Assembly (NCBI RefSeq): GCF_040581405.1
Contig: NZ_CP137157.1
Coordinates: forward strand, 2,664,001 to 2,728,000
Source: Komagataeibacter sucrofermentans DSM 15973
Lineage (GTDB): Bacteria; Pseudomonadota; Alphaproteobacteria; Acetobacterales; Acetobacteraceae
Reading direction: 5' to 3'
DNA: 64,000 nucleotides
Shown here: piece after piece, positions 1 through 64,000 of the stretch
How the letters are laid out: each line of letters starts with the position of its first letter
Numbering within the stretch: the first letter of the stretch is position 1
Notes under the pieces: generated by a model
Databases searched by the model: none
Seen by the model: the letters and a program-made list of their open reading frames with translations, nothing else
Told to the model about the DNA's origin: nothing
Program-made: the position numbers and the translations under genes

Positions 1-353
1 ATATGCGAGCGGAAGGTCACCCCGTCGGGGTCGAGCTTGCGCAGCGGGCCGAGCGACATGACCTGAAACCCGCCCGAATCGGTCAGGATCGGCCCCGGCC
101 AGTCCATGAAGCGGTGCAGGCCACCGAGTTCGCGCACCCGCTCGGCGCCCGGGCGGAGCATGAGGTGGTAGGTATTGCCCAAAACGATGCCCGCACCCGT
201 TGAGCGCACGCTGTCCATCGTCATGGCCTTGACCGTGCCCACCGTGCCCACGGGCATGAAGGTGGGCGTGGCAACCGTGCCATGCGCGGTATCAAGCCAG
301 CCCGCGCGGGCGTGGCCGCAGCGCGCTTCGGGCCGCCAGCTAAAGGTGGTCAT
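1..353 (-). CDS. tgt: Queuine tRNA-ribosyltransferase, C-terminal part beyond window edge
   Basis: This enzyme exchanges guanine-34 for the queuine precursor preQ1 in GUN anticodons, the step before QueA acts. About 117 N-terminal residues are visible, starting [18 protein letters not shown]. Family motifs are clear: [25 protein letters not shown] and [11 protein letters not shown], the last of which carries the Asp that acts as general acid/base in characterised TGTs. The start ATG (353-351) overlaps the queA stop by four bases, so the two are translationally coupled. The zinc site and nucleophilic Asp lie outside the window. Confidence 0.95.
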
Positions 354-1408
354 GGCACGTCTCCTTCGGTGCGGTGCAGCAGGCAGGCATCGCCATAGGA
401 ATAGAAGCGGTAGCCACTGGCGATGGCATGGGCATAGGCCGCCTGCATGCGGTGATAGCCGCCAAAGGCGCAGACCAGCATGAACAGGGTCGAGCGCGGC
501 AGGTGGAAATTGGTCAGCAGCATGTCCACCGCGCGGAAGCGGTAGCCGGGTTTGATGAAGATGGCCGTCTCGCCATGGAAGGGATGGACGATGCCGTTCT
601 CGTCCGTCGCACTTTCAAGCAGGCGCAGCGAAGTGGTGCCCACGGCCACGATCCGCCCGCCTGCCGCGCGCGCGGCGTTGATGCGCTGAGCCGCGTGGGG
701 GGAGATGGTGCCGCGCTCGGCATGCATGCGGTGGGCGGAAATCTGGTCGCTGCGCATGGGCAGGAAGGTGCCCGCGCCCACATGCAGGGTCAGCGTCTGG
801 CGGATGACGCCTGCCTTATCGAGTGCCGCCAGCAGGTCCGGCGTAAAGTGCAGCCCCGCCGTGGGGGCGGCCACGGCACCGCGATGCTGGGCGAAGATGG
901 TGCTGTAGTCCTTGCGGTCTTCCTCGGTCGGGCCATCGGGGCGGGCAATATAGGGCGGCAGGGCCAGCTTGCCCGCATCGTGCAGGAACTGATCGAAGGC
1001 TGCCCCCTCGGCGCTGAAGCGCAGGGTCACGTCGCCCGCATCGCCCCGGCTGATGACCTCCGCCGTGACCGTGCTGCGGCCAAAGGTGAGCGTGTCACCC
1101 GGCCGCAGGCGGCGGGCGTTGCGGGCCAGCACGTGCCATGAGCCATCGGGCAGGATGCGGTCGAGTGTTATGCCGATCTTCGCCTCGCCGCGCATGGCCG
1201 CAAGCTGGGCAGGAATCACCGCCGTATCATTGGCCACCAGAATGTCGCCTGCCCGCAGGCAGCCAGGCAGGTCGCGCACGTGGCGGTCGATGAAGGGGCC
1301 TGCCTGAGGCACATCGAGCAGGCGCGCGCTGTCACGCGGGCGGGCCGGGTGGTCGGCAATGCTCGTGGGCGGGAGGGTGAAATCGAAATCAGAAACCAGA
1401 TCCGTCAT
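350..1408 (-). CDS. queA: S-adenosylmethionine:tRNA ribosyltransferase-isomerase
   Basis: QueA transfers and rearranges the ribosyl group of SAM onto preQ1 at tRNA position 34 to give epoxyqueuosine. The 352-residue product has the normal family length. Recognisable blocks are [20 protein letters not shown] near the N-terminus, [14 protein letters not shown] and [12 protein letters not shown] in the middle, and [19 protein letters not shown] near the C-terminus. I start at [10 protein letters not shown] because the family begins there; the frame stays open 24 codons further upstream. It forms an operon with tgt through a 4-base overlap. Confidence 0.96.
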
Positions 1409-1487
1409 GCGGCACCCTTTACGGAATCCGCACCCCGGTTGCCAGCACGAACTCTCATGGCCCGTGCAGGGAGCCTGCAAGGCATAA

Positions 1488-1571
1488 GAAAGTTTTTGGT
1501 GAAGCTTTTTTCAAAAAGCGTCGTTCAACGCCGCCTTTTTGAAAAAAGGTGGCACCCAAAAACTTTTATTC
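1488..1571 (+). repeat. Dispersed nested-palindrome intergenic repeat, copy A
   Basis: This is the first of eight related copies in the window. The consensus is about 85 bp. Its ends form an inverted repeat (AAAAGTTTTTGGTG and CACCCAAAAACTTTT). Between them lie two smaller hairpins: a GAAGC(T)n/(A)nGCTTC arm and a GCCGCCTTTTT/AAAAAGGCGGC arm. Copy A is unusual in lying between two divergent genes (queA and the small 1723 gene) rather than downstream of them. The rest of 1409-1722 shows nothing else recognisable. Confidence 0.85.
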
Positions 1572-1722
1572 CTTTTTCCACTACGCTTCCTGCGGCTGCT
1601 GCATGGCGGCGTTGGACAGACGCAGCCGGGAAAGCCACAATGCGGCAGCGATTCCCACACGGGAATGTTCCCCGCCCGCACCCGGCGCAGCCGGATGCCG
1701 CGAATTTTATGGAGTTATGTTC

Positions 1723-1950
1723 ATGTCCTACGCCGCCCTTGATGCCGTCCGCATTGCCCGCGCCTGCAAGACCGCGCTGCATGTGCTCGAAACGGTGGAA
1801 GAAAAGGACCGCAGCGAGGCCCACCAGCGCAAGACCATCTTGATCCAGCGCATCGAGGCCCTGGCCCGCGCCGCCGCCGAGAGCAAGAACAACGATCAGG
1901 TCATTACCCTGACCTCGGAAGAATTCTGGCTCATCAGCCAGAACTGGTAA
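1723..1950 (+). CDS. Small uncharacterised protein (75 aa)
   Basis: The product is a 75-residue hydrophilic, probably all-helical protein (MSYAALDAVRIARACKTA..., ending EEFWLISQNW) with no signal peptide or membrane segment. I prefer the ATG at 1723 because GGAG at 1711-1714 lies eight bases upstream; the ATG at 1717 is only two bases away. The same frame is open far upstream through repeat A, which I regard as non-coding. I do not recognise a family. It stands alone, 63 bp before the PEBP gene. Confidence 0.7.
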   Translation: MSYAALDAVRIARACKTALHVLETVEEKDRSEAHQRKTILIQRIEALARAAAESKNNDQVITLTSEEFWLISQNW

Positions 1951-2013
1951 TTCCAGGCGCCTTTACCCTCCCCCTATTCGCGCCACTCACGGCACGAAAA
2001 GCAGGAAACACGC

Positions 2014-2508
2014 ATGACGTTTACACTGACCAGCCGCTCCTTCAAGGATGGCGACCGCCTGCCTGAAGCACAGGTGTTCGAGGGCATGGGCTATTGCGGC
2101 GGCAACATCTCGCCGCCGCTGGCATGGCAGGACCCGCCTGCTGGCACCAAGAGCTTCGCCATTACGATGTACGACCCCGATGCCCCCACCGGCTCGGGCT
2201 GGTGGCACTGGGTTGTCATCAACATCCCCGCTGATGTGACGTCGCTGCCCGCAGGCGCTGGCTCGGGCGACAACAACCTGCCCGAACATGCCGAGATGAC
2301 CCGCACCGATTTTGGCGGCAACGTGTATGGCGGCGCCGCCCCCCCGCCGGGGCCGGAGCATCACTACATCTTCACCATCCACGCGCTCGACATTGCGCAG
2401 ATCGAACTGCCGAGCGATGCCTCGGGGGCGATGGTGGGGTTCGTGATCAACCAGCACAGCCTGGGCTCTGCCAGGCTGACTGCCGTTTATGGCAAGAAGC
2501 CTAAATAA
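2014..2508 (+). CDS. YbhB/YbcL-family (PEBP / Raf kinase inhibitor-like) protein
   Basis: The 164-residue cytoplasmic protein has the compact phosphatidylethanolamine-binding-protein fold of the bacterial YbhB/YbcL branch. The ligand-pocket signatures are present: MYDPDAPTGSGWWHWV at about residues 50-65 and the GPEHHYIFTIHALD segment at about 112-125. No leader peptide is seen, unlike periplasmic YbcL. Its biochemical role is unknown. It ends immediately before repeat copy B, which separates it from the convergent VOC gene. Confidence 0.93.
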   Translation: MTFTLTSRSFKDGDRLPEAQVFEGMGYCGGNISPPLAWQDPPAGTKSFAITMYDPDAPTGSGWWHWVVINIPADVTSLPAGAGSGDNNLPEHAEMTRTDFGGNVYGGAAPPPGPEHHYIFTIHALDIAQIELPSDASGAMVGFVINQHSLGSARLTAVYGKKPK

Positions 2509-2510
2509 GA

Positions 2511-2591
2511 AAAGTTCTGGGTGAAGCTTTTTGAAAAAAGCTTCGAAAAAATGCCGCCTTTTTGAAAAAAGGCGGCACCCGGCAACTTTTA
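2511..2591 (+). repeat. Dispersed intergenic repeat, copy B
   Basis: This is a near-consensus copy with both internal hairpins intact, including GAAGC/GCTTC and GCCGCC(T)5/(A)6GGCGGC. It lies exactly between the 3' ends of the convergent PEBP and VOC genes, consistent with a two-way terminator. Confidence 0.85.
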
Positions 2592-2598
2592 TCCGATA

Positions 2599-2991
2599 CT
2601 ACCCCTGATACGAGGCGATCTCGATCAGGTTGCCATCCGGGTCATGGCAGTAGACCGATGTGACCGGCCCAAGCGCGCCAAGGCGGGCCACTGGCCCCTC
2701 GGTCACGCGCACGCCGCATTTTTCCAGATGTTCAATCACATCCACGCTGTTGAGCGCGGTGGTGAAGCACAGGTCATTGGTGCCGGGCAGCGCATCTTCC
2801 GCCGTGACCCAGCCCTCGGCCCCGTGGGGGCGGAGGTTGATCTTCTGGCCGCCGAATTTCAGCGCCGTGCGGTTGTTGCGCCCGTATTCCTCGCGCTCCA
2901 TGCCCAGCACGCGCTGGTACCACGAGGCCGAGACCTCAAGATCCCGCACACTCACCACAAGGTGGTCAAGACGATCGACGGTAAAACGCAT
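2599..2991 (-). CDS. VOC-superfamily (glyoxalase-like) protein
   Basis: The 130-residue protein consists of one vicinal-oxygen-chelate module pair. LDHLVVSVRDLEVSASWYQ at the N-terminus and SVYCHDPDGNLIEIASYQ at the C-terminus carry the usual His and Glu metal-ligand positions. The sequence resembles the small VOC virulence-protein/STM3117-type group rather than glyoxalase I itself. Substrate and metal are unknown. It stands alone, 63 bp downstream of the fumarase start-side neighbour's stop, on the same strand. Confidence 0.9.
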   Translation of the reverse strand: MRFTVDRLDHLVVSVRDLEVSASWYQRVLGMEREEYGRNNRTALKFGGQKINLRPHGAEGWVTAEDALPGTNDLCFTTALNSVDVIEHLEKCGVRVTEGPVARLGALGPVTSVYCHDPDGNLIEIASYQG

Positions 2992-3054
2992 GGCGCTCCC
3001 TAACCTTCGGTTGTCCGGCCCGACGGGCAGGCCGGACGCCCCAGAAGGGGACGT

Positions 3055-4707
3055 TCAGCCGGTCAGGCCATCATAAAAATCATTACCCTTGTCGTCGATC
3101 ACGATAAAGGCCGGAAAATTCTCGACCTCGATCTTCCACACCGCTTCCATGCCCAGTTCAGGGTATTCCAGCACCTCGACCTTGCGGATGCAGTCCTGCG
3201 CAAGGCGGGCTGCGGGGCCACCGACGGAGCCGAGATAGAAGCCGCCATATTCCTGGCACGCATTGCGCACGACCTTCGAGCGGTTGCCCTTGGCCAGCAT
3301 GATGTAGGAGCCGCCTGCCTTCTGCAGCATGGCCACATAGCTGTCCATGCGGCCTGCCGTGGTGGGGCCGAACGCGCCGGTGGGCATGCCCTCGGGCGTC
3401 TTGGCGGGGCCAGCGTAATAGACGGGGTGATCCTTGAGGTACTGCGGCAGGCCCTCGCCCTTTTCCAGCCGTTCGCGGAACTTGGCATGCGCGATGTCAC
3501 GCGCCACCACCATCGTGCCGGTCAGCGAGAGGCGCGTGCGCACGGGGTACTGCGAGAGCTTGCGGCGGATCTCGTCCATCGGCTGGTTGAGGTCGATCTG
3601 CACCGCCTCGCCCTCGAGGTCGTCATCCGTGGTCTCGGGCAGGAAGCGGGCGGGGTCGGCCTCAAGCTGCTCGAGGAACACGCCATCACCCGTGATGCGC
3701 GCCTTGACCTGCCGGTCAGCCGAACACGACACCCCGATTCCCACCGGCAGCGACGCGCCATGGCGCGGCAGGCGCACCACGCGCACGTCGTGGCAGAAAT
3801 ACTTGCCGCCAAACTGCGCGCCAATGCCGAGGCGCTGGGTGAGCTTGTGGATTTCCGCTTCCATCTCAAGATCACGGAAGGCATGGCCATGCACGCTGCC
3901 CTCGGTGGGCAGGCTGTCGAGCCAGCGGGTGGAGGCGAGCTTGACGGTCTCGAGATTCTGCTCGGCGGACATGCCGCCAATCACGACCGCAAGGTGGTAA
4001 GGCGGGCAGGCCGACGTGCCGAGCGTGCGGATCTTGCCGTCCAGCCATTTCAGCAGGTTTTCCTTGTTCGAAAGGAGTGCCCGCGTCTCCTGGAACAGGA
4101 AGGTCTTGTTGGCCGAGCCGCCACCCTTGGCGATGAACATGAGGTCCATCTGCTCGGCATGGTAGTCGCCCGGCGTGGCCGAGATATGGAACTGCACCGG
4201 CAGGTTGGTGCCGGTGTTCACTTCCTCGAACATGGAGACCGGGGCCATCTGCGAATAGCGCAGCGCCGTGCCGGTATAGGTATCATACACCCCGCGCGAG
4301 AAGGCTTCCTCCTCATTGCCGTCCACCCACACGCGCTGGCCCTTCTTGCCATACACGATGGCCGTGCCGGTATCCTGGCACATGGGCAGCACGCCGCCGG
4401 CTGCGATGCAGGCGTTCTTGAGCAGGTCCATCGCCACGAAGCGGTCGTTCTCCGACGCCTCGGGGTCTTTCAGGATCTTGGCCAGTTGCGCCAGATGGCC
4501 CGGCCGCAGCAGGTGCGCCACGTCATTGAAGGCGCGGGCTGCAAGTGCCGTCAGCGCCTCGGGGCGGATATGGACCACCGTGCGGCCCGCAAGGACCGAG
4601 GTGGTGATTCCCTCGATCTCAAGCTTCTTCCACGGCGTGTCATCATCGTGCAACGGAAAGAGCGGGCCATACACGAATGGCTTGCGCGCGGGTGCGGATA
4701 CGTTCAA
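3055..4707 (-). CDS. fumA: Class I (iron-sulfur) fumarate hydratase
   Basis: The enzyme interconverts fumarate and malate in the TCA cycle using an oxygen-sensitive 4Fe-4S cluster. Its 550 residues match single-chain FumA/FumB. N-terminal alpha-domain motifs include [18 protein letters not shown], which holds one cluster Cys at about residue 114. A second Cys sits in [15 protein letters not shown], and a third in [12 protein letters not shown]. The beta domain holds [15 protein letters not shown], typical of the C-terminal fumarase module. The start [15 protein letters not shown] is preceded by AGGAGAG. It appears monocistronic. Confidence 0.97.
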
Positions 4708-4811
4708 CGGACACTCTCCTCTGCCTTTTCCCCCGGATTGGTTCCAGGTGGCGGCGTTGTCGAATCAGGGCGCGTCCGGTGCATCCGGCGCACCCGGATG
4801 GTTGATGTGGC

Positions 4812-5393
4812 TCAGCCCGGCCCGCCCGGCCCACGCTTGCGGAAGGCGGCAAGGCTTACGACCTGCGAGCCTTCTTCGCCCTTGTCCTGCTCGCCTTCCT
4901 CCGCCGCGGGTGCCGCCACCTGCACGGCGGCGGCGGGCTGTACCGGCACCACGTTCTCGCCCTCGGGCGCCGCAGCCACGGGTGGCTGCTCGGGCACGCT
5001 GAAGCGCAGGGCAAGGCGGATATGCGGATCGGCGAAGGCAGAGATGGCGGCCACCGGAATCACCAGCGTGGAGGGAATGCCGCCAAACGACAGCCCGACC
5101 GAGACAATCTGGCGCGCACGGTCCACCTTGAGATCCCAGAACTGGTGCTGGAGCACGATCGTGATCTCGTGGGGGTACTGCGCACGCAGGCGATCGGGTA
5201 TTTCAACGCCCGGCCAGTCGGTCCTGAATGTCAGGTAGAAATGATGATCGCCGGGCAGGCCATGGGCTGCGGCGTAATCAAGCGCGCGCAGCATGACATG
5301 GCGGTATGAATCCTCGATCCAGGAGTCATAGGGCATGAGGCTGTCGGGGATGGCGGCGTCAAAACCGTTTTCCTCGTCGTGATCATCGGACAT
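4812..5393 (-). CDS. sspB: SspB, ClpXP adaptor protein
   Basis: The 193-residue protein is an alpha-proteobacterial SspB. SspB tethers ssrA-tagged proteins to ClpXP for degradation. The N-terminal two thirds (SLMPYDSWIEDSYRHVMLRA through FGGIPSTLVIPVAAISAFAD) form the substrate-binding domain. After residue 125 comes a long flexible Ala/Pro/Glu linker, then a C-terminal VVSLAAFRKRG tail that would be the ClpX-docking motif. Its neighbour across a short gap is ssrA, the gene for the tag that SspB recognises, which fits functionally. Confidence 0.93.
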   Translation of the reverse strand: MSDDHDEENGFDAAIPDSLMPYDSWIEDSYRHVMLRALDYAAAHGLPGDHHFYLTFRTDWPGVEIPDRLRAQYPHEITIVLQHQFWDLKVDRARQIVSVGLSFGGIPSTLVIPVAAISAFADPHIRLALRFSVPEQPPVAAAPEGENVVPVQPAAAVQVAAPAAEEGEQDKGEEGSQVVSLAAFRKRGPGGPG

Positions 5394-5583
5394 TTCGGAC
5401 TTCTCCGTACATCCGCCCGGGTGATCCTGACCCGGAACGGATTTTTGCAGACATGCGGGTTCGGACCACGCCGTGCCACAGCATCAAGCTGTGCGTCAAA
5501 CTTCAGGGCATGGCAAGACACGGGCGCGCGGCATCCCTTCACGAAGCGGATACCGCACCATCAACCTAACATGAGCACAAGAA

Positions 5584-5620
5584 AAAGTGGGAGGGCTTCT
5601 GTTGCCCGGTGCCCTCCCGA
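5584..5620 (-). terminator. Rho-independent terminator of ssrA
   Basis: On the minus strand GGGAGGGC and GCCCTCCC form an eight-pair stem around a short loop. It is followed by ACTTTTTC. It lies directly after the tmRNA coding piece and may also form its 3' end. Confidence 0.75.
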
Positions 5621-5840
5621 ACCGCGCTTATCGCTTATGCAGCGACAGCGAGCACCTCTGAGTTATCGTTGGCACTTGTGATTTAGCCCGATAACGGTGG
5701 TACAATGCCGGGCAAAAGGCGGGTCTTTACCATGCGTGTCGAGCCTGTTTCGTCCCCATATCCCCCGCTTTGGGGGGAAACTGGTGGAGACGCCGGGTAC
5801 CGCCCCCGGGTCCACAACACTTATTCCACGCGCCGTTTAT
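5585..5840 (-). ncRNA. ssrA: Transfer-messenger RNA, circularly permuted two-piece form
   Basis: tmRNA rescues stalled ribosomes and adds a degradation tag. On the minus strand the acceptor piece comes first, ending in CCA at 5782. A T-arm CCGGG-GGCGGTA-CCCGG and the acceptor strand CGTCTCC are visible. After a short intervening hairpin the coding piece begins at 5757 with GGGGACGAAACAGG. GGGGACG pairs with CGTCTCC over all seven positions, including one G-U. The tag frame (5673-5635) reads ANDNSEVLAVAA then TAA. The 5' limit of the acceptor piece (about 5840) is approximate. A terminator hairpin closes the gene. Confidence 0.93.
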
Positions 5841-6025
5841 CGCCATAGCCAAGGGGCAAGCCCCTCCTGCACTTTCCAACATAGGTGTTCACCGTGCATC
5901 TGGCAAGAGGAGGATGCACGCCGCAACGGCCAAAACGGCTGGCCCCCGCCCGGCCCATACGCCATGATGCCGCCGCGATGACGGCATAGGAAAACGCCCC
6001 TAGGACAGGCCTGCAAGGATATGGT

Positions 6026-7030
6026 ATGGCCCGCGTCCTTGTGGTGATGCATATGAGCGAGGCGGTAGGACACATGTTTTCCAGCGAGCAGAAATCGGCA
6101 ATCGAGGCAGCCCGCGCCGGATGGGCCCAGACCCGCCGCCTTGTCGTGCCCGCGGTGGAAGACGTGCTGTATTCCCCCATCCCCGTGCTCGGGACCGGCT
6201 TCGTGCGCGCGGTGGACTACATGGGCGGCGATAGCGGCATCGTGCAGGGGGCCCGCGTCTCCTACGGCAAGGGCACGCGCAGCACATCCGATGACCGGGG
6301 CCTGATCCGCTACCTCATGCGCCACCGCCACACCAGCCCGTTCGAGCTGGCCGTGATCAAGCTGCATGTGCGCGCGCCCATCTTCGTAACCCGCCAGTGG
6401 TTCCGCCACCGCACCGCCAGCATCAATGAGTACTCGGCGCGCTATTCGGTGCTGGAGAAGGAATTCTATTTCCCCCGCCCCGAGGATATCGCCGCCCAGT
6501 CCACCAACAACAAGCAGGGCCGCGCCGATGCCCTGCCCCCCGAGCAGGCGCAGCAGGTGCTCGACATCCTGCGTGATGATGCCTCACGCTGCTACGATCA
6601 CTATCTCGACCTGCTCAACGAGGATGAAAACGGCGAAAAGCGCGACCCCTCGCGCCCCGCCATCGCCCGGGAGCTTGCGCGCATGAACCTGCCGGTCAAC
6701 ATCATGACGCAGTTCTACTGGCAGATTAACCTGTGGAACCTGCTGCACTTCCTGCGGCTGCGCGCCGACAGCCACGCCCAGTACGAAATCCGCGCCTATG
6801 CCGACGCCATCCTGCAGATCGTGGAAAAATGGGCACCGCTGACCTATGAGGCCTTTACCGATTACATGCGCGATGCCGTGCTGCTGTCCGGCCCGGCACT
6901 GCGCGTGCTGCGCGCGGCCATGGGCGGGCAGAACATCGACCCCGCAACCCACGGGCTGAGCAAACGCGAAGCGCGCGAACTTGCCGAGATGTTCCCCGAA
7001 ATCGCGCCCCGGCTGACCCGCCAGGGCTGA
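6026..7030 (+). CDS. thyX: Flavin-dependent thymidylate synthase
   Basis: ThyX makes dTMP from dUMP using FAD, methylenetetrahydrofolate and NADPH. The signature RHRTASINEYSARY at about residues 132-145 contains the RHRX7S motif. RQWFRHR just precedes it, and LPVNIMTQFYWQINLWNLLHF holds the C-terminal substrate-binding segment. I give the start with the best ribosome-binding site (AAGGA, six bases upstream, 334 aa). A downstream ATG at 6074 (AGGA only three bases away, 318 aa) would begin MFSSEQKSAIEAARAG and may be the real one. It is divergent from ssrA. Confidence 0.95.
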   Translation: MARVLVVMHMSEAVGHMFSSEQKSAIEAARAGWAQTRRLVVPAVEDVLYSPIPVLGTGFVRAVDYMGGDSGIVQGARVSYGKGTRSTSDDRGLIRYLMRHRHTSPFELAVIKLHVRAPIFVTRQWFRHRTASINEYSARYSVLEKEFYFPRPEDIAAQSTNNKQGRADALPPEQAQQVLDILRDDASRCYDHYLDLLNEDENGEKRDPSRPAIARELARMNLPVNIMTQFYWQINLWNLLHFLRLRADSHAQYEIRAYADAILQIVEKWAPLTYEAFTDYMRDAVLLSGPALRVLRAAMGGQNIDPATHGLSKREARELAEMFPEIAPRLTRQG

Positions 7031-7365
7031 CCTGCGCGTTCAACAAAGCGTGATCTTGTGCCACCGCCCCGCTGCGGTGGCGTTGGGATGATGTGGATTT
7101 TACGTCACACCCAACGCGGCAATTCTGCCAGCATCCCCCGCCGCCAGGCCAGTCCGGGCCGGGTTCAGCCCCATGTGCATCCTGCAGGGCAGCCACAATC
7201 TTCCTTCATCAGCGGGCTAGCGGATTGCACAACAGCCATCCCATGCTAGAGAGTGACGCGAGAAAGGGGCGGTATCGCCCGGTTCAGGATTCTTGCAAAC
7301 ACATTGGGCCACCCCGCCATGCCAGCATGACGGTGACGCAAAGACAGAGGGAAGCGGAAACGAGT

Positions 7366-8184
7366 ATGCGCGCAGAGACAGGATCGAATTCTTGGTCGTC
7401 CCGCCCGTTCCCGTCCCCGCGTCGTCCGGCGCTGCGCGTCGTGGGGGTGATGCTGGGTATGCTGGGGCTTGCCTCATGTGCGGCCCCGCCGCCTACCGAC
7501 CCGGACGCCCTGGCTGAATACAAGGAAGCCAACGACCGCTACGAAAAGCTGAACCGCAAGGCCTTCGGCCTTACCATGTGGGCCAACAAATACACCCTGC
7601 GCCCGGTGGCCAAGGCCTATATCTGGGCCGTGCCGCGCCCGCTGCGCAATGCGTTTGGCGGCCTGTACCAGACCATGAACGAGCCGGTGGTGTTCTTTAA
7701 CGACGTGGGCGCGGGCAAGCCCCGCCGCGCGGGTGATGCCTTCGTGCGCTGGTGCATCAACATGACGGTCGGCATCGGCGGGCTGATCGATGTGGCGAAC
7801 TACGCAGGCTACAAGCACCATGACAACGATGCCGGCCTGACCCTGGCCACATGGGGCGTGGCCTCGGGGCCGTATCTGTTCCTGCCGGTGCTGGGTCCGT
7901 CCTCTTTCCGTGATGGCATCGGCTACGGCATCGATGTGGGCCTCTCGCCATGGAACTATGTGCCGCGTGGCTACGGGCTGCTGACCTTCAACTGGGCCTA
8001 TAACATCATGGGCACCATCAATGGCATGGCCACCAATGTCGATGCGCTTGACCAGGTGATGAAGGATTCGCTCGATCCCTACGCCACCATCCGCAGCGCC
8101 TACCAGCAGCAGCGCAAGGCCATTGCGGAAACCATCAAGAACGACCACCGGGCCACCGTGCCCGACTGGTACCACACAAAATAA
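7366..8184 (+). CDS. mlaA: MlaA/VacJ-family outer-membrane lipoprotein
   Basis: MlaA removes mislocalised phospholipid from the outer leaflet of the outer membrane and hands it to MlaC. The 272-residue product has a Lys/Arg-rich start, a hydrophobic stretch and the lipobox LASC, then an acidic-proline linker. The conserved core follows: NDRYEKLNRKAFGLTMWANKY, FFNDVGAGKPRRAGDAFVRW and GVASGPYLFLPVLGPSSFRDG. The start is uncertain; an in-frame ATG at 7327 is possible. It is followed 18 bp later by mlaC, so substrate handover partners are co-transcribed. Confidence 0.93.
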   Translation: MRAETGSNSWSSRPFPSPRRPALRVVGVMLGMLGLASCAAPPPTDPDALAEYKEANDRYEKLNRKAFGLTMWANKYTLRPVAKAYIWAVPRPLRNAFGGLYQTMNEPVVFFNDVGAGKPRRAGDAFVRWCINMTVGIGGLIDVANYAGYKHHDNDAGLTLATWGVASGPYLFLPVLGPSSFRDGIGYGIDVGLSPWNYVPRGYGLLTFNWAYNIMGTINGMATNVDALDQVMKDSLDPYATIRSAYQQQRKAIAETIKNDHRATVPDWYHTK

Positions 8185-8202
8185 CCAAAAAGGGACACAG
8201 CG

Positions 8203-8817
8203 ATGCAGAGATTCATCCCCCGTCGCCATGCACTGGCACTGCTGGCAGCCCTCGCCACCATGCCTGTTGCTTCAGCATGGGCGGTTGATGCCGGCGCGCA
8301 GGCCCGTTCCTTCGTCACCATGTTTGGCAGCAAACTTGTTGGCGTGGTCAACAGCGACATCTCGCTGGAAAAAAAGAAGCAGGGCATCCTGCCCCTGCTC
8401 GAACAGTATGTGGACGTTGACGCCATCGGTCGCTACTGCCTTGGCCGCTACTGGCGCACCGCCACCGCGGACCAGCAGGCCCGCTACCTCAAGCTGTTCC
8501 ATCAGGTGCTGGTCAACGCCATTACCGACAAGATTGGCGACTACCGTGGCGTGACCTTCGTGGTGGGCTCAAGCGCGCCCTCTGGCGATGACACGGCCGT
8601 GTCCACCGTCATCAACCGCCCCGGCCAGCCGGGCGCTGATACGCAGTGGATCATCAGCACCGCCAGCGGCAGCCCCAAGGTGGTGGACGTGGTGGGCGAA
8701 GGCGCAAGCCTGCGCCTGACCCAGCGGCAGGATTACGGCTCCTTCATCGCGCGCAATGGCGGCAACGTGGATGCGCTGCTGCGCGCGCTCGACAAGCAGA
8801 TCGCCAACCACCACTAA
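8203..8817 (+). CDS. mlaC: MlaC-type periplasmic phospholipid-binding protein
   Basis: The 204-residue protein starts with a Sec signal peptide (MQRFIPRRHALALLAALATM, cleavage likely after SAWA). The MlaC/Ttg2D domain follows, with GRYCLGRYWRTATADQQARY at about residues 78-97 and TQWIISTASGSPKVVDVVGEG near the C-terminus. It would ferry phospholipid between MlaA and the inner-membrane MlaFEDB transporter, none of which is in this window. A good terminator lies 25 bp downstream, so the unit is probably just mlaA-mlaC. Confidence 0.92.
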   Translation: MQRFIPRRHALALLAALATMPVASAWAVDAGAQARSFVTMFGSKLVGVVNSDISLEKKKQGILPLLEQYVDVDAIGRYCLGRYWRTATADQQARYLKLFHQVLVNAITDKIGDYRGVTFVVGSSAPSGDDTAVSTVINRPGQPGADTQWIISTASGSPKVVDVVGEGASLRLTQRQDYGSFIARNGGNVDALLRALDKQIANHH

Positions 8818-8841
8818 CGGCGCCCATAGCGGATATGTCAT

Positions 8842-8871
8842 AAAAAAGCCGGTTTCGTACAGGCTTTTTTA
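8842..8871 (+). terminator. Rho-independent terminator after mlaC
   Basis: AAAAAGCC and GGCTTTTTT form a stem around GGTTTCGTACA-type loop sequence and end in a T run, 25 bp after the mlaC stop. Between here and 9264 (about 390 bp) I see only falling GC content and no convincing gene. Confidence 0.8.
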
Positions 8872-9264
8872 ATGGCGATGAGCCCTGCTCTCCCGGCTGG
8901 AAAATGCCCCCGGCCGGGTGTGCAGCGGGGCTCAGAAAGGGGGCCTCCACAATGGTACGATGCATGAAGCCTGCTGCCCATGTTGCAGGGGATTTTCGGG
9001 TCAACATTTTTTGCGATAACGCGGAAAGTGTGCTCAAACCCCTCTCCATCGATTAACCCTATGCATATATTGTATCTTTAGCTTCATGAGATCAGACCAT
9101 TCATCGCCGCTGCCGGGATACCATGCCGTTCTGCCCTGGCAGCATAACGGGGCGATGCCTGAACAATTTATTCAATACAGCATGGCGCAACTCAATACAT
9201 GGCGTCTGCATTCATATAAAAGAGATTATTTTCATACAATAATCAGAAAAAAGAGAACGCAGAA

Positions 9265-10347
9265 ATGAAAAAAATTCTGAAAGCGAATAAAATTCTCTTT
9301 TTTTCGTTTATTGTAGCCGCCTTCTCGCTTGTGGTTTTTGATCTTGAGACAATCCCTTTTGGCGGCCTCACCTACAGTACCTGCAAATGGGACTGTATGT
9401 GGTACAGAGACATCATCCTGCATGGATACCAGCCCGAGGTCTATCTGTCGCTTCGCCACATAGGCAAGGCTGCCTGGCCATTTTTCCCGCTTTTTCCGGG
9501 ACTTGCCGCTGGTATGAAATATCTGACGGGCCTGACTGCCGAAGGCTCGGCGCTGCTGCTTAACCAGACGCTGTTCTTCTTCATGGTAGCTTTCGCAGCG
9601 CTATATTACAAAAAATTCGTTGATGCCCAGAAATATATTTTATTTATATTTCTACTTTGCCTTTCACCATTTTCCCTATGGTGCAAAGTTCAATATACGG
9701 AATGTATTTATGCGCTCATAACGATCTCCATCGTTTATTTTGCAAAAGAAAAAAAATATATCCCGCTTTTCCTGTGCGCTTTCCTTGCCACCCTCACCCG
9801 CCCCACAGGCATCATGCTGGTAGGCACATGTGGGGCCTACCTCATGATTGAGGCGCTCAGGGCACGGAACCTGAATGATTTCTTAAACGGGGGTTTTTCC
9901 ATCATGGCCGGCAGCCTGGGGCTGTCTGGCTATATGCTCTATCTCTATCATCTGAGCGGCGATGCGCTGGCCTTCTCACATCTGGAGCGAAGCTGGGGGC
10001 GCGAGTTCGCATTTCCCGGTGTGTGGCTTCTGGAGGCCGTTCGGCATGGGCACCGGATCAATGGGCTGATCTCGGCGTTTATCGACATGTTTTTCCTGTA
10101 TTACGGCTTTAAAAAGCGGATGTACCTGGAAGCATCGATCCTGACAGTCACGTTCCTGTGCGCCATCAGTTCCGGTCTCGACTCACTGCATCGATACATC
10201 ATGGGCAACCCTTTATTTGTCATGATTTTTACTCGGCTCTTTGATTACAAAAGTAAAAAATTCACCGATTATGCTGTTATGGGTGTTTTTGTTCTGAACA
10301 TAATCATTTCGGCAATGTGGTTTAACGATTCACATTACTTCTACTAG
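9265..10347 (+). CDS. PIG-V-like (GT-C fold) membrane glycosyltransferase
   Basis: The 360-residue, AT-richer gene encodes a protein with about nine membrane segments. The first extracytoplasmic loop contains KWDCMWYRDIILHGY (Asp43), the acidic W-D-x-x-W-Y pattern seen in PIG-V-type mannosyltransferases. WPFFPLFPGL and LATLTRPTGIMLVG further match that group. Such enzymes move a sugar from a polyprenyl-phosphate donor at the outer face of the inner membrane. Acceptor and sugar cannot be told. Codon and base composition differ from mlaC before it and the asparaginase after it, suggesting acquisition. The start at 9265 has only a weak AGAGAA site. Confidence 0.75.
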   Translation: MKKILKANKILFFSFIVAAFSLVVFDLETIPFGGLTYSTCKWDCMWYRDIILHGYQPEVYLSLRHIGKAAWPFFPLFPGLAAGMKYLTGLTAEGSALLLNQTLFFFMVAFAALYYKKFVDAQKYILFIFLLCLSPFSLWCKVQYTECIYALITISIVYFAKEKKYIPLFLCAFLATLTRPTGIMLVGTCGAYLMIEALRARNLNDFLNGGFSIMAGSLGLSGYMLYLYHLSGDALAFSHLERSWGREFAFPGVWLLEAVRHGHRINGLISAFIDMFFLYYGFKKRMYLEASILTVTFLCAISSGLDSLHRYIMGNPLFVMIFTRLFDYKSKKFTDYAVMGVFVLNIIISAMWFNDSHYFY

Positions 10348-10364
10348 GCGGAGGCGTTAACACC

Positions 10365-10640
10365 ATGCCAAACAAATTGATTATTCCTCTGTCAATCCTG
10401 ATTGGTTTATTTGACTTCTTTGTTCTCTCCAAAGCCATGCACCCGACAGCCAATCAAAATTACATAGATTATTTTATAAAAAAGAATACCTCGGTCATGG
10501 ATTACTATTACAAAGAACTGTACGATTACGATGAGCTCAGGCAGGCCCATCCGGATATGGAGACCTGGCGGTTCAGGCCCATCTGTCAGGACAGGCAGAA
10601 AGAATGCGTCCTGCCCACACCGTCCGGGTCATCACCGTAA
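10365..10640 (+). CDS. Small membrane-anchored protein downstream of PIG-V-like gene
   Basis: The 91-residue product has one N-terminal hydrophobic segment (LIIPLSILIGLFDFFVLSKA) and then a polar, Tyr/Asp-rich tail (about residues 35-91). It begins 17 bp after the previous stop with a fair ribosome-binding site (GGCGGAGG), so it is probably co-transcribed. I recognise no family. It may be a periplasmic-facing partner of the glycosyltransferase, but this is inference from position only. The 3' end runs into GC-rich sequence, so a truncated C-terminus is possible. Confidence 0.55.
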   Translation: MPNKLIIPLSILIGLFDFFVLSKAMHPTANQNYIDYFIKKNTSVMDYYYKELYDYDELRQAHPDMETWRFRPICQDRQKECVLPTPSGSSP

Positions 10641-10718
10641 CTGAACTTGCAGGGAAGAACGGGGACATGCCGCCCATCCCCATCTGCGCAAAGGCCGCCA
10701 GACAGTTTCAGAAAGCCA

Positions 10719-11702
10719 TCAGGTTCCCTTGAGAATGGCGACATGGACCACGCCATCATGCGTGATCCAGCCCCGGTACATGCCATCCGTGTTGAAGGGC
10801 ATGGCGATATTGCCCTTGTCATCCACCAAAATCGCGCCACCATCACCGCCAAGGGCGGGAATTTCATGGTTGATGACATCATCCGCTGCCTTGGCGAGCG
10901 GCTGGTGCATCATCGTTACCCGCATGCAGATTTCATGGGCCGCCACCGTGCGGATGTAATATTCGCCCCAGCCCGTGCCGGACATGGCGCAGCCTGCATT
11001 GGCATATGTTCCCGCGCCGATTATGGGTGAATCGCCAACGCGACCCCACATCTTGTCCGTAAGGCCGCCCGTTGAGGTCGCTGCCGCCAGATGCCCGTTG
11101 CGGTCAAGAGCCACGGCCCCCACCGTGCCATGATGGGTATCGGCTTCCTGCGCCTGCTTCTGCCGGTCTTTCTCCAGCGCCTCCTGCAACTGCGCCCAGC
11201 GCCGGTCCGTGCGGAAATAGGAGGCATCAACCAGGGCCACGCCCTGCGTTCTGGCAAAGGCTTCCGCCCCATCGCCAATCAGGAATACATGGGGCGAATG
11301 CGCCATCACGGCCGCCGCCAGCGTTATGGGGTTGCGCACATGCGTCACCCCCGCAATGGCTCCGACCTGCAGGGTCGCGCTATCCATGATGGCCGCATCC
11401 ATCTCGTTATGGCCATCATGTGTAAAAACCGCGCCCCGGCCTGCATTGAATTCCGGGTCGTCCTCAAGCACCTGCACGGCCGCCTCAACGGCCTCGACCG
11501 CGGGCCTGCCGGTTTTCAGCCGGGCATACCCGGTGCGCAATGCGCGCTTGAGGGCTGCCTTGACCGCCTTTTCACGCGCGGGCGTCATATCCTTGCGGAT
11601 CCCCCCTGCCCCGCCATGAATGACCAGCACCGGATCAGCCGCATAGGCAGGCACCGCCGCAGAACACAGCAGGCAGGCCAACGCCGCAGAAAGTATTTTC
11701 AC
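10719..11702 (-). CDS. Exported isoaspartyl peptidase / plant-type L-asparaginase
   Basis: The 327-residue precursor belongs to the Ntn-hydrolase asparaginase family (IaaA type), which cuts itself to expose an N-terminal Thr. It hydrolyses asparagine or isoaspartyl dipeptides. A signal peptide MKILSAALACLLCSAAVPAY precedes VLVIHGGAGG. The predicted autocleavage site is in HHGTVGAVALD, with Thr193 as nucleophile. GRVGDSPIIGAGTYAN and ATSTGGLTDK are conserved pocket segments. The signal peptide implies a periplasmic location. It is convergent with the small membrane gene before it. Confidence 0.93.
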   Translation of the reverse strand: MKILSAALACLLCSAAVPAYAADPVLVIHGGAGGIRKDMTPAREKAVKAALKRALRTGYARLKTGRPAVEAVEAAVQVLEDDPEFNAGRGAVFTHDGHNEMDAAIMDSATLQVGAIAGVTHVRNPITLAAAVMAHSPHVFLIGDGAEAFARTQGVALVDASYFRTDRRWAQLQEALEKDRQKQAQEADTHHGTVGAVALDRNGHLAAATSTGGLTDKMWGRVGDSPIIGAGTYANAGCAMSGTGWGEYYIRTVAAHEICMRVTMMHQPLAKAADDVINHEIPALGGDGGAILVDDKGNIAMPFNTDGMYRGWITHDGVVHVAILKGT

Positions 11703-11843
11703 CCGTCAATCTCCCCGGAGAACCAAGGAGGCGAGTTTACAGAAACAATGCGGATAGGAAACGATTTCTTCCGCACGCGGTCAGCGGGCACATGTTGAAA
11801 AAAAGCTGCACCAAACTGTCCATGCGGGCTTTTCAGGCCACCT

Positions 11844-12374
11844 TTAATGCAGGCTGGCCCATGAAGGCGCGCCACGCATGCTGTGATAGAGCAGGATATC
11901 GGGCCCACAGCGTTCGGGCTGGTCCGGGCAGACACTCATGCCCGCCCCGCCAAAAACCTGCCGGGCCACGATGTCATGCTCACGCACATAGGCGATGACG
12001 CGGCTCACTCCCGCATCATGCGCAAAGGCCAGCGCCGTGGTCGTTGCCTCGCGTGAGAGCGCCGTATCACGCACGGCGGCTATCATGGTGAACTGTAATT
12101 CATGGCAGTCAGGCGCAGTGGTGGAAGGCTGCACGCCTGCCAGCCCGATGAAGCGGCCCTGCTGGCGCACGGTAAACATGCCCACGCCCTCGCGGCCCCA
12201 GGTCATGAGGTCGGTCAGCATGTCCTGCTCGCTCAGCACGCGGTTGCACACGCCGCCAGCCAGCCGCCCGGTCACGCCAGCGCTGGCCTTGAGCCGCACC
12301 ACGTCCTCAAGGTCGGTCCATGAGACCGGATCAAGCTGCAGGTGGCCTGTCTGTATGTGATATCGACATCCCAT
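11844..12374 (-). CDS. GNAT-family N-acetyltransferase
   Basis: The 176-residue protein resembles the RimJ/RimL-like acetyltransferase branch. It carries REGVGMFTVRQQGRFIGLAG, then FTMIAAVRDTALSREATTTA and ALAFAHDAGVSRVIAYVREHDIVARQVF, corresponding to the beta-strand, acetyl-CoA-binding and C-terminal helices. The start MGCRYHIQTG has a strong GGGAGG site five bases upstream. The substrate is unknown. It is separated by about 75 bp from ettA and read in the same direction. Confidence 0.82.
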   Translation of the reverse strand: MGCRYHIQTGHLQLDPVSWTDLEDVVRLKASAGVTGRLAGGVCNRVLSEQDMLTDLMTWGREGVGMFTVRQQGRFIGLAGVQPSTTAPDCHELQFTMIAAVRDTALSREATTTALAFAHDAGVSRVIAYVREHDIVARQVFGGAGMSVCPDQPERCGPDILLYHSMRGAPSWASLH

Positions 12375-12449
12375 TACTGCCTCCCTCAGGGCCGGAGCGT
12401 GAACCCGGCCTTTATTGAAGGCAGATAATGGGGCCGATGGCAAACGGAA

Positions 12450-14129
12450 TCAGCGCTCGATGGGGCGGTACTTGATCCGGCTCGGCTCGGTCGCATCCGG
12501 GCCAAGGCGGCGGCGCTTGTCTTCCTCATAGGCCTGGAAGTTACCCTCGAACCATTCCACGTGGCTGTCACCCTCAAAGGCGAGGATATGGGTGGCCAGA
12601 CGGTCAAGGAACCAGCGATCATGGCTGATGATGACCGCACAGCCTGCGAATTCGGCCAGAGCCTCTTCCAGCGCGCGCAGCGTATCGACATCAAGGTCGT
12701 TGGTCGGCTCATCGAGCAGGATCACGTTGCTTTCCTGCCGCAGCATCTTGGCCAGATGCACGCGGTTGCGCTCACCACCCGAGAGCACGCCCACCTTCTT
12801 CTGCTGGTCAGCACCCTTGAAGTTGAAGGCCCCCACATAGGCGCGCGACGGCACGGCCCGCTTGCCAAGGTAGATCACGTCGGTCCCGCCGGAGATTTCC
12901 TCCCACACGGTCTTGTCGTCATCAAGGCTGAAGCGCGACTGGTCCACGTAGCCAAGCTTGACCGTGTCACCAATGACAAGCTTGCCGCTATCGGGCGTTT
13001 CCTGCCCCATGATCATCTTGAACAGGGTGGACTTGCCCGCGCCATTCGGCCCGATCACGCCCACGATGCCGCCCGGCGGCAGCTTGAAGTTCAGGTCATC
13101 GATCAGCAGGCGGTTGCCAAAGCCCTTGCGCAGGTCCTCGGCCTCGATAACGGTGCTGCCAAGGCGGGGGCCGGGCGGAATGACGATATCGGCAACGCCG
13201 TTTGCCTTCTCGTTGTTCTGGGCCAGCATTTCCTCATAGCGCGCGATACGCGACTTGCTCTTGGCCTGACGGGCCTTGGGCGAGGAGCCGATCCATTCCT
13301 GCTCGGCGGCAAGGGCACGCTGGCGGGCACTCTCTTCCTTTTCCTCCTGCGCCAGGCGCTTGCGCTTCTGGGTCAGCCAGGAGGAATAGTTGCCCTCGAA
13401 CGGATAGCCACGGCCACGCTCAAGCTCAAGAATCCAGTTGGTGACGTTATCGAGGAAGTAACGGTCATGGGTGATGACCATCACGGTGCCTTCGTAGTCA
13501 CGCAGCGTCTTTTCCAGCCAGGATACGCTTTCCGCATCAAGGTGGTTGGTCGGCTCATCGAGCAGCAGCAGGTCGGGCTTTTCAAGCAGCAGGCGGCACA
13601 GGGCCACGCGGCGGCGCTCACCACCGGAGAGCTTCTCCACCGGGCTGTCAGCCGGCGGGCAGCGCAGGGCTTCAAGCGCGATCTCGAGCTTGCGGTCAAG
13701 CTCCCAACCATCGCCCGCGTCGATCACTTCCTGCAGTTCGGCCTGTTCGGCCAGCAGGGTGTTCATCTCGTCATCGGACATGGGCTCGGCGAACTTCATC
13801 GAAATTTCGTTGAAGCGGTCCACGGCCTTTTTCAGTTCGCCAAAGCCCAGCGCCACGTTCTCGCCCACCGTCAGGCTCTCGTCGAGCTTGGGCTCCTGCT
13901 CGAGGTAGCCCACGCGCGCGCCCTCGGCGGCCCAGGCCTCGCCGCCAAATTCCTTTTCCACGCCTGCCATGATCTTGAGCAGCGTCGATTTACCGGCACC
14001 ATTGACGCCAAGCACACCGATCTTGACGCCAGGCAGGAAGGACAGGGTAATGCCCTTGAAGACCTCACGCCCACCCGGATACGCCTTGGTCAGGTCCTTC
14101 ATCACATAGACATATTGCGTGGCGGCCAT
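12450..14129 (-). CDS. ettA: Energy-dependent translational throttle protein EttA (ABC-F)
   Basis: EttA is a soluble ABC-F ATPase that binds the ribosomal E site and gates early elongation according to ATP level. The 559 residues contain two nucleotide-binding domains: [12 protein letters not shown] and [20 protein letters not shown] in the first, [17 protein letters not shown] and [18 protein letters not shown] in the second. Each is followed by DEPTN. The arm and linker region between the domains ([20 protein letters not shown]) is typical of EttA. There are no membrane segments. The start [13 protein letters not shown] is chosen by family alignment. Confidence 0.96.
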
Positions 14130-14227
14130 GACGGTCGGCTCCTGATAAACTGATGAGAAAATGGTCAAGTCACCGCACGGCGTGGGCTGCATCGGGGCAT
14201 GCCCGCCGTGCCGCATGCTGAAAAGCC

Positions 14228-14301
14228 TGCGCCCGGCAGGACTTGAACCCGCAACCAAGCCGTTATGAGCGGCCCGCTCTAACCAATTGAGCTACGGGCG
14301 C
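14228..14301 (-). tRNA. tRNA with CAU anticodon, probably tRNA-Ile2 (lysidine-modified)
   Basis: The minus strand folds as a complete tRNA: acceptor GCGCCCG/CGGGCGC, D-arm GCTC...GAGC, anticodon stem GGCCG/CGGCT with one mismatch or wobble, loop CTCATAA, and T-arm GCGGG-TTCAAGT-CCTGC. The anticodon is CAU. The CTCATAA loop and CTTGGTTGC variable region resemble tRNA-Ile(CAU) more than elongator Met, which usually has ATCATAA. CCA is not encoded. The isotype call is less certain than the tRNA itself. Confidence 0.9.
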
Positions 14302-14563
14302 GCAGGCAGCCCCTGATCTCGCGCATGTCGCGGGATTTGGCAAGATCAACGTGCCTTTTTGTGCGTAATTTTTTCCGTTACAGGGGCGATATCGCCATAA
14401 AAAAAACAGGTTCATGATCTGGCTCATGGTTGGCCGCCCTGCCACGGAACATGACTTGCACAGAAAACGCGGGCAGATATACCGTCATCCCCCGTTAATT
14501 CATGCCGCTCCGCTCTGGGGTGGCCCTTAACGCACATACAGGCAGCAGGAGGCCTGAACAGCA

Positions 14564-15091
14564 ATGGACGTATCGAAGATTTCCCCCGGCAAGGACGTAC
14601 CCAACGACATCAATGTCGTGATCGAAATTCCGCAGGGTTCAGGCGTCAAGTACGAGATCGACAAGGATAGCGGCGCACTGGTGGTGGACCGCATCCTGTT
14701 CACGCCCATGGTCTATCCGGCGGCCTATGGCTTCATTCCCAACACGCTGGCCGCCGATGGCGACCCGACCGACGCGCTGGTGCTGATGCCCGCCGCCGTG
14801 GTGCCGGGTGTTGTGGTGCGCGCGCGCCCCATCGGCGTGCTGCGCATGGAAGACGAGAGCGGCCAGGACGAAAAGATCATCTGCGTGCCGCACGACAAGG
14901 TGCACCCGTACTATTCCAACGTGGAAAAGCTCGAGGACCTGCCCGAGATCGTGCTCAAGGAGATCGAGCACTTCTTCACCCGCTACAAGGACCTGGAAAA
15001 GGGCAAGTGGGTCAAGGTTGCAGGCTGGGCCGACAAGAAGGTAGCAGGCGAAGTAATCCTTGAATCCGTCAAGGCCGTCGCAGGCAAGTAA
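14564..15091 (+). CDS. ppa: Inorganic pyrophosphatase, family I
   Basis: The enzyme hydrolyses pyrophosphate to drive biosynthetic reactions. The 175-residue length and motifs are those of bacterial hexameric PPases: EIPQGSGVKYEIDKDSGAL at the N-terminus, YPAAYGFIPNTLAADGDPTD with the metal-binding aspartates at about residues 50-69, and VPHDKVHPYYSNVEKLEDLP. The start has GGAGG about ten bases upstream. It is monocistronic, with repeat copy C directly after it. Confidence 0.97.
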   Translation: MDVSKISPGKDVPNDINVVIEIPQGSGVKYEIDKDSGALVVDRILFTPMVYPAAYGFIPNTLAADGDPTDALVLMPAAVVPGVVVRARPIGVLRMEDESGQDEKIICVPHDKVHPYYSNVEKLEDLPEIVLKEIEHFFTRYKDLEKGKWVKVAGWADKKVAGEVILESVKAVAGK

Positions 15092-15100
15092 GCCCTGCCG

Positions 15101-15187
15101 ATAAAAGTTTTTGGTGAAGCTTTTTTTTCAAAAGCTTTGAAAAAACGCTGCCTTCCTGAAAAAAGGCAGCGCCCAAAAACTTTTATC
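15101..15187 (+). repeat. Dispersed intergenic repeat, copy C
   Basis: This near-full copy, with outer AAAAGTTTTTGGTGAAGC and GCGCCCAAAAACTTTT ends, sits between the convergent ppa and GT4 genes. The second hairpin is CTGCC(T)nC.../AAAAAGGCAG. Confidence 0.85.
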
Positions 15188-15196
15188 CCCTTCCTG

Positions 15197-16444
15197 TCAG
15201 GCGGCATCGGTCAGCCTGCTGCCAGTGTGGGTCAGTTCCCCGATCAGCCGGTGATAGCCCGCCATGTAGTCCTGCATGGCCAGCGTTTTTACGGCATGGG
15301 CGCGGACATTGGTCCGCAGTCTCGCTGCCAGCCCTTCATCTTCCAGCAGTTCCACCACGCCCCCGGCAATGCGCCGTGGCGCAAGGAAGGGCACAAGCCG
15401 CGCGGTGCGGCCATCTTGCAGGAATTCTTCCACCGGCGCGGTCCGGCTACCCACAATCGCACAACCACAGGCCATGGCCTCACGCAGCGACCATGACGCT
15501 ACGAACGGGTATGTCAGATAGACATGCGCGTCCGAACGCTGCAGCAGGCGGCGGAAATCATCATATTCTATCTGCCCCGCAAAATGTACGCGCCGCATGT
15601 CCAGCACGCCGCCAAGCTCGGCCAGCATGTGCTGCCGCCATGTCTGCCCGCCCGGCGCGGGGCTGCCATAGCTGACTCCATCGCCACCTGCCAGCACCAC
15701 CCGCACATCAGGCCGCGCCCGCAAAATATGGGGCAGCGCGCGCATGAACACATGAAACCCGCGATAAGGCTCGAGGTCACGCGCGACATAGGTGACCAGC
15801 TTCTCATCAGGCCTCACGGTCAGGCTGCCCAGCGTAAAGGGGCACAGGCGGGCCTGTGGGTCCGGGGCGCATTTATGCAGGTCCACCCCTTCGGGCAGTA
15901 CGGTCAGGCGTGGGCGCGCCCAGTCGGGATAGGTCGCGTGCTGGAAGCGCGTGGGCGTATGCCCCCACCCCGGCTGGGCAAGAGCCAGCAGGTTGAGCGT
16001 ATTGCGCGCGCGGATCAGGGGGGCCACATCGGCGGGCGGGGCAAATTCAGGATCAAACCCCACATCCAGCCCGGTGGGATGATAGAAGAATTCATAATAG
16101 CCCAGCAGCGGCACACCGGGATACACATCGGGCAGGTCCAGCATCTCGCCCCAGCCATGATGGCCGATGATGATGTCGGGCACATAACCCAGATCCCGCA
16201 AGGTGCGTGCCGCCCGCGCCACTGCCGCCGCGCGCTGCATGGCGCGCGCGAGTTCCGCCACCGGCCCGGGGGCGGCCAGTTCCGGCGCGGGCGGCAGGCG
16301 ATAGGACACCCGGCGCACGCCTGCCATATGGGACGTTCCTGATTCGCTTATGAAAATGATTTCGTTGCCGCCCTGCCCCCGCAGGTTGCGCAGCAGGTGC
16401 AGGAACTGGGCTGGAAAATTCTGGTGCACGAACAGATATTTCAT
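15197..16444 (-). CDS. GT4-family glycosyltransferase, last gene of secretion/glycosylation operon
   Basis: The 415-residue soluble GT-B enzyme begins KYLFVHQNFPAQFLHLLRN, a hallmark start of one GT4 subgroup. The donor-binding C-terminal half has VTYVARDLEPYRGFHVFMRA and SWSLREAMACGCAIVGSRTA, where the family E-x7-E region binds the nucleotide sugar. The start is set by this N-terminal strand; the frame is open a further 71 codons upstream into the preceding gene's 3' end. It lies 31 bp after the Pro/Ala-rich protein gene in a six-gene minus-strand cluster. Sugar and acceptor are unknown. Confidence 0.88.
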   Translation of the reverse strand: MKYLFVHQNFPAQFLHLLRNLRGQGGNEIIFISESGTSHMAGVRRVSYRLPPAPELAAPGPVAELARAMQRAAAVARAARTLRDLGYVPDIIIGHHGWGEMLDLPDVYPGVPLLGYYEFFYHPTGLDVGFDPEFAPPADVAPLIRARNTLNLLALAQPGWGHTPTRFQHATYPDWARPRLTVLPEGVDLHKCAPDPQARLCPFTLGSLTVRPDEKLVTYVARDLEPYRGFHVFMRALPHILRARPDVRVVLAGGDGVSYGSPAPGGQTWRQHMLAELGGVLDMRRVHFAGQIEYDDFRRLLQRSDAHVYLTYPFVASWSLREAMACGCAIVGSRTAPVEEFLQDGRTARLVPFLAPRRIAGGVVELLEDEGLAARLRTNVRAHAVKTLAMQDYMAGYHRLIGELTHTGSRLTDAA

Positions 16445-16475
16445 GCCGTCCTGCCCTCGCGCCCGCTGCCTGCGG

Positions 16476-17642
16476 TCATGAATCGGCCAGTACGCGGGGC
16501 CTGCGGGGCGTTCCACCACCACGGCGGGGCGACCGGGCAGGCGAGGCCGCCGTGGCGCTGCCGGGCTTGCGGTGCCACCAGGGCACGGGCTGGTCCGGGC
16601 GGGCCTGCATCTGCCCTGAGCCCTTCCGCTGCGTCTCTTCAGGCGGTGTATCGTCACGCGCGGTCTGCGCTCCTGCCGCGGGCATTACCCTGCCGGCACG
16701 CGGGGGCGGAACACGCCTGCCCCGCCGGACCCGCCCCACCGGCGGCGCTGGCGCCACCGGCGGGGGCAGCGCCTCGAGCAACTGCGCTTCCACACCGTCA
16801 TCAACCGGTTCTGGCGCGGGAATGACCGGTTCAGCCGCGACCCGGGGCCGCACCACTACACGAAAAGCCTCGAGCGGGGCCTGTGTTGCGGCCATGACTG
16901 GCCCATCTGCCACCGGCCCGCTCCGGCTGCCATCGGTAAAGCTGGCCTCCACCTGGCATTCATGGCCCTGCGCCGCTGCCCCTTTCAGCCGCACGCGCAG
17001 GCCAAGCAAGGGCAGCGCCATGCCCCGGCTGCCACAATATCCGCCCCCATTCACCCACGGCGAGAACCAGTCCTGCCCCAGTATGGCCTGATATTCGAGA
17101 TCACCGGGCGCAATACCCGGGGATGGCTGGATAGCGAACCCCTCAAGCCAGTGCCCGCTGCCACTCTCCCCCATCCATGCCCCAAGTTCTGCCTGCACAT
17201 CGCCCCGGTGCTGGATATGGGCAACCATGCCCCCCGCCGCCGGGGCGGGAGCTGCCTGCGCCACCCGTGCCGGTTGCGCGGCAGGCCGGGCCTCAGCCGG
17301 GCCGCCGAGGCGGACAATCTGCAGGGCGGGCAGTTCACTGGGCGCCTCATGCTCGCGATAGGTGGTGACCAGCACTGCCCCACCACCTGCAGGCACCATG
17401 ACCAGCGCCGCCCCGGCACTCGCCCCGATCCAGCCCTGCGCATCAAACGTGCTGACCCGCACCCCATCCTCCCCCGGCGGCGCACTGACACGCATGCCTG
17501 CCAGCCTGCCAAAGCGCACGGGGGCTGGCAGGGCGGCATGAAACAGGCAGTACAGCCCTGCATCCAGCCGCATGAGCCGTGCCGTGGCCTGCACGGTATC
17601 GGGCTTGGCCTGGGGCACCGGTTCGTTTGCGGTCTGCGTCAT
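16476..17642 (-). CDS. Pro/Ala-rich protein with ChW-like region, secretion/glycosylation operon
   Basis: I do not firmly recognise this 388-residue protein. Residues about 1-130 look like a globular beta-rich domain. Residues about 150-225 contain two stretches (LGAWMGESGSGHWLEGFAI and DWFSPWVNGGGYCGSRGMAL) whose Trp/Gly spacing recalls the ChW (clostridial hydrophobic W) repeat, GW..W..NG..GT.G. The rest is a Pro/Arg/Ala-rich low-complexity tail. There is no signal peptide or RTX repeat. It might be a type I export substrate or a glycosylation scaffold, but nothing proves this. The ATG at 17642 has GGGGGA eight bases upstream. Confidence 0.72.
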   Translation of the reverse strand: MTQTANEPVPQAKPDTVQATARLMRLDAGLYCLFHAALPAPVRFGRLAGMRVSAPPGEDGVRVSTFDAQGWIGASAGAALVMVPAGGGAVLVTTYREHEAPSELPALQIVRLGGPAEARPAAQPARVAQAAPAPAAGGMVAHIQHRGDVQAELGAWMGESGSGHWLEGFAIQPSPGIAPGDLEYQAILGQDWFSPWVNGGGYCGSRGMALPLLGLRVRLKGAAAQGHECQVEASFTDGSRSGPVADGPVMAATQAPLEAFRVVVRPRVAAEPVIPAPEPVDDGVEAQLLEALPPPVAPAPPVGRVRRGRRVPPPRAGRVMPAAGAQTARDDTPPEETQRKGSGQMQARPDQPVPWWHRKPGSATAASPARSPRRGGGTPRRPRVLADS

Positions 17643-17724
17643 GGCTGCTTCCCCCACGGAGAAGAAGACGGCACGGGCGCACAGGCAGGAGCAGGACAGG
17701 TCAAGGCGGGCCTCTTGGGAGTGG

Positions 17725-20670
17725 TCAGGAACACACCGGGCGGCTCACGTCATGCCCGGCCCGTGCATAAGACAGCAAAAACGTATTCAATTGGTGAACG
17801 GGCAGCCCCAGCGGCACGCACGCGCCCCGCCCCGTGGCCCGGATGCGCTGCGCCACGGTGCCGATATCAAACGCCACGGCCCGCAGCCCCGCCCGCCACA
17901 GCAGCGTAAGCGTGAAGCACCATGTCTCGGGCCATAGCGCGGGCAGGAAGCCCACATCGCCCGCGCAGCCCCGCACCAGCGCCAGGCCATCCGCCTCGTC
18001 ATAATGGCCGGTCACGAACACGCGGCCCGTTTCCAGCAGGGCGGCATCATCCACCGTATGGCCCACCACCACGAATTCCAGCGGCAGGTCGCGCGCCCGC
18101 GCATCGCGTGCCGCCGCAAGCACGATGGCATGGCCTTTTTCCACCCCGATTCCCCCCACGATCACCACCCGGCAACGATCATTCCGTGGCGGCAGGCCAG
18201 TCGCGGCAGCGGTGACATCCTGGGCGGCGAAGTGCGGCAGGGACAGCGCAGGGCCATCATCTTCCAGCGCGTGCACATGGGGCGTGACATGCGGAAAATA
18301 CCGGCCCAGCCGCAATGCGACCTCCGCCGAGGGCACGATCACCCGCCGCGCACCGGCAAGGTCACGGGCCGTGTCATGGCGCAGGCGCGTCACGTCGCGC
18401 TCCCCCACCACCGAGCCAAGCACGCCCACGCAGGCCGCGCATCCTGCCGCATCCGGCTCGCCACAATAGCGCCCCGCAGGCCCCACCAATGTTACGCGCG
18501 GGCACAGCCCGGCATAGTCATGCACGTAATAATCACAGGGCAGCGCCAGCACGCGGCACAAAGCCCGCGCACGCGCATCGTGCCCCAGTTGATGATGGAT
18601 CTCGACCTGCGCCACGCCCAGCGCGCGCAGCAGCGCCACAAGGGCCGGTTCCTGCGCGGGCCAGGCAAAATGCAGGTCGGGCCAGTCGGCCTCTGGCCTG
18701 CCATCACGCAGCACGAACCCCTCGGGCGTGGGGTCGAGCACGACAGGCAACCGCCCCGCCTCCAGCCAGTGCCGCCCGCGCGCTTGCACCACGCGGGCCA
18801 CGCCGCCGCCTTCGCCATGGCTGACCAGCAGCACCGCCCCCGCCAGCCCTGCCGCAGCAGCCCCCCGGCACCACACCAGCACCGACAGCCTGTGCCGGGC
18901 CGCCCGCAACGGGTCGGCCTTGATATGGGCCGCCACCAGCGCATCATAACCGGGAAAGAGCCGGTTCAGAATCCAGATATTGCGCCGCAGCAGGTCAGCC
19001 CGTGCGCTGGCAAACGACACGCCCCCCACATGCCCCACGAACGCCCCCACCGCCGCCCGGTGCCGCCAGCCGCCAAGGCGGCCACGCATGCAGAAATCAT
19101 TTTCCTCGCCATAGCCACGGCCAAACAGTTCGGGGCGGAATGCGCCAGTGTGACGCAGGCAGTCATAGCGGATGAACATGCAGAACCCGTGCGTGGTCGG
19201 CACCTCCACATCCCCGCCACCATTGGCGCGGCGGGCCGCGGCCATCAACCACCGCACCGCCGCAAGCCCGCCCACCAGCGGGGCAGGATGGGCGGGGTCG
19301 GGCCATGTCAGGATGGTCGCATCGTTTGAAAGCGGCGAGACGGTGCCCGTATCGGCGCGGGCATAGGCCACGTGCCGCATCTCCTCCAGCCAGCCCGGCG
19401 CCACCAATGTATCGCTGTTGAGCAGCACCACGTCATCGCCCCGCACATCCGCCAGCGCGGTGCAGATCGCAGCCGGATAGCCCCGGTTGCGCGCATGGCG
19501 GCGCAGGTGAATGCGCCCGGTCGCGGCAAGGTCGCCCAGCGCGATGGCAAGGTCAGGGTCCGGCGTGGCGTCGTCCACCACCATGATGTCCGTGACATGA
19601 CGCGTCGGGGCATCAAGGCTGGCCAGCACGCTGTCGATACAGGCGAGCGTGCGGACCCGGTCGGCATAGACGGGAATGACCACCCGGCAGCGTGGGGCAA
19701 CGGGTGGCACGCGCACCGGTGCCGCGCCATGGCCCCGCATGGCGGGAAACACGGGCCGGGCGGCGGGAAGCCCGACGGGTAGCGGCGAGCCGGTGACATC
19801 CCGCCCGTCGGGTCGCACGACCCGCACGCTGCCGCCTGTTGCCAGGGCCTGCCACGGCACATGAAATGTCCAGACCGGCAGGCCGGGACCTGCCGCGCTG
19901 TCGTGTCGGCCCACCCTGCCGCGCCTGAGCGTGAGGCTACGCCTGCCCCCGGCATCAATCAGGTGCAGTTCGGGGCAATGATCGGGCCGGGCGGGCATGA
20001 AGGCCCAGCCCGCAAGGCCATGGTCATCGGGCCACATCGCCCCCAGCGTAGCGCCCAGTGCAACAGGGTCGGGGCGACCGCCCAGCAGCAATGCGCCCGC
20101 ATGGCGCACCCTGATCTCGCGCACATGCCGCCAGTAGGAGGGAAGCGCCGTACTGCCGCCCGGCAGCAGGGCGCGGGGCTGGCCATCAAGCGCCATGTCA
20201 GGCATGTCGCCTGCGGGCAGGCTGCCCCAATGCAGCACCCCATCAGGGGCGAGCGCGCACCAGCCGGGTCGCCCCGTGCGCTGGCATACCAGATCCGCCG
20301 CCCCACGCAGGTCGGGATCGAAACCATAACGGGTAAAAAACCGTTCAAGCGCCGCCGCCGCGCGGGTCCATGCCCCGGCCCCGCACAGGGCCAGCACCAG
20401 CAGTTTCAGCCCCGTGCGGAATTCCTGCGCCGCCATGACCTGCTCAACCGCGCGCGCGGCCTGTGCCGCCTGCCCCGCGCCCAGCAGCACCGCTGCCTGC
20501 GCGAAGCGAACCGCCCTGTCACCCGAGGCCATGCGCCCCGCACGCGCCATCCACGCAACGGCCTGCCCGTGCCGCCCATCCGCCGCATGCCGCCATGCCT
20601 GCCGCATGGCGCCGCTGACCTCCACCTCCGGCACGTTGTCAGGTGTTGTGTGGGGCGGTCGCCTGCTCAT
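17725..20670 (-). CDS. Large bifunctional glycosyltransferase (helical N-terminus + GT2 + GT4)
   Basis: The 981-residue protein has three parts. Residues 1-120 are an Ala-rich helical, TPR-like region. A GT-A/GT2 domain starts near residue 328 with CRVVIPVYADRVRTLACIDS, MVVDDATPDPD and VLLNSDTLVAPGW, and ends in YGEENDFCMRG. A GT-B/GT4-like domain covers about 640-981, with DYYVHDYAGLCPRVTLVG, a Cys-rich segment and VVIVGGIGVEKGHAIVLAA near 835. The start overlaps the Sel1 gene stop by four bases (ATGA). Two transferase activities on one chain suggest stepwise assembly of a disaccharide or glycan on one acceptor. Confidence 0.88.
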   Translation of the reverse strand: MSRRPPHTTPDNVPEVEVSGAMRQAWRHAADGRHGQAVAWMARAGRMASGDRAVRFAQAAVLLGAGQAAQAARAVEQVMAAQEFRTGLKLLVLALCGAGAWTRAAAALERFFTRYGFDPDLRGAADLVCQRTGRPGWCALAPDGVLHWGSLPAGDMPDMALDGQPRALLPGGSTALPSYWRHVREIRVRHAGALLLGGRPDPVALGATLGAMWPDDHGLAGWAFMPARPDHCPELHLIDAGGRRSLTLRRGRVGRHDSAAGPGLPVWTFHVPWQALATGGSVRVVRPDGRDVTGSPLPVGLPAARPVFPAMRGHGAAPVRVPPVAPRCRVVIPVYADRVRTLACIDSVLASLDAPTRHVTDIMVVDDATPDPDLAIALGDLAATGRIHLRRHARNRGYPAAICTALADVRGDDVVLLNSDTLVAPGWLEEMRHVAYARADTGTVSPLSNDATILTWPDPAHPAPLVGGLAAVRWLMAAARRANGGGDVEVPTTHGFCMFIRYDCLRHTGAFRPELFGRGYGEENDFCMRGRLGGWRHRAAVGAFVGHVGGVSFASARADLLRRNIWILNRLFPGYDALVAAHIKADPLRAARHRLSVLVWCRGAAAAGLAGAVLLVSHGEGGGVARVVQARGRHWLEAGRLPVVLDPTPEGFVLRDGRPEADWPDLHFAWPAQEPALVALLRALGVAQVEIHHQLGHDARARALCRVLALPCDYYVHDYAGLCPRVTLVGPAGRYCGEPDAAGCAACVGVLGSVVGERDVTRLRHDTARDLAGARRVIVPSAEVALRLGRYFPHVTPHVHALEDDGPALSLPHFAAQDVTAAATGLPPRNDRCRVVIVGGIGVEKGHAIVLAAARDARARDLPLEFVVVGHTVDDAALLETGRVFVTGHYDEADGLALVRGCAGDVGFLPALWPETWCFTLTLLWRAGLRAVAFDIGTVAQRIRATGRGACVPLGLPVHQLNTFLLSYARAGHDVSRPVCS

Positions 20671-22412
20671 CCGCGCGGCAGTTGCGCGCATTCGGCCCGC
20701 GCTGCATCCAGCCCCTGTGCGCTGGCCTGTTCCAGCCAGTGGCGGGCCTGCACGGGATCTACCGGCCCGGCCAGTCCCCGCGCCAGATAGCGCCCCGCCA
20801 TAAGCTGGGCCAGCGCGTGGCCCGCCACGGCCCCCTGCATGAACCAGTGCAGCGCCTGCGCCCGGTCGGGCGTTATGTCGTGGCCGCCACCATACAGCGC
20901 ACCCAGCGAGAACATCGCCCCAGCCCGGCCAGCGGCGGCGGCCTTGTGATACAGGGCCAGCGCCCCCGCATGGTCGCGCGGGCCGCCGCGCCCCTCCAGC
21001 CGGAGCTGGGCTGCGGCAAGACAGGCCTCGGGCAGGCCATGCGTGGCCGCCTGCTCCAGCCATTGCCGCGCGCGCGCCGGATCAGCCGCCACGCCATCGC
21101 CCTCAAGCAGCATGCGGCCATGCCAGTAAGCGGCATTGACCACGCCCGCGCGGGCCGCGCGTTCCATCCACGCGGCTGCCGCCACGCGGTCCACGGGCCG
21201 CCCCACACCGCCATGCAGGCTGACAGCGAGGTTAAAGGTGGCAACCGGGTCACCCGCCCGTGCCGCCGGTTCAAAATCAACCAGAGCGGGCGTGGTGGCG
21301 GCCGGTTCCTCCGCATGGGCCTGCAAGGTTGCGGCAAGGTCGCTCATGGCCGTTACATCGCCAAGTTCCGCCGCGCGTTCCAGCCACTGGCGGGCCAGTT
21401 CGGGGTCAGCCGCCACGCCGCGCCCCTGCTGGTACAGCACGGCCAGCATGCGGCAGGCCAGCGCATGACCCTGCCCTGCGGCCATGCGGTACCACGCAAC
21501 CGCCTCATGATCGGCGGGAATCGCCGCCTCACCGCGTGCATGCAGGTCGCCAAGCAGCGCAGCGGCCTCGCGGTCGCCACCAAGGGCCGCGCGGCGCAGC
21601 CATGTCTCGGCCATCAGCATATTGCGCGGGCCATCCGCCCGGTCATGCAGCAGCAGCGCGCCATAGCGGGCCTGTGCCGGGCGCACGCCCTGTTCGGCCG
21701 CGCGTTCATACCACAGTGCGGCGCGGGCACCGTCACGCGCCACGCCCCAGCCGCGCTCATGCAACAGGCCCAGCATGTACTGCGCGGTGGGCAGGCCGCT
21801 TTCCGCCGCGCGGTTCAGCGCTGCCACCGCATCGGGGTCGGTGCCCGGTGCCTCGGCTGCCAGATGGGCCACCGCAAGCCCCAGATCACCCTGCGGGCAC
21901 CCCGCTTGTGCCGCGCGCGCGCACCAAAGGCGCGCCGCCTCCGGGTCGCGCACGCTGTCAGGCCCGCAGGCCAGCAGGTAGCCATAGAGCGCCTGCGCAT
22001 CGGGCAGGCCGAGCGTAGCCGCACGCTGTGCCCAGCCGGTTGCGGCAACAGGGTCGGGCCAGCGCTCGATGCCCGCAGGCAGCACCGTGGGCAGCAGGCC
22101 ATCGGCCCCCCTGCCATCGGGCGGGTCGACCAGCAGCATGAGCGCCATGGCAAAACAGGCTTCGGCATGCCCGGCGGTTGCGGCACGGTGCATCCAGCGC
22201 ACGCCCTCGGTCGGACTCCGCGGCACGCCCTGACCTTCCAGATAGGCACGGGCTACCTGGTACTGTGCTGGCACCATGCCATCCTGCGCCAGCCGGCCCA
22301 GCAGGGCGAAACCCTGCGGGGCGCGGCCTTCGTGCTCCAGCCAGCCTATGGCGCGCTGCAGCCGCCCCTGCGCGGAGAACCCCTCCCGCCAGCGGGAAAA
22401 CAGCTTGCGCAT
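20667..22412 (-). CDS. Sel1-repeat (SLR) protein
   Basis: The 581-residue protein is almost entirely Sel1-like helical repeats of about 36 residues. Typical units are ARAYLEGQGVPRSPTEGVRW, LGLLHERGWGVARDGARAAL and LAVLYQQGRGVAADPELARQ. I count roughly a dozen or more. No signal peptide or membrane segment is evident, so it probably acts as a cytoplasmic scaffold. It is wedged between the HlyD adaptor gene (11 bp gap) and the bifunctional glycosyltransferase (4-base overlap), so it likely brings glycosylation and export machinery together. That role is inference. Confidence 0.9.
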   Translation of the reverse strand: MRKLFSRWREGFSAQGRLQRAIGWLEHEGRAPQGFALLGRLAQDGMVPAQYQVARAYLEGQGVPRSPTEGVRWMHRAATAGHAEACFAMALMLLVDPPDGRGADGLLPTVLPAGIERWPDPVAATGWAQRAATLGLPDAQALYGYLLACGPDSVRDPEAARLWCARAAQAGCPQGDLGLAVAHLAAEAPGTDPDAVAALNRAAESGLPTAQYMLGLLHERGWGVARDGARAALWYERAAEQGVRPAQARYGALLLHDRADGPRNMLMAETWLRRAALGGDREAAALLGDLHARGEAAIPADHEAVAWYRMAAGQGHALACRMLAVLYQQGRGVAADPELARQWLERAAELGDVTAMSDLAATLQAHAEEPAATTPALVDFEPAARAGDPVATFNLAVSLHGGVGRPVDRVAAAAWMERAARAGVVNAAYWHGRMLLEGDGVAADPARARQWLEQAATHGLPEACLAAAQLRLEGRGGPRDHAGALALYHKAAAAGRAGAMFSLGALYGGGHDITPDRAQALHWFMQGAVAGHALAQLMAGRYLARGLAGPVDPVQARHWLEQASAQGLDAARAECAQLPRG

Positions 22413-22423
22413 ACCGCCCCCGC

Positions 22424-23878
22424 TCAGGGTTCGCGCATGCCGTCGGTCACGGCAGGCAGCAGGCGGTTGAGCAGGTACTGCATCATGGTGCGCCGCCCGA
22501 TATGAATATCGGCCTCGACCGGCATGCCGGGCTGCGGGTGGAAAAAAGGCGGCACGCCATGCAGGGTGTAACGGTCGATGGAAAGGCGCACGCGGTAGAA
22601 GGCGTTCATCGGGTCGCCGTCTTCCTCGCCCGTCTGCGCGCCGCTGCCGCCCGGACGGCCCGAGGCATCGGTAAACGCATCGGGGCTGATGACGCGCACC
22701 GTGGCATCAGCTCCGCCATACTGCGTGTAGGGGAAAGCCGAGAATTTGAGCAGCGCGTGATCGCCCGCGCGCACATAACCCGCATCCACCCCGCGCAGCG
22801 TGGCCTCGACATCAAGCCGGGCTGCAGCGGGCACCAGTGTCATGAGCGGGCTGGCCGCCTGAATGACCGAACCTGCGGAAAGATGGGCGATGCTCAGCAC
22901 CACCGCATCGCGGTCTGCGCGCATGATGACAAGGTCGTGGTGCAGCATGGCCTTGCTGTAGCTGCCCTCGGCATCGGCCAGGCGGTGCTGGGCCAGGGCA
23001 AGATCCTGATACACGGTCGCATGCCAGTTGCTGACATAGCCATCACGCTGCGCCACCATGCCGTCGAGACGGGCGCGGGTGCTGTCTGCCTCGTGCCGGG
23101 CGGAAACCTGCGAGCGCACCACCTCCATCAGGCTGTCCTGCGCCGCGAGCGTGGAGAGCCTGCTGCCCACCTGCTCGTGCTGCAGGCGGGTGCGCATGTC
23201 CTGCACGTCACGCGCCACGCGGGCGCGGGCGGCATACATCGCGGCACTGGCCTCATAGCCCTGCAACTCGCTTTTCAGCCCCGCGATCTGGCGGTCGTAA
23301 TTGGCCATCTGGGCCGTGTATTCGGCTTCACGCCGCAAAAAGGCCGCCGCTTCCTGCACGGAAGCCGGGTCGTTGACATCCGCTTTGTAGGACTGGCCCG
23401 CGGCCTCGGCGGTGCGGCGCGCCACTTCGGCGCGATAGGCCATGACCTGGCGGCGCAGGTTGGTCACGTCGGCATCGGTCATGGTGGGATCGAGCCGGGC
23501 GAGCACCTGCCCCTTGCGCACGCTGTCGCCCTCATGCACGTCGATCGAACGGATGATTGCGGTCTCGAGCGGCTGGATGACCATCGTCTCGTCAAACGGA
23601 GTGAGCCTGCCATTGACACTTACCACCCGGTCAAGCGGCAGAAAGGTCATGACCAGCAGCCCCGCCCCCGCAAGGGCCGCGATCAGCCAGACCACATAAC
23701 GCGCCGCATCCGACGGCGGCAGGCTCACCAGCGCAGCACTGGGCGAGTAAAAGGACAGCAGCGCGGGCGGCAGGTCGGTTGGCACATCCGCCGTAGGCGG
23801 CGGCAGCACCGACAGGATCGCGCCCTCCGCAGGGCCGCCCTGTGCATCGGGCGGTGGGATCAGGGCCTGCCCGCTCAT
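22424..23878 (-). CDS. HlyD-family type I secretion membrane-fusion protein
   Basis: The 484-residue periplasmic adaptor has a cytoplasmic Pro-rich N-terminus of about 60 residues, one membrane segment (YVVWLIAALAGAGLLVMTFL, about 61-80), then the split lipoyl motif VIQPLETAIIRSIDVHEGDS and VRKGQVLARLDP. A long coiled-coil hairpin covers about 145-310, and a C-terminal beta-barrel ends in HPQPGMPVEADIHIG. Such proteins bridge the ABC exporter and an outer-membrane TolC-type channel, which is not encoded nearby. The start overlaps the upstream ABC gene by four bases. Confidence 0.94.
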   Translation of the reverse strand: MSGQALIPPPDAQGGPAEGAILSVLPPPTADVPTDLPPALLSFYSPSAALVSLPPSDAARYVVWLIAALAGAGLLVMTFLPLDRVVSVNGRLTPFDETMVIQPLETAIIRSIDVHEGDSVRKGQVLARLDPTMTDADVTNLRRQVMAYRAEVARRTAEAAGQSYKADVNDPASVQEAAAFLRREAEYTAQMANYDRQIAGLKSELQGYEASAAMYAARARVARDVQDMRTRLQHEQVGSRLSTLAAQDSLMEVVRSQVSARHEADSTRARLDGMVAQRDGYVSNWHATVYQDLALAQHRLADAEGSYSKAMLHHDLVIMRADRDAVVLSIAHLSAGSVIQAASPLMTLVPAAARLDVEATLRGVDAGYVRAGDHALLKFSAFPYTQYGGADATVRVISPDAFTDASGRPGGSGAQTGEEDGDPMNAFYRVRLSIDRYTLHGVPPFFHPQPGMPVEADIHIGRRTMMQYLLNRLLPAVTDGMREP

Positions 23879-26118
23879 GCCGCGTCTCCGTGCATGGCGG
23901 CGAGTTCTGCGGCGTTCTCACCGGTTTCGGGCAGGCGGTTCTGCTGCATCCACAGCGTGCGGTAGATGGTGCAGCGCTCCAGCAGTTCGGCATGCGTGCC
24001 GATATCGACAACGCGCCCATGGTCGAGCACGCAGATCTGGTGGCATTCCACCAGCGAAGCCAGCCGGTGCGACACGATCACCATGGTGCGCCCGCGCGCG
24101 AGGTGGCGCAGGTTGGCGTTGACCACCGCCTCGCTCTCGGGGTCGAGCGCGGAGGTGGCTTCATCAAAGATCATGAGCTTGGGGTCGGAGATGACCGCGC
24201 GCGCAATCGCGAGGCGCTGGCGCTGGCCGCCAGAGATGTTGGTGGATCCTTCCTCGATCCAGGTATCGAAGCCCGCGGGCATGCGCTCGATGAATTCCTC
24301 CGCTCCCGCAAGGCGGGCGGCGCGCACCACGTCCTCCAGCGTCAGGCCCGGTCGGCCCGCGATGATGTTGTCGCGGATGGTGCCGCGAAACAGGAAGTTG
24401 TCCTGCAGCACCACCCCGCATGAGCGGCGCAGATAGGTCAGGTTGATCTCGCGCAGGTCTATGCCATCGAGCCGCAGGTGGCCGGTATAGCTGCGGCTTA
24501 CGCCCTGCAGCAGCCGCGTGATGGTGGATTTGCCCGAACCGCTGCGCCCTACCAGCCCCAGCATGGTGCCCGCGGGCACGCTGAAGGTGATGTCATCAAG
24601 CGCGGGCGCGGAAGCGCCGGGATAGGTAAAGCACACATTGGAAAACGACAGCGCCCCGTGCAGCGGCGGGCGCAGGCCGGTGGTGAGCGCGCGGGTCTCG
24701 GTCGGGCGGTTGAGCACGGAACCGGTCTCGGCCAGGGCGGCGCGCACCTCGTTGAAATCATCGATCAGCCGGGCCATGCCCACCAGCGGCGAGGCCACGC
24801 GCCCGCCCAGCATCATGAACGCCATGAGCGCGCCCGCCTCCATGCCCGAACTGGTGGAGGTAATGGCCATATATGCCCCGATGAGGATGATGCCGCGATT
24901 GATGAACAGGTCGAGCGGCATGACCGCCGTGCCCACCCAGTTGCCCATGCGCCCGGCATCGAGCGAGGCGGTGACGACATCGGCGGTCTTTTCATCCCAC
25001 ACTGCGCGGCGCACCGGCTCCAGCGCCAGGGTCTTGACGGTGCGGATTCCGGCTACAGTTTCATACAGTGCGGCGCTGCGGGCCATTTCGGCGCGGACCT
25101 GCCGGTTGATCAGCCGCCCCACTGTAGGCATGGCCAGCAGGATGATGACGCCAATCAGCGCCGCGCCCACAACGGTCATCCATGCCAGCGCGGTGCTGAG
25201 CCAGAACAGGAAGGGCAGCACCACCAGCAGGGTGAACAGGTCGAGGAAGGTGCCCAGCAGCTTGCCGGTCATGAACTGCCTCACCTTGTAGATGGCGCTG
25301 ATGCGGCCGATGATGTTGCCTGCCTGCTCGCGCTCGAAAAACTCCAGCGGCAGGGCCAGCAGCCGGTCGAACACCGCAAGCGAGATGCGCGTATCCAGCC
25401 GCGTGGTGAGCACCAGCGTGATCTCGCGCCGTGCATGGGTAAGCAGGATTTCATAAAACCCCATGACCACGACCAGCCCGGCAAGCGAGACCAGGGTGGC
25501 CATGGAATGGAAGTTCACCACCCGGTCGATCACCTGCATGACGATAAGCGGCGGGAAGATGGCCAGCATGCTGATCACCATGGAGGACAGCACCACATCG
25601 CGCAGCAGCCTGCGCTCGCCCAGCACAAGGCGGCGCAGCCACGCGAAATCGACCGGCGGCTCGGAGCGCGTGCTGTCATGCTGGCCACGCACCAGCAGCA
25701 CATCGCCCGTCCAGACCGCTTCAAGCCGCAGGGCATCGACTGCCACCGGAGACGTGTCGGGGCTGGCGAAGGGATCGGCCAGCCAGATCACGCCACCGGC
25801 TTCATCCGCGCCGACCATGAGCCCCGCCGAACCATCGGCAAACATGAGCACGACCGGCGGCACGTCGCGCAGGCGCACGAGGTCGCGCCATTGCAGGCGC
25901 ATGCCCCGTGCCGTGCCGCCGTTTTCCTCCACCCAGCGCGCCAGGGCGGGAATGGAGGGGGCACGCTCGCCCTCTTCCCCGGCAAAATCGCGTACGTCGA
26001 GGTCAATGCCATGAAAGCGTGCCGCGCGCAGCACGGCCTGCAGGCGGATCAGTTCCGGCGCGCGCCGTGGCGCAGCCTGCCCCCCGACGCCATCACCTGC
26101 TTGGTCTGGATGGCCCAC
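23875..26118 (-). CDS. Type I secretion ABC transporter with degenerate C39-like domain
   Basis: The 747-residue exporter has an N-terminal C39-peptidase-like domain (about 20-150), six membrane helices (about 160-450) and an ATPase domain with GRSGSGKSTI near 525, NISGGQRQRLAIARA and MIFDEATSALD. The C39-like domain lacks the catalytic Cys motif (the equivalent region reads LIRLQAVLRAARFHGI). It therefore resembles the non-cleaving CLD of HlyB-type exporters, which bind unfolded substrates with C-terminal signals. The start is GTG, with AAAGGGG seven bases upstream. It is the first gene of the operon; the 391 bp upstream is the divergent promoter region. Confidence 0.94.
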   Translation of the reverse strand: MGHPDQAGDGVGGQAAPRRAPELIRLQAVLRAARFHGIDLDVRDFAGEEGERAPSIPALARWVEENGGTARGMRLQWRDLVRLRDVPPVVLMFADGSAGLMVGADEAGGVIWLADPFASPDTSPVAVDALRLEAVWTGDVLLVRGQHDSTRSEPPVDFAWLRRLVLGERRLLRDVVLSSMVISMLAIFPPLIVMQVIDRVVNFHSMATLVSLAGLVVVMGFYEILLTHARREITLVLTTRLDTRISLAVFDRLLALPLEFFEREQAGNIIGRISAIYKVRQFMTGKLLGTFLDLFTLLVVLPFLFWLSTALAWMTVVGAALIGVIILLAMPTVGRLINRQVRAEMARSAALYETVAGIRTVKTLALEPVRRAVWDEKTADVVTASLDAGRMGNWVGTAVMPLDLFINRGIILIGAYMAITSTSSGMEAGALMAFMMLGGRVASPLVGMARLIDDFNEVRAALAETGSVLNRPTETRALTTGLRPPLHGALSFSNVCFTYPGASAPALDDITFSVPAGTMLGLVGRSGSGKSTITRLLQGVSRSYTGHLRLDGIDLREINLTYLRRSCGVVLQDNFLFRGTIRDNIIAGRPGLTLEDVVRAARLAGAEEFIERMPAGFDTWIEEGSTNISGGQRQRLAIARAVISDPKLMIFDEATSALDPESEAVVNANLRHLARGRTMVIVSHRLASLVECHQICVLDHGRVVDIGTHAELLERCTIYRTLWMQQNRLPETGENAAELAAMHGDAA

Positions 26119-26509
26119 GGCACCCCTTTGCGTTGCACGCTCTGTCTAGTGATGCGGCCAAAGGTAGGGACAGAAAGCAAAAAGTTCCTTAACACCCCCG
26201 GTTTGCAGCACCGATAAAATGCCCGGCCCGCACCACGGGAGAATGAATGCCGTGGTAATGTCGTGTCATGGGCGTGTATTGCGGGACAGAAACGGCCCCC
26301 TTCTTCCTGTCGTGTTCATGAACAGTCCACGCCCCGCGCCTGCTGCCCATGTGGCGGATACAGCCGGAATTGCATGTGCCGGGGGAGGCTGGACGGATGG
26401 CTGCCCATGACCAGATTATTTTTTGACTTTCCACACGATTGACTGCATATACAAAAGTCAATCATTTTTATTTATATCTTCCCCTCAATCGTTATAGATA
26501 TACAAATAT
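26119..26509. other. Divergent intergenic region between type I secretion operon and GtrB-like gene
   Basis: This 391-bp stretch must hold the promoters of both the secretion operon and the GtrB-like gene. GC content falls sharply in its right half. I see no convincing gene, RNA or operator in it. Confidence 0.5.
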
Positions 26510-27499
26510 ATGAACCTGAACCCCAATTCCGTTCCGCGCCTTGCCATTGTCATTCCGTGTTACAATGAAACAGAAGTTTTTCCCTTTTGCCTGCGCGAAA
26601 TGGGGGAATACCTGAATGACATGATCCGACGGAACCTGGTGCGGGCGGAAAGTTACATACTGTTCGTGGACGATGGCAGCCGGGATGATACGTGGCAGCA
26701 GATCAGCGCCGCCGCGAAAGAGCACTCCTTTGTCCGTGGGCTCAAGCTGTCATGCAACAAGGGCCACCAGGCGGCGCTGCTGGCGGGGCTGGCCAACGCG
26801 ACGCAGGCTGATGCCATTGTCAGCATTGATGCCGACCTGCAGGATGACATCAACGCCATAGGCAAGATGGTGCAGTCCTATATGGCGGGACATGAAGTCG
26901 TTTATGGCGTGCGGGCCTCCCGCCAGACCGATACGGCTTTCAAACGCACCACGGCGGAACTCTTCTACCGCATGATGACCGTCATGGGGGTGAAGCAGGT
27001 TTTCAATCATGCCGATTTCCGCCTTCTCAGCCAGCGTGCCTGCGCCGCGCTGCTGGAATACCATGAGCGGAACATCTACATCCGTGGCCTCGTGCCCCTG
27101 GTCGGCTTTCCCGCAGAAGAGGTCTATTACGACCGCAAGGAACGCATGGCCGGCGTTTCCAAATACCCTTTACGGAAAATGCTTGCCCTGGCCATGGAAG
27201 GCATCACTTCCATGACGGTCAGCCCCCTCAGGCTGATTACATTTGTGGGCGCGGCAATCGGCGCCATTTCGGTCCTGCTCTTTCTTGGCATCATGGCATA
27301 CTGGGTGCTGAAGGGCTGCGTGTCCGGCTGGGCATTTGTCATTGTCGCGCTTTTCGCCGCGACGGGCATACAGATGCTGTCTTTGGGTATCGTTGGGGAA
27401 TATGTAGGCAAGATATACCTTGAGACAAAGGAACGCCCCCGCTACCATATAGAAGAAAAAGAAGGGTTCCCTGCAGGCAATCCTTCCGTGCCTGCATGA
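26510..27499 (+). CDS. GtrB/DPM1-like polyprenyl-phosphate glycosyltransferase (GT2)
   Basis: The 329-residue enzyme has a cytoplasmic GT-A domain with LAIVIPCYNETEVFPF, ILFVDDGSRDDTW and SIDADLQDD (metal-binding Asp at about 104-109), then two C-terminal membrane segments at about 238-300. This is the layout of GtrB, which transfers glucose from UDP-glucose to undecaprenyl phosphate on the inner face of the membrane. The lipid-linked sugar would supply the GT-C/GtrII-type proteins farther along this region. No Shine-Dalgarno is visible before the ATG, and upstream sequence is AT-rich. Confidence 0.88.
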   Translation: MNLNPNSVPRLAIVIPCYNETEVFPFCLREMGEYLNDMIRRNLVRAESYILFVDDGSRDDTWQQISAAAKEHSFVRGLKLSCNKGHQAALLAGLANATQADAIVSIDADLQDDINAIGKMVQSYMAGHEVVYGVRASRQTDTAFKRTTAELFYRMMTVMGVKQVFNHADFRLLSQRACAALLEYHERNIYIRGLVPLVGFPAEEVYYDRKERMAGVSKYPLRKMLALAMEGITSMTVSPLRLITFVGAAIGAISVLLFLGIMAYWVLKGCVSGWAFVIVALFAATGIQMLSLGIVGEYVGKIYLETKERPRYHIEEKEGFPAGNPSVPA

Positions 27500-27976
27500 C
27501 ACGGCACCCGTTCAGAACCCGGTAAAACCAGAAACAGACCCGGCCAGCGCCTTCCCTTCGTGCCGAGTTGACTGGAAGCTGGCGCCAATGGACCTGCTTT
27601 ATGGGTTGGGCCATCTGGCCTGATAATCAGGACATAAACGGCCAGATAACGCTGGCTGTTGCCGCCCCCCAAGCAGGCCGCGGGCATAAGGGCTTGACTG
27701 CACTGATTATGTCCGGGTTTGTTTGCGGTTGATGAAGGCAGCCTTCTCTTTTAAATTAAGGCCGGTGTTCCAGCGCCCGGCCGGAAGATAAGGACTTTGA
27801 CACCTGACCGTGTTAACAAGAGAGCAGAACGGATGCTTTGCTGAATGATTCGATTGAATCACATCTTAGGGGTTGCGAATCGTGCGTTGATATGGCACGC
27901 GCCACGATCCACATCACCAAAGGAAAGGGTGAGCCCATAGCAGATGCCGGTCCTCAAATTTCCAAGGGGGGTTCTT
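27500..27976. other. Intergenic region without recognised gene
   Basis: This 477-bp stretch has moderate GC content and no credible reading frame. It contains a short GATTC/GAATC palindrome near 27857-27870 and repeated TATGTCC words. It may hold decayed mobile DNA, but I cannot identify any, and the galE promoter should lie at its right end. Confidence 0.4.
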
Positions 27977-28075
27977 ATGCATGAACATGCGCATCAGGCT
28001 ACCCATGAGGGAGAGGCATGGCTGCTAAAAACTTTATGTGATTGTATCGCATTCATCAAGAAAGTATATAACTGA
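27977..28075 (+). CDS. Possible 32-codon leader ORF before galE
   Basis: An ATG with a very strong AAGGGGGG site five bases upstream opens a 32-codon frame (MHEHAHQATHEGEAWLLKTL...). It ends in TGA at 28073-28075, one base before the galE ATG. The peptide is His-rich at its start. galE itself has only a weak ribosome-binding site inside this frame, so its translation may depend on coupling to the leader. Whether the peptide is made is not shown. Confidence 0.45.
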   Translation: MHEHAHQATHEGEAWLLKTLCDCIAFIKKVYN

Positions 28076-28076
28076 A

Positions 28077-29120
28077 ATGAAATGTCTTGTTACAGGTGGC
28101 GCGGGTTATGTAGGTAGCCATGTTATCATCAGCCTACTGGACGCAGGACATGAGGTTGTTATCCTTGACAATCTGAGCACGGGGCATCTGGCTGCGGTGC
28201 CTCCGGGCGTACGCTTCTGGAATATTGATCTCGCGGATGCACGGGCAACGCGGCATGCTGTCAGCCAGGAAGATTGGGATGTGGTGTTTCATTTCGCCGC
28301 CCTTTCCTCTGTCAGTGAATCAGTTGAGCGCCCCTTTTATTATCTGGGCCAGAATACGATCAATTCCCTCAATCTGATCGAAGCCTGCACGGATCACGGC
28401 GTCAAACGCTTTGTGTTTTCCTCGACTGCGGCTCTGTTCAATGGGGAAAATCATTGCGAATCAATCGCGGATAATGCCGTAATCGACCCCAGTTCACCTT
28501 ATGGCGACAGCAAATATTTCATTGAACGCGCGCTGATCTGGGCAGACCGTATCTGCGGCATGCGCAGCGCATGCCTGCGGTATTTCAATGCTGCGGGCGC
28601 TGACCCGCTCGGCCGCCTGGGTGAAGACCACCGGCCGGAAACACATCTCATTCCCCTCACCATTGATGCCGCCCTTGGCCTGCGCCCCATGCTCAAGATA
28701 TTCGGCAACGATTATCATACGCCTGATGGAACCTGTGTCCGGGATTATGTGCATGTGACGGATCTGGCCGATGCCCATATCCGGGTTATCGATCAACTGG
28801 AACATGCTTCCGTCACTTACAATCTTGGTAACGGCAGGGGGTTCAGCAATCTGGAGATCCTCCAGAGCGTGGAACGGGTCAGTGGCCGGAAGGTACCGTG
28901 GGAATGGGCAGACCGCCGCCCGGGTGATCCCGCCATCCTGGTCGCGGATTCTTCCCATATCCGTCAGGACACTGGCTGGAACCCGCAATATCACGACATT
29001 GACAGCATTGTAGAAACGGCCCTGCGCTGGCGCGAACGCCACCCACATGGGTATGATAGCGAACCACTATCGGGCAATGAAAACGTCATGCTCATGAAGC
29101 ACGGTGTTGGTACATACTAA
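28077..29120 (+). CDS. galE: UDP-glucose 4-epimerase (GalE/ExoB type)
   Basis: The enzyme interconverts UDP-glucose and UDP-galactose for surface polysaccharides. The 347-residue extended SDR has the NAD-binding VTGGAGYVGSHVIISLLDAG at its start, FSSTAALFN at about 124-132 and the catalytic YGDSK at about 149-153. TPDGTCVRDYVHVTDLADAH and NLGNGRGFSNLEI are typical of GalE. The start MKCLVTGGAG is fixed by the Rossmann strand. It sits in a region of glycosyltransferases rather than with galactose-catabolic genes, so an anabolic role is likely. Confidence 0.93.
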   Translation: MKCLVTGGAGYVGSHVIISLLDAGHEVVILDNLSTGHLAAVPPGVRFWNIDLADARATRHAVSQEDWDVVFHFAALSSVSESVERPFYYLGQNTINSLNLIEACTDHGVKRFVFSSTAALFNGENHCESIADNAVIDPSSPYGDSKYFIERALIWADRICGMRSACLRYFNAAGADPLGRLGEDHRPETHLIPLTIDAALGLRPMLKIFGNDYHTPDGTCVRDYVHVTDLADAHIRVIDQLEHASVTYNLGNGRGFSNLEILQSVERVSGRKVPWEWADRRPGDPAILVADSSHIRQDTGWNPQYHDIDSIVETALRWRERHPHGYDSEPLSGNENVMLMKHGVGTY

Positions 29121-29264
29121 AAACAAAACTCATTGCCGTTTTTAGAAATACATAAAAACAGAATACAATACTGAAGCCAGCATAGCATTAGTGGCGGGCT
29201 ATTCGTGCCAATCCTTCCTAAAGAATTGGCATTATAAGAGCCAGATCATAAAAATAGCCTGATT

Positions 29265-30197
29265 CTAACGCCTTATGTAAGCAAGTCTTTTGTTTTCTTT
29301 GCGGCTCAAAGTAATCATGTCCATGATAAGCCCGCAAACAAACGACAGGCCAGCCAGAATCATCAACCCCGTAGCCAATAAAGTTCGGGGCAATTTGGGC
29401 ACCATATGCGTGTTCATGAACTCTATGGTAACCGGAATGCCAATACTCAGTCCAATGACTGCAAAAATGGCACCAATAACAGAGAAGAAGAAAAGTGGCT
29501 TCTCCATTTTTACAAGATTTATAATAGTCAACAGAATCCGGAATCCATCCTGATAGGTCTTGAGCTTGGAGGATGATCCCTCAGGGCGTTCAACGTATTT
29601 TGTGACGACCTCTCCTATGGGCATAGCCATTTCCAGGGCATGCACCGAGAGGAAGGTTTCGATTTCAAACCCGGAGCACAAAATGGGAAAGGAACGAACA
29701 TAGCGCCGGGAAAAGACACGATAACCGGACAGAAGATCAGAAATACGACGCCCGAAAATCAGTGTGACGCAGCCTGTCAGCATCATGTTGCCCAGCACAT
29801 GGCCTGGCCGGTAAGCATCCCGCTGCTCTGTTACCCGCACGCCATTGACCATATCGAGGTATTTTTCCTGTGCCAGGCTGACCATGCGCGGCGCGGCCGC
29901 GGCCTCGTACGTCGCATCCCCATCGACCAGAACATAGTAATCAGCATCGATGTCGGCAAACATCTGACACACGACGTAGCCCTTGCCCTGCAGGTCCACC
30001 TGCCGGACGCAGGCACCACATTGACGCGCTATCCGGGCCGTCCCGTCAGTTGAATTATTGTCGTAGACGTAAATTTCAGCGTCCGGAATGGACTTCTTAA
30101 AATCTTCGATCACCCTCTCGATTGACACTTCCTCATTATAACAGGGTATCAAGACAGCTATACGAGATGACAAGGGAGAAGAAGGATTCAAGTTCAT
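29265..30197 (-). CDS. Membrane-anchored GT2 glycosyltransferase (DPM1/GtrB-like)
   Basis: The 310-residue protein carries AVLIPCYNEEVSIERVIEDF, IYVYDNNSTDGTARIA and YVLVDGDATYEAAA (donor and metal site about 95-105), then two C-terminal membrane segments at about 230-295. The sequence resembles the bacterial dolichol-phosphate-mannose-synthase-like group whose GT-A domain is followed by a two-helix anchor. It would load a sugar onto a polyprenyl phosphate. Its N-terminus (MNLNPSS) echoes that of the GtrB-like protein at 26510 (MNLNPNS), hinting at duplication or gene conversion. It is oriented opposite to the neighbouring surface genes. Confidence 0.87.
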   Translation of the reverse strand: MNLNPSSPLSSRIAVLIPCYNEEVSIERVIEDFKKSIPDAEIYVYDNNSTDGTARIARQCGACVRQVDLQGKGYVVCQMFADIDADYYVLVDGDATYEAAAAPRMVSLAQEKYLDMVNGVRVTEQRDAYRPGHVLGNMMLTGCVTLIFGRRISDLLSGYRVFSRRYVRSFPILCSGFEIETFLSVHALEMAMPIGEVVTKYVERPEGSSSKLKTYQDGFRILLTIINLVKMEKPLFFFSVIGAIFAVIGLSIGIPVTIEFMNTHMVPKLPRTLLATGLMILAGLSFVCGLIMDMITLSRKENKRLAYIRR

Positions 30198-31256
30198 TGT
30201 CTCAATTCTAAGGAATCAGAAGGTTTTTTCAGCACGAGATACCTATTATGAAATATAGGAAAATCAAGGCGTAATTAGGAACATCTTATTCACTCAAATA
30301 TAATTTATTGTTTTGTTTTCATATTGATTTCTTTCTCTCCATCCGCTATGCGGCAAACGCAAAAAGTAGCCTGCTCCTATATATGCTTTCACGAAGCGGG
30401 CAGAGCAATTTTCCGGGTAGTTCTTCCGCTATGGCAACATGTCAGACAAAGTTGCAAGAGCCTGCCCGAAAATGAATTATTTTGTTTCAATCAGTTATGA
30501 TTCTTGGGTTTGTAACGGGATGAAATCATGATGACATGGGCAGAAATCATCCGCGCGGTATCGCCGCGCCAACCTGACATATGCAAAGGACCCGCGTGAT
30601 ACGAAATGAGCCCTGCTCCCGCTCAAATGCTGCGGCGTATCGGCAAGGCCGTTCCCTATATAGTCATGGCCGGGCTGCGGGTGACACCATCACCTCGTCA
30701 TTTTCCGGCCTTCACGACCATGTCAGGATATTTCTGACAGGAGTTACGCTTTCAGTCAGGGGCCTTGACAGGCTATCCGTAAAAAACGCGGAAACGGCAA
30801 CCCATGTGATTTTGCGACGGCAGGAAGGTCAGGAATCATGACCACCCGAAATGGCCAAGAACCCAATGCCCTCATCCTCCAACTTTTCCAGAGACTTGCA
30901 GCTTCGCGCCAGCGTGGCCATTGCAGCGTCTCACATGCTCCGTAAGATCTCGGCACGACGATCTGTATCCGCCCGACGCATAATAGCCACAATGCTCTGC
31001 CACAGTGTGTCTGGCTTTTATACTCTCCGCCATTCCTGCTCGTGTCAAAGCCTCCATCACAGTGTCTATACAAATTAATGCGATGGGTCAGAAATTATTG
31101 TATATCCCACGACCTTTTGATACTATACATTACATATATACTCTCTAACTCATTCAGACTTCTACGCATCAGTAAATAAAAACTAAATAGTCATAAATAA
31201 TAAACAGATAAAATATTTGTTTTTTGCGGTAAGGTTTCAAGGAATTGTCAAAAGGC
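30198..31256. other. Intergenic region with decayed mobile-element DNA
   Basis: This stretch of about 1.06 kb has no intact gene. The outer parts (30200-30560 and 31075-31250) are AT-rich. The middle is GC-richer and contains traces of an IS5-type transposase on the minus strand near 30880-30925 (NGHAGAKLQ, compare the DGGYAGxKL motif). A segment at about 30612-30710 matches, in reverse orientation, sequence at about 37445-37560. Confidence 0.6.
30850..31060 (-). pseudogene. Decayed IS5-type transposase fragment (weak)
   Basis: On the minus strand near 30880-30925 a short segment reads CNGHAGAKLQVSGKVGG. It corresponds to the DGGYAGxKL block of IS5/IS427-group transposases, but surrounding frames are broken and no other block is clear. 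Treat it as a probable relic only. Confidence 0.4.
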
Positions 31257-32897
31257 ATGTCAATCACAAAAAATAAGAACCTGCTGCAAGTCCTTATGTT
31301 ACTATGCTGGTTACTTGCCACCTGTTATGCAATTCATTTCCATGCAATGTGGCGTGACGAAGTCCGCAATTTCATGATTGCAATTGGCGGCACGCAAAGC
31401 ATACACCTGATCGGCAATGCCCATCCTGTCTTGCCATATTTTATTGAAAAATCATGTTATCTGATTTTTCATAGCTATACAGTCCTGCCAGTTTCCTCCT
31501 TTCTGGTGGCTTTTCTCGCCATCGTGATGGTCCTGTTTCTGGCCCCCTATAATCTGCGCATGAAGGCGCTATTTATATTCGGGTATTTTTCACTATACGA
31601 ATACACCGTCATGGCGCGGAACTATGGCATCAGCATGCTATTCATGCTTGTTCTGGCGATTGTTTTCTCATCACAGAAGTATCGTTACAGGTTAACCGGC
31701 CCCATCCTTTTTCTACTTGCCAACACAAACATACATTCCGCGTTGATTGTCGCCACCTTTTCCGGAATGTGGCCGCTCTGTACATGGCAGGCAAACCGCT
31801 GGGCCTTTAATGAAAATGTCAGGAAAACCCTGCCTGCGGCAGCCATGGGCATTGTGGGGTTTGTGGTCTGTGCCCTGACCGTTTATCCGCCCCGCTATGA
31901 TGATCTTGCTGCCCTTAACCCCGCAGACGGGCTGCCGCATCATCTGAAATTACATTTTATGAAGGAAATAACCTTCACCTCGTTCAAAAGCTTTTTCTTG
32001 GATGTATTTGGTCACAACATCTTTTCATACACCATTTATAAAATACTTTCTGTTATTTCGTTTATTTCTGTTATTTCATGCATATTTGTTTTCTGGGGCG
32101 ATACGTTCCTTTTTTCTACGGCACTTGCCGTGCAGATTGTTTTCATAGCGTTCTTTTCGATCATCTATCATGGGGGCTATCGCCATCAGTCCCTGTGGAT
32201 CATCTGGATGTGCACCCTTTTTTGGATATATCGTAAAGAGCGTGCATTCCCACAGAATGGTTTAAATAAATTTGGACTGTATTCCCTCTACTTCATGCTG
32301 TTCGTTCAGGTTTTCTATGCTGCCTTGGTGCAATATCATGAAATTCGCATACCAAATTCCAGGGCCAGGGAATTTTCTGAAGTCATCAATGCACGTGCTG
32401 ATTTAAAAGATTCTACCATCATACCTTCTGTAGATTATATAATTGAATCAATGCCATACTATATGAACAATAGATTCTATATTATGACACAGAAGAAATT
32501 TGACCGTGTTGTAATATATAGCATGCATGGTCATATGAATTATTCATTGCAGGACATAATGGATGAGGCTGACAGGATTGCACTATGCACCCATAAGCCT
32601 TCAATCATCGTTATTGCAAATGATTGGGATATCATGATGGATGGCTCGCCCGTTAACCTTATGGACCGGGAGCAGCTTCAACATTATCGAAAATATACCT
32701 ACGGATACTGGAAATTTACGTTTTCAGAAGCGCAGAAGCAGGCCCTAAAAGCACGGGCAACCGAGATTGCCCGTTATCCAAACGGTTTCCTTGAGGAAGG
32801 CTTCGTTGCCTATAAATTGAACCCTCCCCATCAGGATGCACACGCGACGATCGATTGCCATGGCCATGAATTGAGCGATGTGCCGCCCCTGCCCTGA
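31257..32897 (+). CDS. GT-C-like polytopic membrane protein (probable glycosyltransferase)
   Basis: The product is about 546 residues with roughly ten hydrophobic segments and a C-terminal soluble domain (about 370-546). The first periplasmic loop has MWRDEVRNFMI (Asp34-Glu35), then NAHPVLPYFIEKS. This acidic pair followed by an H-P motif recalls ArnT/GT39-type enzymes. It would transfer a sugar from a polyprenyl carrier to an outer-face acceptor. The gene is clearly AT-richer than the core genes. A TTG 12 bases upstream is an alternative start. Substrate is unknown; the glycosyltransferase call rests on topology and motif. Confidence 0.68.
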   Translation: MSITKNKNLLQVLMLLCWLLATCYAIHFHAMWRDEVRNFMIAIGGTQSIHLIGNAHPVLPYFIEKSCYLIFHSYTVLPVSSFLVAFLAIVMVLFLAPYNLRMKALFIFGYFSLYEYTVMARNYGISMLFMLVLAIVFSSQKYRYRLTGPILFLLANTNIHSALIVATFSGMWPLCTWQANRWAFNENVRKTLPAAAMGIVGFVVCALTVYPPRYDDLAALNPADGLPHHLKLHFMKEITFTSFKSFFLDVFGHNIFSYTIYKILSVISFISVISCIFVFWGDTFLFSTALAVQIVFIAFFSIIYHGGYRHQSLWIIWMCTLFWIYRKERAFPQNGLNKFGLYSLYFMLFVQVFYAALVQYHEIRIPNSRAREFSEVINARADLKDSTIIPSVDYIIESMPYYMNNRFYIMTQKKFDRVVIYSMHGHMNYSLQDIMDEADRIALCTHKPSIIVIANDWDIMMDGSPVNLMDREQLQHYRKYTYGYWKFTFSEAQKQALKARATEIARYPNGFLEEGFVAYKLNPPHQDAHATIDCHGHELSDVPPLP

Positions 32898-33641
32898 ATA
32901 TCGACACAGGATGAACAGTTCAGCGAACGAGAATATCCGGTAGCGGGCATTTTTCCTGTGGCTCGGGATCAGCACACATCCACGGTTGTGTGAAAGCAGC
33001 AGGTCGCGAAGATGGTATCGGATGATGTCCGGAAAAATGCCAAGATCTGGCAGTTGAGCCGCGAACCTGCCTGACTGACCGTGGAGCGCGGCATCTTCGC
33101 TGCGTAGTTCAGTCAGGGATGTCAGATATAAGATACGCCTTCGTGGATGTTGTTGCTGCAGGCGCCCCTATATGGCCACCTGGCGGCAAAAGCCCAAAGG
33201 CCGGGCCCTGATCCCACTCGGATCCGGATAGTCAGTGCGCCAGCATGGACTGGACTGCTACCTTACAGGCCCACCACAATCGGGAACATTCGATGAGTCG
33301 AGACGGTAATGGTCCTGACAATGCCATGCCGGACGTTTTTGCTCATCCCTCAAGCGCGAACGCATCCAGCGCTGTACCTATAAAACACGCATGGAATCCC
33401 GGCAGGGACATCTGTTTATATCATAATGTTCTACAATTCAGCGAAAAAACGCGTCAGGAACGTGGTACTGTCGCCTATAGCATTCGAAAAGTAGCTGATC
33501 TTGAAGGCTCTAGATATCTAGAGCGCTAAAGATGCCTCACTTATAAAAATCTATAGATATTTTATCAGTTTTTGATTAAAAAGCTTTTTTTCACATTTCG
33601 TGTGATAGAAAAAATAAATGTTTAGGTAAAGGATATATACT
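32898..33641. other. Intergenic region without recognised gene
   Basis: The first 500 bp or so are GC-richer and look like decayed coding or mobile DNA, with only broken short frames. The last 130 bp before the next gene are strongly AT-rich and presumably hold its promoter. No family is recognised. Confidence 0.4.
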
Positions 33642-35063
33642 GTGGCAGGAGAAAAAAAATTATTTAAAATAATTGGAATTTTTTTAATTTCAGTTATATC
33701 TTGCATTTATATATTTAGCTTTTTCCTGACCCCGTCTGCTGATTGGGATCCTATGTTTTATCCTTTGATCGGGAAAGGGATTTTTGAATATCATATCCTG
33801 CCATATGATTATATTTTTGATCATAAACCGTACCTTGTATATGTTTTTTATTATATATGGTGTCGTATTGAATTTATTTTAAATGGCCGATTCACCATAC
33901 TTGCATTTTCAAGTATGATTTTAATTTGTGTACTATTTAATAAATTTTACAAAACCCGTTTTTTTCCTACGGTTTTCTATGTTTTTTTTGGAGGCGTGAT
34001 TGGAGCGTACTTTTCAGGAAATACGGAAGTTATACAAACACCAATAATTTTATTTTCCATCATTCTTCTAACAAAAGGAATTGAAAGAAAAAACTATTAT
34101 TATTTTCTAATTTCTGGAATACTTGCAGCCATCGTAGTTAATGTAAATTATTTATCAGGATGTATATTAGCCCCCATATTCCTATATGTCATGTTTTCAC
34201 GCATGTGCACGTTTTATGAATTCCTGACTATCATTGCAGGTGGAGTATTAAGTCTTACCTTAATTTTTCTGCCATTCCTTATTGCTGGACATGGCAAACT
34301 GCTCGCTTATTTCTCCATGCAGCATCATTTTCTCGAACACTACAGTGCCAACCTGGGAGAGCGGCTATACACGGTACAGATTGTCCTCGCCAAGATATCT
34401 TTTCTTTATCCAGCCCTTCTACTCTGGTTCAAAGATAAAGCAGTCTTTTGGGATGATATGCGTGGGCGTATTCTTACGCTGTGGTTCCTGTGCTCGGTTC
34501 TGGCAGCCATTATGTCTGGCCATGCTTATGACCATTATTCCTCCCTATTTATCATTCCCGCGATGGCGATGTGTGCAATTCTGCAAAAGAATGGCCGACT
34601 GCCCTCTTTCTGGCTCATGACCCCTCTTTATATTTATTCTGCTATCTATATGATTACTACTACCATAGATAACGTTAATAATATAAAGTCGATCAAGCGC
34701 GAGAACCCGCTTGCAGTTTCTCAAATCGTTGGAAAAAGAAAGGTCTTGAATATACGATCAGATAATTCTCTATATTATCTGGCAAATCTAGAAACGTTCG
34801 ATCCTTTTCTTTTTATAGATCATATTGACGTTTATTTTGGCACACAGGCAGACGAGCACTATATGCAGGACCTGCGTCAGAAACCAGATTTTGTCCTGAT
34901 GCCCTATCAGAGCTGTACTGCTAACGATATCAATCATATTGAAGATAATATCTGTGCATGGATTAAAGATAATTATCATATGGTATACAAAGCCTATAAC
35001 CATAAACATCCATTGCGGGTAACAAGTAGATATTATCAGTTGTACGAGATAAATAATAAATAG
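33642..35063 (+). CDS. GT39/ArnT-like polytopic membrane protein
   Basis: The 473-residue protein has about ten membrane segments. Its N-terminal loop contains PSADWDPMFY (Asp34/Asp36) and IFDHKPYLVYVFYY (Asp60-His-Lys-Pro), the D...D-x-KP arrangement of PMT/ArnT-type GT-C glycosyltransferases. The C-terminal 110 residues are soluble and periplasmic by prediction. The start is GTG with AAGGA nine bases upstream. Base composition is very AT-rich compared with the flanking pssA-psd genes, which suggests acquisition. Donor and acceptor are unknown. Confidence 0.75.
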   Translation: MAGEKKLFKIIGIFLISVISCIYIFSFFLTPSADWDPMFYPLIGKGIFEYHILPYDYIFDHKPYLVYVFYYIWCRIEFILNGRFTILAFSSMILICVLFNKFYKTRFFPTVFYVFFGGVIGAYFSGNTEVIQTPIILFSIILLTKGIERKNYYYFLISGILAAIVVNVNYLSGCILAPIFLYVMFSRMCTFYEFLTIIAGGVLSLTLIFLPFLIAGHGKLLAYFSMQHHFLEHYSANLGERLYTVQIVLAKISFLYPALLLWFKDKAVFWDDMRGRILTLWFLCSVLAAIMSGHAYDHYSSLFIIPAMAMCAILQKNGRLPSFWLMTPLYIYSAIYMITTTIDNVNNIKSIKRENPLAVSQIVGKRKVLNIRSDNSLYYLANLETFDPFLFIDHIDVYFGTQADEHYMQDLRQKPDFVLMPYQSCTANDINHIEDNICAWIKDNYHMVYKAYNHKHPLRVTSRYYQLYEINNK

Positions 35064-35110
35064 TACATTATACGTTGCGTACGATTGTTTTTCACGATTT
35101 ATAAGTGACG

Positions 35111-35142
35111 AGGGATACCGCCTGCATGAAAGCGGTATCCCT
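35111..35142. terminator. Perfect 11-bp hairpin between convergent genes
   Basis: AGGGATACCGC and GCGGTATCCCT form a perfect 11-pair stem with a 10-base loop. It lies between the convergent GT39-like gene and pssA. No T run follows, so a terminator role is likely but not certain. Confidence 0.5.
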
Positions 35143-35310
35143 CTGACATATCAGCCAAAGGCAGAACCCTGGTTTAATGCATTGGCCTTCAGGTATGCCT
35201 TGCTGAAAATCTCGCTCAGGCCAACAACTGACAGCACATATCAACAACACGGTCTTCAGGCGCACAGCCAGAAATCATACGGTATCTGCTGTTTGCAAGG
35301 CCGCAGCCTT

Positions 35311-36123
35311 CTACCGCAGGCGGTGAAAGCTGCGCCTGCTGATGGGCAGGAGCAGGATATAGATCACGCCTGCCGCCGCAAGCGCGCCCCATGGCTCGGC
35401 AATCATGATGGCGGCATACGCCCCCGTGCCCAGCATGGTGGGCAGGATGAACGGCGAAGGCACCTTGAAGTTCTTGAACGACCAGACCGGCAGGGTCGAC
35501 ACCAGCAGGAAGGCCGTGCCGCTGAGCGTCAGCGCGGGCAGGAGCGGCTCGCGGGTGAAGTCATACAGCCAGGTCAGGTGCAGGCGCTGCGCCTCCAGCC
35601 CCAAAAAGAGCGGAAACAGCGCCAGCCCCGCACCGGCAGGTGCCGGCACGCCGGTAAAGAAATTGGCGGCGTATTTGGGCTGGTTGGCGTCATCATCAAG
35701 GCTGGCGTTGAAGCGTGCCAGCCGCAGCGCCATGCATACCGTGAACATGATGCACGGAATGTAGCCAAACCGCCCGCCTTCATGCAGCGCCCACAGGTAC
35801 AGCACAAAGGCGGGGGCCACCCCAAAGCACAGGAAGTCGGACAGGCTGTCGAACTCCGCGCCAAAGCGGCTGGTGCCGCGCAGCAGCCGCGCGATGCGAC
35901 CGTCAAGCCCGTCGATGCACGCGGCAATGAGGAGGGCCGTGGCCGCGCCGCCAAAGCGTCCCTCCAGCCCGAATCGCATGCCCGTCAGGCCCGCGCACAG
36001 GCCGAGCATGGTCATCAGGTTGGGGATCATCCGGTTGAACGACAGGCCCCGCACGCGGGGGCGCTGGCGTTTTTTCAGCCTGCGGATGCGGCGTGACCGG
36101 TCGGCGGGGGGAGGAACTGCCAT
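35311..36123 (-). CDS. pssA: CDP-diacylglycerol-serine O-phosphatidyltransferase
   Basis: PssA makes phosphatidylserine from CDP-diacylglycerol and serine in the inner membrane. The 270-residue protein has the CDP-alcohol phosphotransferase signature DGLDGRIARLLRGTSRFGAE followed by FDSLSD (about 87-112), which supplies the metal-binding aspartates. Several membrane helices and a basic N-terminus (RRIRRLKKRQRPRVRG) are visible. It starts six bases after the psd stop, so the two act as an operon for phosphatidylethanolamine synthesis. GC content is core-like, unlike the genes on either side. Confidence 0.95.
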   Translation of the reverse strand: MAVPPPADRSRRIRRLKKRQRPRVRGLSFNRMIPNLMTMLGLCAGLTGMRFGLEGRFGGAATALLIAACIDGLDGRIARLLRGTSRFGAEFDSLSDFLCFGVAPAFVLYLWALHEGGRFGYIPCIMFTVCMALRLARFNASLDDDANQPKYAANFFTGVPAPAGAGLALFPLFLGLEAQRLHLTWLYDFTREPLLPALTLSGTAFLLVSTLPVWSFKNFKVPSPFILPTMLGTGAYAAIMIAEPWGALAAAGVIYILLLPISRRSFHRLR

Positions 36124-36129
36124 AACCGC

Positions 36130-36807
36130 TTAGAGCCGTGCCATCACGGTTTCGCCGCCGATCATGGTCTGCCCGACCTCGACAAGCGGGGCCACGTCAG
36201 CGGGCAGGTATAGATCGGTGCGTGAACCGAAGCGGATCAGGCCGAAGCGCTCGCCGGCCTCATACTGCATGCCTTCTTCGGCATCGCACAGGATGCGGCG
36301 CGCGATCAGGCCTGCAATCTGCACCACGGCAAGCTGCCGCCCGTCCTTGAGCGTGAGCCGCAGGGCGTTGCGCTCATTGAGTTCGGAGGCCTTGTCGAGG
36401 CTGGCGTTGAGGAACTGCCCCGCATGGTACGACACGCGCGTGACCGTGCCCGCGATGGGCATGCGGTTCACATGCACGTCGAGCACCGACAGGAACGTGG
36501 CGATACGCCAGACCGGGGCATTGCCCATATCGAGTTCCGGCGGCGGAGCCACTTTCTCGATCGAGACGATATGCCCGTCCGCCGGGGCCACGGCCACGTT
36601 GGCTTCGGCCGGGGTGACGCGCTCGGGGTCACGGAAGAAATACAGGCAGAAGCCGAAGAACAGGCCACTGGCCGTACCAAGCAGCTTTGTCGCCCGCCAC
36701 GGCAGCAGCCGCCCGATCCCGGCGCCCGCGCCAGAGGCGAGCAGGAAGGGGCGCGCAGCCGGGTGCGGCGGGGCAAGGACAAGCTTGAGGGATTGAATTA
36801 GCGACAT
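36130..36807 (-). CDS. psd: Phosphatidylserine decarboxylase proenzyme (short form)
   Basis: Psd converts phosphatidylserine to phosphatidylethanolamine. At 225 residues it is the short Psd-A type common in alphaproteobacteria. [10 protein letters not shown] and [14 protein letters not shown] lie in the N-terminal third, [16 protein letters not shown] holds the conserved His, and [12 protein letters not shown] contains the Gly-Ser self-cleavage site that creates the pyruvoyl group. I start at [16 protein letters not shown]; the frame runs on upstream through an IS relic and should not be included. pssA follows. Confidence 0.95.
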
Positions 36808-36959
36808 GGGACAATGTTCATGGATAGTTCGGAAAAGCAGGTCAAGTTGATTTTTATTACGGAATACATTTAAATTCATATGATAAAAAAATAAGTAAAT
36901 TACAATATTTAAGAATATACAACAAAAACACAACCAGAACGAGTTCCTGCACAACTCTG

Positions 36960-37260
36960 TATAGATAAGCAGCGGTAGCAACCATGCCAGGCAAGGCGGC
37001 GCTCCACGATCCAGTGCTTGGGCGGAACAGCAAAATCCGCTGCCATATCGACGCGCCTGATTGGTGCAAGGATCCGTTGACCACATTGCGCAAGGACTGT
37101 GCGCGGTTTTGCACCGGCATGGCCACCATCATCAATCAGATATCGCAACCGCGGCAAAGAGTGGCCTTGATCCGGGTCATTCCTCGCGACACTCCATCGC
37201 GTTCCTGAATGTCGGCAGAATGAACCCTGCCCGCGATCATATGCCCCGGTGCACTTGGTC
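36960..37260 (-). pseudogene. Decayed IS5-type transposase (C-terminal half)
   Basis: Read on the minus strand with one frame change, the fragments [31 protein letters not shown] and [18 protein letters not shown] appear in the right order. They match the VHPADVQDRDGA, FADGGYAGxKLR and FxVLPRRWVVERTFAWL blocks of IS5-family (IS427-like) transposases. No full reading frame remains. The relic lies just upstream of psd and may have displaced its original promoter. Confidence 0.75.
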
Positions 37261-37754
37261 ATGACAGGATGCGTGCTGCCACTTGACCCGCCTGCCCATG
37301 TCAAAGCCCCATGGACCGCTATTTTCCATATTTTTTATGGGCTGACTGTCAATGTTTCCGGCTGCAGACATTACCTCACGACCATCCTGCTCATGTGACA
37401 GCATGACGAGGATATGGTTCAGGGTCTCGCATCATGCTTCGCGTATCCAGCGTTAGAGATGCCCGTCAAGGCCGGAAAACGACGTGACAGTTGCCAATGC
37501 AGGCACGCGGTCCTGACAAATATGGGAATGGCTTCACGACACGCCGCAGTGCCCATGTGCTGGAGATGGCCCTGCCGCTTTTGCCGTGGCGTCATGATCT
37601 CATCAGGTTTTTACGCCCTCATCGCTCAAACCCAACGAAAATCAATCAATTATTTCCGGTTTCGCGCTTAAAATCACGAGCAACTTTAAGAATATCTTCC
37701 TAATGTAGAAAATATTATCTGTTATTTTAAGAAATTCCATCTATATCTTTTTTA

Positions 37755-37771
37755 ATGATAATTATTATCAT
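37755..37771. promoter_or_regulatory. Perfect Fur-box-like palindrome (7-1-7)
   Basis: ATGATAATTATTATCAT is a perfect 8-1-8 inverted repeat. Its core TGATAATTATTATCA matches the 7-1-7 Fur box consensus TGATAATnATTATCA at every position. It lies about 257 bp before the sulfatase-fold gene, in AT-rich DNA. Iron regulation is an inference; chance is more likely here than in GC-rich sequence. Confidence 0.45.
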
Positions 37772-38027
37772 ATTTATATCCAGAAATTTCTCATCATTTT
37801 AAAAAACTATGGTGCACTTGTTATATTTAATGATAAGACGTCCCGAAATTTATCACTATCTTGAAAAAAAATGACTCATATCTTAATAACGTGTGCGGAG
37901 TATAATTTATTTATGGATTCTGTTGTTATAAAAGCCATAAATCTATGATGGAATAGAAATTTATAGATTGCTCTGCGCACAATACGCGATAATTAATCAA
38001 TAAAAAAATTGTCAGGAATTTATTAAA

Positions 38028-39602
38028 GTGTCTAACAACAAAAAAAATATGTTTAAGATAATATCATTCATATTTTTTATTGTATCTTATTATATAATAT
38101 CAGCTCATGTGTCCCATCACAGCACGTGGAATCATAAGCCGGGAGCTTTTGCTCTAAGGACTGTGCTTCTTCCTGTGTTTCTCATGAGTTGCGGCAAGAT
38201 TGTTGCCTTGCTTACGGTTCCACTACTTATAACATCTACCTTGATCTATTACATACTATGCCATAAATATGGCTCCATTAGTGAAAGCATGCTACAGGCA
38301 ATTGCTGGCACCAACCCACATGAAGCCCAGTCCACACTTGGTTCTATTGGCATCCCTGCCATAGCTATTTTTGTCATGCTATTTATAGCGCAATGCTATC
38401 TATCCTGGAAATTTGCACGTTTCAGATTATATATGTTGCTTTTTACAGGATTGACGCTGGTCTATCCTTATGGACGCGCGATCGTAAAATTCTGTCAGTT
38501 ACAGACCGCACATCACCTGATTACCGAAAGTACAAATTTTTTCCGCGCCTATGCACCTGGTACAGTAGGAGATACTGTCTACCTTGTTTCATTGATCATG
38601 AATGATGAAAATATAGCAGCGACTCCCCACCAAAATGCAGATAGCATGGTCACGAACAAAGTGCCTGGGCGGGTCAAGAATATTATCGTTGTTGTGGGCG
38701 AATCAGATCTGGCGGACAGACATACGATCTACGGCTATAAAAAACAGAACACGACACCAAACATACAGAACCTTGTTGATCATGACAGAATATGCGTCGT
38801 GAAGGATGCTCATTCTTCCGCTGATATGACACGCTATGCTGTTCCTATGATATTTTCATTTTATGATGCCGATCATCAGGATAAACTATATTCTGAAAAG
38901 AATCTGATCGAACTGGCCAAAGACAATAATTATAAAACTTTCTGGATTGCCTCGCAGGATGGTCGTGGCCAATACTCAAGACCTTTCGGCTATCTATCTG
39001 AATTCAGTAATTATGTAACACGGCAGGATTATAACAATAAGGAAAACCATGTTGACTGGCATGATGAATCCCTCCTCCCGGTTATTAAGGAGAAATTTGC
39101 CGATCAAAGTGAATACAAATTTTTTGTCATTCATATAATTGGCAGCCACGTTAATTATTCTGATGATGTGACACAGGAAGATATCGATGCGCTGCCTAAA
39201 GCAGATGCTTATGACCAGAGCGTCCATCGGACTGACCGCATATTAAACCAGATCATTAATATGGCAGATACGGAACTGAAGGATTACACCTTATTGTACA
39301 CATCAGATCATGCCGAAATTGTTGGCGTTGGTCATGCCATTCAATATGGCGGTTATACTCAATACAGAATACCTGTGTTTCTTCTGGACGAGAGCAAAAA
39401 GTATTGCCAGATGGTAGAGAATATCCGGAACAATGACGGATACTATACTGAAGTTATGGATAAATTCCTTTTGCTTGATATGCTGGGATACGATGTAAAT
39501 CCTGCTGCTATTGAAGAAACAAAGGTCCAGGATCGGATCTTGCATTCAGATGGAAAGACTTATGACTATAAGAACATTCCTACTGAAAAAGACAGAAAAT
39601 GA
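38028..39602 (+). CDS. Phosphoethanolamine-transferase-like (EptA/OpgE sulfatase-fold) membrane protein
   Basis: The 524-residue protein has about four to five N-terminal membrane helices and a periplasmic sulfatase-fold domain from about residue 215. IIVVVGESDLADRHTIYGY with Ser226, NTTPNIQ, FVIHIIGSHVNYSDD and LLYTSDHAEIVGVGH correspond to the nucleophile and metal-binding blocks of EptA/CptA/OpgE enzymes, which add phosphoethanolamine to lipid A, LPS core or glucans. The usual Thr after GES, or GET, is replaced (GESD), so the nucleophile needs confirming. The start is GTG with AGGAA ten bases upstream. It is very AT-rich. Confidence 0.8.
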   Translation: MSNNKKNMFKIISFIFFIVSYYIISAHVSHHSTWNHKPGAFALRTVLLPVFLMSCGKIVALLTVPLLITSTLIYYILCHKYGSISESMLQAIAGTNPHEAQSTLGSIGIPAIAIFVMLFIAQCYLSWKFARFRLYMLLFTGLTLVYPYGRAIVKFCQLQTAHHLITESTNFFRAYAPGTVGDTVYLVSLIMNDENIAATPHQNADSMVTNKVPGRVKNIIVVVGESDLADRHTIYGYKKQNTTPNIQNLVDHDRICVVKDAHSSADMTRYAVPMIFSFYDADHQDKLYSEKNLIELAKDNNYKTFWIASQDGRGQYSRPFGYLSEFSNYVTRQDYNNKENHVDWHDESLLPVIKEKFADQSEYKFFVIHIIGSHVNYSDDVTQEDIDALPKADAYDQSVHRTDRILNQIINMADTELKDYTLLYTSDHAEIVGVGHAIQYGGYTQYRIPVFLLDESKKYCQMVENIRNNDGYYTEVMDKFLLLDMLGYDVNPAAIEETKVQDRILHSDGKTYDYKNIPTEKDRK

Positions 39603-39665
39603 TATAATACCAACGTCTACTCACCAGGGTATGGCGTCAGTTAAGCTCGGCTTTATGAGGTTTGC

Positions 39666-39696
39666 GCATCTCTCCCTGAAACTCAGGGAGAGATGC
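39666..39696. terminator. Perfect 14-bp hairpin after sulfatase-fold gene
   Basis: GCATCTCTCCCTGA and TCAGGGAGAGATGC pair perfectly around a three-base loop, 64 bp after the stop codon. The flanks TTTGC/CAAA extend the stem with a bulge. The T run is missing, but the stem is strong enough to be a terminator or an RNA-stabilising element. Confidence 0.55.
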
Positions 39697-39744
39697 AAAT
39701 GCGGCCGTCCGGTCTGAGGGCCTGACGATTTCGATGGTTCATTG

Positions 39745-39913
39745 GCCGCATTATGCAGGGACGGTGCGCGGTTTTTCACCAGCATGACCTGCATCGCCAA
39801 TCAGATGCCGCAACGACGGCAAAGAGTTGCCTGCCCCCACCGGCGCACCATCCCGATCCTGAATGTCGATGCCGCCCGCATGTCGGTCATGATGCTGCGC
39901 CTGCTTGCGCATC
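39745..39913 (-). pseudogene. IS5-type transposase relic, interrupted by IS66
   Basis: On the minus strand, RHAGGIDIQDRDGAPVGAGN followed by SLPSLRHLIGDAGHAGEKPR reads in one frame, then hits a stop. These match the AxVQDRDGA and FADGGYAGxKL blocks of IS5-family (IS427-like) transposases. The sequence is also similar to the 37080-37255 relic at DNA level. IS66 has inserted into it, since the target duplication falls inside this segment. Confidence 0.7.
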
Positions 39914-39940
39914 GTAACCGGCCGCTCTGGGCCGCCTTGA

Positions 39941-41551
39941 TTATGCGGCCTGTCTGTGCAGTGTATTCACGGGTTTCCAGTTCCATGGCAACAGTTCGTG
40001 GAGCCGGTTGATCTTGTGCTCGTTGATACGGGCCAGGACGTCGGCGAGGTAATCGTGCGGATTAAGCCGGGAGAGTTTTGCGCTTTCGATAAGCGTCATG
40101 GCATCAGCGATGTTGTCGCCCCCGGTGTCGGATCCGGCAAAGAGATAATTTTTTCGCCCCACGCATACGGGCCGTATGGCGCGTTCGGCAGGATTGTTGT
40201 CGATGGCGACACGACCATCTTCGAGGAACAGGGTAAAGGCCTTCCACCGGTTGAACGCATAACGGATCGCTTTTGCCAGTTCCCCCTTTCCAGGGATACG
40301 GGCAAGCTGTGTTTCGCACCATGCGTGGAATGCTGTGACACGGGGGCGGCTTTGTTCCTGTCGGACAGCCAGACGATACGGGGCCGGGTGTCCGGTGATC
40401 TGGCGCTCGATATCGTAGAGCTCTCCGATCTGTTCAAGTGCTTCCCTTGCGATTGTCGAATCACTGCCCTTCCAGACATCATGGAAGGCCCGGCGGAGAT
40501 GAGCCCAGCAGGCCGCTTCGCGCACGTGCACGGTTCCTGTTGCGTCTGGTTTATACAGATCCCTGAACCCGGCGTAGGCGTCAGCCTGCAGAATGCCCCG
40601 GAACTGTGCCAGATGGGTCTGGGGATTGATCCCCTTGCGATCGGGAGAGAACCAGTAGGCCACGGCGGGCGGATCACTCCCTCCCCATGGGCGGGGATCG
40701 CGCAGATAGCTCCAGATCCGCCCTTCCTTCACGCCCCGGGGTTTGCCAGCCTGACGCAGACGGGGGTCAAGAACCTGGATGGGTGTATCATCAGCATGTA
40801 GCAGGTCTGCCTTTACGACATCCTGACGGATCAGATCTGTCAGAGGACGCAGAACGGCAACGGCCTGACCACACCAGTCGATCAGGGTTGAACGGGGAAT
40901 GTCCACACCCTGACGGGCAAAGATCTCATTCTGACGATAAAGCGGAATGTGGTCATCGAATTTCGAGACCAGGATATGGGCTAAAAGCCCGGTGCCAGCC
41001 ATCCCCCGTGGGACAGGGCGCGACGGTGCTTCAGGCTGCACCAGTGTTTCGCAGTGACGGCAGGATTTCTTCAGCCGTGCCGTTTCGACAACTTTCAGTT
41101 TTGCCGCAATAAAGTCCAGTATTTCGGTGACATCTTCGCCTACAAGACGCAGGGGACCGCCACAGGCAGGACAGGCCTCACCTGGGTCGAGAACAATACG
41201 CTCCCGTGGTGTCGTGTCAGAAACCTTTGGTTTGCCACGCTGCCGTGGGGGAGAGAGTGCATCATCGCTGACATCATGCTCCCTGATATCAGGAGAAGGA
41301 TCGGCTGCCGCGATGGCGATTTTTACATCTTCAAGGAGCAGTTCGAGTTGTTCAATCTCACGGTCTATCTTTTCTGAACTGGCCCCGAATTTCTGTTTCT
41401 GAAGACGTGCGATCCGGATTTTGAGAGACTGGACAAGAGCTTCATACGCACGGGCTGACGCAGAAAGCCGAGCCACTTCGGTCTGCAGGGAAACAATCAT
41501 TTCCCTCAGGGTATCCGGATCATCAGGCAGGACCGCAGGTGCAGACGTCAT
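39941..41551 (-). CDS. tnpC: IS66 transposase TnpC
   Basis: This 536-residue DDE transposase carries out strand transfer for the element. Visible are an N-terminal helical/leucine-rich part (VARLSASARAYEALVQSLKI), a zinc-ribbon segment (CPACGGPLRLVGEDV and CRHCETLV), LLHADDTPIQVL with the first catalytic Asp, and the C-terminal block DNNPAERAIRPVCVGRKNYL. Full length and uninterrupted. It starts 63 bp after the tnpB stop. Confidence 0.96.
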   Translation of the reverse strand: MTSAPAVLPDDPDTLREMIVSLQTEVARLSASARAYEALVQSLKIRIARLQKQKFGASSEKIDREIEQLELLLEDVKIAIAAADPSPDIREHDVSDDALSPPRQRGKPKVSDTTPRERIVLDPGEACPACGGPLRLVGEDVTEILDFIAAKLKVVETARLKKSCRHCETLVQPEAPSRPVPRGMAGTGLLAHILVSKFDDHIPLYRQNEIFARQGVDIPRSTLIDWCGQAVAVLRPLTDLIRQDVVKADLLHADDTPIQVLDPRLRQAGKPRGVKEGRIWSYLRDPRPWGGSDPPAVAYWFSPDRKGINPQTHLAQFRGILQADAYAGFRDLYKPDATGTVHVREAACWAHLRRAFHDVWKGSDSTIAREALEQIGELYDIERQITGHPAPYRLAVRQEQSRPRVTAFHAWCETQLARIPGKGELAKAIRYAFNRWKAFTLFLEDGRVAIDNNPAERAIRPVCVGRKNYLFAGSDTGGDNIADAMTLIESAKLSRLNPHDYLADVLARINEHKINRLHELLPWNWKPVNTLHRQAA

Positions 41552-41614
41552 TATGAAAAAATAGCAGAAAACCTAAGAAAATTCAAAATGTTCTGCACTC
41601 TCACGCCATAAAAA

Positions 41615-41962
41615 TCAGGCCACGCGAGACGGTGGTGCAGACCAGGAAGGGCGTCTCCACTCCATGCCTTCCCACAGCATGGCCATCTGTGCTGTCGTCA
41701 GGCGTGCAACGCCCTCTGCCGGAGACGGCCATGGAAAACGTCCCTTCTCAAGCACCTTGTAATAAAGACAGAACCCCTGACCGTCCCACATCAGAAGCTT
41801 GATCCTGTCCCCACGGCGACCACGAAAGGCAAAGAGCGCCCCTGATGTCGGGTTCTGACGCAGCACGTCCTGTGCCAGTGCTGCCAGACCCGATATGCCC
41901 TTGCGCATATCGGTCACCCCGCAGGCCAGATAGACACGCACGCCGTTGCCCACGCCAATCAT
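41615..41962 (-). CDS. tnpB: IS66 accessory protein TnpB
   Basis: The 115-residue IS66 Orf2 protein is required for transposition in characterised elements, though its biochemical role is unclear. RVYLACGVTDMRKGISGLA, GALFAFRGRRGDRIKLLMWD and GFCLYYKVLEKGRFPWP are hallmark blocks. Its start overlaps the tnpA stop by four bases. Confidence 0.95.
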   Translation of the reverse strand: MIGVGNGVRVYLACGVTDMRKGISGLAALAQDVLRQNPTSGALFAFRGRRGDRIKLLMWDGQGFCLYYKVLEKGRFPWPSPAEGVARLTTAQMAMLWEGMEWRRPSWSAPPSRVA

Positions 41963-42318
41963 GCCGTCTCCGCAATCCGGATGACCCGGGCCAGAAGATC
42001 TTCGGCAGGATGTCCCGTCACCCTGATACTACGGCCATTGCGCAGCACTATGGCCAGTTCGTCAGGATCACCGCCAGATGCCACAGCAGGTGTCGTCACT
42101 GAAGCAACAGGAACAAACGCCACAGACTGATCTGGGGAAGATAGTCTTTGACGGAATGACGTCCGCCATTGGTAAAGATGTTGGCGGGTCAGGTCATGTC
42201 GACGTGCCACATCCGATACACTTGCTCCATCCACACCAACTTCAGCCAGTATCGCCAGCTTCCGTTCATCCGACCAGCGGCGGCGGCGTTCAACGCCAAT
42301 CAGGATTTCCTGGGTCAT
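41959..42318 (-). CDS. tnpA: IS66 TnpA (HTH protein)
   Basis: The 119-residue protein has an N-terminal helix-turn-helix of the IS3/IS911-type (RRRRWSDERKLAILAEVG through DLTRQHLYQWRTSF), which probably binds the element ends. The C-terminal ELAIVLRNGRSIRVTG block is typical of IS66 Orf1. It is the first gene of the transposition operon; a palindrome AACGACGTCGTT lies about 25 bp upstream. Confidence 0.93.
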   Translation of the reverse strand: MTQEILIGVERRRRWSDERKLAILAEVGVDGASVSDVARRHDLTRQHLYQWRTSFRQRLSSPDQSVAFVPVASVTTPAVASGGDPDELAIVLRNGRSIRVTGHPAEDLLARVIRIAETA

Positions 42319-42423
42319 TCTTACCTCTCAAATGACGTCAATAACGACGTCGTTAACGACGGTAAGTTACCAGTCACAATCCTCAATCATAAGGCGGCCT
42401 CAAACGGCCGGTTACTGCGCATC

Positions 42424-42871
42424 AAACGCCCAGATACGAAATGTGGGATTAGACCCTGCGAATGCAACGCTGTTGATCCGCAACCCGAGCGGGCTGATGG
42501 GCTTGGATGGATCAACAATATCCCGGCCTTCCATCTCCGTGCCCTGCTAGCGACATCAAAACACAGGGACCGCAGCAAAAAAGCGCCTGTTCGGGCGTGA
42601 CGTGATCGATCTCGATCCTGAAAATTGGACATGGCCCCGCCAGAACATCGCAGCGCCGTACGCTGGAAACATTCTGGCTGTTTCATTCACGGCATCGGTG
42701 CTATTGTCATCGCCCCTTGCCCCGCGCAGGCCCCCGGTGATGGCTGCACCGAATGCTATACGTTGATGATCCGGGCCAAGCCACCAGGAGCGCATAAAGC
42801 TGTCATAAACTGATGCGATCATACGCGCCGCCAATGACTCCATTTATTTTCGATCAGGTTCTGAGGTAATA
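42424..42871. other. Intergenic region right of IS66
   Basis: These 448 bp are GC-rich, decayed DNA that formed the other half of the locus IS66 entered. I see no intact gene and no clear transposase motif. The last 30 bp hold the ribosome-binding site of the GtrII-like gene. Confidence 0.4.
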
Positions 42872-44248
42872 ATGCTTAAGAAAAATACCTTTGCATTTTT
42901 TCTTGATACAGGCTTCCCCATTTTTTTAGTGTCCGTTTTATTTTTCCTGATCGGAAATGGTTTTTTTTCAAATATTTACATCAGCCATGATGACTGGGAT
43001 TATATGCTGTCCCATCGCCATACCCAGCCAGGCTTCATAACACCTTTCATCAGCACATCCTTTGATGGCCGATGGATGAACTACCTGTGGTCATTGCTTG
43101 CAAAGCATATGGATTATAGAAGCGTTTATACGTCTTTTATAGCAATATATTTACTATTTTGCTGGGTCGCGGCGTATTTCCTGTGCAAAAATTCTTTGCA
43201 CAGACTTGTTATCGCGCTCCTTATATTTTTCTGCCCGGCCTATGCGTCCTTATCCTCATGGCCTGCAACCCTTACGATTTCCTGCTTATTATCATTTTTG
43301 ACTTTGATTATTTTAAATAATATTAACGTTAAAATATCATATAAATTATTTTTTGTAATAAATATTCTTCTTATAATGAGCTATCCCCCACTATCATTAG
43401 CAATGATCGTGTACTCCTGCGCCATTCTGGCCCACAAACCAAATTTCAATCCTGTTAAATTTGTCTCCATATCTTTTATTTCTTATGCCTTATCTATTCT
43501 CCTCATATTCTCTCTTAACTATATTTTTCACCATCATTTTGGCATTCATATCGCTGGCTGGCGTCACCCCCATCATATTCACAGCCTGCACGATGTTATG
43601 ACAAATTTCTTCATAGCCATGAAATCGTGCCTTTCTTCCTTTGAATATCACTGGCCGATTATGGCTTTTTCTCTTTTTGTCCTGTTTGTGTCTGTCTCGC
43701 GAAAAGAGAAGATGGGAATCGCCATACTCTGTGCCTTTGTTTATTGCCTGCTGATGGATTTCAACCTTGTTTTTACAACCGGCGTTGACATCCCGCCCCG
43801 CGCCAATATCTGGCAATGGGCTTTTCTGTGCTCTGCCCTTGCATTGTATTTTGGCTGGTCCGAGCAGGGTCGGATTCCTCTCAAAAAATACAATCCCACC
43901 CTCGTCTCGGCCTGTATTGCCGCCGGCATGCTCTTTGTCGGGTGCCGGGAGTGGCTGGCTTTCCATTCAGAAAACAGAGATGTCGCAATATATCAGGCCA
44001 GAATATCGGAAAACCTGCTCTTGCGCGGCCAGAAAACCGTTATCGTATGTGGCGATCCGAGCCGACTGGAAGCACTCCGCTCCACAGGACATGATGATCC
44101 TTTGGCTGAATTGCGGGTGGCATTGAAGAAAATTGCCGACATATCCGTTCTGGCTGGCACAAAGGACGAGTGTGCTCCAGCCGACCGGCTGCCAGATGGC
44201 CCTTTCTATCGCAAAGGCCAGCAGGAATATCTTATGTACGACGAATGA
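42872..44248 (+). CDS. GtrII-like membrane glucosyltransferase
   Basis: The 458-residue protein has about ten membrane helices and an extracytoplasmic C-terminal tail. The first loop reads ISHDDWDYMLSHRH (Asp40-Asp41), then STSFDGRWMNYLW with a G-R-W motif, the layout of the GtrII/GT-C O-antigen glucosyltransferases that use undecaprenyl-phosphate-glucose. The GtrB-like enzyme at 26510 could provide that donor. The ribosome-binding site GAGGT is five bases upstream. It is AT-rich through most of its length and rises in GC toward the 3' end. Confidence 0.77.
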   Translation: MLKKNTFAFFLDTGFPIFLVSVLFFLIGNGFFSNIYISHDDWDYMLSHRHTQPGFITPFISTSFDGRWMNYLWSLLAKHMDYRSVYTSFIAIYLLFCWVAAYFLCKNSLHRLVIALLIFFCPAYASLSSWPATLTISCLLSFLTLIILNNINVKISYKLFFVINILLIMSYPPLSLAMIVYSCAILAHKPNFNPVKFVSISFISYALSILLIFSLNYIFHHHFGIHIAGWRHPHHIHSLHDVMTNFFIAMKSCLSSFEYHWPIMAFSLFVLFVSVSRKEKMGIAILCAFVYCLLMDFNLVFTTGVDIPPRANIWQWAFLCSALALYFGWSEQGRIPLKKYNPTLVSACIAAGMLFVGCREWLAFHSENRDVAIYQARISENLLLRGQKTVIVCGDPSRLEALRSTGHDDPLAELRVALKKIADISVLAGTKDECAPADRLPDGPFYRKGQQEYLMYDE

Positions 44249-44357
44249 TCGGGAACTGTCAGGATTTCATGTTCCGAACATGGTTCTGTTCCTGACAATC
44301 TGCACCTTCTTTCGCATCACACGACAGACCCAATAACACCCTGCAATCATCAGACCT

Positions 44358-44426
44358 GTGGTGAAGCTTTTTTTAAGACGCTTTAAAAGACGTCGCCTTT
44401 TTGGAAAAAGGCGACACGCGGAAACG
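44358..44426 (+). repeat. Dispersed intergenic repeat, copy D (partial)
   Basis: This copy keeps GTGAAGC(T)n, CTTTAAAAGACGTCGCC(T)n and GGAAAAAGGCGAC but its outer ends are eroded. It lies between convergent genes and also supplies the last codons of the gene at 44373. Confidence 0.7.
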
Positions 44427-44765
44427 GGCCTGCGCCAGCATATCCTTTTCCATGCTGGCTCGCCATGCAGCTTCCTGTCCCGGCGGCACCACCACGACCA
44501 GACGGGTAAACCATTTCAGCCCGCCGGTCGCACGCTTACGAAAGAGATCGCCCAGCAGCGCCGCAAAACTGCTGCGCGGCAGGCAGCACTGGCAGCCTTT
44601 TCCATGCGTCAGGGTGGTGGTGGCAGGCTGCGCCACCACAAGGCCCGCCCAGCCCTCCGCCGGGCCGGGCTCGCTGCCATCACCCACCACCAGAAGCGTA
44701 TCGGGGTGCGGGGTTACAGGTCCGCCAGCCACCACGAATTCCACCACGATCCGCCCATCTGCCAT
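44373..44765 (-). CDS. CobW/COG0523-like CXCC protein without P-loop
   Basis: The 130-residue protein contains KGCQCCLPRSSFAALLGDLF followed by FTRLVVVVPP (about 60-95). This corresponds to the GCxCC metal-binding motif and adjoining helix of COG0523/CobW metallochaperone GTPases. The P-loop (GxxGxGKTT) and the other GTPase motifs are absent, so it cannot bind GTP in the usual way. The final 15 or so residues come from repeat copy D. I chose the ATG with GGAGG eight bases upstream. It is divergent from metH, whose product needs cobalamin. Function is unknown. Confidence 0.7.
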   Translation of the reverse strand: MADGRIVVEFVVAGGPVTPHPDTLLVVGDGSEPGPAEGWAGLVVAQPATTTLTHGKGCQCCLPRSSFAALLGDLFRKRATGGLKWFTRLVVVVPPGQEAAWRASMEKDMLAQARFRVSPFSKKATSFKAS

Positions 44766-44965
44766 TATGGCATCCTCCACTTCTCATCACTCCGGGCCTA
44801 CGGCGTTTTTCCATTTGAGCCGATGATGCTGGACACCAGCGGAAAGTTCGGGGAATAAAAGGCACCAGACCAATCCATATGCAAGCCCGGCCCGGACAGA
44901 CCGCGCTGGAAAACCGCGGCAAACACTGGCTTCTGCCCGGCATTCACCAGAATTTCAGGATAACC

Positions 44966-47900
44966 ATGACCACTCGCCCTCACCTTCTCGATGCCCTCCG
45001 CGATCAGGTCCTGCTGTGTGACGGCGGGATGGGTTCGCGCGTACAGCTTCTGGACCTTGAGGTCGAGCGTGATTACTGGGGGCAGGAAAACTGCACCGAG
45101 ATCCTGAACCTCTCGCGCCCCGAACTGGTGCGTGAAATCCACCGTGGCTACTTCGAGGCCGGGGCGGACATGGTGGAAACCAACAGCTTTGGCGGCTCGC
45201 CCATCACCCTGGCCGAATTTGGCCTGGCCGACCGCGCGCGCGAGATCAACCGCACCGCGGGCCATCTGGCGCGTGAAGCCGCCGAGACCTTTGCCGATGG
45301 CCGCCACCGCTATGTGGTCGGCTCCATCGGGCCGGGCACCAAGCTGCCCTCGCTGGGCAATATCGATTACGACACGCTCGAAGCGGGCCTTGCCGAGCAG
45401 TGCCGTGGCCTGATCGAAGGCGGCGTGGACTGCTTCCTTATCGAGACCTGCCAGGACACGCTGCAGATCAAGGCCGCCGTCAATGGCGCCAAGATCGCGC
45501 GCGCCGAGATGGGCGTGGACACCCCCATCTTCGTGCAGGTTACGGTCGAGACCACGGGCACGCTGCTCGTTGGCCCGGACATCGCCGCCGCCGCCACGGT
45601 CATCAACGCGCTCGATGTGCCGCTTATGGGCCTGAACTGCGCCACCGGACCGCAGGAAATGGCCGAGCACGTGCGCTGGCTGAGCGAGAGCTGGCCCGGC
45701 CTGATCTCGGTCCAGCCCAATGCCGGCCTGCCCGAACTGGTCAATGGCAAGACGCATTACCCGCTCACCCCTGCCGAGATGGCAAGCTGGGTGGACCGCT
45801 TCATTACCGAGGATGGCCTGAACCTGATCGGCGGCTGCTGTGGCACGTCAACGCCGCACACGCAGGCGCTTGACCAGATGCTGCGTAAACGCGCCGAGGG
45901 CACGGGCCGCATCCGCCCCGCCCCCGTGTCGCGCAAGCCGGTGTGGATTCCCTCTGTCGCCAGCCTGTATTCGCAGGTGCCGCTGCGGCAGGAGAACAGC
46001 TACTTCTCGATTGGCGAGCGCTGCAACGCCAACGGTTCCAAGAAGTGGCGGCAGTTGCAGGAAGCGGGCGACTGGGATGGCTGCGTGGCCCTTGGCCGTG
46101 AGCAGGTGGCCGAAGGCTCGAACGCGCTCGACATCTGCACCGCCTTCGTGGGCCGTGATGAAATGAAGGAAATGAACGCGGTCATCACCCGCTTCACTTC
46201 TTCGGTCAACGCGCCGCTGGTCATTGATTCCACCGAGACGCCGGTGATCGAGGCAGCACTCAAGCTGCATGGCGGCAAGCCCATCATCAACTCCATCAAC
46301 TTCGAGGATGGGGAAGACATCGCCAACGAGCGCATGCTGCTCGCACGCAAATTTGGCGCCTCCGTCATCGCCCTGACCATTGATGAAGTGGGCATGGCCA
46401 AGACGGCGGAAGACAAGCTGCGCATCGCAACGCGACTGGTCGAATTCGCCTGCGACAAACACGGCCTGCCGCAATCCGACCTGATGATCGACCCGCTGAC
46501 ATTCACCATCGGCACCGGCACGGAAGACGACCGCAAGCTCGGTGAATGGACGCTGGAGGGCATCCGCCTGATCCGCGAGCGCTTCCCCGATATCCAAATC
46601 GTGCTGGGGCTGTCGAACATCTCGTTTGGCCTGAACCCGGCGGCGCGCGCGGTGCTCAACTCGGTGTTCCTTGACCACGCGGTGCGCGCGGGCATGACGG
46701 CGGCGATCGTGCATGTCTCGAAAATCCGCCCGCTGCACCTCATTGCCGCCGAGGAAGTGAAGGTGGCCGAGGACCTGATCTTCGACCGCCGCGCCGAAGG
46801 TTATGATCCGCTGCAGCGCATGCTCGAAATCTTCGCCGACCGCAAGGCCGCCGACGCGGTGAAAAAAGCCCGCGCCGAAACCGCCCCCGAGCGGCTCAAG
46901 GACCGCATTGTCGATGGCGACCGCAAGGGGCTGGAAGACGACCTGGCCGAAGCCATGCGCGACATGGCCCCGCTCGACATCATCAACACCGTGCTGCTCG
47001 ATGGCATGAAGGTGGTGGGCGAACTGTTTGGCGCAGGCAAGATGCAGCTGCCCTTCGTGCTGCAGTCCGCCGAGACGATGAAGGCCGCCGTGGCCTGGCT
47101 CGAGCCCCATATGGAGCGCACCGAGGGCCAGGCCCGTGGCACCATGGTGCTGGCCACCGTCAAGGGCGACGTGCATGACATCGGCAAGAACCTTGTCGAC
47201 ATCATCCTGACCAATAACGGCTACCGGGTCATCAACCTCGGCATCAAGGTGCCGGTGGCCGACATGATTACGGCCGCGCGCGAGCACAAGGCCGACGCCA
47301 TCGGCATGTCGGGCCTGCTGGTCAAGTCCACCGTCATCATGCGTGAAAACCTTGAGGAAATGAACCGCCAGGGCGTGGACGTACCAGTCATGCTCGGTGG
47401 GGCCGCGCTGACCCGCAACTACGTGGAAGAGGACTGCACCGCAGCCTATGGCGAGAACGGGCGCGTGGCCTATGCGCGTGATGCGTTCGATGGCCTGTCG
47501 CTGATGGACAAGGTGGCGCAGGGCGAGTTCGACACCTATCTTGCCGCCATCCAGTCGCGCCGCGCGGGCAAGGCCACGCGCACCAACCGCACGCAGGACA
47601 TCGAAGCCGCCGAGACCCGTGGCTTTGGCCCGGTGGATGTCGCCGCCGCCCGCGCCCGGCGCGAGAAGCTGACAGCCGATGAACCCGTGCTGACCCCGCC
47701 ATTCTGGGGCCCGCGCGTGCTTGAGGCGACACCTGAGGCAGTGCTGCCGTTCCTCAACGAGCGCTCGCTGTACCAGTTCCAGTGGGGCTTCCGTAAGCAG
47801 GGCCGCTCGCTTGATGACTTCATGGTCTGGGCACGCAAGGAACTGCGCCCGGTGCTGCGCCACATGCTCGCCCTGTGCGCCGAGCGCGACATCCTGCACC

Positions 47901-48475
47901 CCAAGGCCAGCTACGGCTACTGGAAGGCGGCGGGCGAAGGCAACGATCTGGTACTGTTTGGCGAGGACGGCACCACCGAGGCCGCCCGCTTCACCCTGCC
48001 CCGCCAGCCGCGTGAAGACGGGGCCTGCATTGCCGACTTCGTGCGCGATATCGACGATGCACAGCGCGACGTGATCGGCCTGCAGGTGGTGACCGTGGGG
48101 CAGGATGCCTCCGACCGCGCGCGGGAATGGTTCGAGGCCGATCGCTACAAGGATTACCTCTACCTGCATGGCCTGTCGGTCGAGATGGCGGAAGCCATGG
48201 CGGAATACACCCACAAGCGCATCCGCGCCGAAATGGGCTTCGCTGCCGAGGATGACCGCGACATGGCCAGGCTGCTCCAGCAGGGCTATCGCGGCTCGCG
48301 CTATTCGTTCGGTTACCCCGCCTGCCCCCGGCTGGAGGAACAAGAGCCGATCCTCAAGCTGCTCGATGCGGAAAAGATCGGCGTCTCGCTCACCGATGGC
48401 TTCCAGCTCCACCCCGAGCAGTCCACCTCGGCGCTGGTCATTTTCAACCCGCACGCGAAGTATTTCTCGATCTGA
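44966..48475 (+). CDS. metH: Cobalamin-dependent methionine synthase
   Basis: MetH makes methionine from homocysteine using methyltetrahydrofolate and B12. The 1169 residues hold all four modules. The homocysteine-binding barrel (1-325) has LNCATGP and GGCCGTST zinc ligands. The folate barrel starts FSIGERCNANGSKKW (about 350). The cobalamin cap and Rossmann domain have DVHDIGKNLV with the axial His at about 737. The SAM-binding reactivation domain ends RGSRYSFGYPACP. The start MTTRPHLLDALRDQVL has AGGA upstream. I found no cobalamin or SAM riboswitch in the 200 bp before it. Confidence 0.97.
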   Translation: MTTRPHLLDALRDQVLLCDGGMGSRVQLLDLEVERDYWGQENCTEILNLSRPELVREIHRGYFEAGADMVETNSFGGSPITLAEFGLADRAREINRTAGHLAREAAETFADGRHRYVVGSIGPGTKLPSLGNIDYDTLEAGLAEQCRGLIEGGVDCFLIETCQDTLQIKAAVNGAKIARAEMGVDTPIFVQVTVETTGTLLVGPDIAAAATVINALDVPLMGLNCATGPQEMAEHVRWLSESWPGLISVQPNAGLPELVNGKTHYPLTPAEMASWVDRFITEDGLNLIGGCCGTSTPHTQALDQMLRKRAEGTGRIRPAPVSRKPVWIPSVASLYSQVPLRQENSYFSIGERCNANGSKKWRQLQEAGDWDGCVALGREQVAEGSNALDICTAFVGRDEMKEMNAVITRFTSSVNAPLVIDSTETPVIEAALKLHGGKPIINSINFEDGEDIANERMLLARKFGASVIALTIDEVGMAKTAEDKLRIATRLVEFACDKHGLPQSDLMIDPLTFTIGTGTEDDRKLGEWTLEGIRLIRERFPDIQIVLGLSNISFGLNPAARAVLNSVFLDHAVRAGMTAAIVHVSKIRPLHLIAAEEVKVAEDLIFDRRAEGYDPLQRMLEIFADRKAADAVKKARAETAPERLKDRIVDGDRKGLEDDLAEAMRDMAPLDIINTVLLDGMKVVGELFGAGKMQLPFVLQSAETMKAAVAWLEPHMERTEGQARGTMVLATVKGDVHDIGKNLVDIILTNNGYRVINLGIKVPVADMITAAREHKADAIGMSGLLVKSTVIMRENLEEMNRQGVDVPVMLGGAALTRNYVEEDCTAAYGENGRVAYARDAFDGLSLMDKVAQGEFDTYLAAIQSRRAGKATRTNRTQDIEAAETRGFGPVDVAAARARREKLTADEPVLTPPFWGPRVLEATPEAVLPFLNERSLYQFQWGFRKQGRSLDDFMVWARKELRPVLRHMLALCAERDILHPKASYGYWKAAGEGNDLVLFGEDGTTEAARFTLPRQPREDGACIADFVRDIDDAQRDVIGLQVVTVGQDASDRAREWFEADRYKDYLYLHGLSVEMAEAMAEYTHKRIRAEMGFAAEDDRDMARLLQQGYRGSRYSFGYPACPRLEEQEPILKLLDAEKIGVSLTDGFQLHPEQSTSALVIFNPHAKYFSI

Positions 48476-48544
48476 CAAAACCGCCGTCCCGCACCCCTGC
48501 GGGACGTGTTGACCGGTACGGGAAATGATGCCCATCATTGCATT

Positions 48545-48952
48545 ATGTTTCGTCCCCGCCACACGCCATCCAACCCCGCTGAAGCCCCGGGCGCCGACCA
48601 TGCGCTCGGTCGCCTGCTGGCGCGGCTGAACAGGGCCGCACCACGGGCAGGCCAGGGCAACCGCGCCACGCGCGATGCCGGGCGCGCCTTTACCTGTGCC
48701 GCCGAGCAATGCGTGATGGACCTCATGACCGAAGACCACGCAGGCCTGGTGGAACACAGCGCCGATGTGCTGACCCACCTGCTGCAGGCCTGGGCAGCAT
48801 CTGGCATCGACCCCGAGGATGTCTGGACCGAGATCGACCGCCGCACCCGCATGGGCAACCTGCTGCTCGCCCTCAACACGGCCGAGCGCACATCCGCCCC
48901 CACCCGCGCGCGCAAGCGGCCATGGAAGATCCGCACCACCAAGCTGCCCTGA
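48545..48952 (+). CDS. HisE/MazG-superfamily-like protein with eroded metal site
   Basis: The 135-residue protein resembles phosphoribosyl-ATP diphosphatase (HisE): AAEQCVMDLMTEDHAGLVEH and SADVLTHLLQAWAASGIDPE align with the EExVE...ExxDLLYHLL region. Several acidic metal ligands are changed: the first EE pair is AE, and the ExxD motif reads HSAD with a Glu one residue earlier. Histidine genes are not adjacent, and catalytic activity is doubtful. An in-frame start at 48506 would add 13 residues. It follows metH by about 70 bp. Confidence 0.65.
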   Translation: MFRPRHTPSNPAEAPGADHALGRLLARLNRAAPRAGQGNRATRDAGRAFTCAAEQCVMDLMTEDHAGLVEHSADVLTHLLQAWAASGIDPEDVWTEIDRRTRMGNLLLALNTAERTSAPTRARKRPWKIRTTKLP

Positions 48953-49127
48953 GCGGCCTGCGCCGCCATAACGGCACGAAATCGCAACGAACCGTTTTTT
49001 TGCCTAGCCGCTGGGGCATGCGGGTGGCATAAGCTGGCCGCTGACGGAACAGCAGGGAATGTCGCGATAAGATGGACCGGGTCCATGCCTGTTACGTGCC
49101 CGTGGGGCCTGCCCCGGTCGGGCACGC

Positions 49128-49652
49128 ATGAACTGGATTGACATCACGGCCATCGCCATAGCCGCGCTGTCGGGGGTGGTGGGCCTTGTACGCGGCTTCT
49201 CGCGCGAGGTGCTTGGCCTTGCCGCCTGGGTCATGGCCACCATCCTGGCTGTAGCATGGTACGGCACGCTGATGCCCTACGCCACGCAATGGATCAGCAA
49301 CCACACGATGGCCGCGCTGGCCTCGTTTGCAGTGCTGTTTCTGGCGCTTCTTGTCATTTTCACCACCACTGCCCATCTATCGGGTCGGGCAGTGCAGGGT
49401 TCCATCCTGTCAGGGCTGGACCGCGTGCTTGGCCTGCTGTTTGGCCTGGTGCGGGGTTATGTGTGCCTTGTGCTGATCTATGCGGGCATTACCGCCCTCG
49501 TGCCCGCCAATGAATGGCCCGAGGTCATGCGCACCAGCCAGATCATGCCCCTTATCGGCAACAGCGTGACATATCTTCACGCCCACGCGCCCGATAACTT
49601 CCCCGCGCATCTTGCGCAACCCGCCGGGACGCGGCATGACGCGCCCATCTGA
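49128..49652 (+). CDS. cvpA: CvpA-family membrane protein
   Basis: The 174-residue inner-membrane protein has four hydrophobic segments and the CvpA start NWIDITAIAIAALSGVVGL followed by VRGFSREVLGLAAWVMATI. LDRVLGLLFGLVRGYVCLVL is the conserved third helix. In E. coli cvpA is needed for colicin V production and sits before purF; the same order holds here, with purF starting 52 bp later. Its normal role is in envelope or stress function and is not well defined. Confidence 0.92.
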   Translation: MNWIDITAIAIAALSGVVGLVRGFSREVLGLAAWVMATILAVAWYGTLMPYATQWISNHTMAALASFAVLFLALLVIFTTTAHLSGRAVQGSILSGLDRVLGLLFGLVRGYVCLVLIYAGITALVPANEWPEVMRTSQIMPLIGNSVTYLHAHAPDNFPAHLAQPAGTRHDAPI

Positions 49653-49704
49653 ACCTTATCGTCGGTCCCCGCCGCCCCCGTCCGTCAAGGAAAGATCGCC
49701 CACC

Positions 49705-51215
<1,511 letters not shown>

Positions 51216-51219
<4 letters not shown>

Positions 51220-51956
51220 CCGGCCCCGCTGCCATGACCGATGCTCCGGTGGCGCTGGTTACCGGGGCCAGCCGGGGCATCGGGCAGGCGGTGGCCATGG
51301 CACTGGCGCGCGCAGGCATGCGCTGCATCCTGACCGCGCGCACGCAGGGCGGGCTGGAACAGGCGGATGACCAGATCCGCCAGCACACCGGCCATAGCGC
51401 CACCCTGCTGCCGCTTGACCTGACCGATGGCGAAAAGCTCGACACGCTCGGCCCCTCCATCGCGGCCGGCTTCGGGCGGCTGGACTGCGTGGTGCACTGC
51501 GCGGGCACGCTGGGCGTGCTCTCGCCGCTGGCGCACCTGCAACCAAAGGACTGGGAGCGCGCGCTGCACATCGGCCCGCTCACCACATGGCGGCTGATCC
51601 GCACGCTTGGCCCCCTGCTTGAGCGCGCGCCAGCCGGCCGCGCCGTGTTCCTTACCGACCGGCATGCCCGCCAGCCCGCGCCCTTCTGGGGGCTGGTGGC
51701 GGCAACACGCGCGGCGCAGGAGGCCATTGTGAACACATGGGTGCGCGAACTGCCCGCAGCCAGCCCGCTGCGCATCAACCTGTTTGAACCCGGCCCCGTC
51801 GCCACCCGCCTGCGCAAGCTGGCCATGCCCGCGCTCGATATGGCCTGCCTGCCCACGCCCCACGACATTGCGCCCCATATCGTAAGGCTCTGCCAGCCCG
51901 GCCCCCAGCCGCAGGGCCAGTATGTAACAGCCAACCTGCACGAGCCCGTGGCATGA
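51216..51956 (+). CDS. SDR-fold protein with missing catalytic Tyr/Lys
   Basis: The 246-residue Rossmann protein has the classical SDR nucleotide motif VALVTGASRGIGQAVAMALA and a HCAGTLGVLSPLAHL segment matching NNAG. In SDRs of this type the active site reads WGAYxxSK; here the aligned stretch is FWGLVAATRAAQEA, so Tyr is Val and Lys is Arg. It should therefore bind a nucleotide but may not act as a dehydrogenase. It is in a tight operon: 4-base overlaps with purF before and ybaK after it. Confidence 0.85.
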
Positions 51957-52429
51957 GCAGCAAGGCAACACCGGGCGCTGCCGCCCTGCAGAAAGCAGGC
52001 ATCGCCTTCGAGGTGGTGGAATATGAATACGACCCCACCGCAGGCCAGACCGGCAACCACGCCGCCGCCGCCATAGGCGAGAATCCCGAGCACGTGTTCA
52101 AGACGCTGATGGTGCTCGTTGATGGCAGACCCGCCTGCGTGGTGGTGCCGGTAGCGGCCAGCCTGAGCATGAAAAAGGTGGCGGCGGCCTTTGGCGGCAA
52201 ATCGGCTGAAATGATGCCACCCGCCAACGCCGAGCGCAGCACGGGCTTCCGCGTGGGGGGCATCAGCCCGTTTGGCCAGCGCAGGCGCGTGCGCACGGCC
52301 CTTGCACGCGAGGCAATGGCACAGCCCTATGTTGTCATCAATGGTGGCAAGCGCGGCTATCTGGTGCGCCTTTCGGCAGCCGATGCCATTGCCGCGACAG
52401 GTGCCGTGACGGCTGACCTGCTGGCGTAA
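51953..52429 (+). CDS. ybaK: YbaK/EbsC-family Cys-tRNA(Pro) deacylase
   Basis: The enzyme hydrolyses mischarged Cys-tRNA-Pro. The 158-residue protein has EYEYDPTAGQTGNHAAAAIG, HVFKTLMVLVDGRPACVVVP and SMKKVAAAFGGKSAEMMPP, with the conserved Lys at the active site, and TGFRVGGISPFGQRRRV, the loop that distinguishes YbaK. It is the last gene of the cvpA-purF-SDR-ybaK unit and is followed by repeat copy E. Confidence 0.93.
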   Translation: MSSKATPGAAALQKAGIAFEVVEYEYDPTAGQTGNHAAAAIGENPEHVFKTLMVLVDGRPACVVVPVAASLSMKKVAAAFGGKSAEMMPPANAERSTGFRVGGISPFGQRRRVRTALAREAMAQPYVVINGGKRGYLVRLSAADAIAATGAVTADLLA

Positions 52430-52433
52430 CAAG

Positions 52434-52520
52434 CAAAAGTTTTTGGTGAAGCTTTTTTCAAAAAGCTTCGAAAGACGCTGCCTTATTTGAAAAAAGGCAG
52501 CGCCCGGAAACCTGTATCTT
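52434..52520 (+). repeat. Dispersed intergenic repeat, copy E
   Basis: A near-consensus copy with AAAAGTTTTTGGTGAAGC at its left end and GGCAGCGCCCGGAAAC at its right. It lies between the convergent ybaK and MFS genes. Confidence 0.82.
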
Positions 52521-52524
52521 TTCC

Positions 52525-53910
52525 TCAGCGCGTCGCGGGCCGCCAGATCAGGCGGCTGGCGCTGCACAGCACGCCAATCATGGCCACGACCGAGCCAAAG
52601 CCCAGGCAGTCCCGTTCCGCGTCATGTGCAATCAGGCCAAAGGCCATGGCCACGCACATCGCCCCGGTGGCCTGCCCGCATTGGCGCGCGATCTGCACCA
52701 TGCCCGAGGCCCCGCCCGAGCGCCCCGGCGGGGCAGTCACCATCATTACCCGGTTATTGGGGGGCTGGAAAATGCCAAACCCCATGCCCGCCAGCATGAT
52801 GCGCCAGGCAATGTTGAACCAACCCGGATCAGGCGGCAGCAGGTAAAGGGCGAGAAACCCCATCGATGTCATGAACAGCCCCACCGAGGACAGGATGGCC
52901 GCGGGCACCCGGTCACTCAGGCGGCTGATGAGCGGCGAGACCGCCATGATGCCCACCGGCCACGGTGTCATGAGCAGGCCCACGGTTGCGGGCGGATAAT
53001 GGAACATCGACTGCAACGTGAACGGAAACGAGATCATGAACAGGTTGGAGGCGACAAAGGCCACGAACCCCACCAGCGTGCCGATGCGAAAGGCGGGAAT
53101 GCGCAGCATGTCGATGGGGAACATGGGGTGCGTCTGCCCGTGCTGGCGGCGCACCAGCAGCACGCCCGCCGCAACGCCTGCCACCAGCAGGGCCACCACC
53201 TGGGCCGCGCCTGCGTGATGGGCCACGGAATCACCGGCCATGATCAGCGCGCCAAACGCCACCACGTTCAGCACCGCGCTCACGCCATCAAACGAGCCGG
53301 GACTGACCGGCGTGCGCGGCAGCGACACCAGCGCCAGCACGAGGGCCGTCAGCCCGAGCGGAATGTTGATGAGAAACAGCCAAGGCCATGTGGCAAATGA
53401 CAGGATGATCGATGCCACGGTCGGCCCGCCGCCCACGCCAAGGGCCACCATCAGCCCGTTGAGCGCAATGCCGCGCCCGATGATGGCATGCGGGTAGATG
53501 AAGCGGATCAGCGCGATGCTGACACTCATGATGCACGCGCCCCCCACGCCCTGCACCGCGCGCGCGAGCGAGAGCATGAGCAGCGAATGCGATAATGCGC
53601 AGAACAGCGAGGCCACGGTCAGCAGCGCCAGCCCGATCTGGCACAGCCGTGCAAAGCCGATGCGCGTGCCAAGGGCCGCCATGGGCAGCAGCGAGACCAC
53701 GCTGGCCAGCTGATAGGCGTTGACGATCCAGACCGACGAGGCGGGCGAGACATGAATATCCGCCGCAATCGTGGGCAGCGCCACGTTGGCAATGGCGTAA
53801 TCCAGCAGGGCCAGCAGCACCGCAAGGGCGATGGCGGTCACGGCACGCACGCGGGCCGCGCCATGCAGGCCTTCGCCTTCGGTCAGGACAGGTTTTGGTT
53901 GGGGGGGCAT
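52525..53910 (-). CDS. MFS transporter, DHA2 (drug:H+ antiporter) type
   Basis: The 461-residue protein has 12-14 membrane helices. LALLDYAIANVALPTIAADI and VWIVNAYQLASVVSLLPM mark the first two helices of the DHA2 group, and RAVQGVGGACIMSVSIALIR is motif C/antiporter-like. LNGLMVALGVGGGPTVASII follows. Substrate is unknown; efflux of small toxic compounds is the family norm. An upstream start at 54021 in the same frame lacks membrane character, and I use MPPQPKPVLTEG. No regulator is adjacent. Confidence 0.9.
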   Translation of the reverse strand: MPPQPKPVLTEGEGLHGAARVRAVTAIALAVLLALLDYAIANVALPTIAADIHVSPASSVWIVNAYQLASVVSLLPMAALGTRIGFARLCQIGLALLTVASLFCALSHSLLMLSLARAVQGVGGACIMSVSIALIRFIYPHAIIGRGIALNGLMVALGVGGGPTVASIILSFATWPWLFLINIPLGLTALVLALVSLPRTPVSPGSFDGVSAVLNVVAFGALIMAGDSVAHHAGAAQVVALLVAGVAAGVLLVRRQHGQTHPMFPIDMLRIPAFRIGTLVGFVAFVASNLFMISFPFTLQSMFHYPPATVGLLMTPWPVGIMAVSPLISRLSDRVPAAILSSVGLFMTSMGFLALYLLPPDPGWFNIAWRIMLAGMGFGIFQPPNNRVMMVTAPPGRSGGASGMVQIARQCGQATGAMCVAMAFGLIAHDAERDCLGFGSVVAMIGVLCSASRLIWRPATR

Positions 53911-54040
53911 GGCAGGAGCTTTTCGGGCGGAAGGAAAACGTTCTGTTCTGTAAACAATATCGGGATGTGCCCCGTCCATCAATCCGCTGGGGGCAGGCGG
54001 CAGCCTGAAAAGACTGCCCACCCACCATCGCGCAAATCAT

Positions 54041-54122
54041 AAAGACGTTTTTGGTGAAGATTTTTCAAAAAGCTTTGAAAAACGCTACCTTTTTAAAAAA
54101 GGCGATACCCGGAAACGTTTAT
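54041..54122 (+). repeat. Dispersed intergenic repeat, copy F
   Basis: This copy, with GTTTTTGGTGAAG and GATACCCGGAAACGTTTAT ends, sits between the purD stop and the upstream start of the MFS gene. Unlike most copies it separates same-strand genes. Confidence 0.78.
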
Positions 54123-55414
54123 TACTGACCGATTTTTTCCTGCGCCGCGAGGGCACGCTCACCAATATCATGGCGGTAGATGCCATCAGGCCAGTCGATC
54201 AGCCCCACAGCCTCATAGGCACGATTACGGGCCTGCGCCAGCGTGTCGCCCGTGGCGCACACGGCCAGCACGCGGCCGCCGGCAGCCACGATCTCGCCCG
54301 CGTCATCGCGCTTTGTACCCGCCTGAAACACATGCACGCCCGGCAGCGCTTCCGCCACGGCCAGGTTACGGATCACGCCGCCCGTCACCGGCCTGCCGGG
54401 GTAGCCCTTCGCCGCCATGATGACGCTGATGGAGGACTGGCCGGAAAAACGGATATCCGTGCCCGCAAGATCACCCTTCGCCACGGCGGCAAGCGCGCTC
54501 AGCAGGTCGCTTTCCAGCCGGATCAGCAGGGCTTCGGCTTCCGGGTCGCCAAAGCGGACATTGTATTCAATCAGTTGCGGGCCATCACTCGTGAGCATCA
54601 GGCCTGCAAAGATGATGCCGGTAAACGGCGTGCCACGCCGCGCCATCTCGCGCAGCATGGGGCGCACCAGCACGTCAAGGGCGGCTTCCTGCTCCGCGCG
54701 GCCAAAGCCGGTGGGCGGCGAGACCGCGCCCATGCCGCCGGTATTGGGGCCGGTATCACCATCGCCAATGCGCTTGTGGTCCTGTGCCGCGCCAATCAGC
54801 ACCGCCGTCTCGCCCGCGCAGAAGGCGAACAGCGAGACCTCATCACCCACAAGGCAGTCCTCGATCACCACGCTGTGGCCTGCCTGGCCCAGCGTGCCAT
54901 CGGTCATCATGTCGGTAATGGCCTGTTCGGCCTCCGCAACGCTCTGGGCCACGACCACGCCCTTGCCCGCTGCCAGGCCGTCCGCCTTGACCACGACAGG
55001 CGCGCCGTGGCGGCGCACGTAATCCAGCGCGGGGGCGGCGGCATCGAAGCGTTCCCACCGGGCGGTGGGAATGTTTGCCGCGTCACATACTTCCTTGGTG
55101 AAGGTCTTGCTGCCTTCAAGGGCGGCTGCGGCCTGCGTGGGGCCTGCACACGCAATGCCCGCCGCCTTGCAAGCATCGGCAATGCCCGCCACCAGTGGCG
55201 CTTCGGGGCCGGGCACGACAAGGTCGATGCGCTCTTGCCGCGCCAGGGCGATCAGGCCCGCCACGTCATCGGCCTTCACGGCGCAGTTCGTGCCCAGCAC
55301 TGCTGTGCCGGGGTTGCCCGGTGCGATGAACAGGGCCTCAAGTCGCGGCGAGCGCGCAATGGCAGCGGCCATGGCATGTTCCCGTCCGCCTGATCCAACC
55401 AGCAGCACCCGCAT
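54122..55414 (-). CDS. purD: Phosphoribosylamine-glycine ligase
   Basis: PurD joins glycine to phosphoribosylamine, the step after PurF. The 430-residue ATP-grasp enzyme starts MRVLLVGSGGREHAMA. PGNPGTAVLG, PVVVKADGLAAGKGVVVA, TGPNTGGMGAVSPP and YNVRFGDPEAEALL are in the standard order. An ATG one codon earlier is also possible. It is divergent from xseA, only 66 bp away, so their promoters overlap. Confidence 0.97.
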   Translation of the reverse strand: MRVLLVGSGGREHAMAAAIARSPRLEALFIAPGNPGTAVLGTNCAVKADDVAGLIALARQERIDLVVPGPEAPLVAGIADACKAAGIACAGPTQAAAALEGSKTFTKEVCDAANIPTARWERFDAAAPALDYVRRHGAPVVVKADGLAAGKGVVVAQSVAEAEQAITDMMTDGTLGQAGHSVVIEDCLVGDEVSLFAFCAGETAVLIGAAQDHKRIGDGDTGPNTGGMGAVSPPTGFGRAEQEAALDVLVRPMLREMARRGTPFTGIIFAGLMLTSDGPQLIEYNVRFGDPEAEALLIRLESDLLSALAAVAKGDLAGTDIRFSGQSSISVIMAAKGYPGRPVTGGVIRNLAVAEALPGVHVFQAGTKRDDAGEIVAAGGRVLAVCATGDTLAQARNRAYEAVGLIDWPDGIYRHDIGERALAAQEKIGQ

Positions 55415-55480
55415 CACTTGTTTCTCCCGTTTTTCATCTCTGCCCTTTCGGGGTGGCCGTCTCTATCATACCTTGTGCGG

Positions 55481-56941
55481 ATGGTTGAACAGTTTCCCGA
55501 CTCCGGCCGCGCCATGGGCGGCAACACGCCTGAATTTTCGGTAGGCGAGATTTCAGGCGCCATCCGCCGTGTGCTCGAGGGCACGTTTGGCCGCATCCGC
55601 GTGCGCGGTGAAATTACCGAATTCAAGCGCTACCCTTCGGGCCACCTGTATTTCTCGCTCAAGGATGAGGGGGGCAAGCTCTCCTCGGTGGTGTGGCGCG
55701 GCACGGTCTCGCGGCTGGGGCTGAAGCCGGAGAACGGGCTGGAAGTCATCGCCACGGGCAAGATTTCATCCTATGGCGAGCGTTCATCGTACCAGATGGT
55801 GATCGACCGGCTGGAATATGCGGGCGAAGGCGCGCTGCTGGCCCGCATCGAACGCCTGCGCCTGCGTCTGGCGCAGGAAGGGCTGTTTGACGCCGAACGC
55901 AAGTGCCCCCCGCCCTTCCTGCCGCGCCTGATCGGGGTCGTGACATCGGCGCAAGGTGCCGTGCTGCATGATATCCGCACCACCATCGCCCGGCGCTTTC
56001 CGCTGCCCGTTCTGGTCTGGCCGGTTCCGGTGCAGGGCGAAGGGGCGGCTGAACGCATTGCCCAGGCCATTGCGGGGTTTGATGCCATCGGCCCGCACAG
56101 CGGCGTGCCGCGCCCTGACGTGCTGATCGTGGCGCGTGGCGGCGGCTCGCTCGAAGACCTGATGGCCTTCAATGATGAAGCCGTGCTGCGGGCTGTTGCC
56201 GCGTGCCGCATTCCGGTCATTTCCGCCGTGGGGCACGAGACCGATACCACGCTGATCGACTTTGTATCCGACCAGCGGGCGCCCACGCCCACGGCGGCCG
56301 CCGAGATGGCCGTGCCGGTGCGCGCCGAGCTTGAGGCAGGCCTGGCCCAGCGCGCCGCCCGGCTGCGCAGCGGGCTGGAACGCGGCCTGCAACTCGCCCG
56401 CGCCCGGCTGGACCGGGCGGCGGCGGGCCTGCCCGACCTGCCTGCTGTGGTGGAAAACGCCCGCCGCAGGCTCGATGACCGCGCCTACCGCCTAGACCTT
56501 GCCCTGCCCGCGCGCCTCAGCCGCCTGCGTGACCGCGTGCAGGCCGCCTCTGACCGCCTGCCCGCCCCCCAGATGATTCTGGCCCTGCGCCGCGCGGAAC
56601 TTGATCGCGTGGGCACCGCCAGCCAGCAGGCCATGGGCAACCTGCTGCACCGCCATGCCGCCACCCTTGGCCGCCTGCGCGTGCCACCCGCCGTGCTGGT
56701 GTCGCAGTTGCGGGCCAGCAAGAGCGTACTGGCGGGTGCCGCAGGGCAACTTGAATCCCTCTCGCCCCAGGCGGTGCTGGAACGGGGCTACGTGCTGGTG
56801 ACGGACAGCGCGGGCCGACCGCTGGCCCAGGCGGCACAGGCGCGGGCCGTGCCCGAGGTGATCATGACCTTTGCCGATGGCAAGGTCGCGGCCCGCCCCC
56901 TTGCAGCGCCCCCCGGCCCGCAGGGGAAACTGGATCTGTAA
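55481..56941 (+). CDS. xseA: Exodeoxyribonuclease VII large subunit
   Basis: With XseB this enzyme degrades single-stranded DNA from either end. The 486-residue protein has an N-terminal OB fold (EFSVGEISGAIRRVLEGTFG, RVRGEITEFKRYPSGHLYF), the catalytic domain with TSAQGAVLHDIRTTIARRFP, VARGGGSLEDLMAFND and SAVGHETDTTLIDFVSDQRA, then a long Arg/Ala/Leu-rich coiled coil (about 290-440). The start MVEQFPDSGRAMGG is chosen by homology. The TAA stop overlaps the next ATG by one base. Confidence 0.96.
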   Translation: MVEQFPDSGRAMGGNTPEFSVGEISGAIRRVLEGTFGRIRVRGEITEFKRYPSGHLYFSLKDEGGKLSSVVWRGTVSRLGLKPENGLEVIATGKISSYGERSSYQMVIDRLEYAGEGALLARIERLRLRLAQEGLFDAERKCPPPFLPRLIGVVTSAQGAVLHDIRTTIARRFPLPVLVWPVPVQGEGAAERIAQAIAGFDAIGPHSGVPRPDVLIVARGGGSLEDLMAFNDEAVLRAVAACRIPVISAVGHETDTTLIDFVSDQRAPTPTAAAEMAVPVRAELEAGLAQRAARLRSGLERGLQLARARLDRAAAGLPDLPAVVENARRRLDDRAYRLDLALPARLSRLRDRVQAASDRLPAPQMILALRRAELDRVGTASQQAMGNLLHRHAATLGRLRVPPAVLVSQLRASKSVLAGAAGQLESLSPQAVLERGYVLVTDSAGRPLAQAAQARAVPEVIMTFADGKVAARPLAAPPGPQGKLDL

Positions 56942-57342
56942 TGCACATACGGGCACCGCACATGACCTTACGCTCACGCTTCTGCGCAACACTGGCGGCT
57001 CTGCTGCTTGGCGCTTGCACGCATAACCCGCCTCACGCGCCCGCCCCCCATGCGGCAGCCCGGCCTGCGGCAACGCCGGGCCGCATCCCGCCACAGGACT
57101 TCGCCCCCGGGCTTACGGGCGAGGAAAGCGCGCCCCCCGCAGGCACCATCCTGACCAACGACCCTTCCGCCCCCGCCGATACGCCACTATGCGGCCACGC
57201 CGCGCGCGAGGCCAATGCCATGGGGGCCACCATCCACCCCGAGATCACGCCCACAGCCAGCAGTTGCGCGGCCAATGCCTGCTTTGATGCGCAGACCGGC
57301 ACCTACATCGCCGCCGATGGCAGCCGCCGGGTCTGCCGTTAA
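56941..57342 (+). CDS. Small Pro/Ala-rich lipoprotein
   Basis: The 133-residue product has a signal peptide ending in the lipobox LLGAC. A Pro/Ala/His-rich linker follows, then a C-terminal part with four Cys (PLCGHAAREAN, SSCAANACFDA, RRVCR) that could form two disulfides. An internal ATG at 56962 may be the true start. The start overlaps the xseA stop (TAATG), so it is translated by coupling. I recognise no family; location is probably the outer or inner membrane facing the periplasm. Confidence 0.75.
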   Translation: MHIRAPHMTLRSRFCATLAALLLGACTHNPPHAPAPHAAARPAATPGRIPPQDFAPGLTGEESAPPAGTILTNDPSAPADTPLCGHAAREANAMGATIHPEITPTASSCAANACFDAQTGTYIAADGSRRVCR

Positions 57343-57379
57343 GAAGGTTTTTGAAAACAAACTATTGATAAGAAATAAT

Positions 57380-57466
57380 AAAAGTCTTTAGGAGCCTGAT
57401 TCTTTTCAGAAAGGCAACGTTCTTTCAGAGCTTTTTTAAAAAGCTTCACCAAAAACTTTTGTTATT
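57380..57466 (-). repeat. Dispersed intergenic repeat, copy G (inverted, eroded)
   Basis: Read in the opposite orientation to copies A-F. The GCTTTTTTAAAAAGC arm and CACCAAAAACTTTTG end are clear, while the GCC-type hairpin has decayed. It separates the lipoprotein and HTH genes, both on the plus strand. Confidence 0.7.
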
Positions 57467-57615
57467 TCAGGGTATTAATCGACCTGACTTTTCAAACAAC
57501 CGCACCGGGCCAACCCATACGAGCACGCTGCATGGGTCATATACCCAGGATGGGCAGGACCGCGCCATATTCCCATTGACTTGGCCGGAACGGATGGTCG
57601 AGTTTCAAGGGCATC

Positions 57616-58077
57616 ATGACCCTGCCCCCCTCGTCCGGTCCCATAGGTGAGCAACAGGCGACGGTCCATATGTTTCCCCTCAAGCGCATGCTCTCCATGC
57701 GCGAGGCGGCGGAATATGTGGGCATCACGCCGCGCAGGTTCCGCAGCCTCAGGCTGGTGGGGGCAGGCCCGCATGCGGCCATGCGTCACGGCCGCAAGGC
57801 GATGTTCCGCATCGAAGACCTTGATGAATACGTGGATGGCCTGTACCGCCGGGCCAACATCTCCCACACCGAGCAGGCCCGCCAGCGCACCGAATGGCGC
57901 GGCAGGCTCGCGGCCCTCCCCGATGATGCGCGCGCCCGGCTGTCCGATTCCTTCATGCAGATCGTAACGCGCGATGAATTGCTGGAAAAAGGCGCCAACC
58001 GGGGCTTCAGGGTGCTGTTCCTGGGCGGGCTATGCCTTATTTTCCTGTCACACACGCCGCTGATCTGGCGGCTATAG
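57616..58077 (+). CDS. Membrane-anchored helix-turn-helix protein
   Basis: The 153-residue protein starts with a MerR/excisionase-like HTH (SMREAAEYVGITPRRFRSLR, about 27-46) ending in IEDLDEYVDGLYRR. A helical middle region follows, and one C-terminal hydrophobic segment VLFLGGLCLIFLSHTPLIW close to the end. This suggests a DNA-binding protein tethered to the membrane by its C-terminus. No partner kinase or periplasmic domain is present. An alternative start is the ATG at 57670 (MFPLKRMLS). It lies upstream of the Skp gene, but regulation of it is unproved. Confidence 0.78.
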   Translation: MTLPPSSGPIGEQQATVHMFPLKRMLSMREAAEYVGITPRRFRSLRLVGAGPHAAMRHGRKAMFRIEDLDEYVDGLYRRANISHTEQARQRTEWRGRLAALPDDARARLSDSFMQIVTRDELLEKGANRGFRVLFLGGLCLIFLSHTPLIWRL

Positions 58078-58182
58078 GGGGATCGGCCCGCCATTTCTTG
58101 CCAAAGGCGCTTTTTTTGCCTGTGCGGGGATGTTCTTTCGCCATACGATCCGCTACGCAGAAACCACGATAGCGGAACAATA

Positions 58183-58920
58183 ATGGATCGGATAATGACA
58201 GGTATGCGGAGCAGCATTATGGCCCGGACCGGACACGCCCGCCTGCGTGGCGCGCTTTGTGGGCTGGCTATTGCCCTGACCCCGGCCCTTGCCATGGCGC
58301 AGGACGCCGGTGGCCAGCAGCAGAACCCCATTCTGCCCATGCCGCCCGTGCCGGAATTCAAGCCCCTGCCTGCTGGCACCAAGCCTGCGGCGCCCGTTAT
58401 CGGCATCTTCAACACCCAGCAGATCATGGCGCAGTCCACTGCCGTGCAGAAGCTGCAGACCGAGCTGGGCAACCGCCGTGAAGCCCTGGTCAAGGACGTG
58501 CGCGCCGAGGATACGCAGCTGCAGGCGCTGCGCCAGTCCATCATCAAGGCGGGCAAGGCACCTACGCCCGAGCAGCAGCAGGACCTGCAGAAACGCGTGA
58601 TGGCCGACCGCACCAAGTTCGGCAACCGCAACCGCATCCTTGAAGAAGACGCGCAGGTGGCCCTGAACCAGGTCCAGCGTGAAATGCAGCAGGTTGTCAG
58701 CGCCATTGCCGCCGCGCGTGGCATGAACATGGTGCTGCAGGCCGGCACCGCTGCCCTGCATGACAACAGCCTCGACATCAGCGATCAGGTCGTGACCTAC
58801 CTCAATCAGGTGCTGCCCACCGTGTATCTGCCTGGCCCCACGGAAGACCCCGAGGAAATTGCCAAGAGCGGCAAATACCCCGTCATGCCGTTCCAGCCTG
58901 CTGATAACGGCGGCGAATAA
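58183..58920 (+). CDS. OmpH/Skp-family periplasmic chaperone
   Basis: Skp-type chaperones hold unfolded outer-membrane proteins in the periplasm. The 245-residue precursor has a signal peptide (LRGALCGLAIALTPALAMAQ). A Gln/Pro-rich segment follows, then IGIFNTQQIMAQSTAVQKLQ and a long coiled coil up to about residue 185, the hallmark of the family. It is longer than E. coli Skp (161 aa) because of extra N- and C-terminal parts. Start could also be the ATG at 58219. It is not next to bamA or lpxD here, unlike in many bacteria. Confidence 0.85.
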   Translation: MDRIMTGMRSSIMARTGHARLRGALCGLAIALTPALAMAQDAGGQQQNPILPMPPVPEFKPLPAGTKPAAPVIGIFNTQQIMAQSTAVQKLQTELGNRREALVKDVRAEDTQLQALRQSIIKAGKAPTPEQQQDLQKRVMADRTKFGNRNRILEEDAQVALNQVQREMQQVVSAIAAARGMNMVLQAGTAALHDNSLDISDQVVTYLNQVLPTVYLPGPTEDPEEIAKSGKYPVMPFQPADNGGE

Positions 58921-58948
58921 TACCCGGGGACGCCTGCCACCCCTGACA

Positions 58949-59036
58949 ATAAAAGCTTTTGAACGCCGCCTTTTTTAAAAAGGCGGCGTTTTTTTGAAGC
59001 TTTTTGAAAAACGCTTCACCCAGAACTTCTGTTATT
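58949..59036 (-). repeat. Dispersed intergenic repeat, copy H (inverted)
   Basis: The inverted copy has both hairpins strong: GAACGCCGCC(T)6/(A)5GGCGGCGTT and GAAGC(T)5GAAAAACGCTTC. It sits between the convergent Skp and NCS2 genes. Confidence 0.85.
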
Positions 59037-59045
59037 TCCTGTCAG

Positions 59046-60344
59046 TCAGTTACGGCCCTGCCCCACCAGCAGGTTGAGCGCCACGCCGGACAGGATGCAC
59101 AGCAGCACCCCATTGCCCAGCAATAGCCGCGCCAGTCCGTTCATGTGGGTAAACAGGTCCGGGCAGGCCATGGGCAACAGCCCCAGCCCGAGTGATACGG
59201 CGGCAATCAGCCCATTGCGCGTGCCTTCAAAGCGCACATGCAGCAGTTCGCGTATGCCGCCAACCGTGGTCATGCCGAACATGACCAGCCCGCAGCCCCC
59301 CAGCACGGGGGCTGGCAGGGCGGCAATCAGTGCCCCCAGCTTGGGGAACAGCCCCAGCCCGATCATGACCACGCCTGCCGCCGCCACCACAAAGCGGCTG
59401 CGGATGTCGGTCATGGCGATCAACCCGGTATTCTGGGTAAAGGCATTATAGGGAAAGCTGTTGAACGCGCCGCCCAGCATGGTGGACAGGCCATCGGCCC
59501 GCAGCGCACCCGCAATGGTGACATCATTGACCGGCAGATCCACTACGCGGCCAATGGCCAGGCAGTTGCCGGTTGTTTCCGCCACGATGATGACCATGCT
59601 CAGCAGCATGATGAATACCGGCATGGCATGGAACTCGGGCAGGCCAAAGGCGAAGGGCGTGCTGACGGCAAACCATGGCGCATCAATCACCATGCCGTAA
59701 TGGCCCATGCCACATAGGGCCGCGATCACGCTGCCTGCCACCAGCCCCACCAGCACGCTGATATTGGACCAGAACCCCCGGCCCCATGCCTGCACGCCCA
59801 CCGTGATGACGATGGTGACAAAGGCAAGCACAAGGTTGGCCACGCTGCCAAACTCCGGTGCGCCGGGCGTGCCGCCGCCAATCCACCGCCCCGCTACGGG
59901 AATGAGCGTCAGCCCGATGATGATGATGAGGCAGCCAATGACCACGGGCGGAAAAAAGCGCATGAGCCGCGCCATGACCGGCGCCAGCACCACCATGGCC
60001 AACCCCGCGCCAATCACCGCGCCAAATACCGAGCGTACGCCATAGATCTGCCCGATGAGCAGCATGGACGCCAGCATGGCAAATGATGACCCCTGCACAA
60101 TGGGCAGGCGCGAGCCGATTTTCCACACCCCCACGCTCTGTATGATCGTGGCGATGCCCGATGTCATCAGCCCGCAATTGATCAGCATGACCGTCTGCGG
60201 GCCAGACAGGTGCATGGCGGCGGCAAAAACCAAGGGCACCGCCACGGTGCCCGCGTACATGACCAGCGCATGTTGCAGCCCGAAGGCAAACAGCATGCCC
60301 ATGGGCAGCATTTCATCAACCGGGTGGGTTTTCTGTGCTGTCAC
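59046..60344 (-). CDS. NCS2-family nucleobase permease (uracil/xanthine type)
   Basis: The 432-residue inner-membrane transporter would import a purine or pyrimidine base with protons. It has about 12-14 membrane segments. The NCS2 signature FPYNAFTQNTGLIAMTDIRS and VIIVAETTGNCLAIGRVVDL (about 280-300) point to the xanthine/urate-permease branch. The start is set at GTG with GGAGAGGG upstream; an ATG 11 codons earlier is possible. It is followed on the minus strand by repeat H and preceded by a strong terminator. Confidence 0.92.
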   Translation of the reverse strand: MTAQKTHPVDEMLPMGMLFAFGLQHALVMYAGTVAVPLVFAAAMHLSGPQTVMLINCGLMTSGIATIIQSVGVWKIGSRLPIVQGSSFAMLASMLLIGQIYGVRSVFGAVIGAGLAMVVLAPVMARLMRFFPPVVIGCLIIIIGLTLIPVAGRWIGGGTPGAPEFGSVANLVLAFVTIVITVGVQAWGRGFWSNISVLVGLVAGSVIAALCGMGHYGMVIDAPWFAVSTPFAFGLPEFHAMPVFIMLLSMVIIVAETTGNCLAIGRVVDLPVNDVTIAGALRADGLSTMLGGAFNSFPYNAFTQNTGLIAMTDIRSRFVVAAAGVVMIGLGLFPKLGALIAALPAPVLGGCGLVMFGMTTVGGIRELLHVRFEGTRNGLIAAVSLGLGLLPMACPDLFTHMNGLARLLLGNGVLLCILSGVALNLLVGQGRN

Positions 60345-60384
60345 ACGCCCTCTCCACTTGCTGGTACACGCCCGCACAAGAAGA

Positions 60385-60410
60385 ACCCCGCCTTTTGGTA
60401 AAGGCGGGGT
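60385..60410 (-). terminator. Terminator after TonB-dependent receptor
   Basis: ACCCCGCCTTT and AAAGGCGGGGT form a perfect 11-pair stem with a four-base loop, 20 bp downstream of the receptor's stop on the minus strand. A T-rich TTCTTCTT tail follows. It keeps the receptor transcript out of the NCS2 gene. Confidence 0.8.
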
Positions 60411-60429
60411 CCGGCAGACGTGAGGAAGA

Positions 60430-62940
60430 TCAGAAGGACGTGGAGACGGAGCCCGTCATGGTAAAGCGCGGCTCGACCATGAAGGAGTTGCCATCCGCAT
60501 AGCGACCATTATTGGCGCCATAAAACACGGGATAGGCAGATGAACCGTTCTGCTGGCCGCCATGGTAGATCGCCCCCATGGCGCCGGTCCGTACGATCGA
60601 GCCGGTCAGGTTGGAGAAGTTCAGCTTGAAGGTGGGCGACTTGGCATACATGAACGGCTTGAAGTGATAGCCCAGCGACAGCGTATCGGTCACATAACCC
60701 GGAATGCGCTCGCTGTTATCAATCGCTACCGACTGCGGACCGGTATAATGCACGGCGGCATTGGCAAAGAAGCCCCTGTACTTATACGTCAGGCCAAAAT
60801 TGGCCATGATACGCGGCGCCATGATGGCCTGCTGCCCCTTGGCGGCATAGGTGATGCCGCTCGTGGGGTCCGTGACGTTGGAATCCTGCGTTGCATGCAG
60901 GTATTCAAACGACGCGTAAGGGCTGAACCCGTGTATCGGGCGGCTGGCAATCATGGCATCAAAGCCGCGCATGGTCTGGTTGCCACCTTCGATCGGCATG
61001 AACTGGTTGGCGCCGATATAGGTGCTCAGAATACGGTTGGTCACGTTGTAGTTGAACAGCGACAGGTCAAACATGACGTATTTGTCGTGATACCGGTAGC
61101 CCAGTTCTTCCTTGATGGAATACTGGTTCTTCAGCATGTTTTTGGGGCCAGGACTCAGCCAGCCCAGATCGTTGGCGGACGGCTCGCGGTAATCACCTTC
61201 CGCATTCACATAGATCTGGTGATGATTGTTGAAGGTGTAGCCAATGGAAAGCTGCGGCAGCGGCTCGGTCGTGTTCGCACCCATGCGGCCCACGCTCTGG
61301 CCCGGCGTTGCATTCTTGCCATAAGCCCAGTTACGGGCGGGCGCATTCCAGCCCTTGTCCCATGCATCGGACATGACAAACTTGAAGCCTGCATGGATCT
61401 GCAGCTTGTCGTTGAAGTATTTGGCGGTGTCCTGAATGAACAGGGCATGCAGTTCATAGCCTGCGTTGACACCCGTTACGCCAAAATTCTCGTTGGAATA
61501 CGTGTTCTGATAGGCCGGGTTATTGGGGCTCGGGGTCGAGCCATTCGCCATGGTGAAGCTGGTCGGGTAGGACTGGATCGTCTGGTTGTTCTCATACCAG
61601 TAACCGAACGAAAGATGGTTGTGCCGGTCAACATCATAACCGAGCTTGGCCACCACACCGACCTGACGGGCTTCATTTTCCAGGAAGAACGAAGTCAGGT
61701 TCTGCGACTGCTTCACATTCCAGTACGGACCGTTCGCATTGGTGCCGGAAGCCGGCACATAGGGCGTGCCGTTACCCGGTGAGGCATCCCACCCCTGACC
61801 AAAGCTGAAATAGGACTGCAGGTCGAACGTGAATTTGGCAGGCAGCACCACATGGACCGGCGCTGTCAGGAAGATCTGGTTCCAGTGGTCGTTATTGTTC
61901 TTCCAGTAGTTGTCGCTGGTGGGGTCGGAGTTACGACCATAGCCTTCGCCGGTGCGCTTGTAGTTTTCAAACGCGGTGCCGTCGGGGTAGGCATCGATGG
62001 TGAAATCCTCGGAGTTCCACGACACGAACAGCTTGGCGGTAGAGCCGTTGTTCCAGTCCTTCTGCAGGCCGAAATCGATGTGCTTGCGCTGGTTGATGCC
62101 CGAACCCATCCACGAACGCGAATGCGTGTTGGAGAACGAGAAATAGCTGCGCACGCCGGTATGGCCGATCTCGCCCGAATCAAGGCGGATGAACTCGCGC
62201 GACATATTATTCGTGCCGTACGAGAAATCCATCATGCCGCCGAATTTGTGCGATGCCGTGCGCGAACGCTGGTTCATCACGCCGCCTGCAGCCGACATGG
62301 CGGGCAGGTCGGTGGCGGAACTGCCTGGCGTTACCTCGATGCTCTCGATGTTTTCGGAATCGATATCCTCGTTGAGGTATTTGGCTGCTTCCGCCGGTGC
62401 GCCATCAAGCATCAACCCCATGTCGAGGTCGGTCAGGCCACGGGTCTGGATCTGGCCACCTTCCATGCCAGACGGATCAGGCGAGTTCACGTTCATGCTC
62501 GGCAGGTTCTTGACCAGATCGAGCGCCGTGCTGGTGGGGCTGCGCATTTCAATGAACTGCTTGCCCACGGTCTGCACCGCATGAGGTGCGGTTTCCTGCC
62601 GCATCATGCCGCCGCCGCCGTCACGCTCCTGGCGCGATGAGGCCACGCGGATCTGCTCGGGGGCCGCGGTGTCCGTAACGCCCGCAGGCGCTGCAGCCTG
62701 CTGCCTGGGTGCCGCCGCCTGCCGGACCGGCGTATGCCGATGGGGGGTGGCGTGCGGCGTGGTGGCCACCTGCGCCCAGGCCTCGCTGCCCGTGGCGAGG
62801 CACATCGTGCCCACCAGGCACGATACCGCGCGCAGGTGTGTTTTCAGCCCCGGCCTGCGCAGCCCGGCCAGTCCGCCCTGCCCTGCCGCATTACGCACCT
62901 GTCGTATCATGACGTTATAAATATCCCGGCCCATCTTCAT
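60430..62940 (-). CDS. TonB-dependent outer-membrane receptor
   Basis: The 836-residue precursor has a long basic signal peptide (cleavage after GSEAWAQ, near residue 48), a His/Pro/Ala-rich linker, a plug domain (about 100-220) with LVKNLPSMNVNSPDPSGMEG and QIQTRGLTDLDMGLMLDG, and a 22-strand-type barrel ending in MVEPRFTMTGSVSTSF with the C-terminal Phe needed for assembly. No N-terminal STN signalling domain is visible, so it is a simple receptor. Its ligand is unknown. The start has GGGGGGAACGA upstream. The exbD genes on the same strand could supply energy, with ExbB outside the window. Confidence 0.94.
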   Translation of the reverse strand: MKMGRDIYNVMIRQVRNAAGQGGLAGLRRPGLKTHLRAVSCLVGTMCLATGSEAWAQVATTPHATPHRHTPVRQAAAPRQQAAAPAGVTDTAAPEQIRVASSRQERDGGGGMMRQETAPHAVQTVGKQFIEMRSPTSTALDLVKNLPSMNVNSPDPSGMEGGQIQTRGLTDLDMGLMLDGAPAEAAKYLNEDIDSENIESIEVTPGSSATDLPAMSAAGGVMNQRSRTASHKFGGMMDFSYGTNNMSREFIRLDSGEIGHTGVRSYFSFSNTHSRSWMGSGINQRKHIDFGLQKDWNNGSTAKLFVSWNSEDFTIDAYPDGTAFENYKRTGEGYGRNSDPTSDNYWKNNNDHWNQIFLTAPVHVVLPAKFTFDLQSYFSFGQGWDASPGNGTPYVPASGTNANGPYWNVKQSQNLTSFFLENEARQVGVVAKLGYDVDRHNHLSFGYWYENNQTIQSYPTSFTMANGSTPSPNNPAYQNTYSNENFGVTGVNAGYELHALFIQDTAKYFNDKLQIHAGFKFVMSDAWDKGWNAPARNWAYGKNATPGQSVGRMGANTTEPLPQLSIGYTFNNHHQIYVNAEGDYREPSANDLGWLSPGPKNMLKNQYSIKEELGYRYHDKYVMFDLSLFNYNVTNRILSTYIGANQFMPIEGGNQTMRGFDAMIASRPIHGFSPYASFEYLHATQDSNVTDPTSGITYAAKGQQAIMAPRIMANFGLTYKYRGFFANAAVHYTGPQSVAIDNSERIPGYVTDTLSLGYHFKPFMYAKSPTFKLNFSNLTGSIVRTGAMGAIYHGGQQNGSSAYPVFYGANNGRYADGNSFMVEPRFTMTGSVSTSF

Positions 62941-63431
62941 TCGTTCCCCCCGCAAATCTGTCCGGCGGCGCGCCATTGCGTGCAGCCATACGGTTTTCAG
63001 CGGCAGCCATCCCCGTCTGCCTCACTGACAGCACTTTCCGTCCCGTACCGGTCATGCTGAAGTAGTTGCGGAAACTGAACATTCCGCCTTCCTGTTGACT
63101 TATGAAATACACTTGGACAGGCCAAGCTTAAAAAACGCAACAGAGTGTTTATCTATCTGGAAACCGGGAATGGCCCCGTGGGGGTAATAATGCCTATCCC
63201 GCTATAAACCAACGATTTTACATCGTTCTGTTTTCCATTCGATATAAATTACAGCCACTCGACCAACCCCAACAATATGGGTTGCGTGCTTTTTATGCTA
63301 CAGCTGCCCCAGGCTATTTGCCCGAAAAAACGGCATTTCCCATCCATACCGGACGCATGAAAAAAGCGGCCCTCCCCACAAGGGAAGGACCGCTTTTCAG
63401 GTCATGATGCTGCGTTGTGAAAATGGAGCGC
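62941..63431. other. Intergenic region upstream of the TonB-dependent receptor
   Basis: Nearly 490 bp separate the receptor from exbD. Besides the exbD terminator near 63380 it contains an AACGAT/ATCGTT hairpin at about 63209-63225. I find no Fur-type palindrome here and no gene. Confidence 0.45.
63360..63399 (-). terminator. Rho-independent terminator after exbD
   Basis: On the minus strand AAAAGCGGTCCTTCCC and GGGGAGGGCCGCTTTT pair with two G-U pairs around a short loop and end in a T run, about 35 bp after the exbD stop. Confidence 0.85.
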
Positions 63432-63869
63432 TTACTGCGCGTCCATGAACTGATCGCTTCCCATGATCCCCAGCTTGGTTACGCCAAGACGCTGTGCATC
63501 CGCCATGACATGCGCCACGACCTTGTAGCTGGCCAGACGGTCGGGATGGATGTGCATCTCGGGCTGGACCGGCTGGGCTGCCGCATCCTTGAAGCGGGCC
63601 TGAAGGTCCGCCTCGCCTGCAACGGGTTCGCCATTCCAGGTGATGGTGTTGTCAAAATCGATCGCCACCGTATCCACAACCGGATCAGGGGCTGCGGAAG
63701 GCGGCGGGTTGCCCTGCGGCAGGTCGATCGAGACTGAATGCGTCTGGAGCGGGATGGTGATGATCAGCATGATCAACAGCACCAGCATGACGTCAATCAG
63801 GGGCGTGGTATTGATATCGACAATACCTTCGTCCTCTGTCGTGCTGTCTGAGCCGACATTCATGCCCAT
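63432..63869 (-). CDS. exbD: ExbD-family biopolymer transport protein (first copy)
   Basis: ExbD works with ExbB and TonB to pass proton-motive energy to outer-membrane receptors. The 145-residue protein has one N-terminal membrane segment MLVLLIMLIITIPLQTHSVS, preceded by INTTPLIDV with the conserved Asp (about residue 26) at its cytoplasmic end. The periplasmic domain ends in VMADAQRLGVTKLGIMGSDQ. The start MGMNVGSDS has GGGGAG upstream. A second exbD ends 54 bp upstream, so this is a two-exbD operon. Confidence 0.94.
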   Translation of the reverse strand: MGMNVGSDSTTEDEGIVDINTTPLIDVMLVLLIMLIITIPLQTHSVSIDLPQGNPPPSAAPDPVVDTVAIDFDNTITWNGEPVAGEADLQARFKDAAAQPVQPEMHIHPDRLASYKVVAHVMADAQRLGVTKLGIMGSDQFMDAQ

Positions 63870-63923
63870 GGTGTCTACTCTCCCCAATGTGGCCGGGGCA
63901 TGAACCCCGGCCGGGAATGGATA

Positions 63924-64000
63924 TCAGCCGTGTGGCTGCTCAGTGATGAAATCGACGTGAACGATGCCGGCCTGCTGGCAGGCTGCGATCACCTTGCCCA
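63924..64000 (-). CDS. ExbD-family protein (second copy), N-terminal part beyond window
   Basis: Only the last 25 codons are visible: KVIAACQQAGIVHVDFITEQ, then PHG and a stop. This AACQxAGIxxVxFITE ending is typical of ExbD C-termini. It lies upstream of the first exbD on the same strand and is probably in the same operon, with exbB expected next. Confidence 0.8.
   Translation of the reverse strand, partial: GKVIAACQQAGIVHVDFITEQPHG

Follow-up and report, generated by a model that had tools for sequence, protein, structure and literature searches.

Genes of the operon and their conservation

The stretch of DNA analysed here, referred to as the window, comprises 64,000 nucleotides of Komagataeibacter sucrofermentans DSM 15973 and contains six genes, all on the minus strand, arranged in the order A-B-C-D-E-F from position 26118 to 15197 (Table 1). 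The mechanically listed reading frames of D, E and F open too far upstream, and their starts were reset to 20670, 17642 and 16444 according to matches in relatives. With the corrected coordinates, A and B as well as C and D overlap by 4 bases, while gaps of 11, 82 and 31 bases separate B from C, D from E and E from F, respectively. The content, order, span and single direction that the initial annotation had given for these six genes are borne out, as are its 4-base overlaps or short gaps.

Table 1. Features of the six-gene operon in the window.
Gene	Product	Coordinates	Strand	Length and matches
A	HlyB-type ABC exporter, degenerate C39-like N-terminal domain (predicted)	23875..26118	-	747 aa; PF00664, PF00005
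B	HlyD-type periplasmic adaptor	22424..23878	-	484 aa; TIGR01843 above cut-off
C	Sel1-repeat protein	20667..22412	-	581 aa; PF08238, 10 stretches
D	TPR + beta domain + GT-A (GT2) + GT-B (GT4-like) fusion	17725..20670	-	981 aa
E	Two beta domains, second ChW-like; variable basic Pro/Ala-rich tail	16476..17642	-	388 aa
F	GT4 glycosyltransferase	15197..16444	-	415 aa; PF12000 + PF00534 above cut-off

All 18 same-genus windows keep the gene order, as do 23 of the 30 taken from other genera; of 80 named loci, 72 show it and eight are incomplete. As the order is kept across the family, a chance arrangement is ruled out. The initial annotation had suggested comparing gene order in relatives and had named a lack of conservation as the result that would speak against it, and that result is absent. 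Of 299 genomes of the order, 197 carry the E gene, against none of 187 other alphaproteobacterial genomes from outside the family. Upstream of the operon, the window contains galE and a GT2 gene of the polyprenyl type; they were excluded as members of the unit, being present in just two of the 18 same-genus windows.

Exporter, adaptor and accompanying proteins

Exporter A matches PF00664 and PF00005, and its TIGR01846 score of 525 bits lies below the cut-off of 725.55, so that on score it falls outside the type_I_sec_HlyB subfamily. Adaptor B scores 323.5 bits with TIGR01843 (cut-off 208.65) and, being of the HlyD family and overlapping the exporter gene, forms with it the gene pair of a type I secretion system. 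The initial annotation had described the C39-like domain of the exporter as lacking its Cys, and in the window copy we found the region of the C39 Cys motif free of Cys and that of the C39 His free of His, the motif regions having been set by what we take to be the catalytic positions of C39 peptidases. Among 113 exporters (94 distinct), a Cys was present in the first motif region of eight, at scattered sites with none conserved, and a His in the second region of two, as stray residues at the region's edge. Judged from sequence, the domain is degenerate and lacks the catalytic Cys and His of a C39 peptidase, and the Walker A, signature and Walker B motifs are intact in all 14 aligned exporters. 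A TolC-like outer-membrane factor of 473 aa (L265) is encoded elsewhere in the genome and exceeds the TIGR01844 cut-off (251 against 225.15 bits). At the six other ABC loci examined in the same genome, no HlyD homologue adjoins the transporter.

Inspected by eye, the Sel1-repeat protein C has no evident signal peptide. Protein D comprises a TPR at its N-terminus, a GT-A and a GT-B domain, with a match to PF00535 and a weak GT4 match in Pfam; by sequence, the best glycosyltransferase match of its GT-A domain is chondroitin synthase, a likeness to polysaccharide enzymes. Neither D nor F showed a domain of the GT41/HMW1C or heptosyltransferase type in Pfam at E<=0.01, only GT2/GT4-type families being found. 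The window copy of E scores 19.6 bits with PF07538, below the gathering cut-off of 22, and 19 of 20 orthologues match this family at E<=0.01, the best at 4e-7. Residues 1-275 of E are modelled by AlphaFold2 with a mean pLDDT of 83, and the C-terminal tail appears by eye to be variable and basic.

A candidate substrate encoded away from the operon

The candidate substrate gene (G000:C1:2569436-2570869) lies about 108 kb from the operon and encodes in the window genome a Ser/Thr-rich, Cys-free, RTX-like protein of 477 aa with a conserved C-terminus and no evident signal peptide. It is an RTX protein by its PF00353 match, which reaches 29.6 bits against a gathering cut-off of 23 in one stretch, residues 368-399. 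Members of the family are mostly about 440-500 aa long, average 22% Ser/Thr with about 2% Lys/Arg, and contain Cys in two of 28 cases. Conservation is highest at their C-terminus (58%, compared with 26-49% elsewhere), a figure that is inflated because the aligned members were chosen by their C-terminus. At seven of 13 loci examined, in other genera, the substrate gene lies directly between genes for GT4+GT2 and GT4+GT4 proteins; in the window's own genome and at four more of the 13 it has no GT neighbour. The initial annotation had advised looking for a large repetitive secreted protein that co-occurs with the operon: a repetitive protein of secreted type was found, although it is mid-sized.

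A profile of the candidate's C-terminus, named A2, was used with a genome match threshold of 1e-5. It gave one match in the own genome, which also holds a single PF00353 match, and exactly one per genome in 19 same-genus genomes. Within the order, A2 was found in 163 of 197 genomes with E against six of 102 without it, as raw counts that ignore kinship; outside the family it matched 10 of 187 genomes, a background of 5%. At genus level, the co-occurrence counts of E and A2 were 40/8/3/14. In genus g25, two genomes (G056 and G086) lack both, and all 27 listed genomes with E carry A2; in genus g21, G040 and G048 lack both, while G352 and G353 have both, A2 being weak; and in G051 the operon and A2 have decayed together. 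Genome G036, without the operon, holds 122 RTX-repeat matches and no A2 match, which indicates that the profile does not merely detect RTX repeats. Conversely, 34 of the 197 genomes with E gave no A2 match at 1e-5, including G032, G035 and G053 (genus g14) and G068; for these, a diverged substrate or another one would have to be assumed. In the same genus g14, G315 carries A2 (6.4e-10) without E.

A substrate gene adjoining the operon was rejected, since A2 matched nothing in 129 windows, whose flanks reach up to about 10 kb and which form a redundant set that includes L047 and four exporter-paralogue windows. The statement of the initial annotation that no RTX protein, TolC or obvious substrate is present holds for the surroundings of the operon as regards a match to the substrate profile, but not for the genome, where TolC and the RTX-like protein are both encoded elsewhere. 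The only RTX-like ORFs near exporters adjoin two paralogues of the exporter, L101 and L103. A second exporter copy in G057 lies next to another RTX-like ORF, whose PF00353 score of 19.5 bits is below the cut-off. ORFs of about 1170 aa that adjoin the operon in many other genera were discarded as substrates, their N-termini resembling MetH by eye, and those of 720, 407 and 1298 aa at L101 look, again by eye, like high-GC antisense artefacts.

Proposed function and related systems

We consider it probable that the operon encodes a type I secretion system of the Acetobacteraceae whose cytoplasmic enzymes and helpers glycosylate its substrate, probably the 477-aa RTX-like protein, before export. 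The earlier proposal of glycosylation and export of a surface protein encoded elsewhere has gained a co-occurring, unlinked candidate that is GT-flanked in part of the loci, while export, glycosylation and each assignment of tasks to C, D, E and F are what we infer from the computed conservation, co-occurrence, domain content and GT neighbours in other genera. In such a system, A would be the inner-membrane exporter and B the periplasmic adaptor, with TolC supplied from elsewhere in the genome, and C, D, E and F would act in the cytoplasm. D, with its N-terminal TPR, and F would add sugars onto the Ser/Thr-rich body of the substrate, the Sel1 protein C, which the initial annotation had proposed as the link between glycosylation and export, may hold the complex together and the ChW-like protein E may bind the growing glycoprotein. 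The degenerate C39-like domain would receive the unfolded chain, the conserved C-terminus serving as an uncleaved export signal, and the substrate would fold on calcium outside the cell into a surface or matrix coat. A more specific form of this mechanism seems to us possible but doubtful: a dedicated glycosylation-coupled system in which a cytoplasmic complex, with Sel1 as the scaffold, uses the dual TPR glycosyltransferase and the second GT4 enzyme to load a Ser/Thr-rich beta-roll protein densely with sugars, the ChW-like lectin domain protein acts as a glycan checkpoint, and the exporter accepts the glycoprotein only once it is finished, so that acetic acid bacteria acquire a mucin-like protein coat.

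The likeness of the GT-A domain of D to chondroitin synthase would also agree with another role for the sugar enzymes, namely that the exporter moves the RTX-like protein while D, F and the GTs adjoining the substrate gene make not protein glycans but a polysaccharide that holds it at the surface, as the LPS O-antigen does for the Caulobacter S-layer protein. Polysaccharide loci commonly contain PF12000/GT4 enzymes, and galE and the polyprenyl-type GT2 gene lie upstream in the window; however, these two genes are rare in same-genus windows, none of the six genes encodes a polymerase, a flippase or a polysaccharide export protein, and D has a TPR like the protein-modifying OGT, even though TPRs are general. 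We regard this explanation as unlikely. Rather improbable, in our view, is that the true cargo is some other unlinked protein or peptide and that the RTX-like family co-occurs as an old trait of the same lineages. The operon windows without an A2 match, the genomes with E that lack A2 and the disregard of kinship in the counts are in its favour, but the joint absence or decay inside genera g25, g21 and g18, the single A2 protein of the own genome together with its other ABC loci devoid of HlyD homologues, and the RTX-like ORF (below the cut-off) beside the second exporter of G057 argue against it. Finally, E itself might be the exported substrate, as a secreted ChW-type lectin: no enzymatic or transport function is obvious for it, and clostridial ChW repeats are known from secreted proteins. 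We regard this as highly improbable, since E ends in a variable, basic tail and a search of 710 operon proteins, E among them, with the profile of the substrate's C-terminus gave no match at E<=0.1.

The proposed glycosylation-coupled system resembles HlyB/HlyD of the E. coli hemolysin in its exporter, adaptor, Cys-less C39-like domain and RTX-like (here candidate) substrate with a conserved C-terminus. It differs in its unlinked substrate, in four additional genes that include two GT enzymes, in the exporter score below the TIGR01846 cut-off and in that no acyltransferase was found in the operon. The Caulobacter S-layer protein RsaA, a calcium-binding surface protein, likewise leaves an alphaproteobacterial cell by type I secretion and has neighbouring polysaccharide genes for its attachment; there, however, the sugar genes make the LPS O-antigen that anchors the S-layer, whereas here the GT genes lie inside the exporter operon. 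SwmA of Synechococcus WH8102 and oscillin of Phormidium are RTX-repeat surface proteins reported to be glycosylated, as we propose for the candidate, but one is a 130-kDa protein and the other forms fibrils, and the part of the source consulted mentions neither a Sel1 gene nor a TPR-GT fusion nor a ChW-like gene (PMC3034196). HMW1A with HMW1C and the BAHT-modified autotransporters are, according to the portion consulted, type 5 secretion systems with a dedicated cytoplasmic glycosyltransferase (PMC8151025). They share with the present proposal GT genes dedicated to a secreted protein, there an adhesin, and its cytoplasmic modification before export, but belong to another secretion type, and the operon holds only GT2/GT4-type families by Pfam.

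If our reading is true, the cytoplasmic glycosylation that precedes the export of type 5 adhesins would have a counterpart in a type I system equipped with enzymes of its own. The PMC library, where most subscription journals are missing, yielded no publication describing the operon and none that combines 'type I secretion' with 'Komagataeibacter'; a study of Asaia counts Sel1 motifs per genome and, in the part consulted, does not mention the operon (PMC8156966). The operon joins a secretion machine, glycosyltransferases and now a concrete candidate cargo, which may be a family-wide surface or matrix protein. The E gene is present in about two thirds of the sampled genomes of the order, and the complete operon in named bacteria that we take to be cellulose producers, vinegar bacteria, and bee and plant associates.

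Organization and conservation of the operon

The six genes proposed by the initial annotation (A to F, see table) were all recovered at 15197..26118 on the minus strand, and the close packing it described was borne out, with a 4-base overlap at two junctions and gaps of 11, 82 and 31 bases at the others. An inorganic pyrophosphatase gene is convergent with the operon at its 3' end. Upstream, a divergent GT2 gene and galE were considered as members and excluded, since just 2 of 18 windows from the genus have close copies at this place; these two genes open a low-GC stretch, GC content dropping to 42-57% at 26510-44000 against about 66-73% within the operon. ARAGORN called a tmRNA at 5544-5878 (tag ANDNSEVLAVAA), with an asterisk that we take to mark the permuted type.

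Genes of the operon, with positions in the window
Gene	Product	Position	Strand	Length (aa)
A	ABC exporter	starts at 26118	minus	747
B	HlyD adaptor		minus	484
C	Sel1 protein		minus	581
D	GT2+GT4 fusion	start corrected to 20670	minus	981
E	ChW-like protein	start corrected to 17642	minus	388
F	GT4 enzyme	start corrected to 16444	minus	415

Gene order was found to be conserved, with the six-gene arrangement retained in 18 of 18 relatives from the genus; A is unmatched over its first 126 residues in locus L032, E is in two pieces in L033 and C in two pieces in L036. All 19 genomes of the genus, the strain's own among them, contain D, against 0 of 12 from other families. Across the order, the exporter was matched in 45 of 60 genomes (own included; E-value <=1e-100), in G079 at 35% identity only. 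Among 30 windows fetched around exporters matched at this threshold, 23 hold the full A-F order, two are truncated at contig ends (L079, L100), one holds a decayed operon (L106, genome G051) and four (L099, L101, L102, L103) contain additional exporter-adaptor sets but not the whole operon.

In a named collection, the profile of E matched 287 relatives, and the best 80 were taken further. All six genes lie in order on one strand in 72 of these 80 loci; the 8 incomplete loci lack genes that would fall at or past the locus end. Titles of these best 80 of 287 name Komagataeibacter, Acetobacter, Gluconobacter, Gluconacetobacter (including G. diazotrophicus PA1 5), Novacetimonas, Neokomagataea, Saccharibacter, Bombella, Commensalibacter, Ameyamaea and Acidiphilium, all of them Acetobacteraceae, and a few entries are metagenome bins identified no further than family, order or phylum. 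The closest relatives of E come from Komagataeibacter nataicola (80%) and K. xylinus (77-78%), which places the window in Komagataeibacter. E was found in 197 of 299 genomes of the order (G346 at 8.1e-11 only) and in 3 of 190 in a sample of the class, each a member of the same family; it was absent from the remaining 187, of which those listed singly all belong to other families. This distribution across genus, order and class therefore indicates that the operon is an old unit, peculiar to its family as far as sampled. A search of PMC literature found no paper describing it.

The exporter and its candidate substrate

The best family of the exporter was the NCBIfam HlyB model (525 bits, under the cut-off of 725.55); among PDB sequences, P-glycoproteins came top and E. 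coli HlyB was also matched (E-value 4.2e-110). The ATPase motifs are intact (Walker A, GRSGSGKST; signature, ISGGQRQR in the window; Walker B). As initially claimed, the Cys-motif region of the C39-like domain has no Cys, and the His region is also without His. At what we take to be the catalytic positions, 113 exporters (94 distinct) of the loci retrieved were compared: Cys in the first motif region is rare and scattered (8 of 113) and His only stray, at the edge of the second (2 of 113), so neither catalytic residue is kept. Degenerate C39-like domains accompany RTX-like, uncleaved substrates. Other ABC proteins of the strain match the exporter at 27-43% identity, and no HlyD homologue was found (ORFs of at least 280 aa) beside the six loci read, the strongest among 21 other exporter matches. 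There are 13 TolC-like matches in the genome, one of which, encoded elsewhere, is over the NCBIfam cut-off.

An RTX-repeat search of 18 genomes gave matches in 13. The strain's own genome has one, a 477-aa protein at G000:C1:2569436-2570869, separated from the operon by about 108 kb and from the window by 93 kb. Its relatives in other genera are mostly 440-500 aa and have their C-terminal end in common (consensus ATVxGGNTTIxLxDxTxITFVGVTxL); no signal peptide was evident by eye in family members. In 28 full-length members, Ser/Thr make up 22% of residues on average (4-12% in 13 window ORFs, one probably antisense), Cys occurs in 2 of 28 and Lys plus Arg amount to about 2%. The last 37 residues are best conserved (58% pairwise identity vs 26-49% in other blocks), in a set chosen by C-terminus, which favours C-terminal conservation. 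Such a composition and a conserved C-terminus are usual marks of type I substrates, and the Ser/Thr content would offer many potential O-glycosylation sites.

In two loci an RTX-like ORF adjoins an exporter paralogue. At L101 (1340-8363; G057 contig 25), a second exporter/adaptor/Sel1-like set (67/56/31% identity) adjoins a 355-aa RTX-like ORF (PF00353, 19.5 bits, under the cut-off), as if the system were duplicated with its own adjacent substrate. At L103 (1-3012), the terminal part of a protein carrying seven RTX-type repeats precedes an exporter (34% identity), the linkage here being of the more ordinary kind, within the same family.

Co-occurrence of operon and candidate substrate

A profile of the candidate's last ~85 residues (A2) was built from 12 members and run on 78 genomes (E-value <=1e-3). 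Exactly one match was obtained in each of 19 genomes of the genus; among 59 others, A2 was matched in 39 of the 43 whose exporter shows 50% identity or more (not in G032, G035, G053 and G068) and in 1 of the 16 lacking such an exporter (G042, 3.9e-6). Operon-free G036 gave 122 RTX-repeat matches and no A2 match. In 299 order genomes (E-value <=1e-5), 163 had E and A2, 34 E only, 6 A2 only and 96 neither (Fisher odds ratio 77, not corrected for phylogeny); per genus, the counts in the same order were 40, 8, 3 and 14 (by hand, weak matches included). Outside the family, A2 was matched in 10 of 187 genomes, one strongly (G250, 2.7e-15); this 5% equals that in order genomes without E (6 of 102) and is therefore the background of the profile.

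Within-genus contrasts are more telling than totals. In genus g25, G056 and G086 lack both E and A2, and A2 is in all 27 E-bearing genomes among the matches listed. In g21, neither is present in G040 or G048, and G352 and G353 carry the two together, with A2 matched only at 4e-6 to 6e-6. In g18, G051, with its broken operon, has A2 frames shortened to 217, 326 and 311 aa, whereas those of G037 are longer (492, 795 and 557 aa). The counter-case is g14, in which E occurs without A2 in three genomes and A2 (6.4e-10) without E in G315.

There was no A2 match in 129 operon windows or among 710 operon proteins. The initial annotation's statement that no RTX protein, TolC or obvious substrate is present does not extend to the genome, which encodes a TolC and the RTX-like protein elsewhere. 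It had also anticipated a large repetitive secreted protein; the candidate co-occurs but, at 477 aa, is not large. G039, G058 and G059 each have 13-18 A2 matches, with open frames up to 3512 aa, and the putative cargo family is expanded there.

Glycosyltransferases and the proposed route

The surroundings of the substrate gene were read in 13 genomes. In seven loci (L242, L243, L245, L247, L249, L250, L251) the gene is flanked directly on each side by a large glycosyltransferase, one of them GT4+GT2 and the other GT4+GT4. In L253, two more proteins of this kind are encoded three and four ORFs downstream; no glycosyltransferase lies next to the gene in the other five (L241, of the strain itself, L244, L246, L248, L252). 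These pairs therefore constitute a second locus joining glycosyltransferases to the protein in many genera, the best evidence that the sugars are meant for the RTX-like protein and not for an unrelated polysaccharide. The main rival is that the glycosyltransferases make an anchoring glycan, the protein itself being unmodified.

Most likely, D and F would add sugars to the substrate in the cytoplasm while it is nascent or unfolded, C would keep the parts of the complex together, E may bind the substrate or its glycan, and A, B and TolC would export the chain via its C-terminal signal, the substrate folding outside to coat the cell. Conservation, co-occurrence, domains and glycosyltransferase neighbours are the computed basis, from which we infer the enzymatic roles and export itself. 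SwmA and oscillin of cyanobacteria have been described as RTX surface proteins that are glycosylated (PMC3034196). Cytoplasmic glycosylation of adhesins before export, as in the proposed scheme, is established for type 5 secretion with HMW1C and BAHT (PMC8151025).

No exporter was found in the 20-kb window of L047 (G018, same genus), which encodes at 7486-10203 a second GT2+GT4 protein with 33-41% identity to D.
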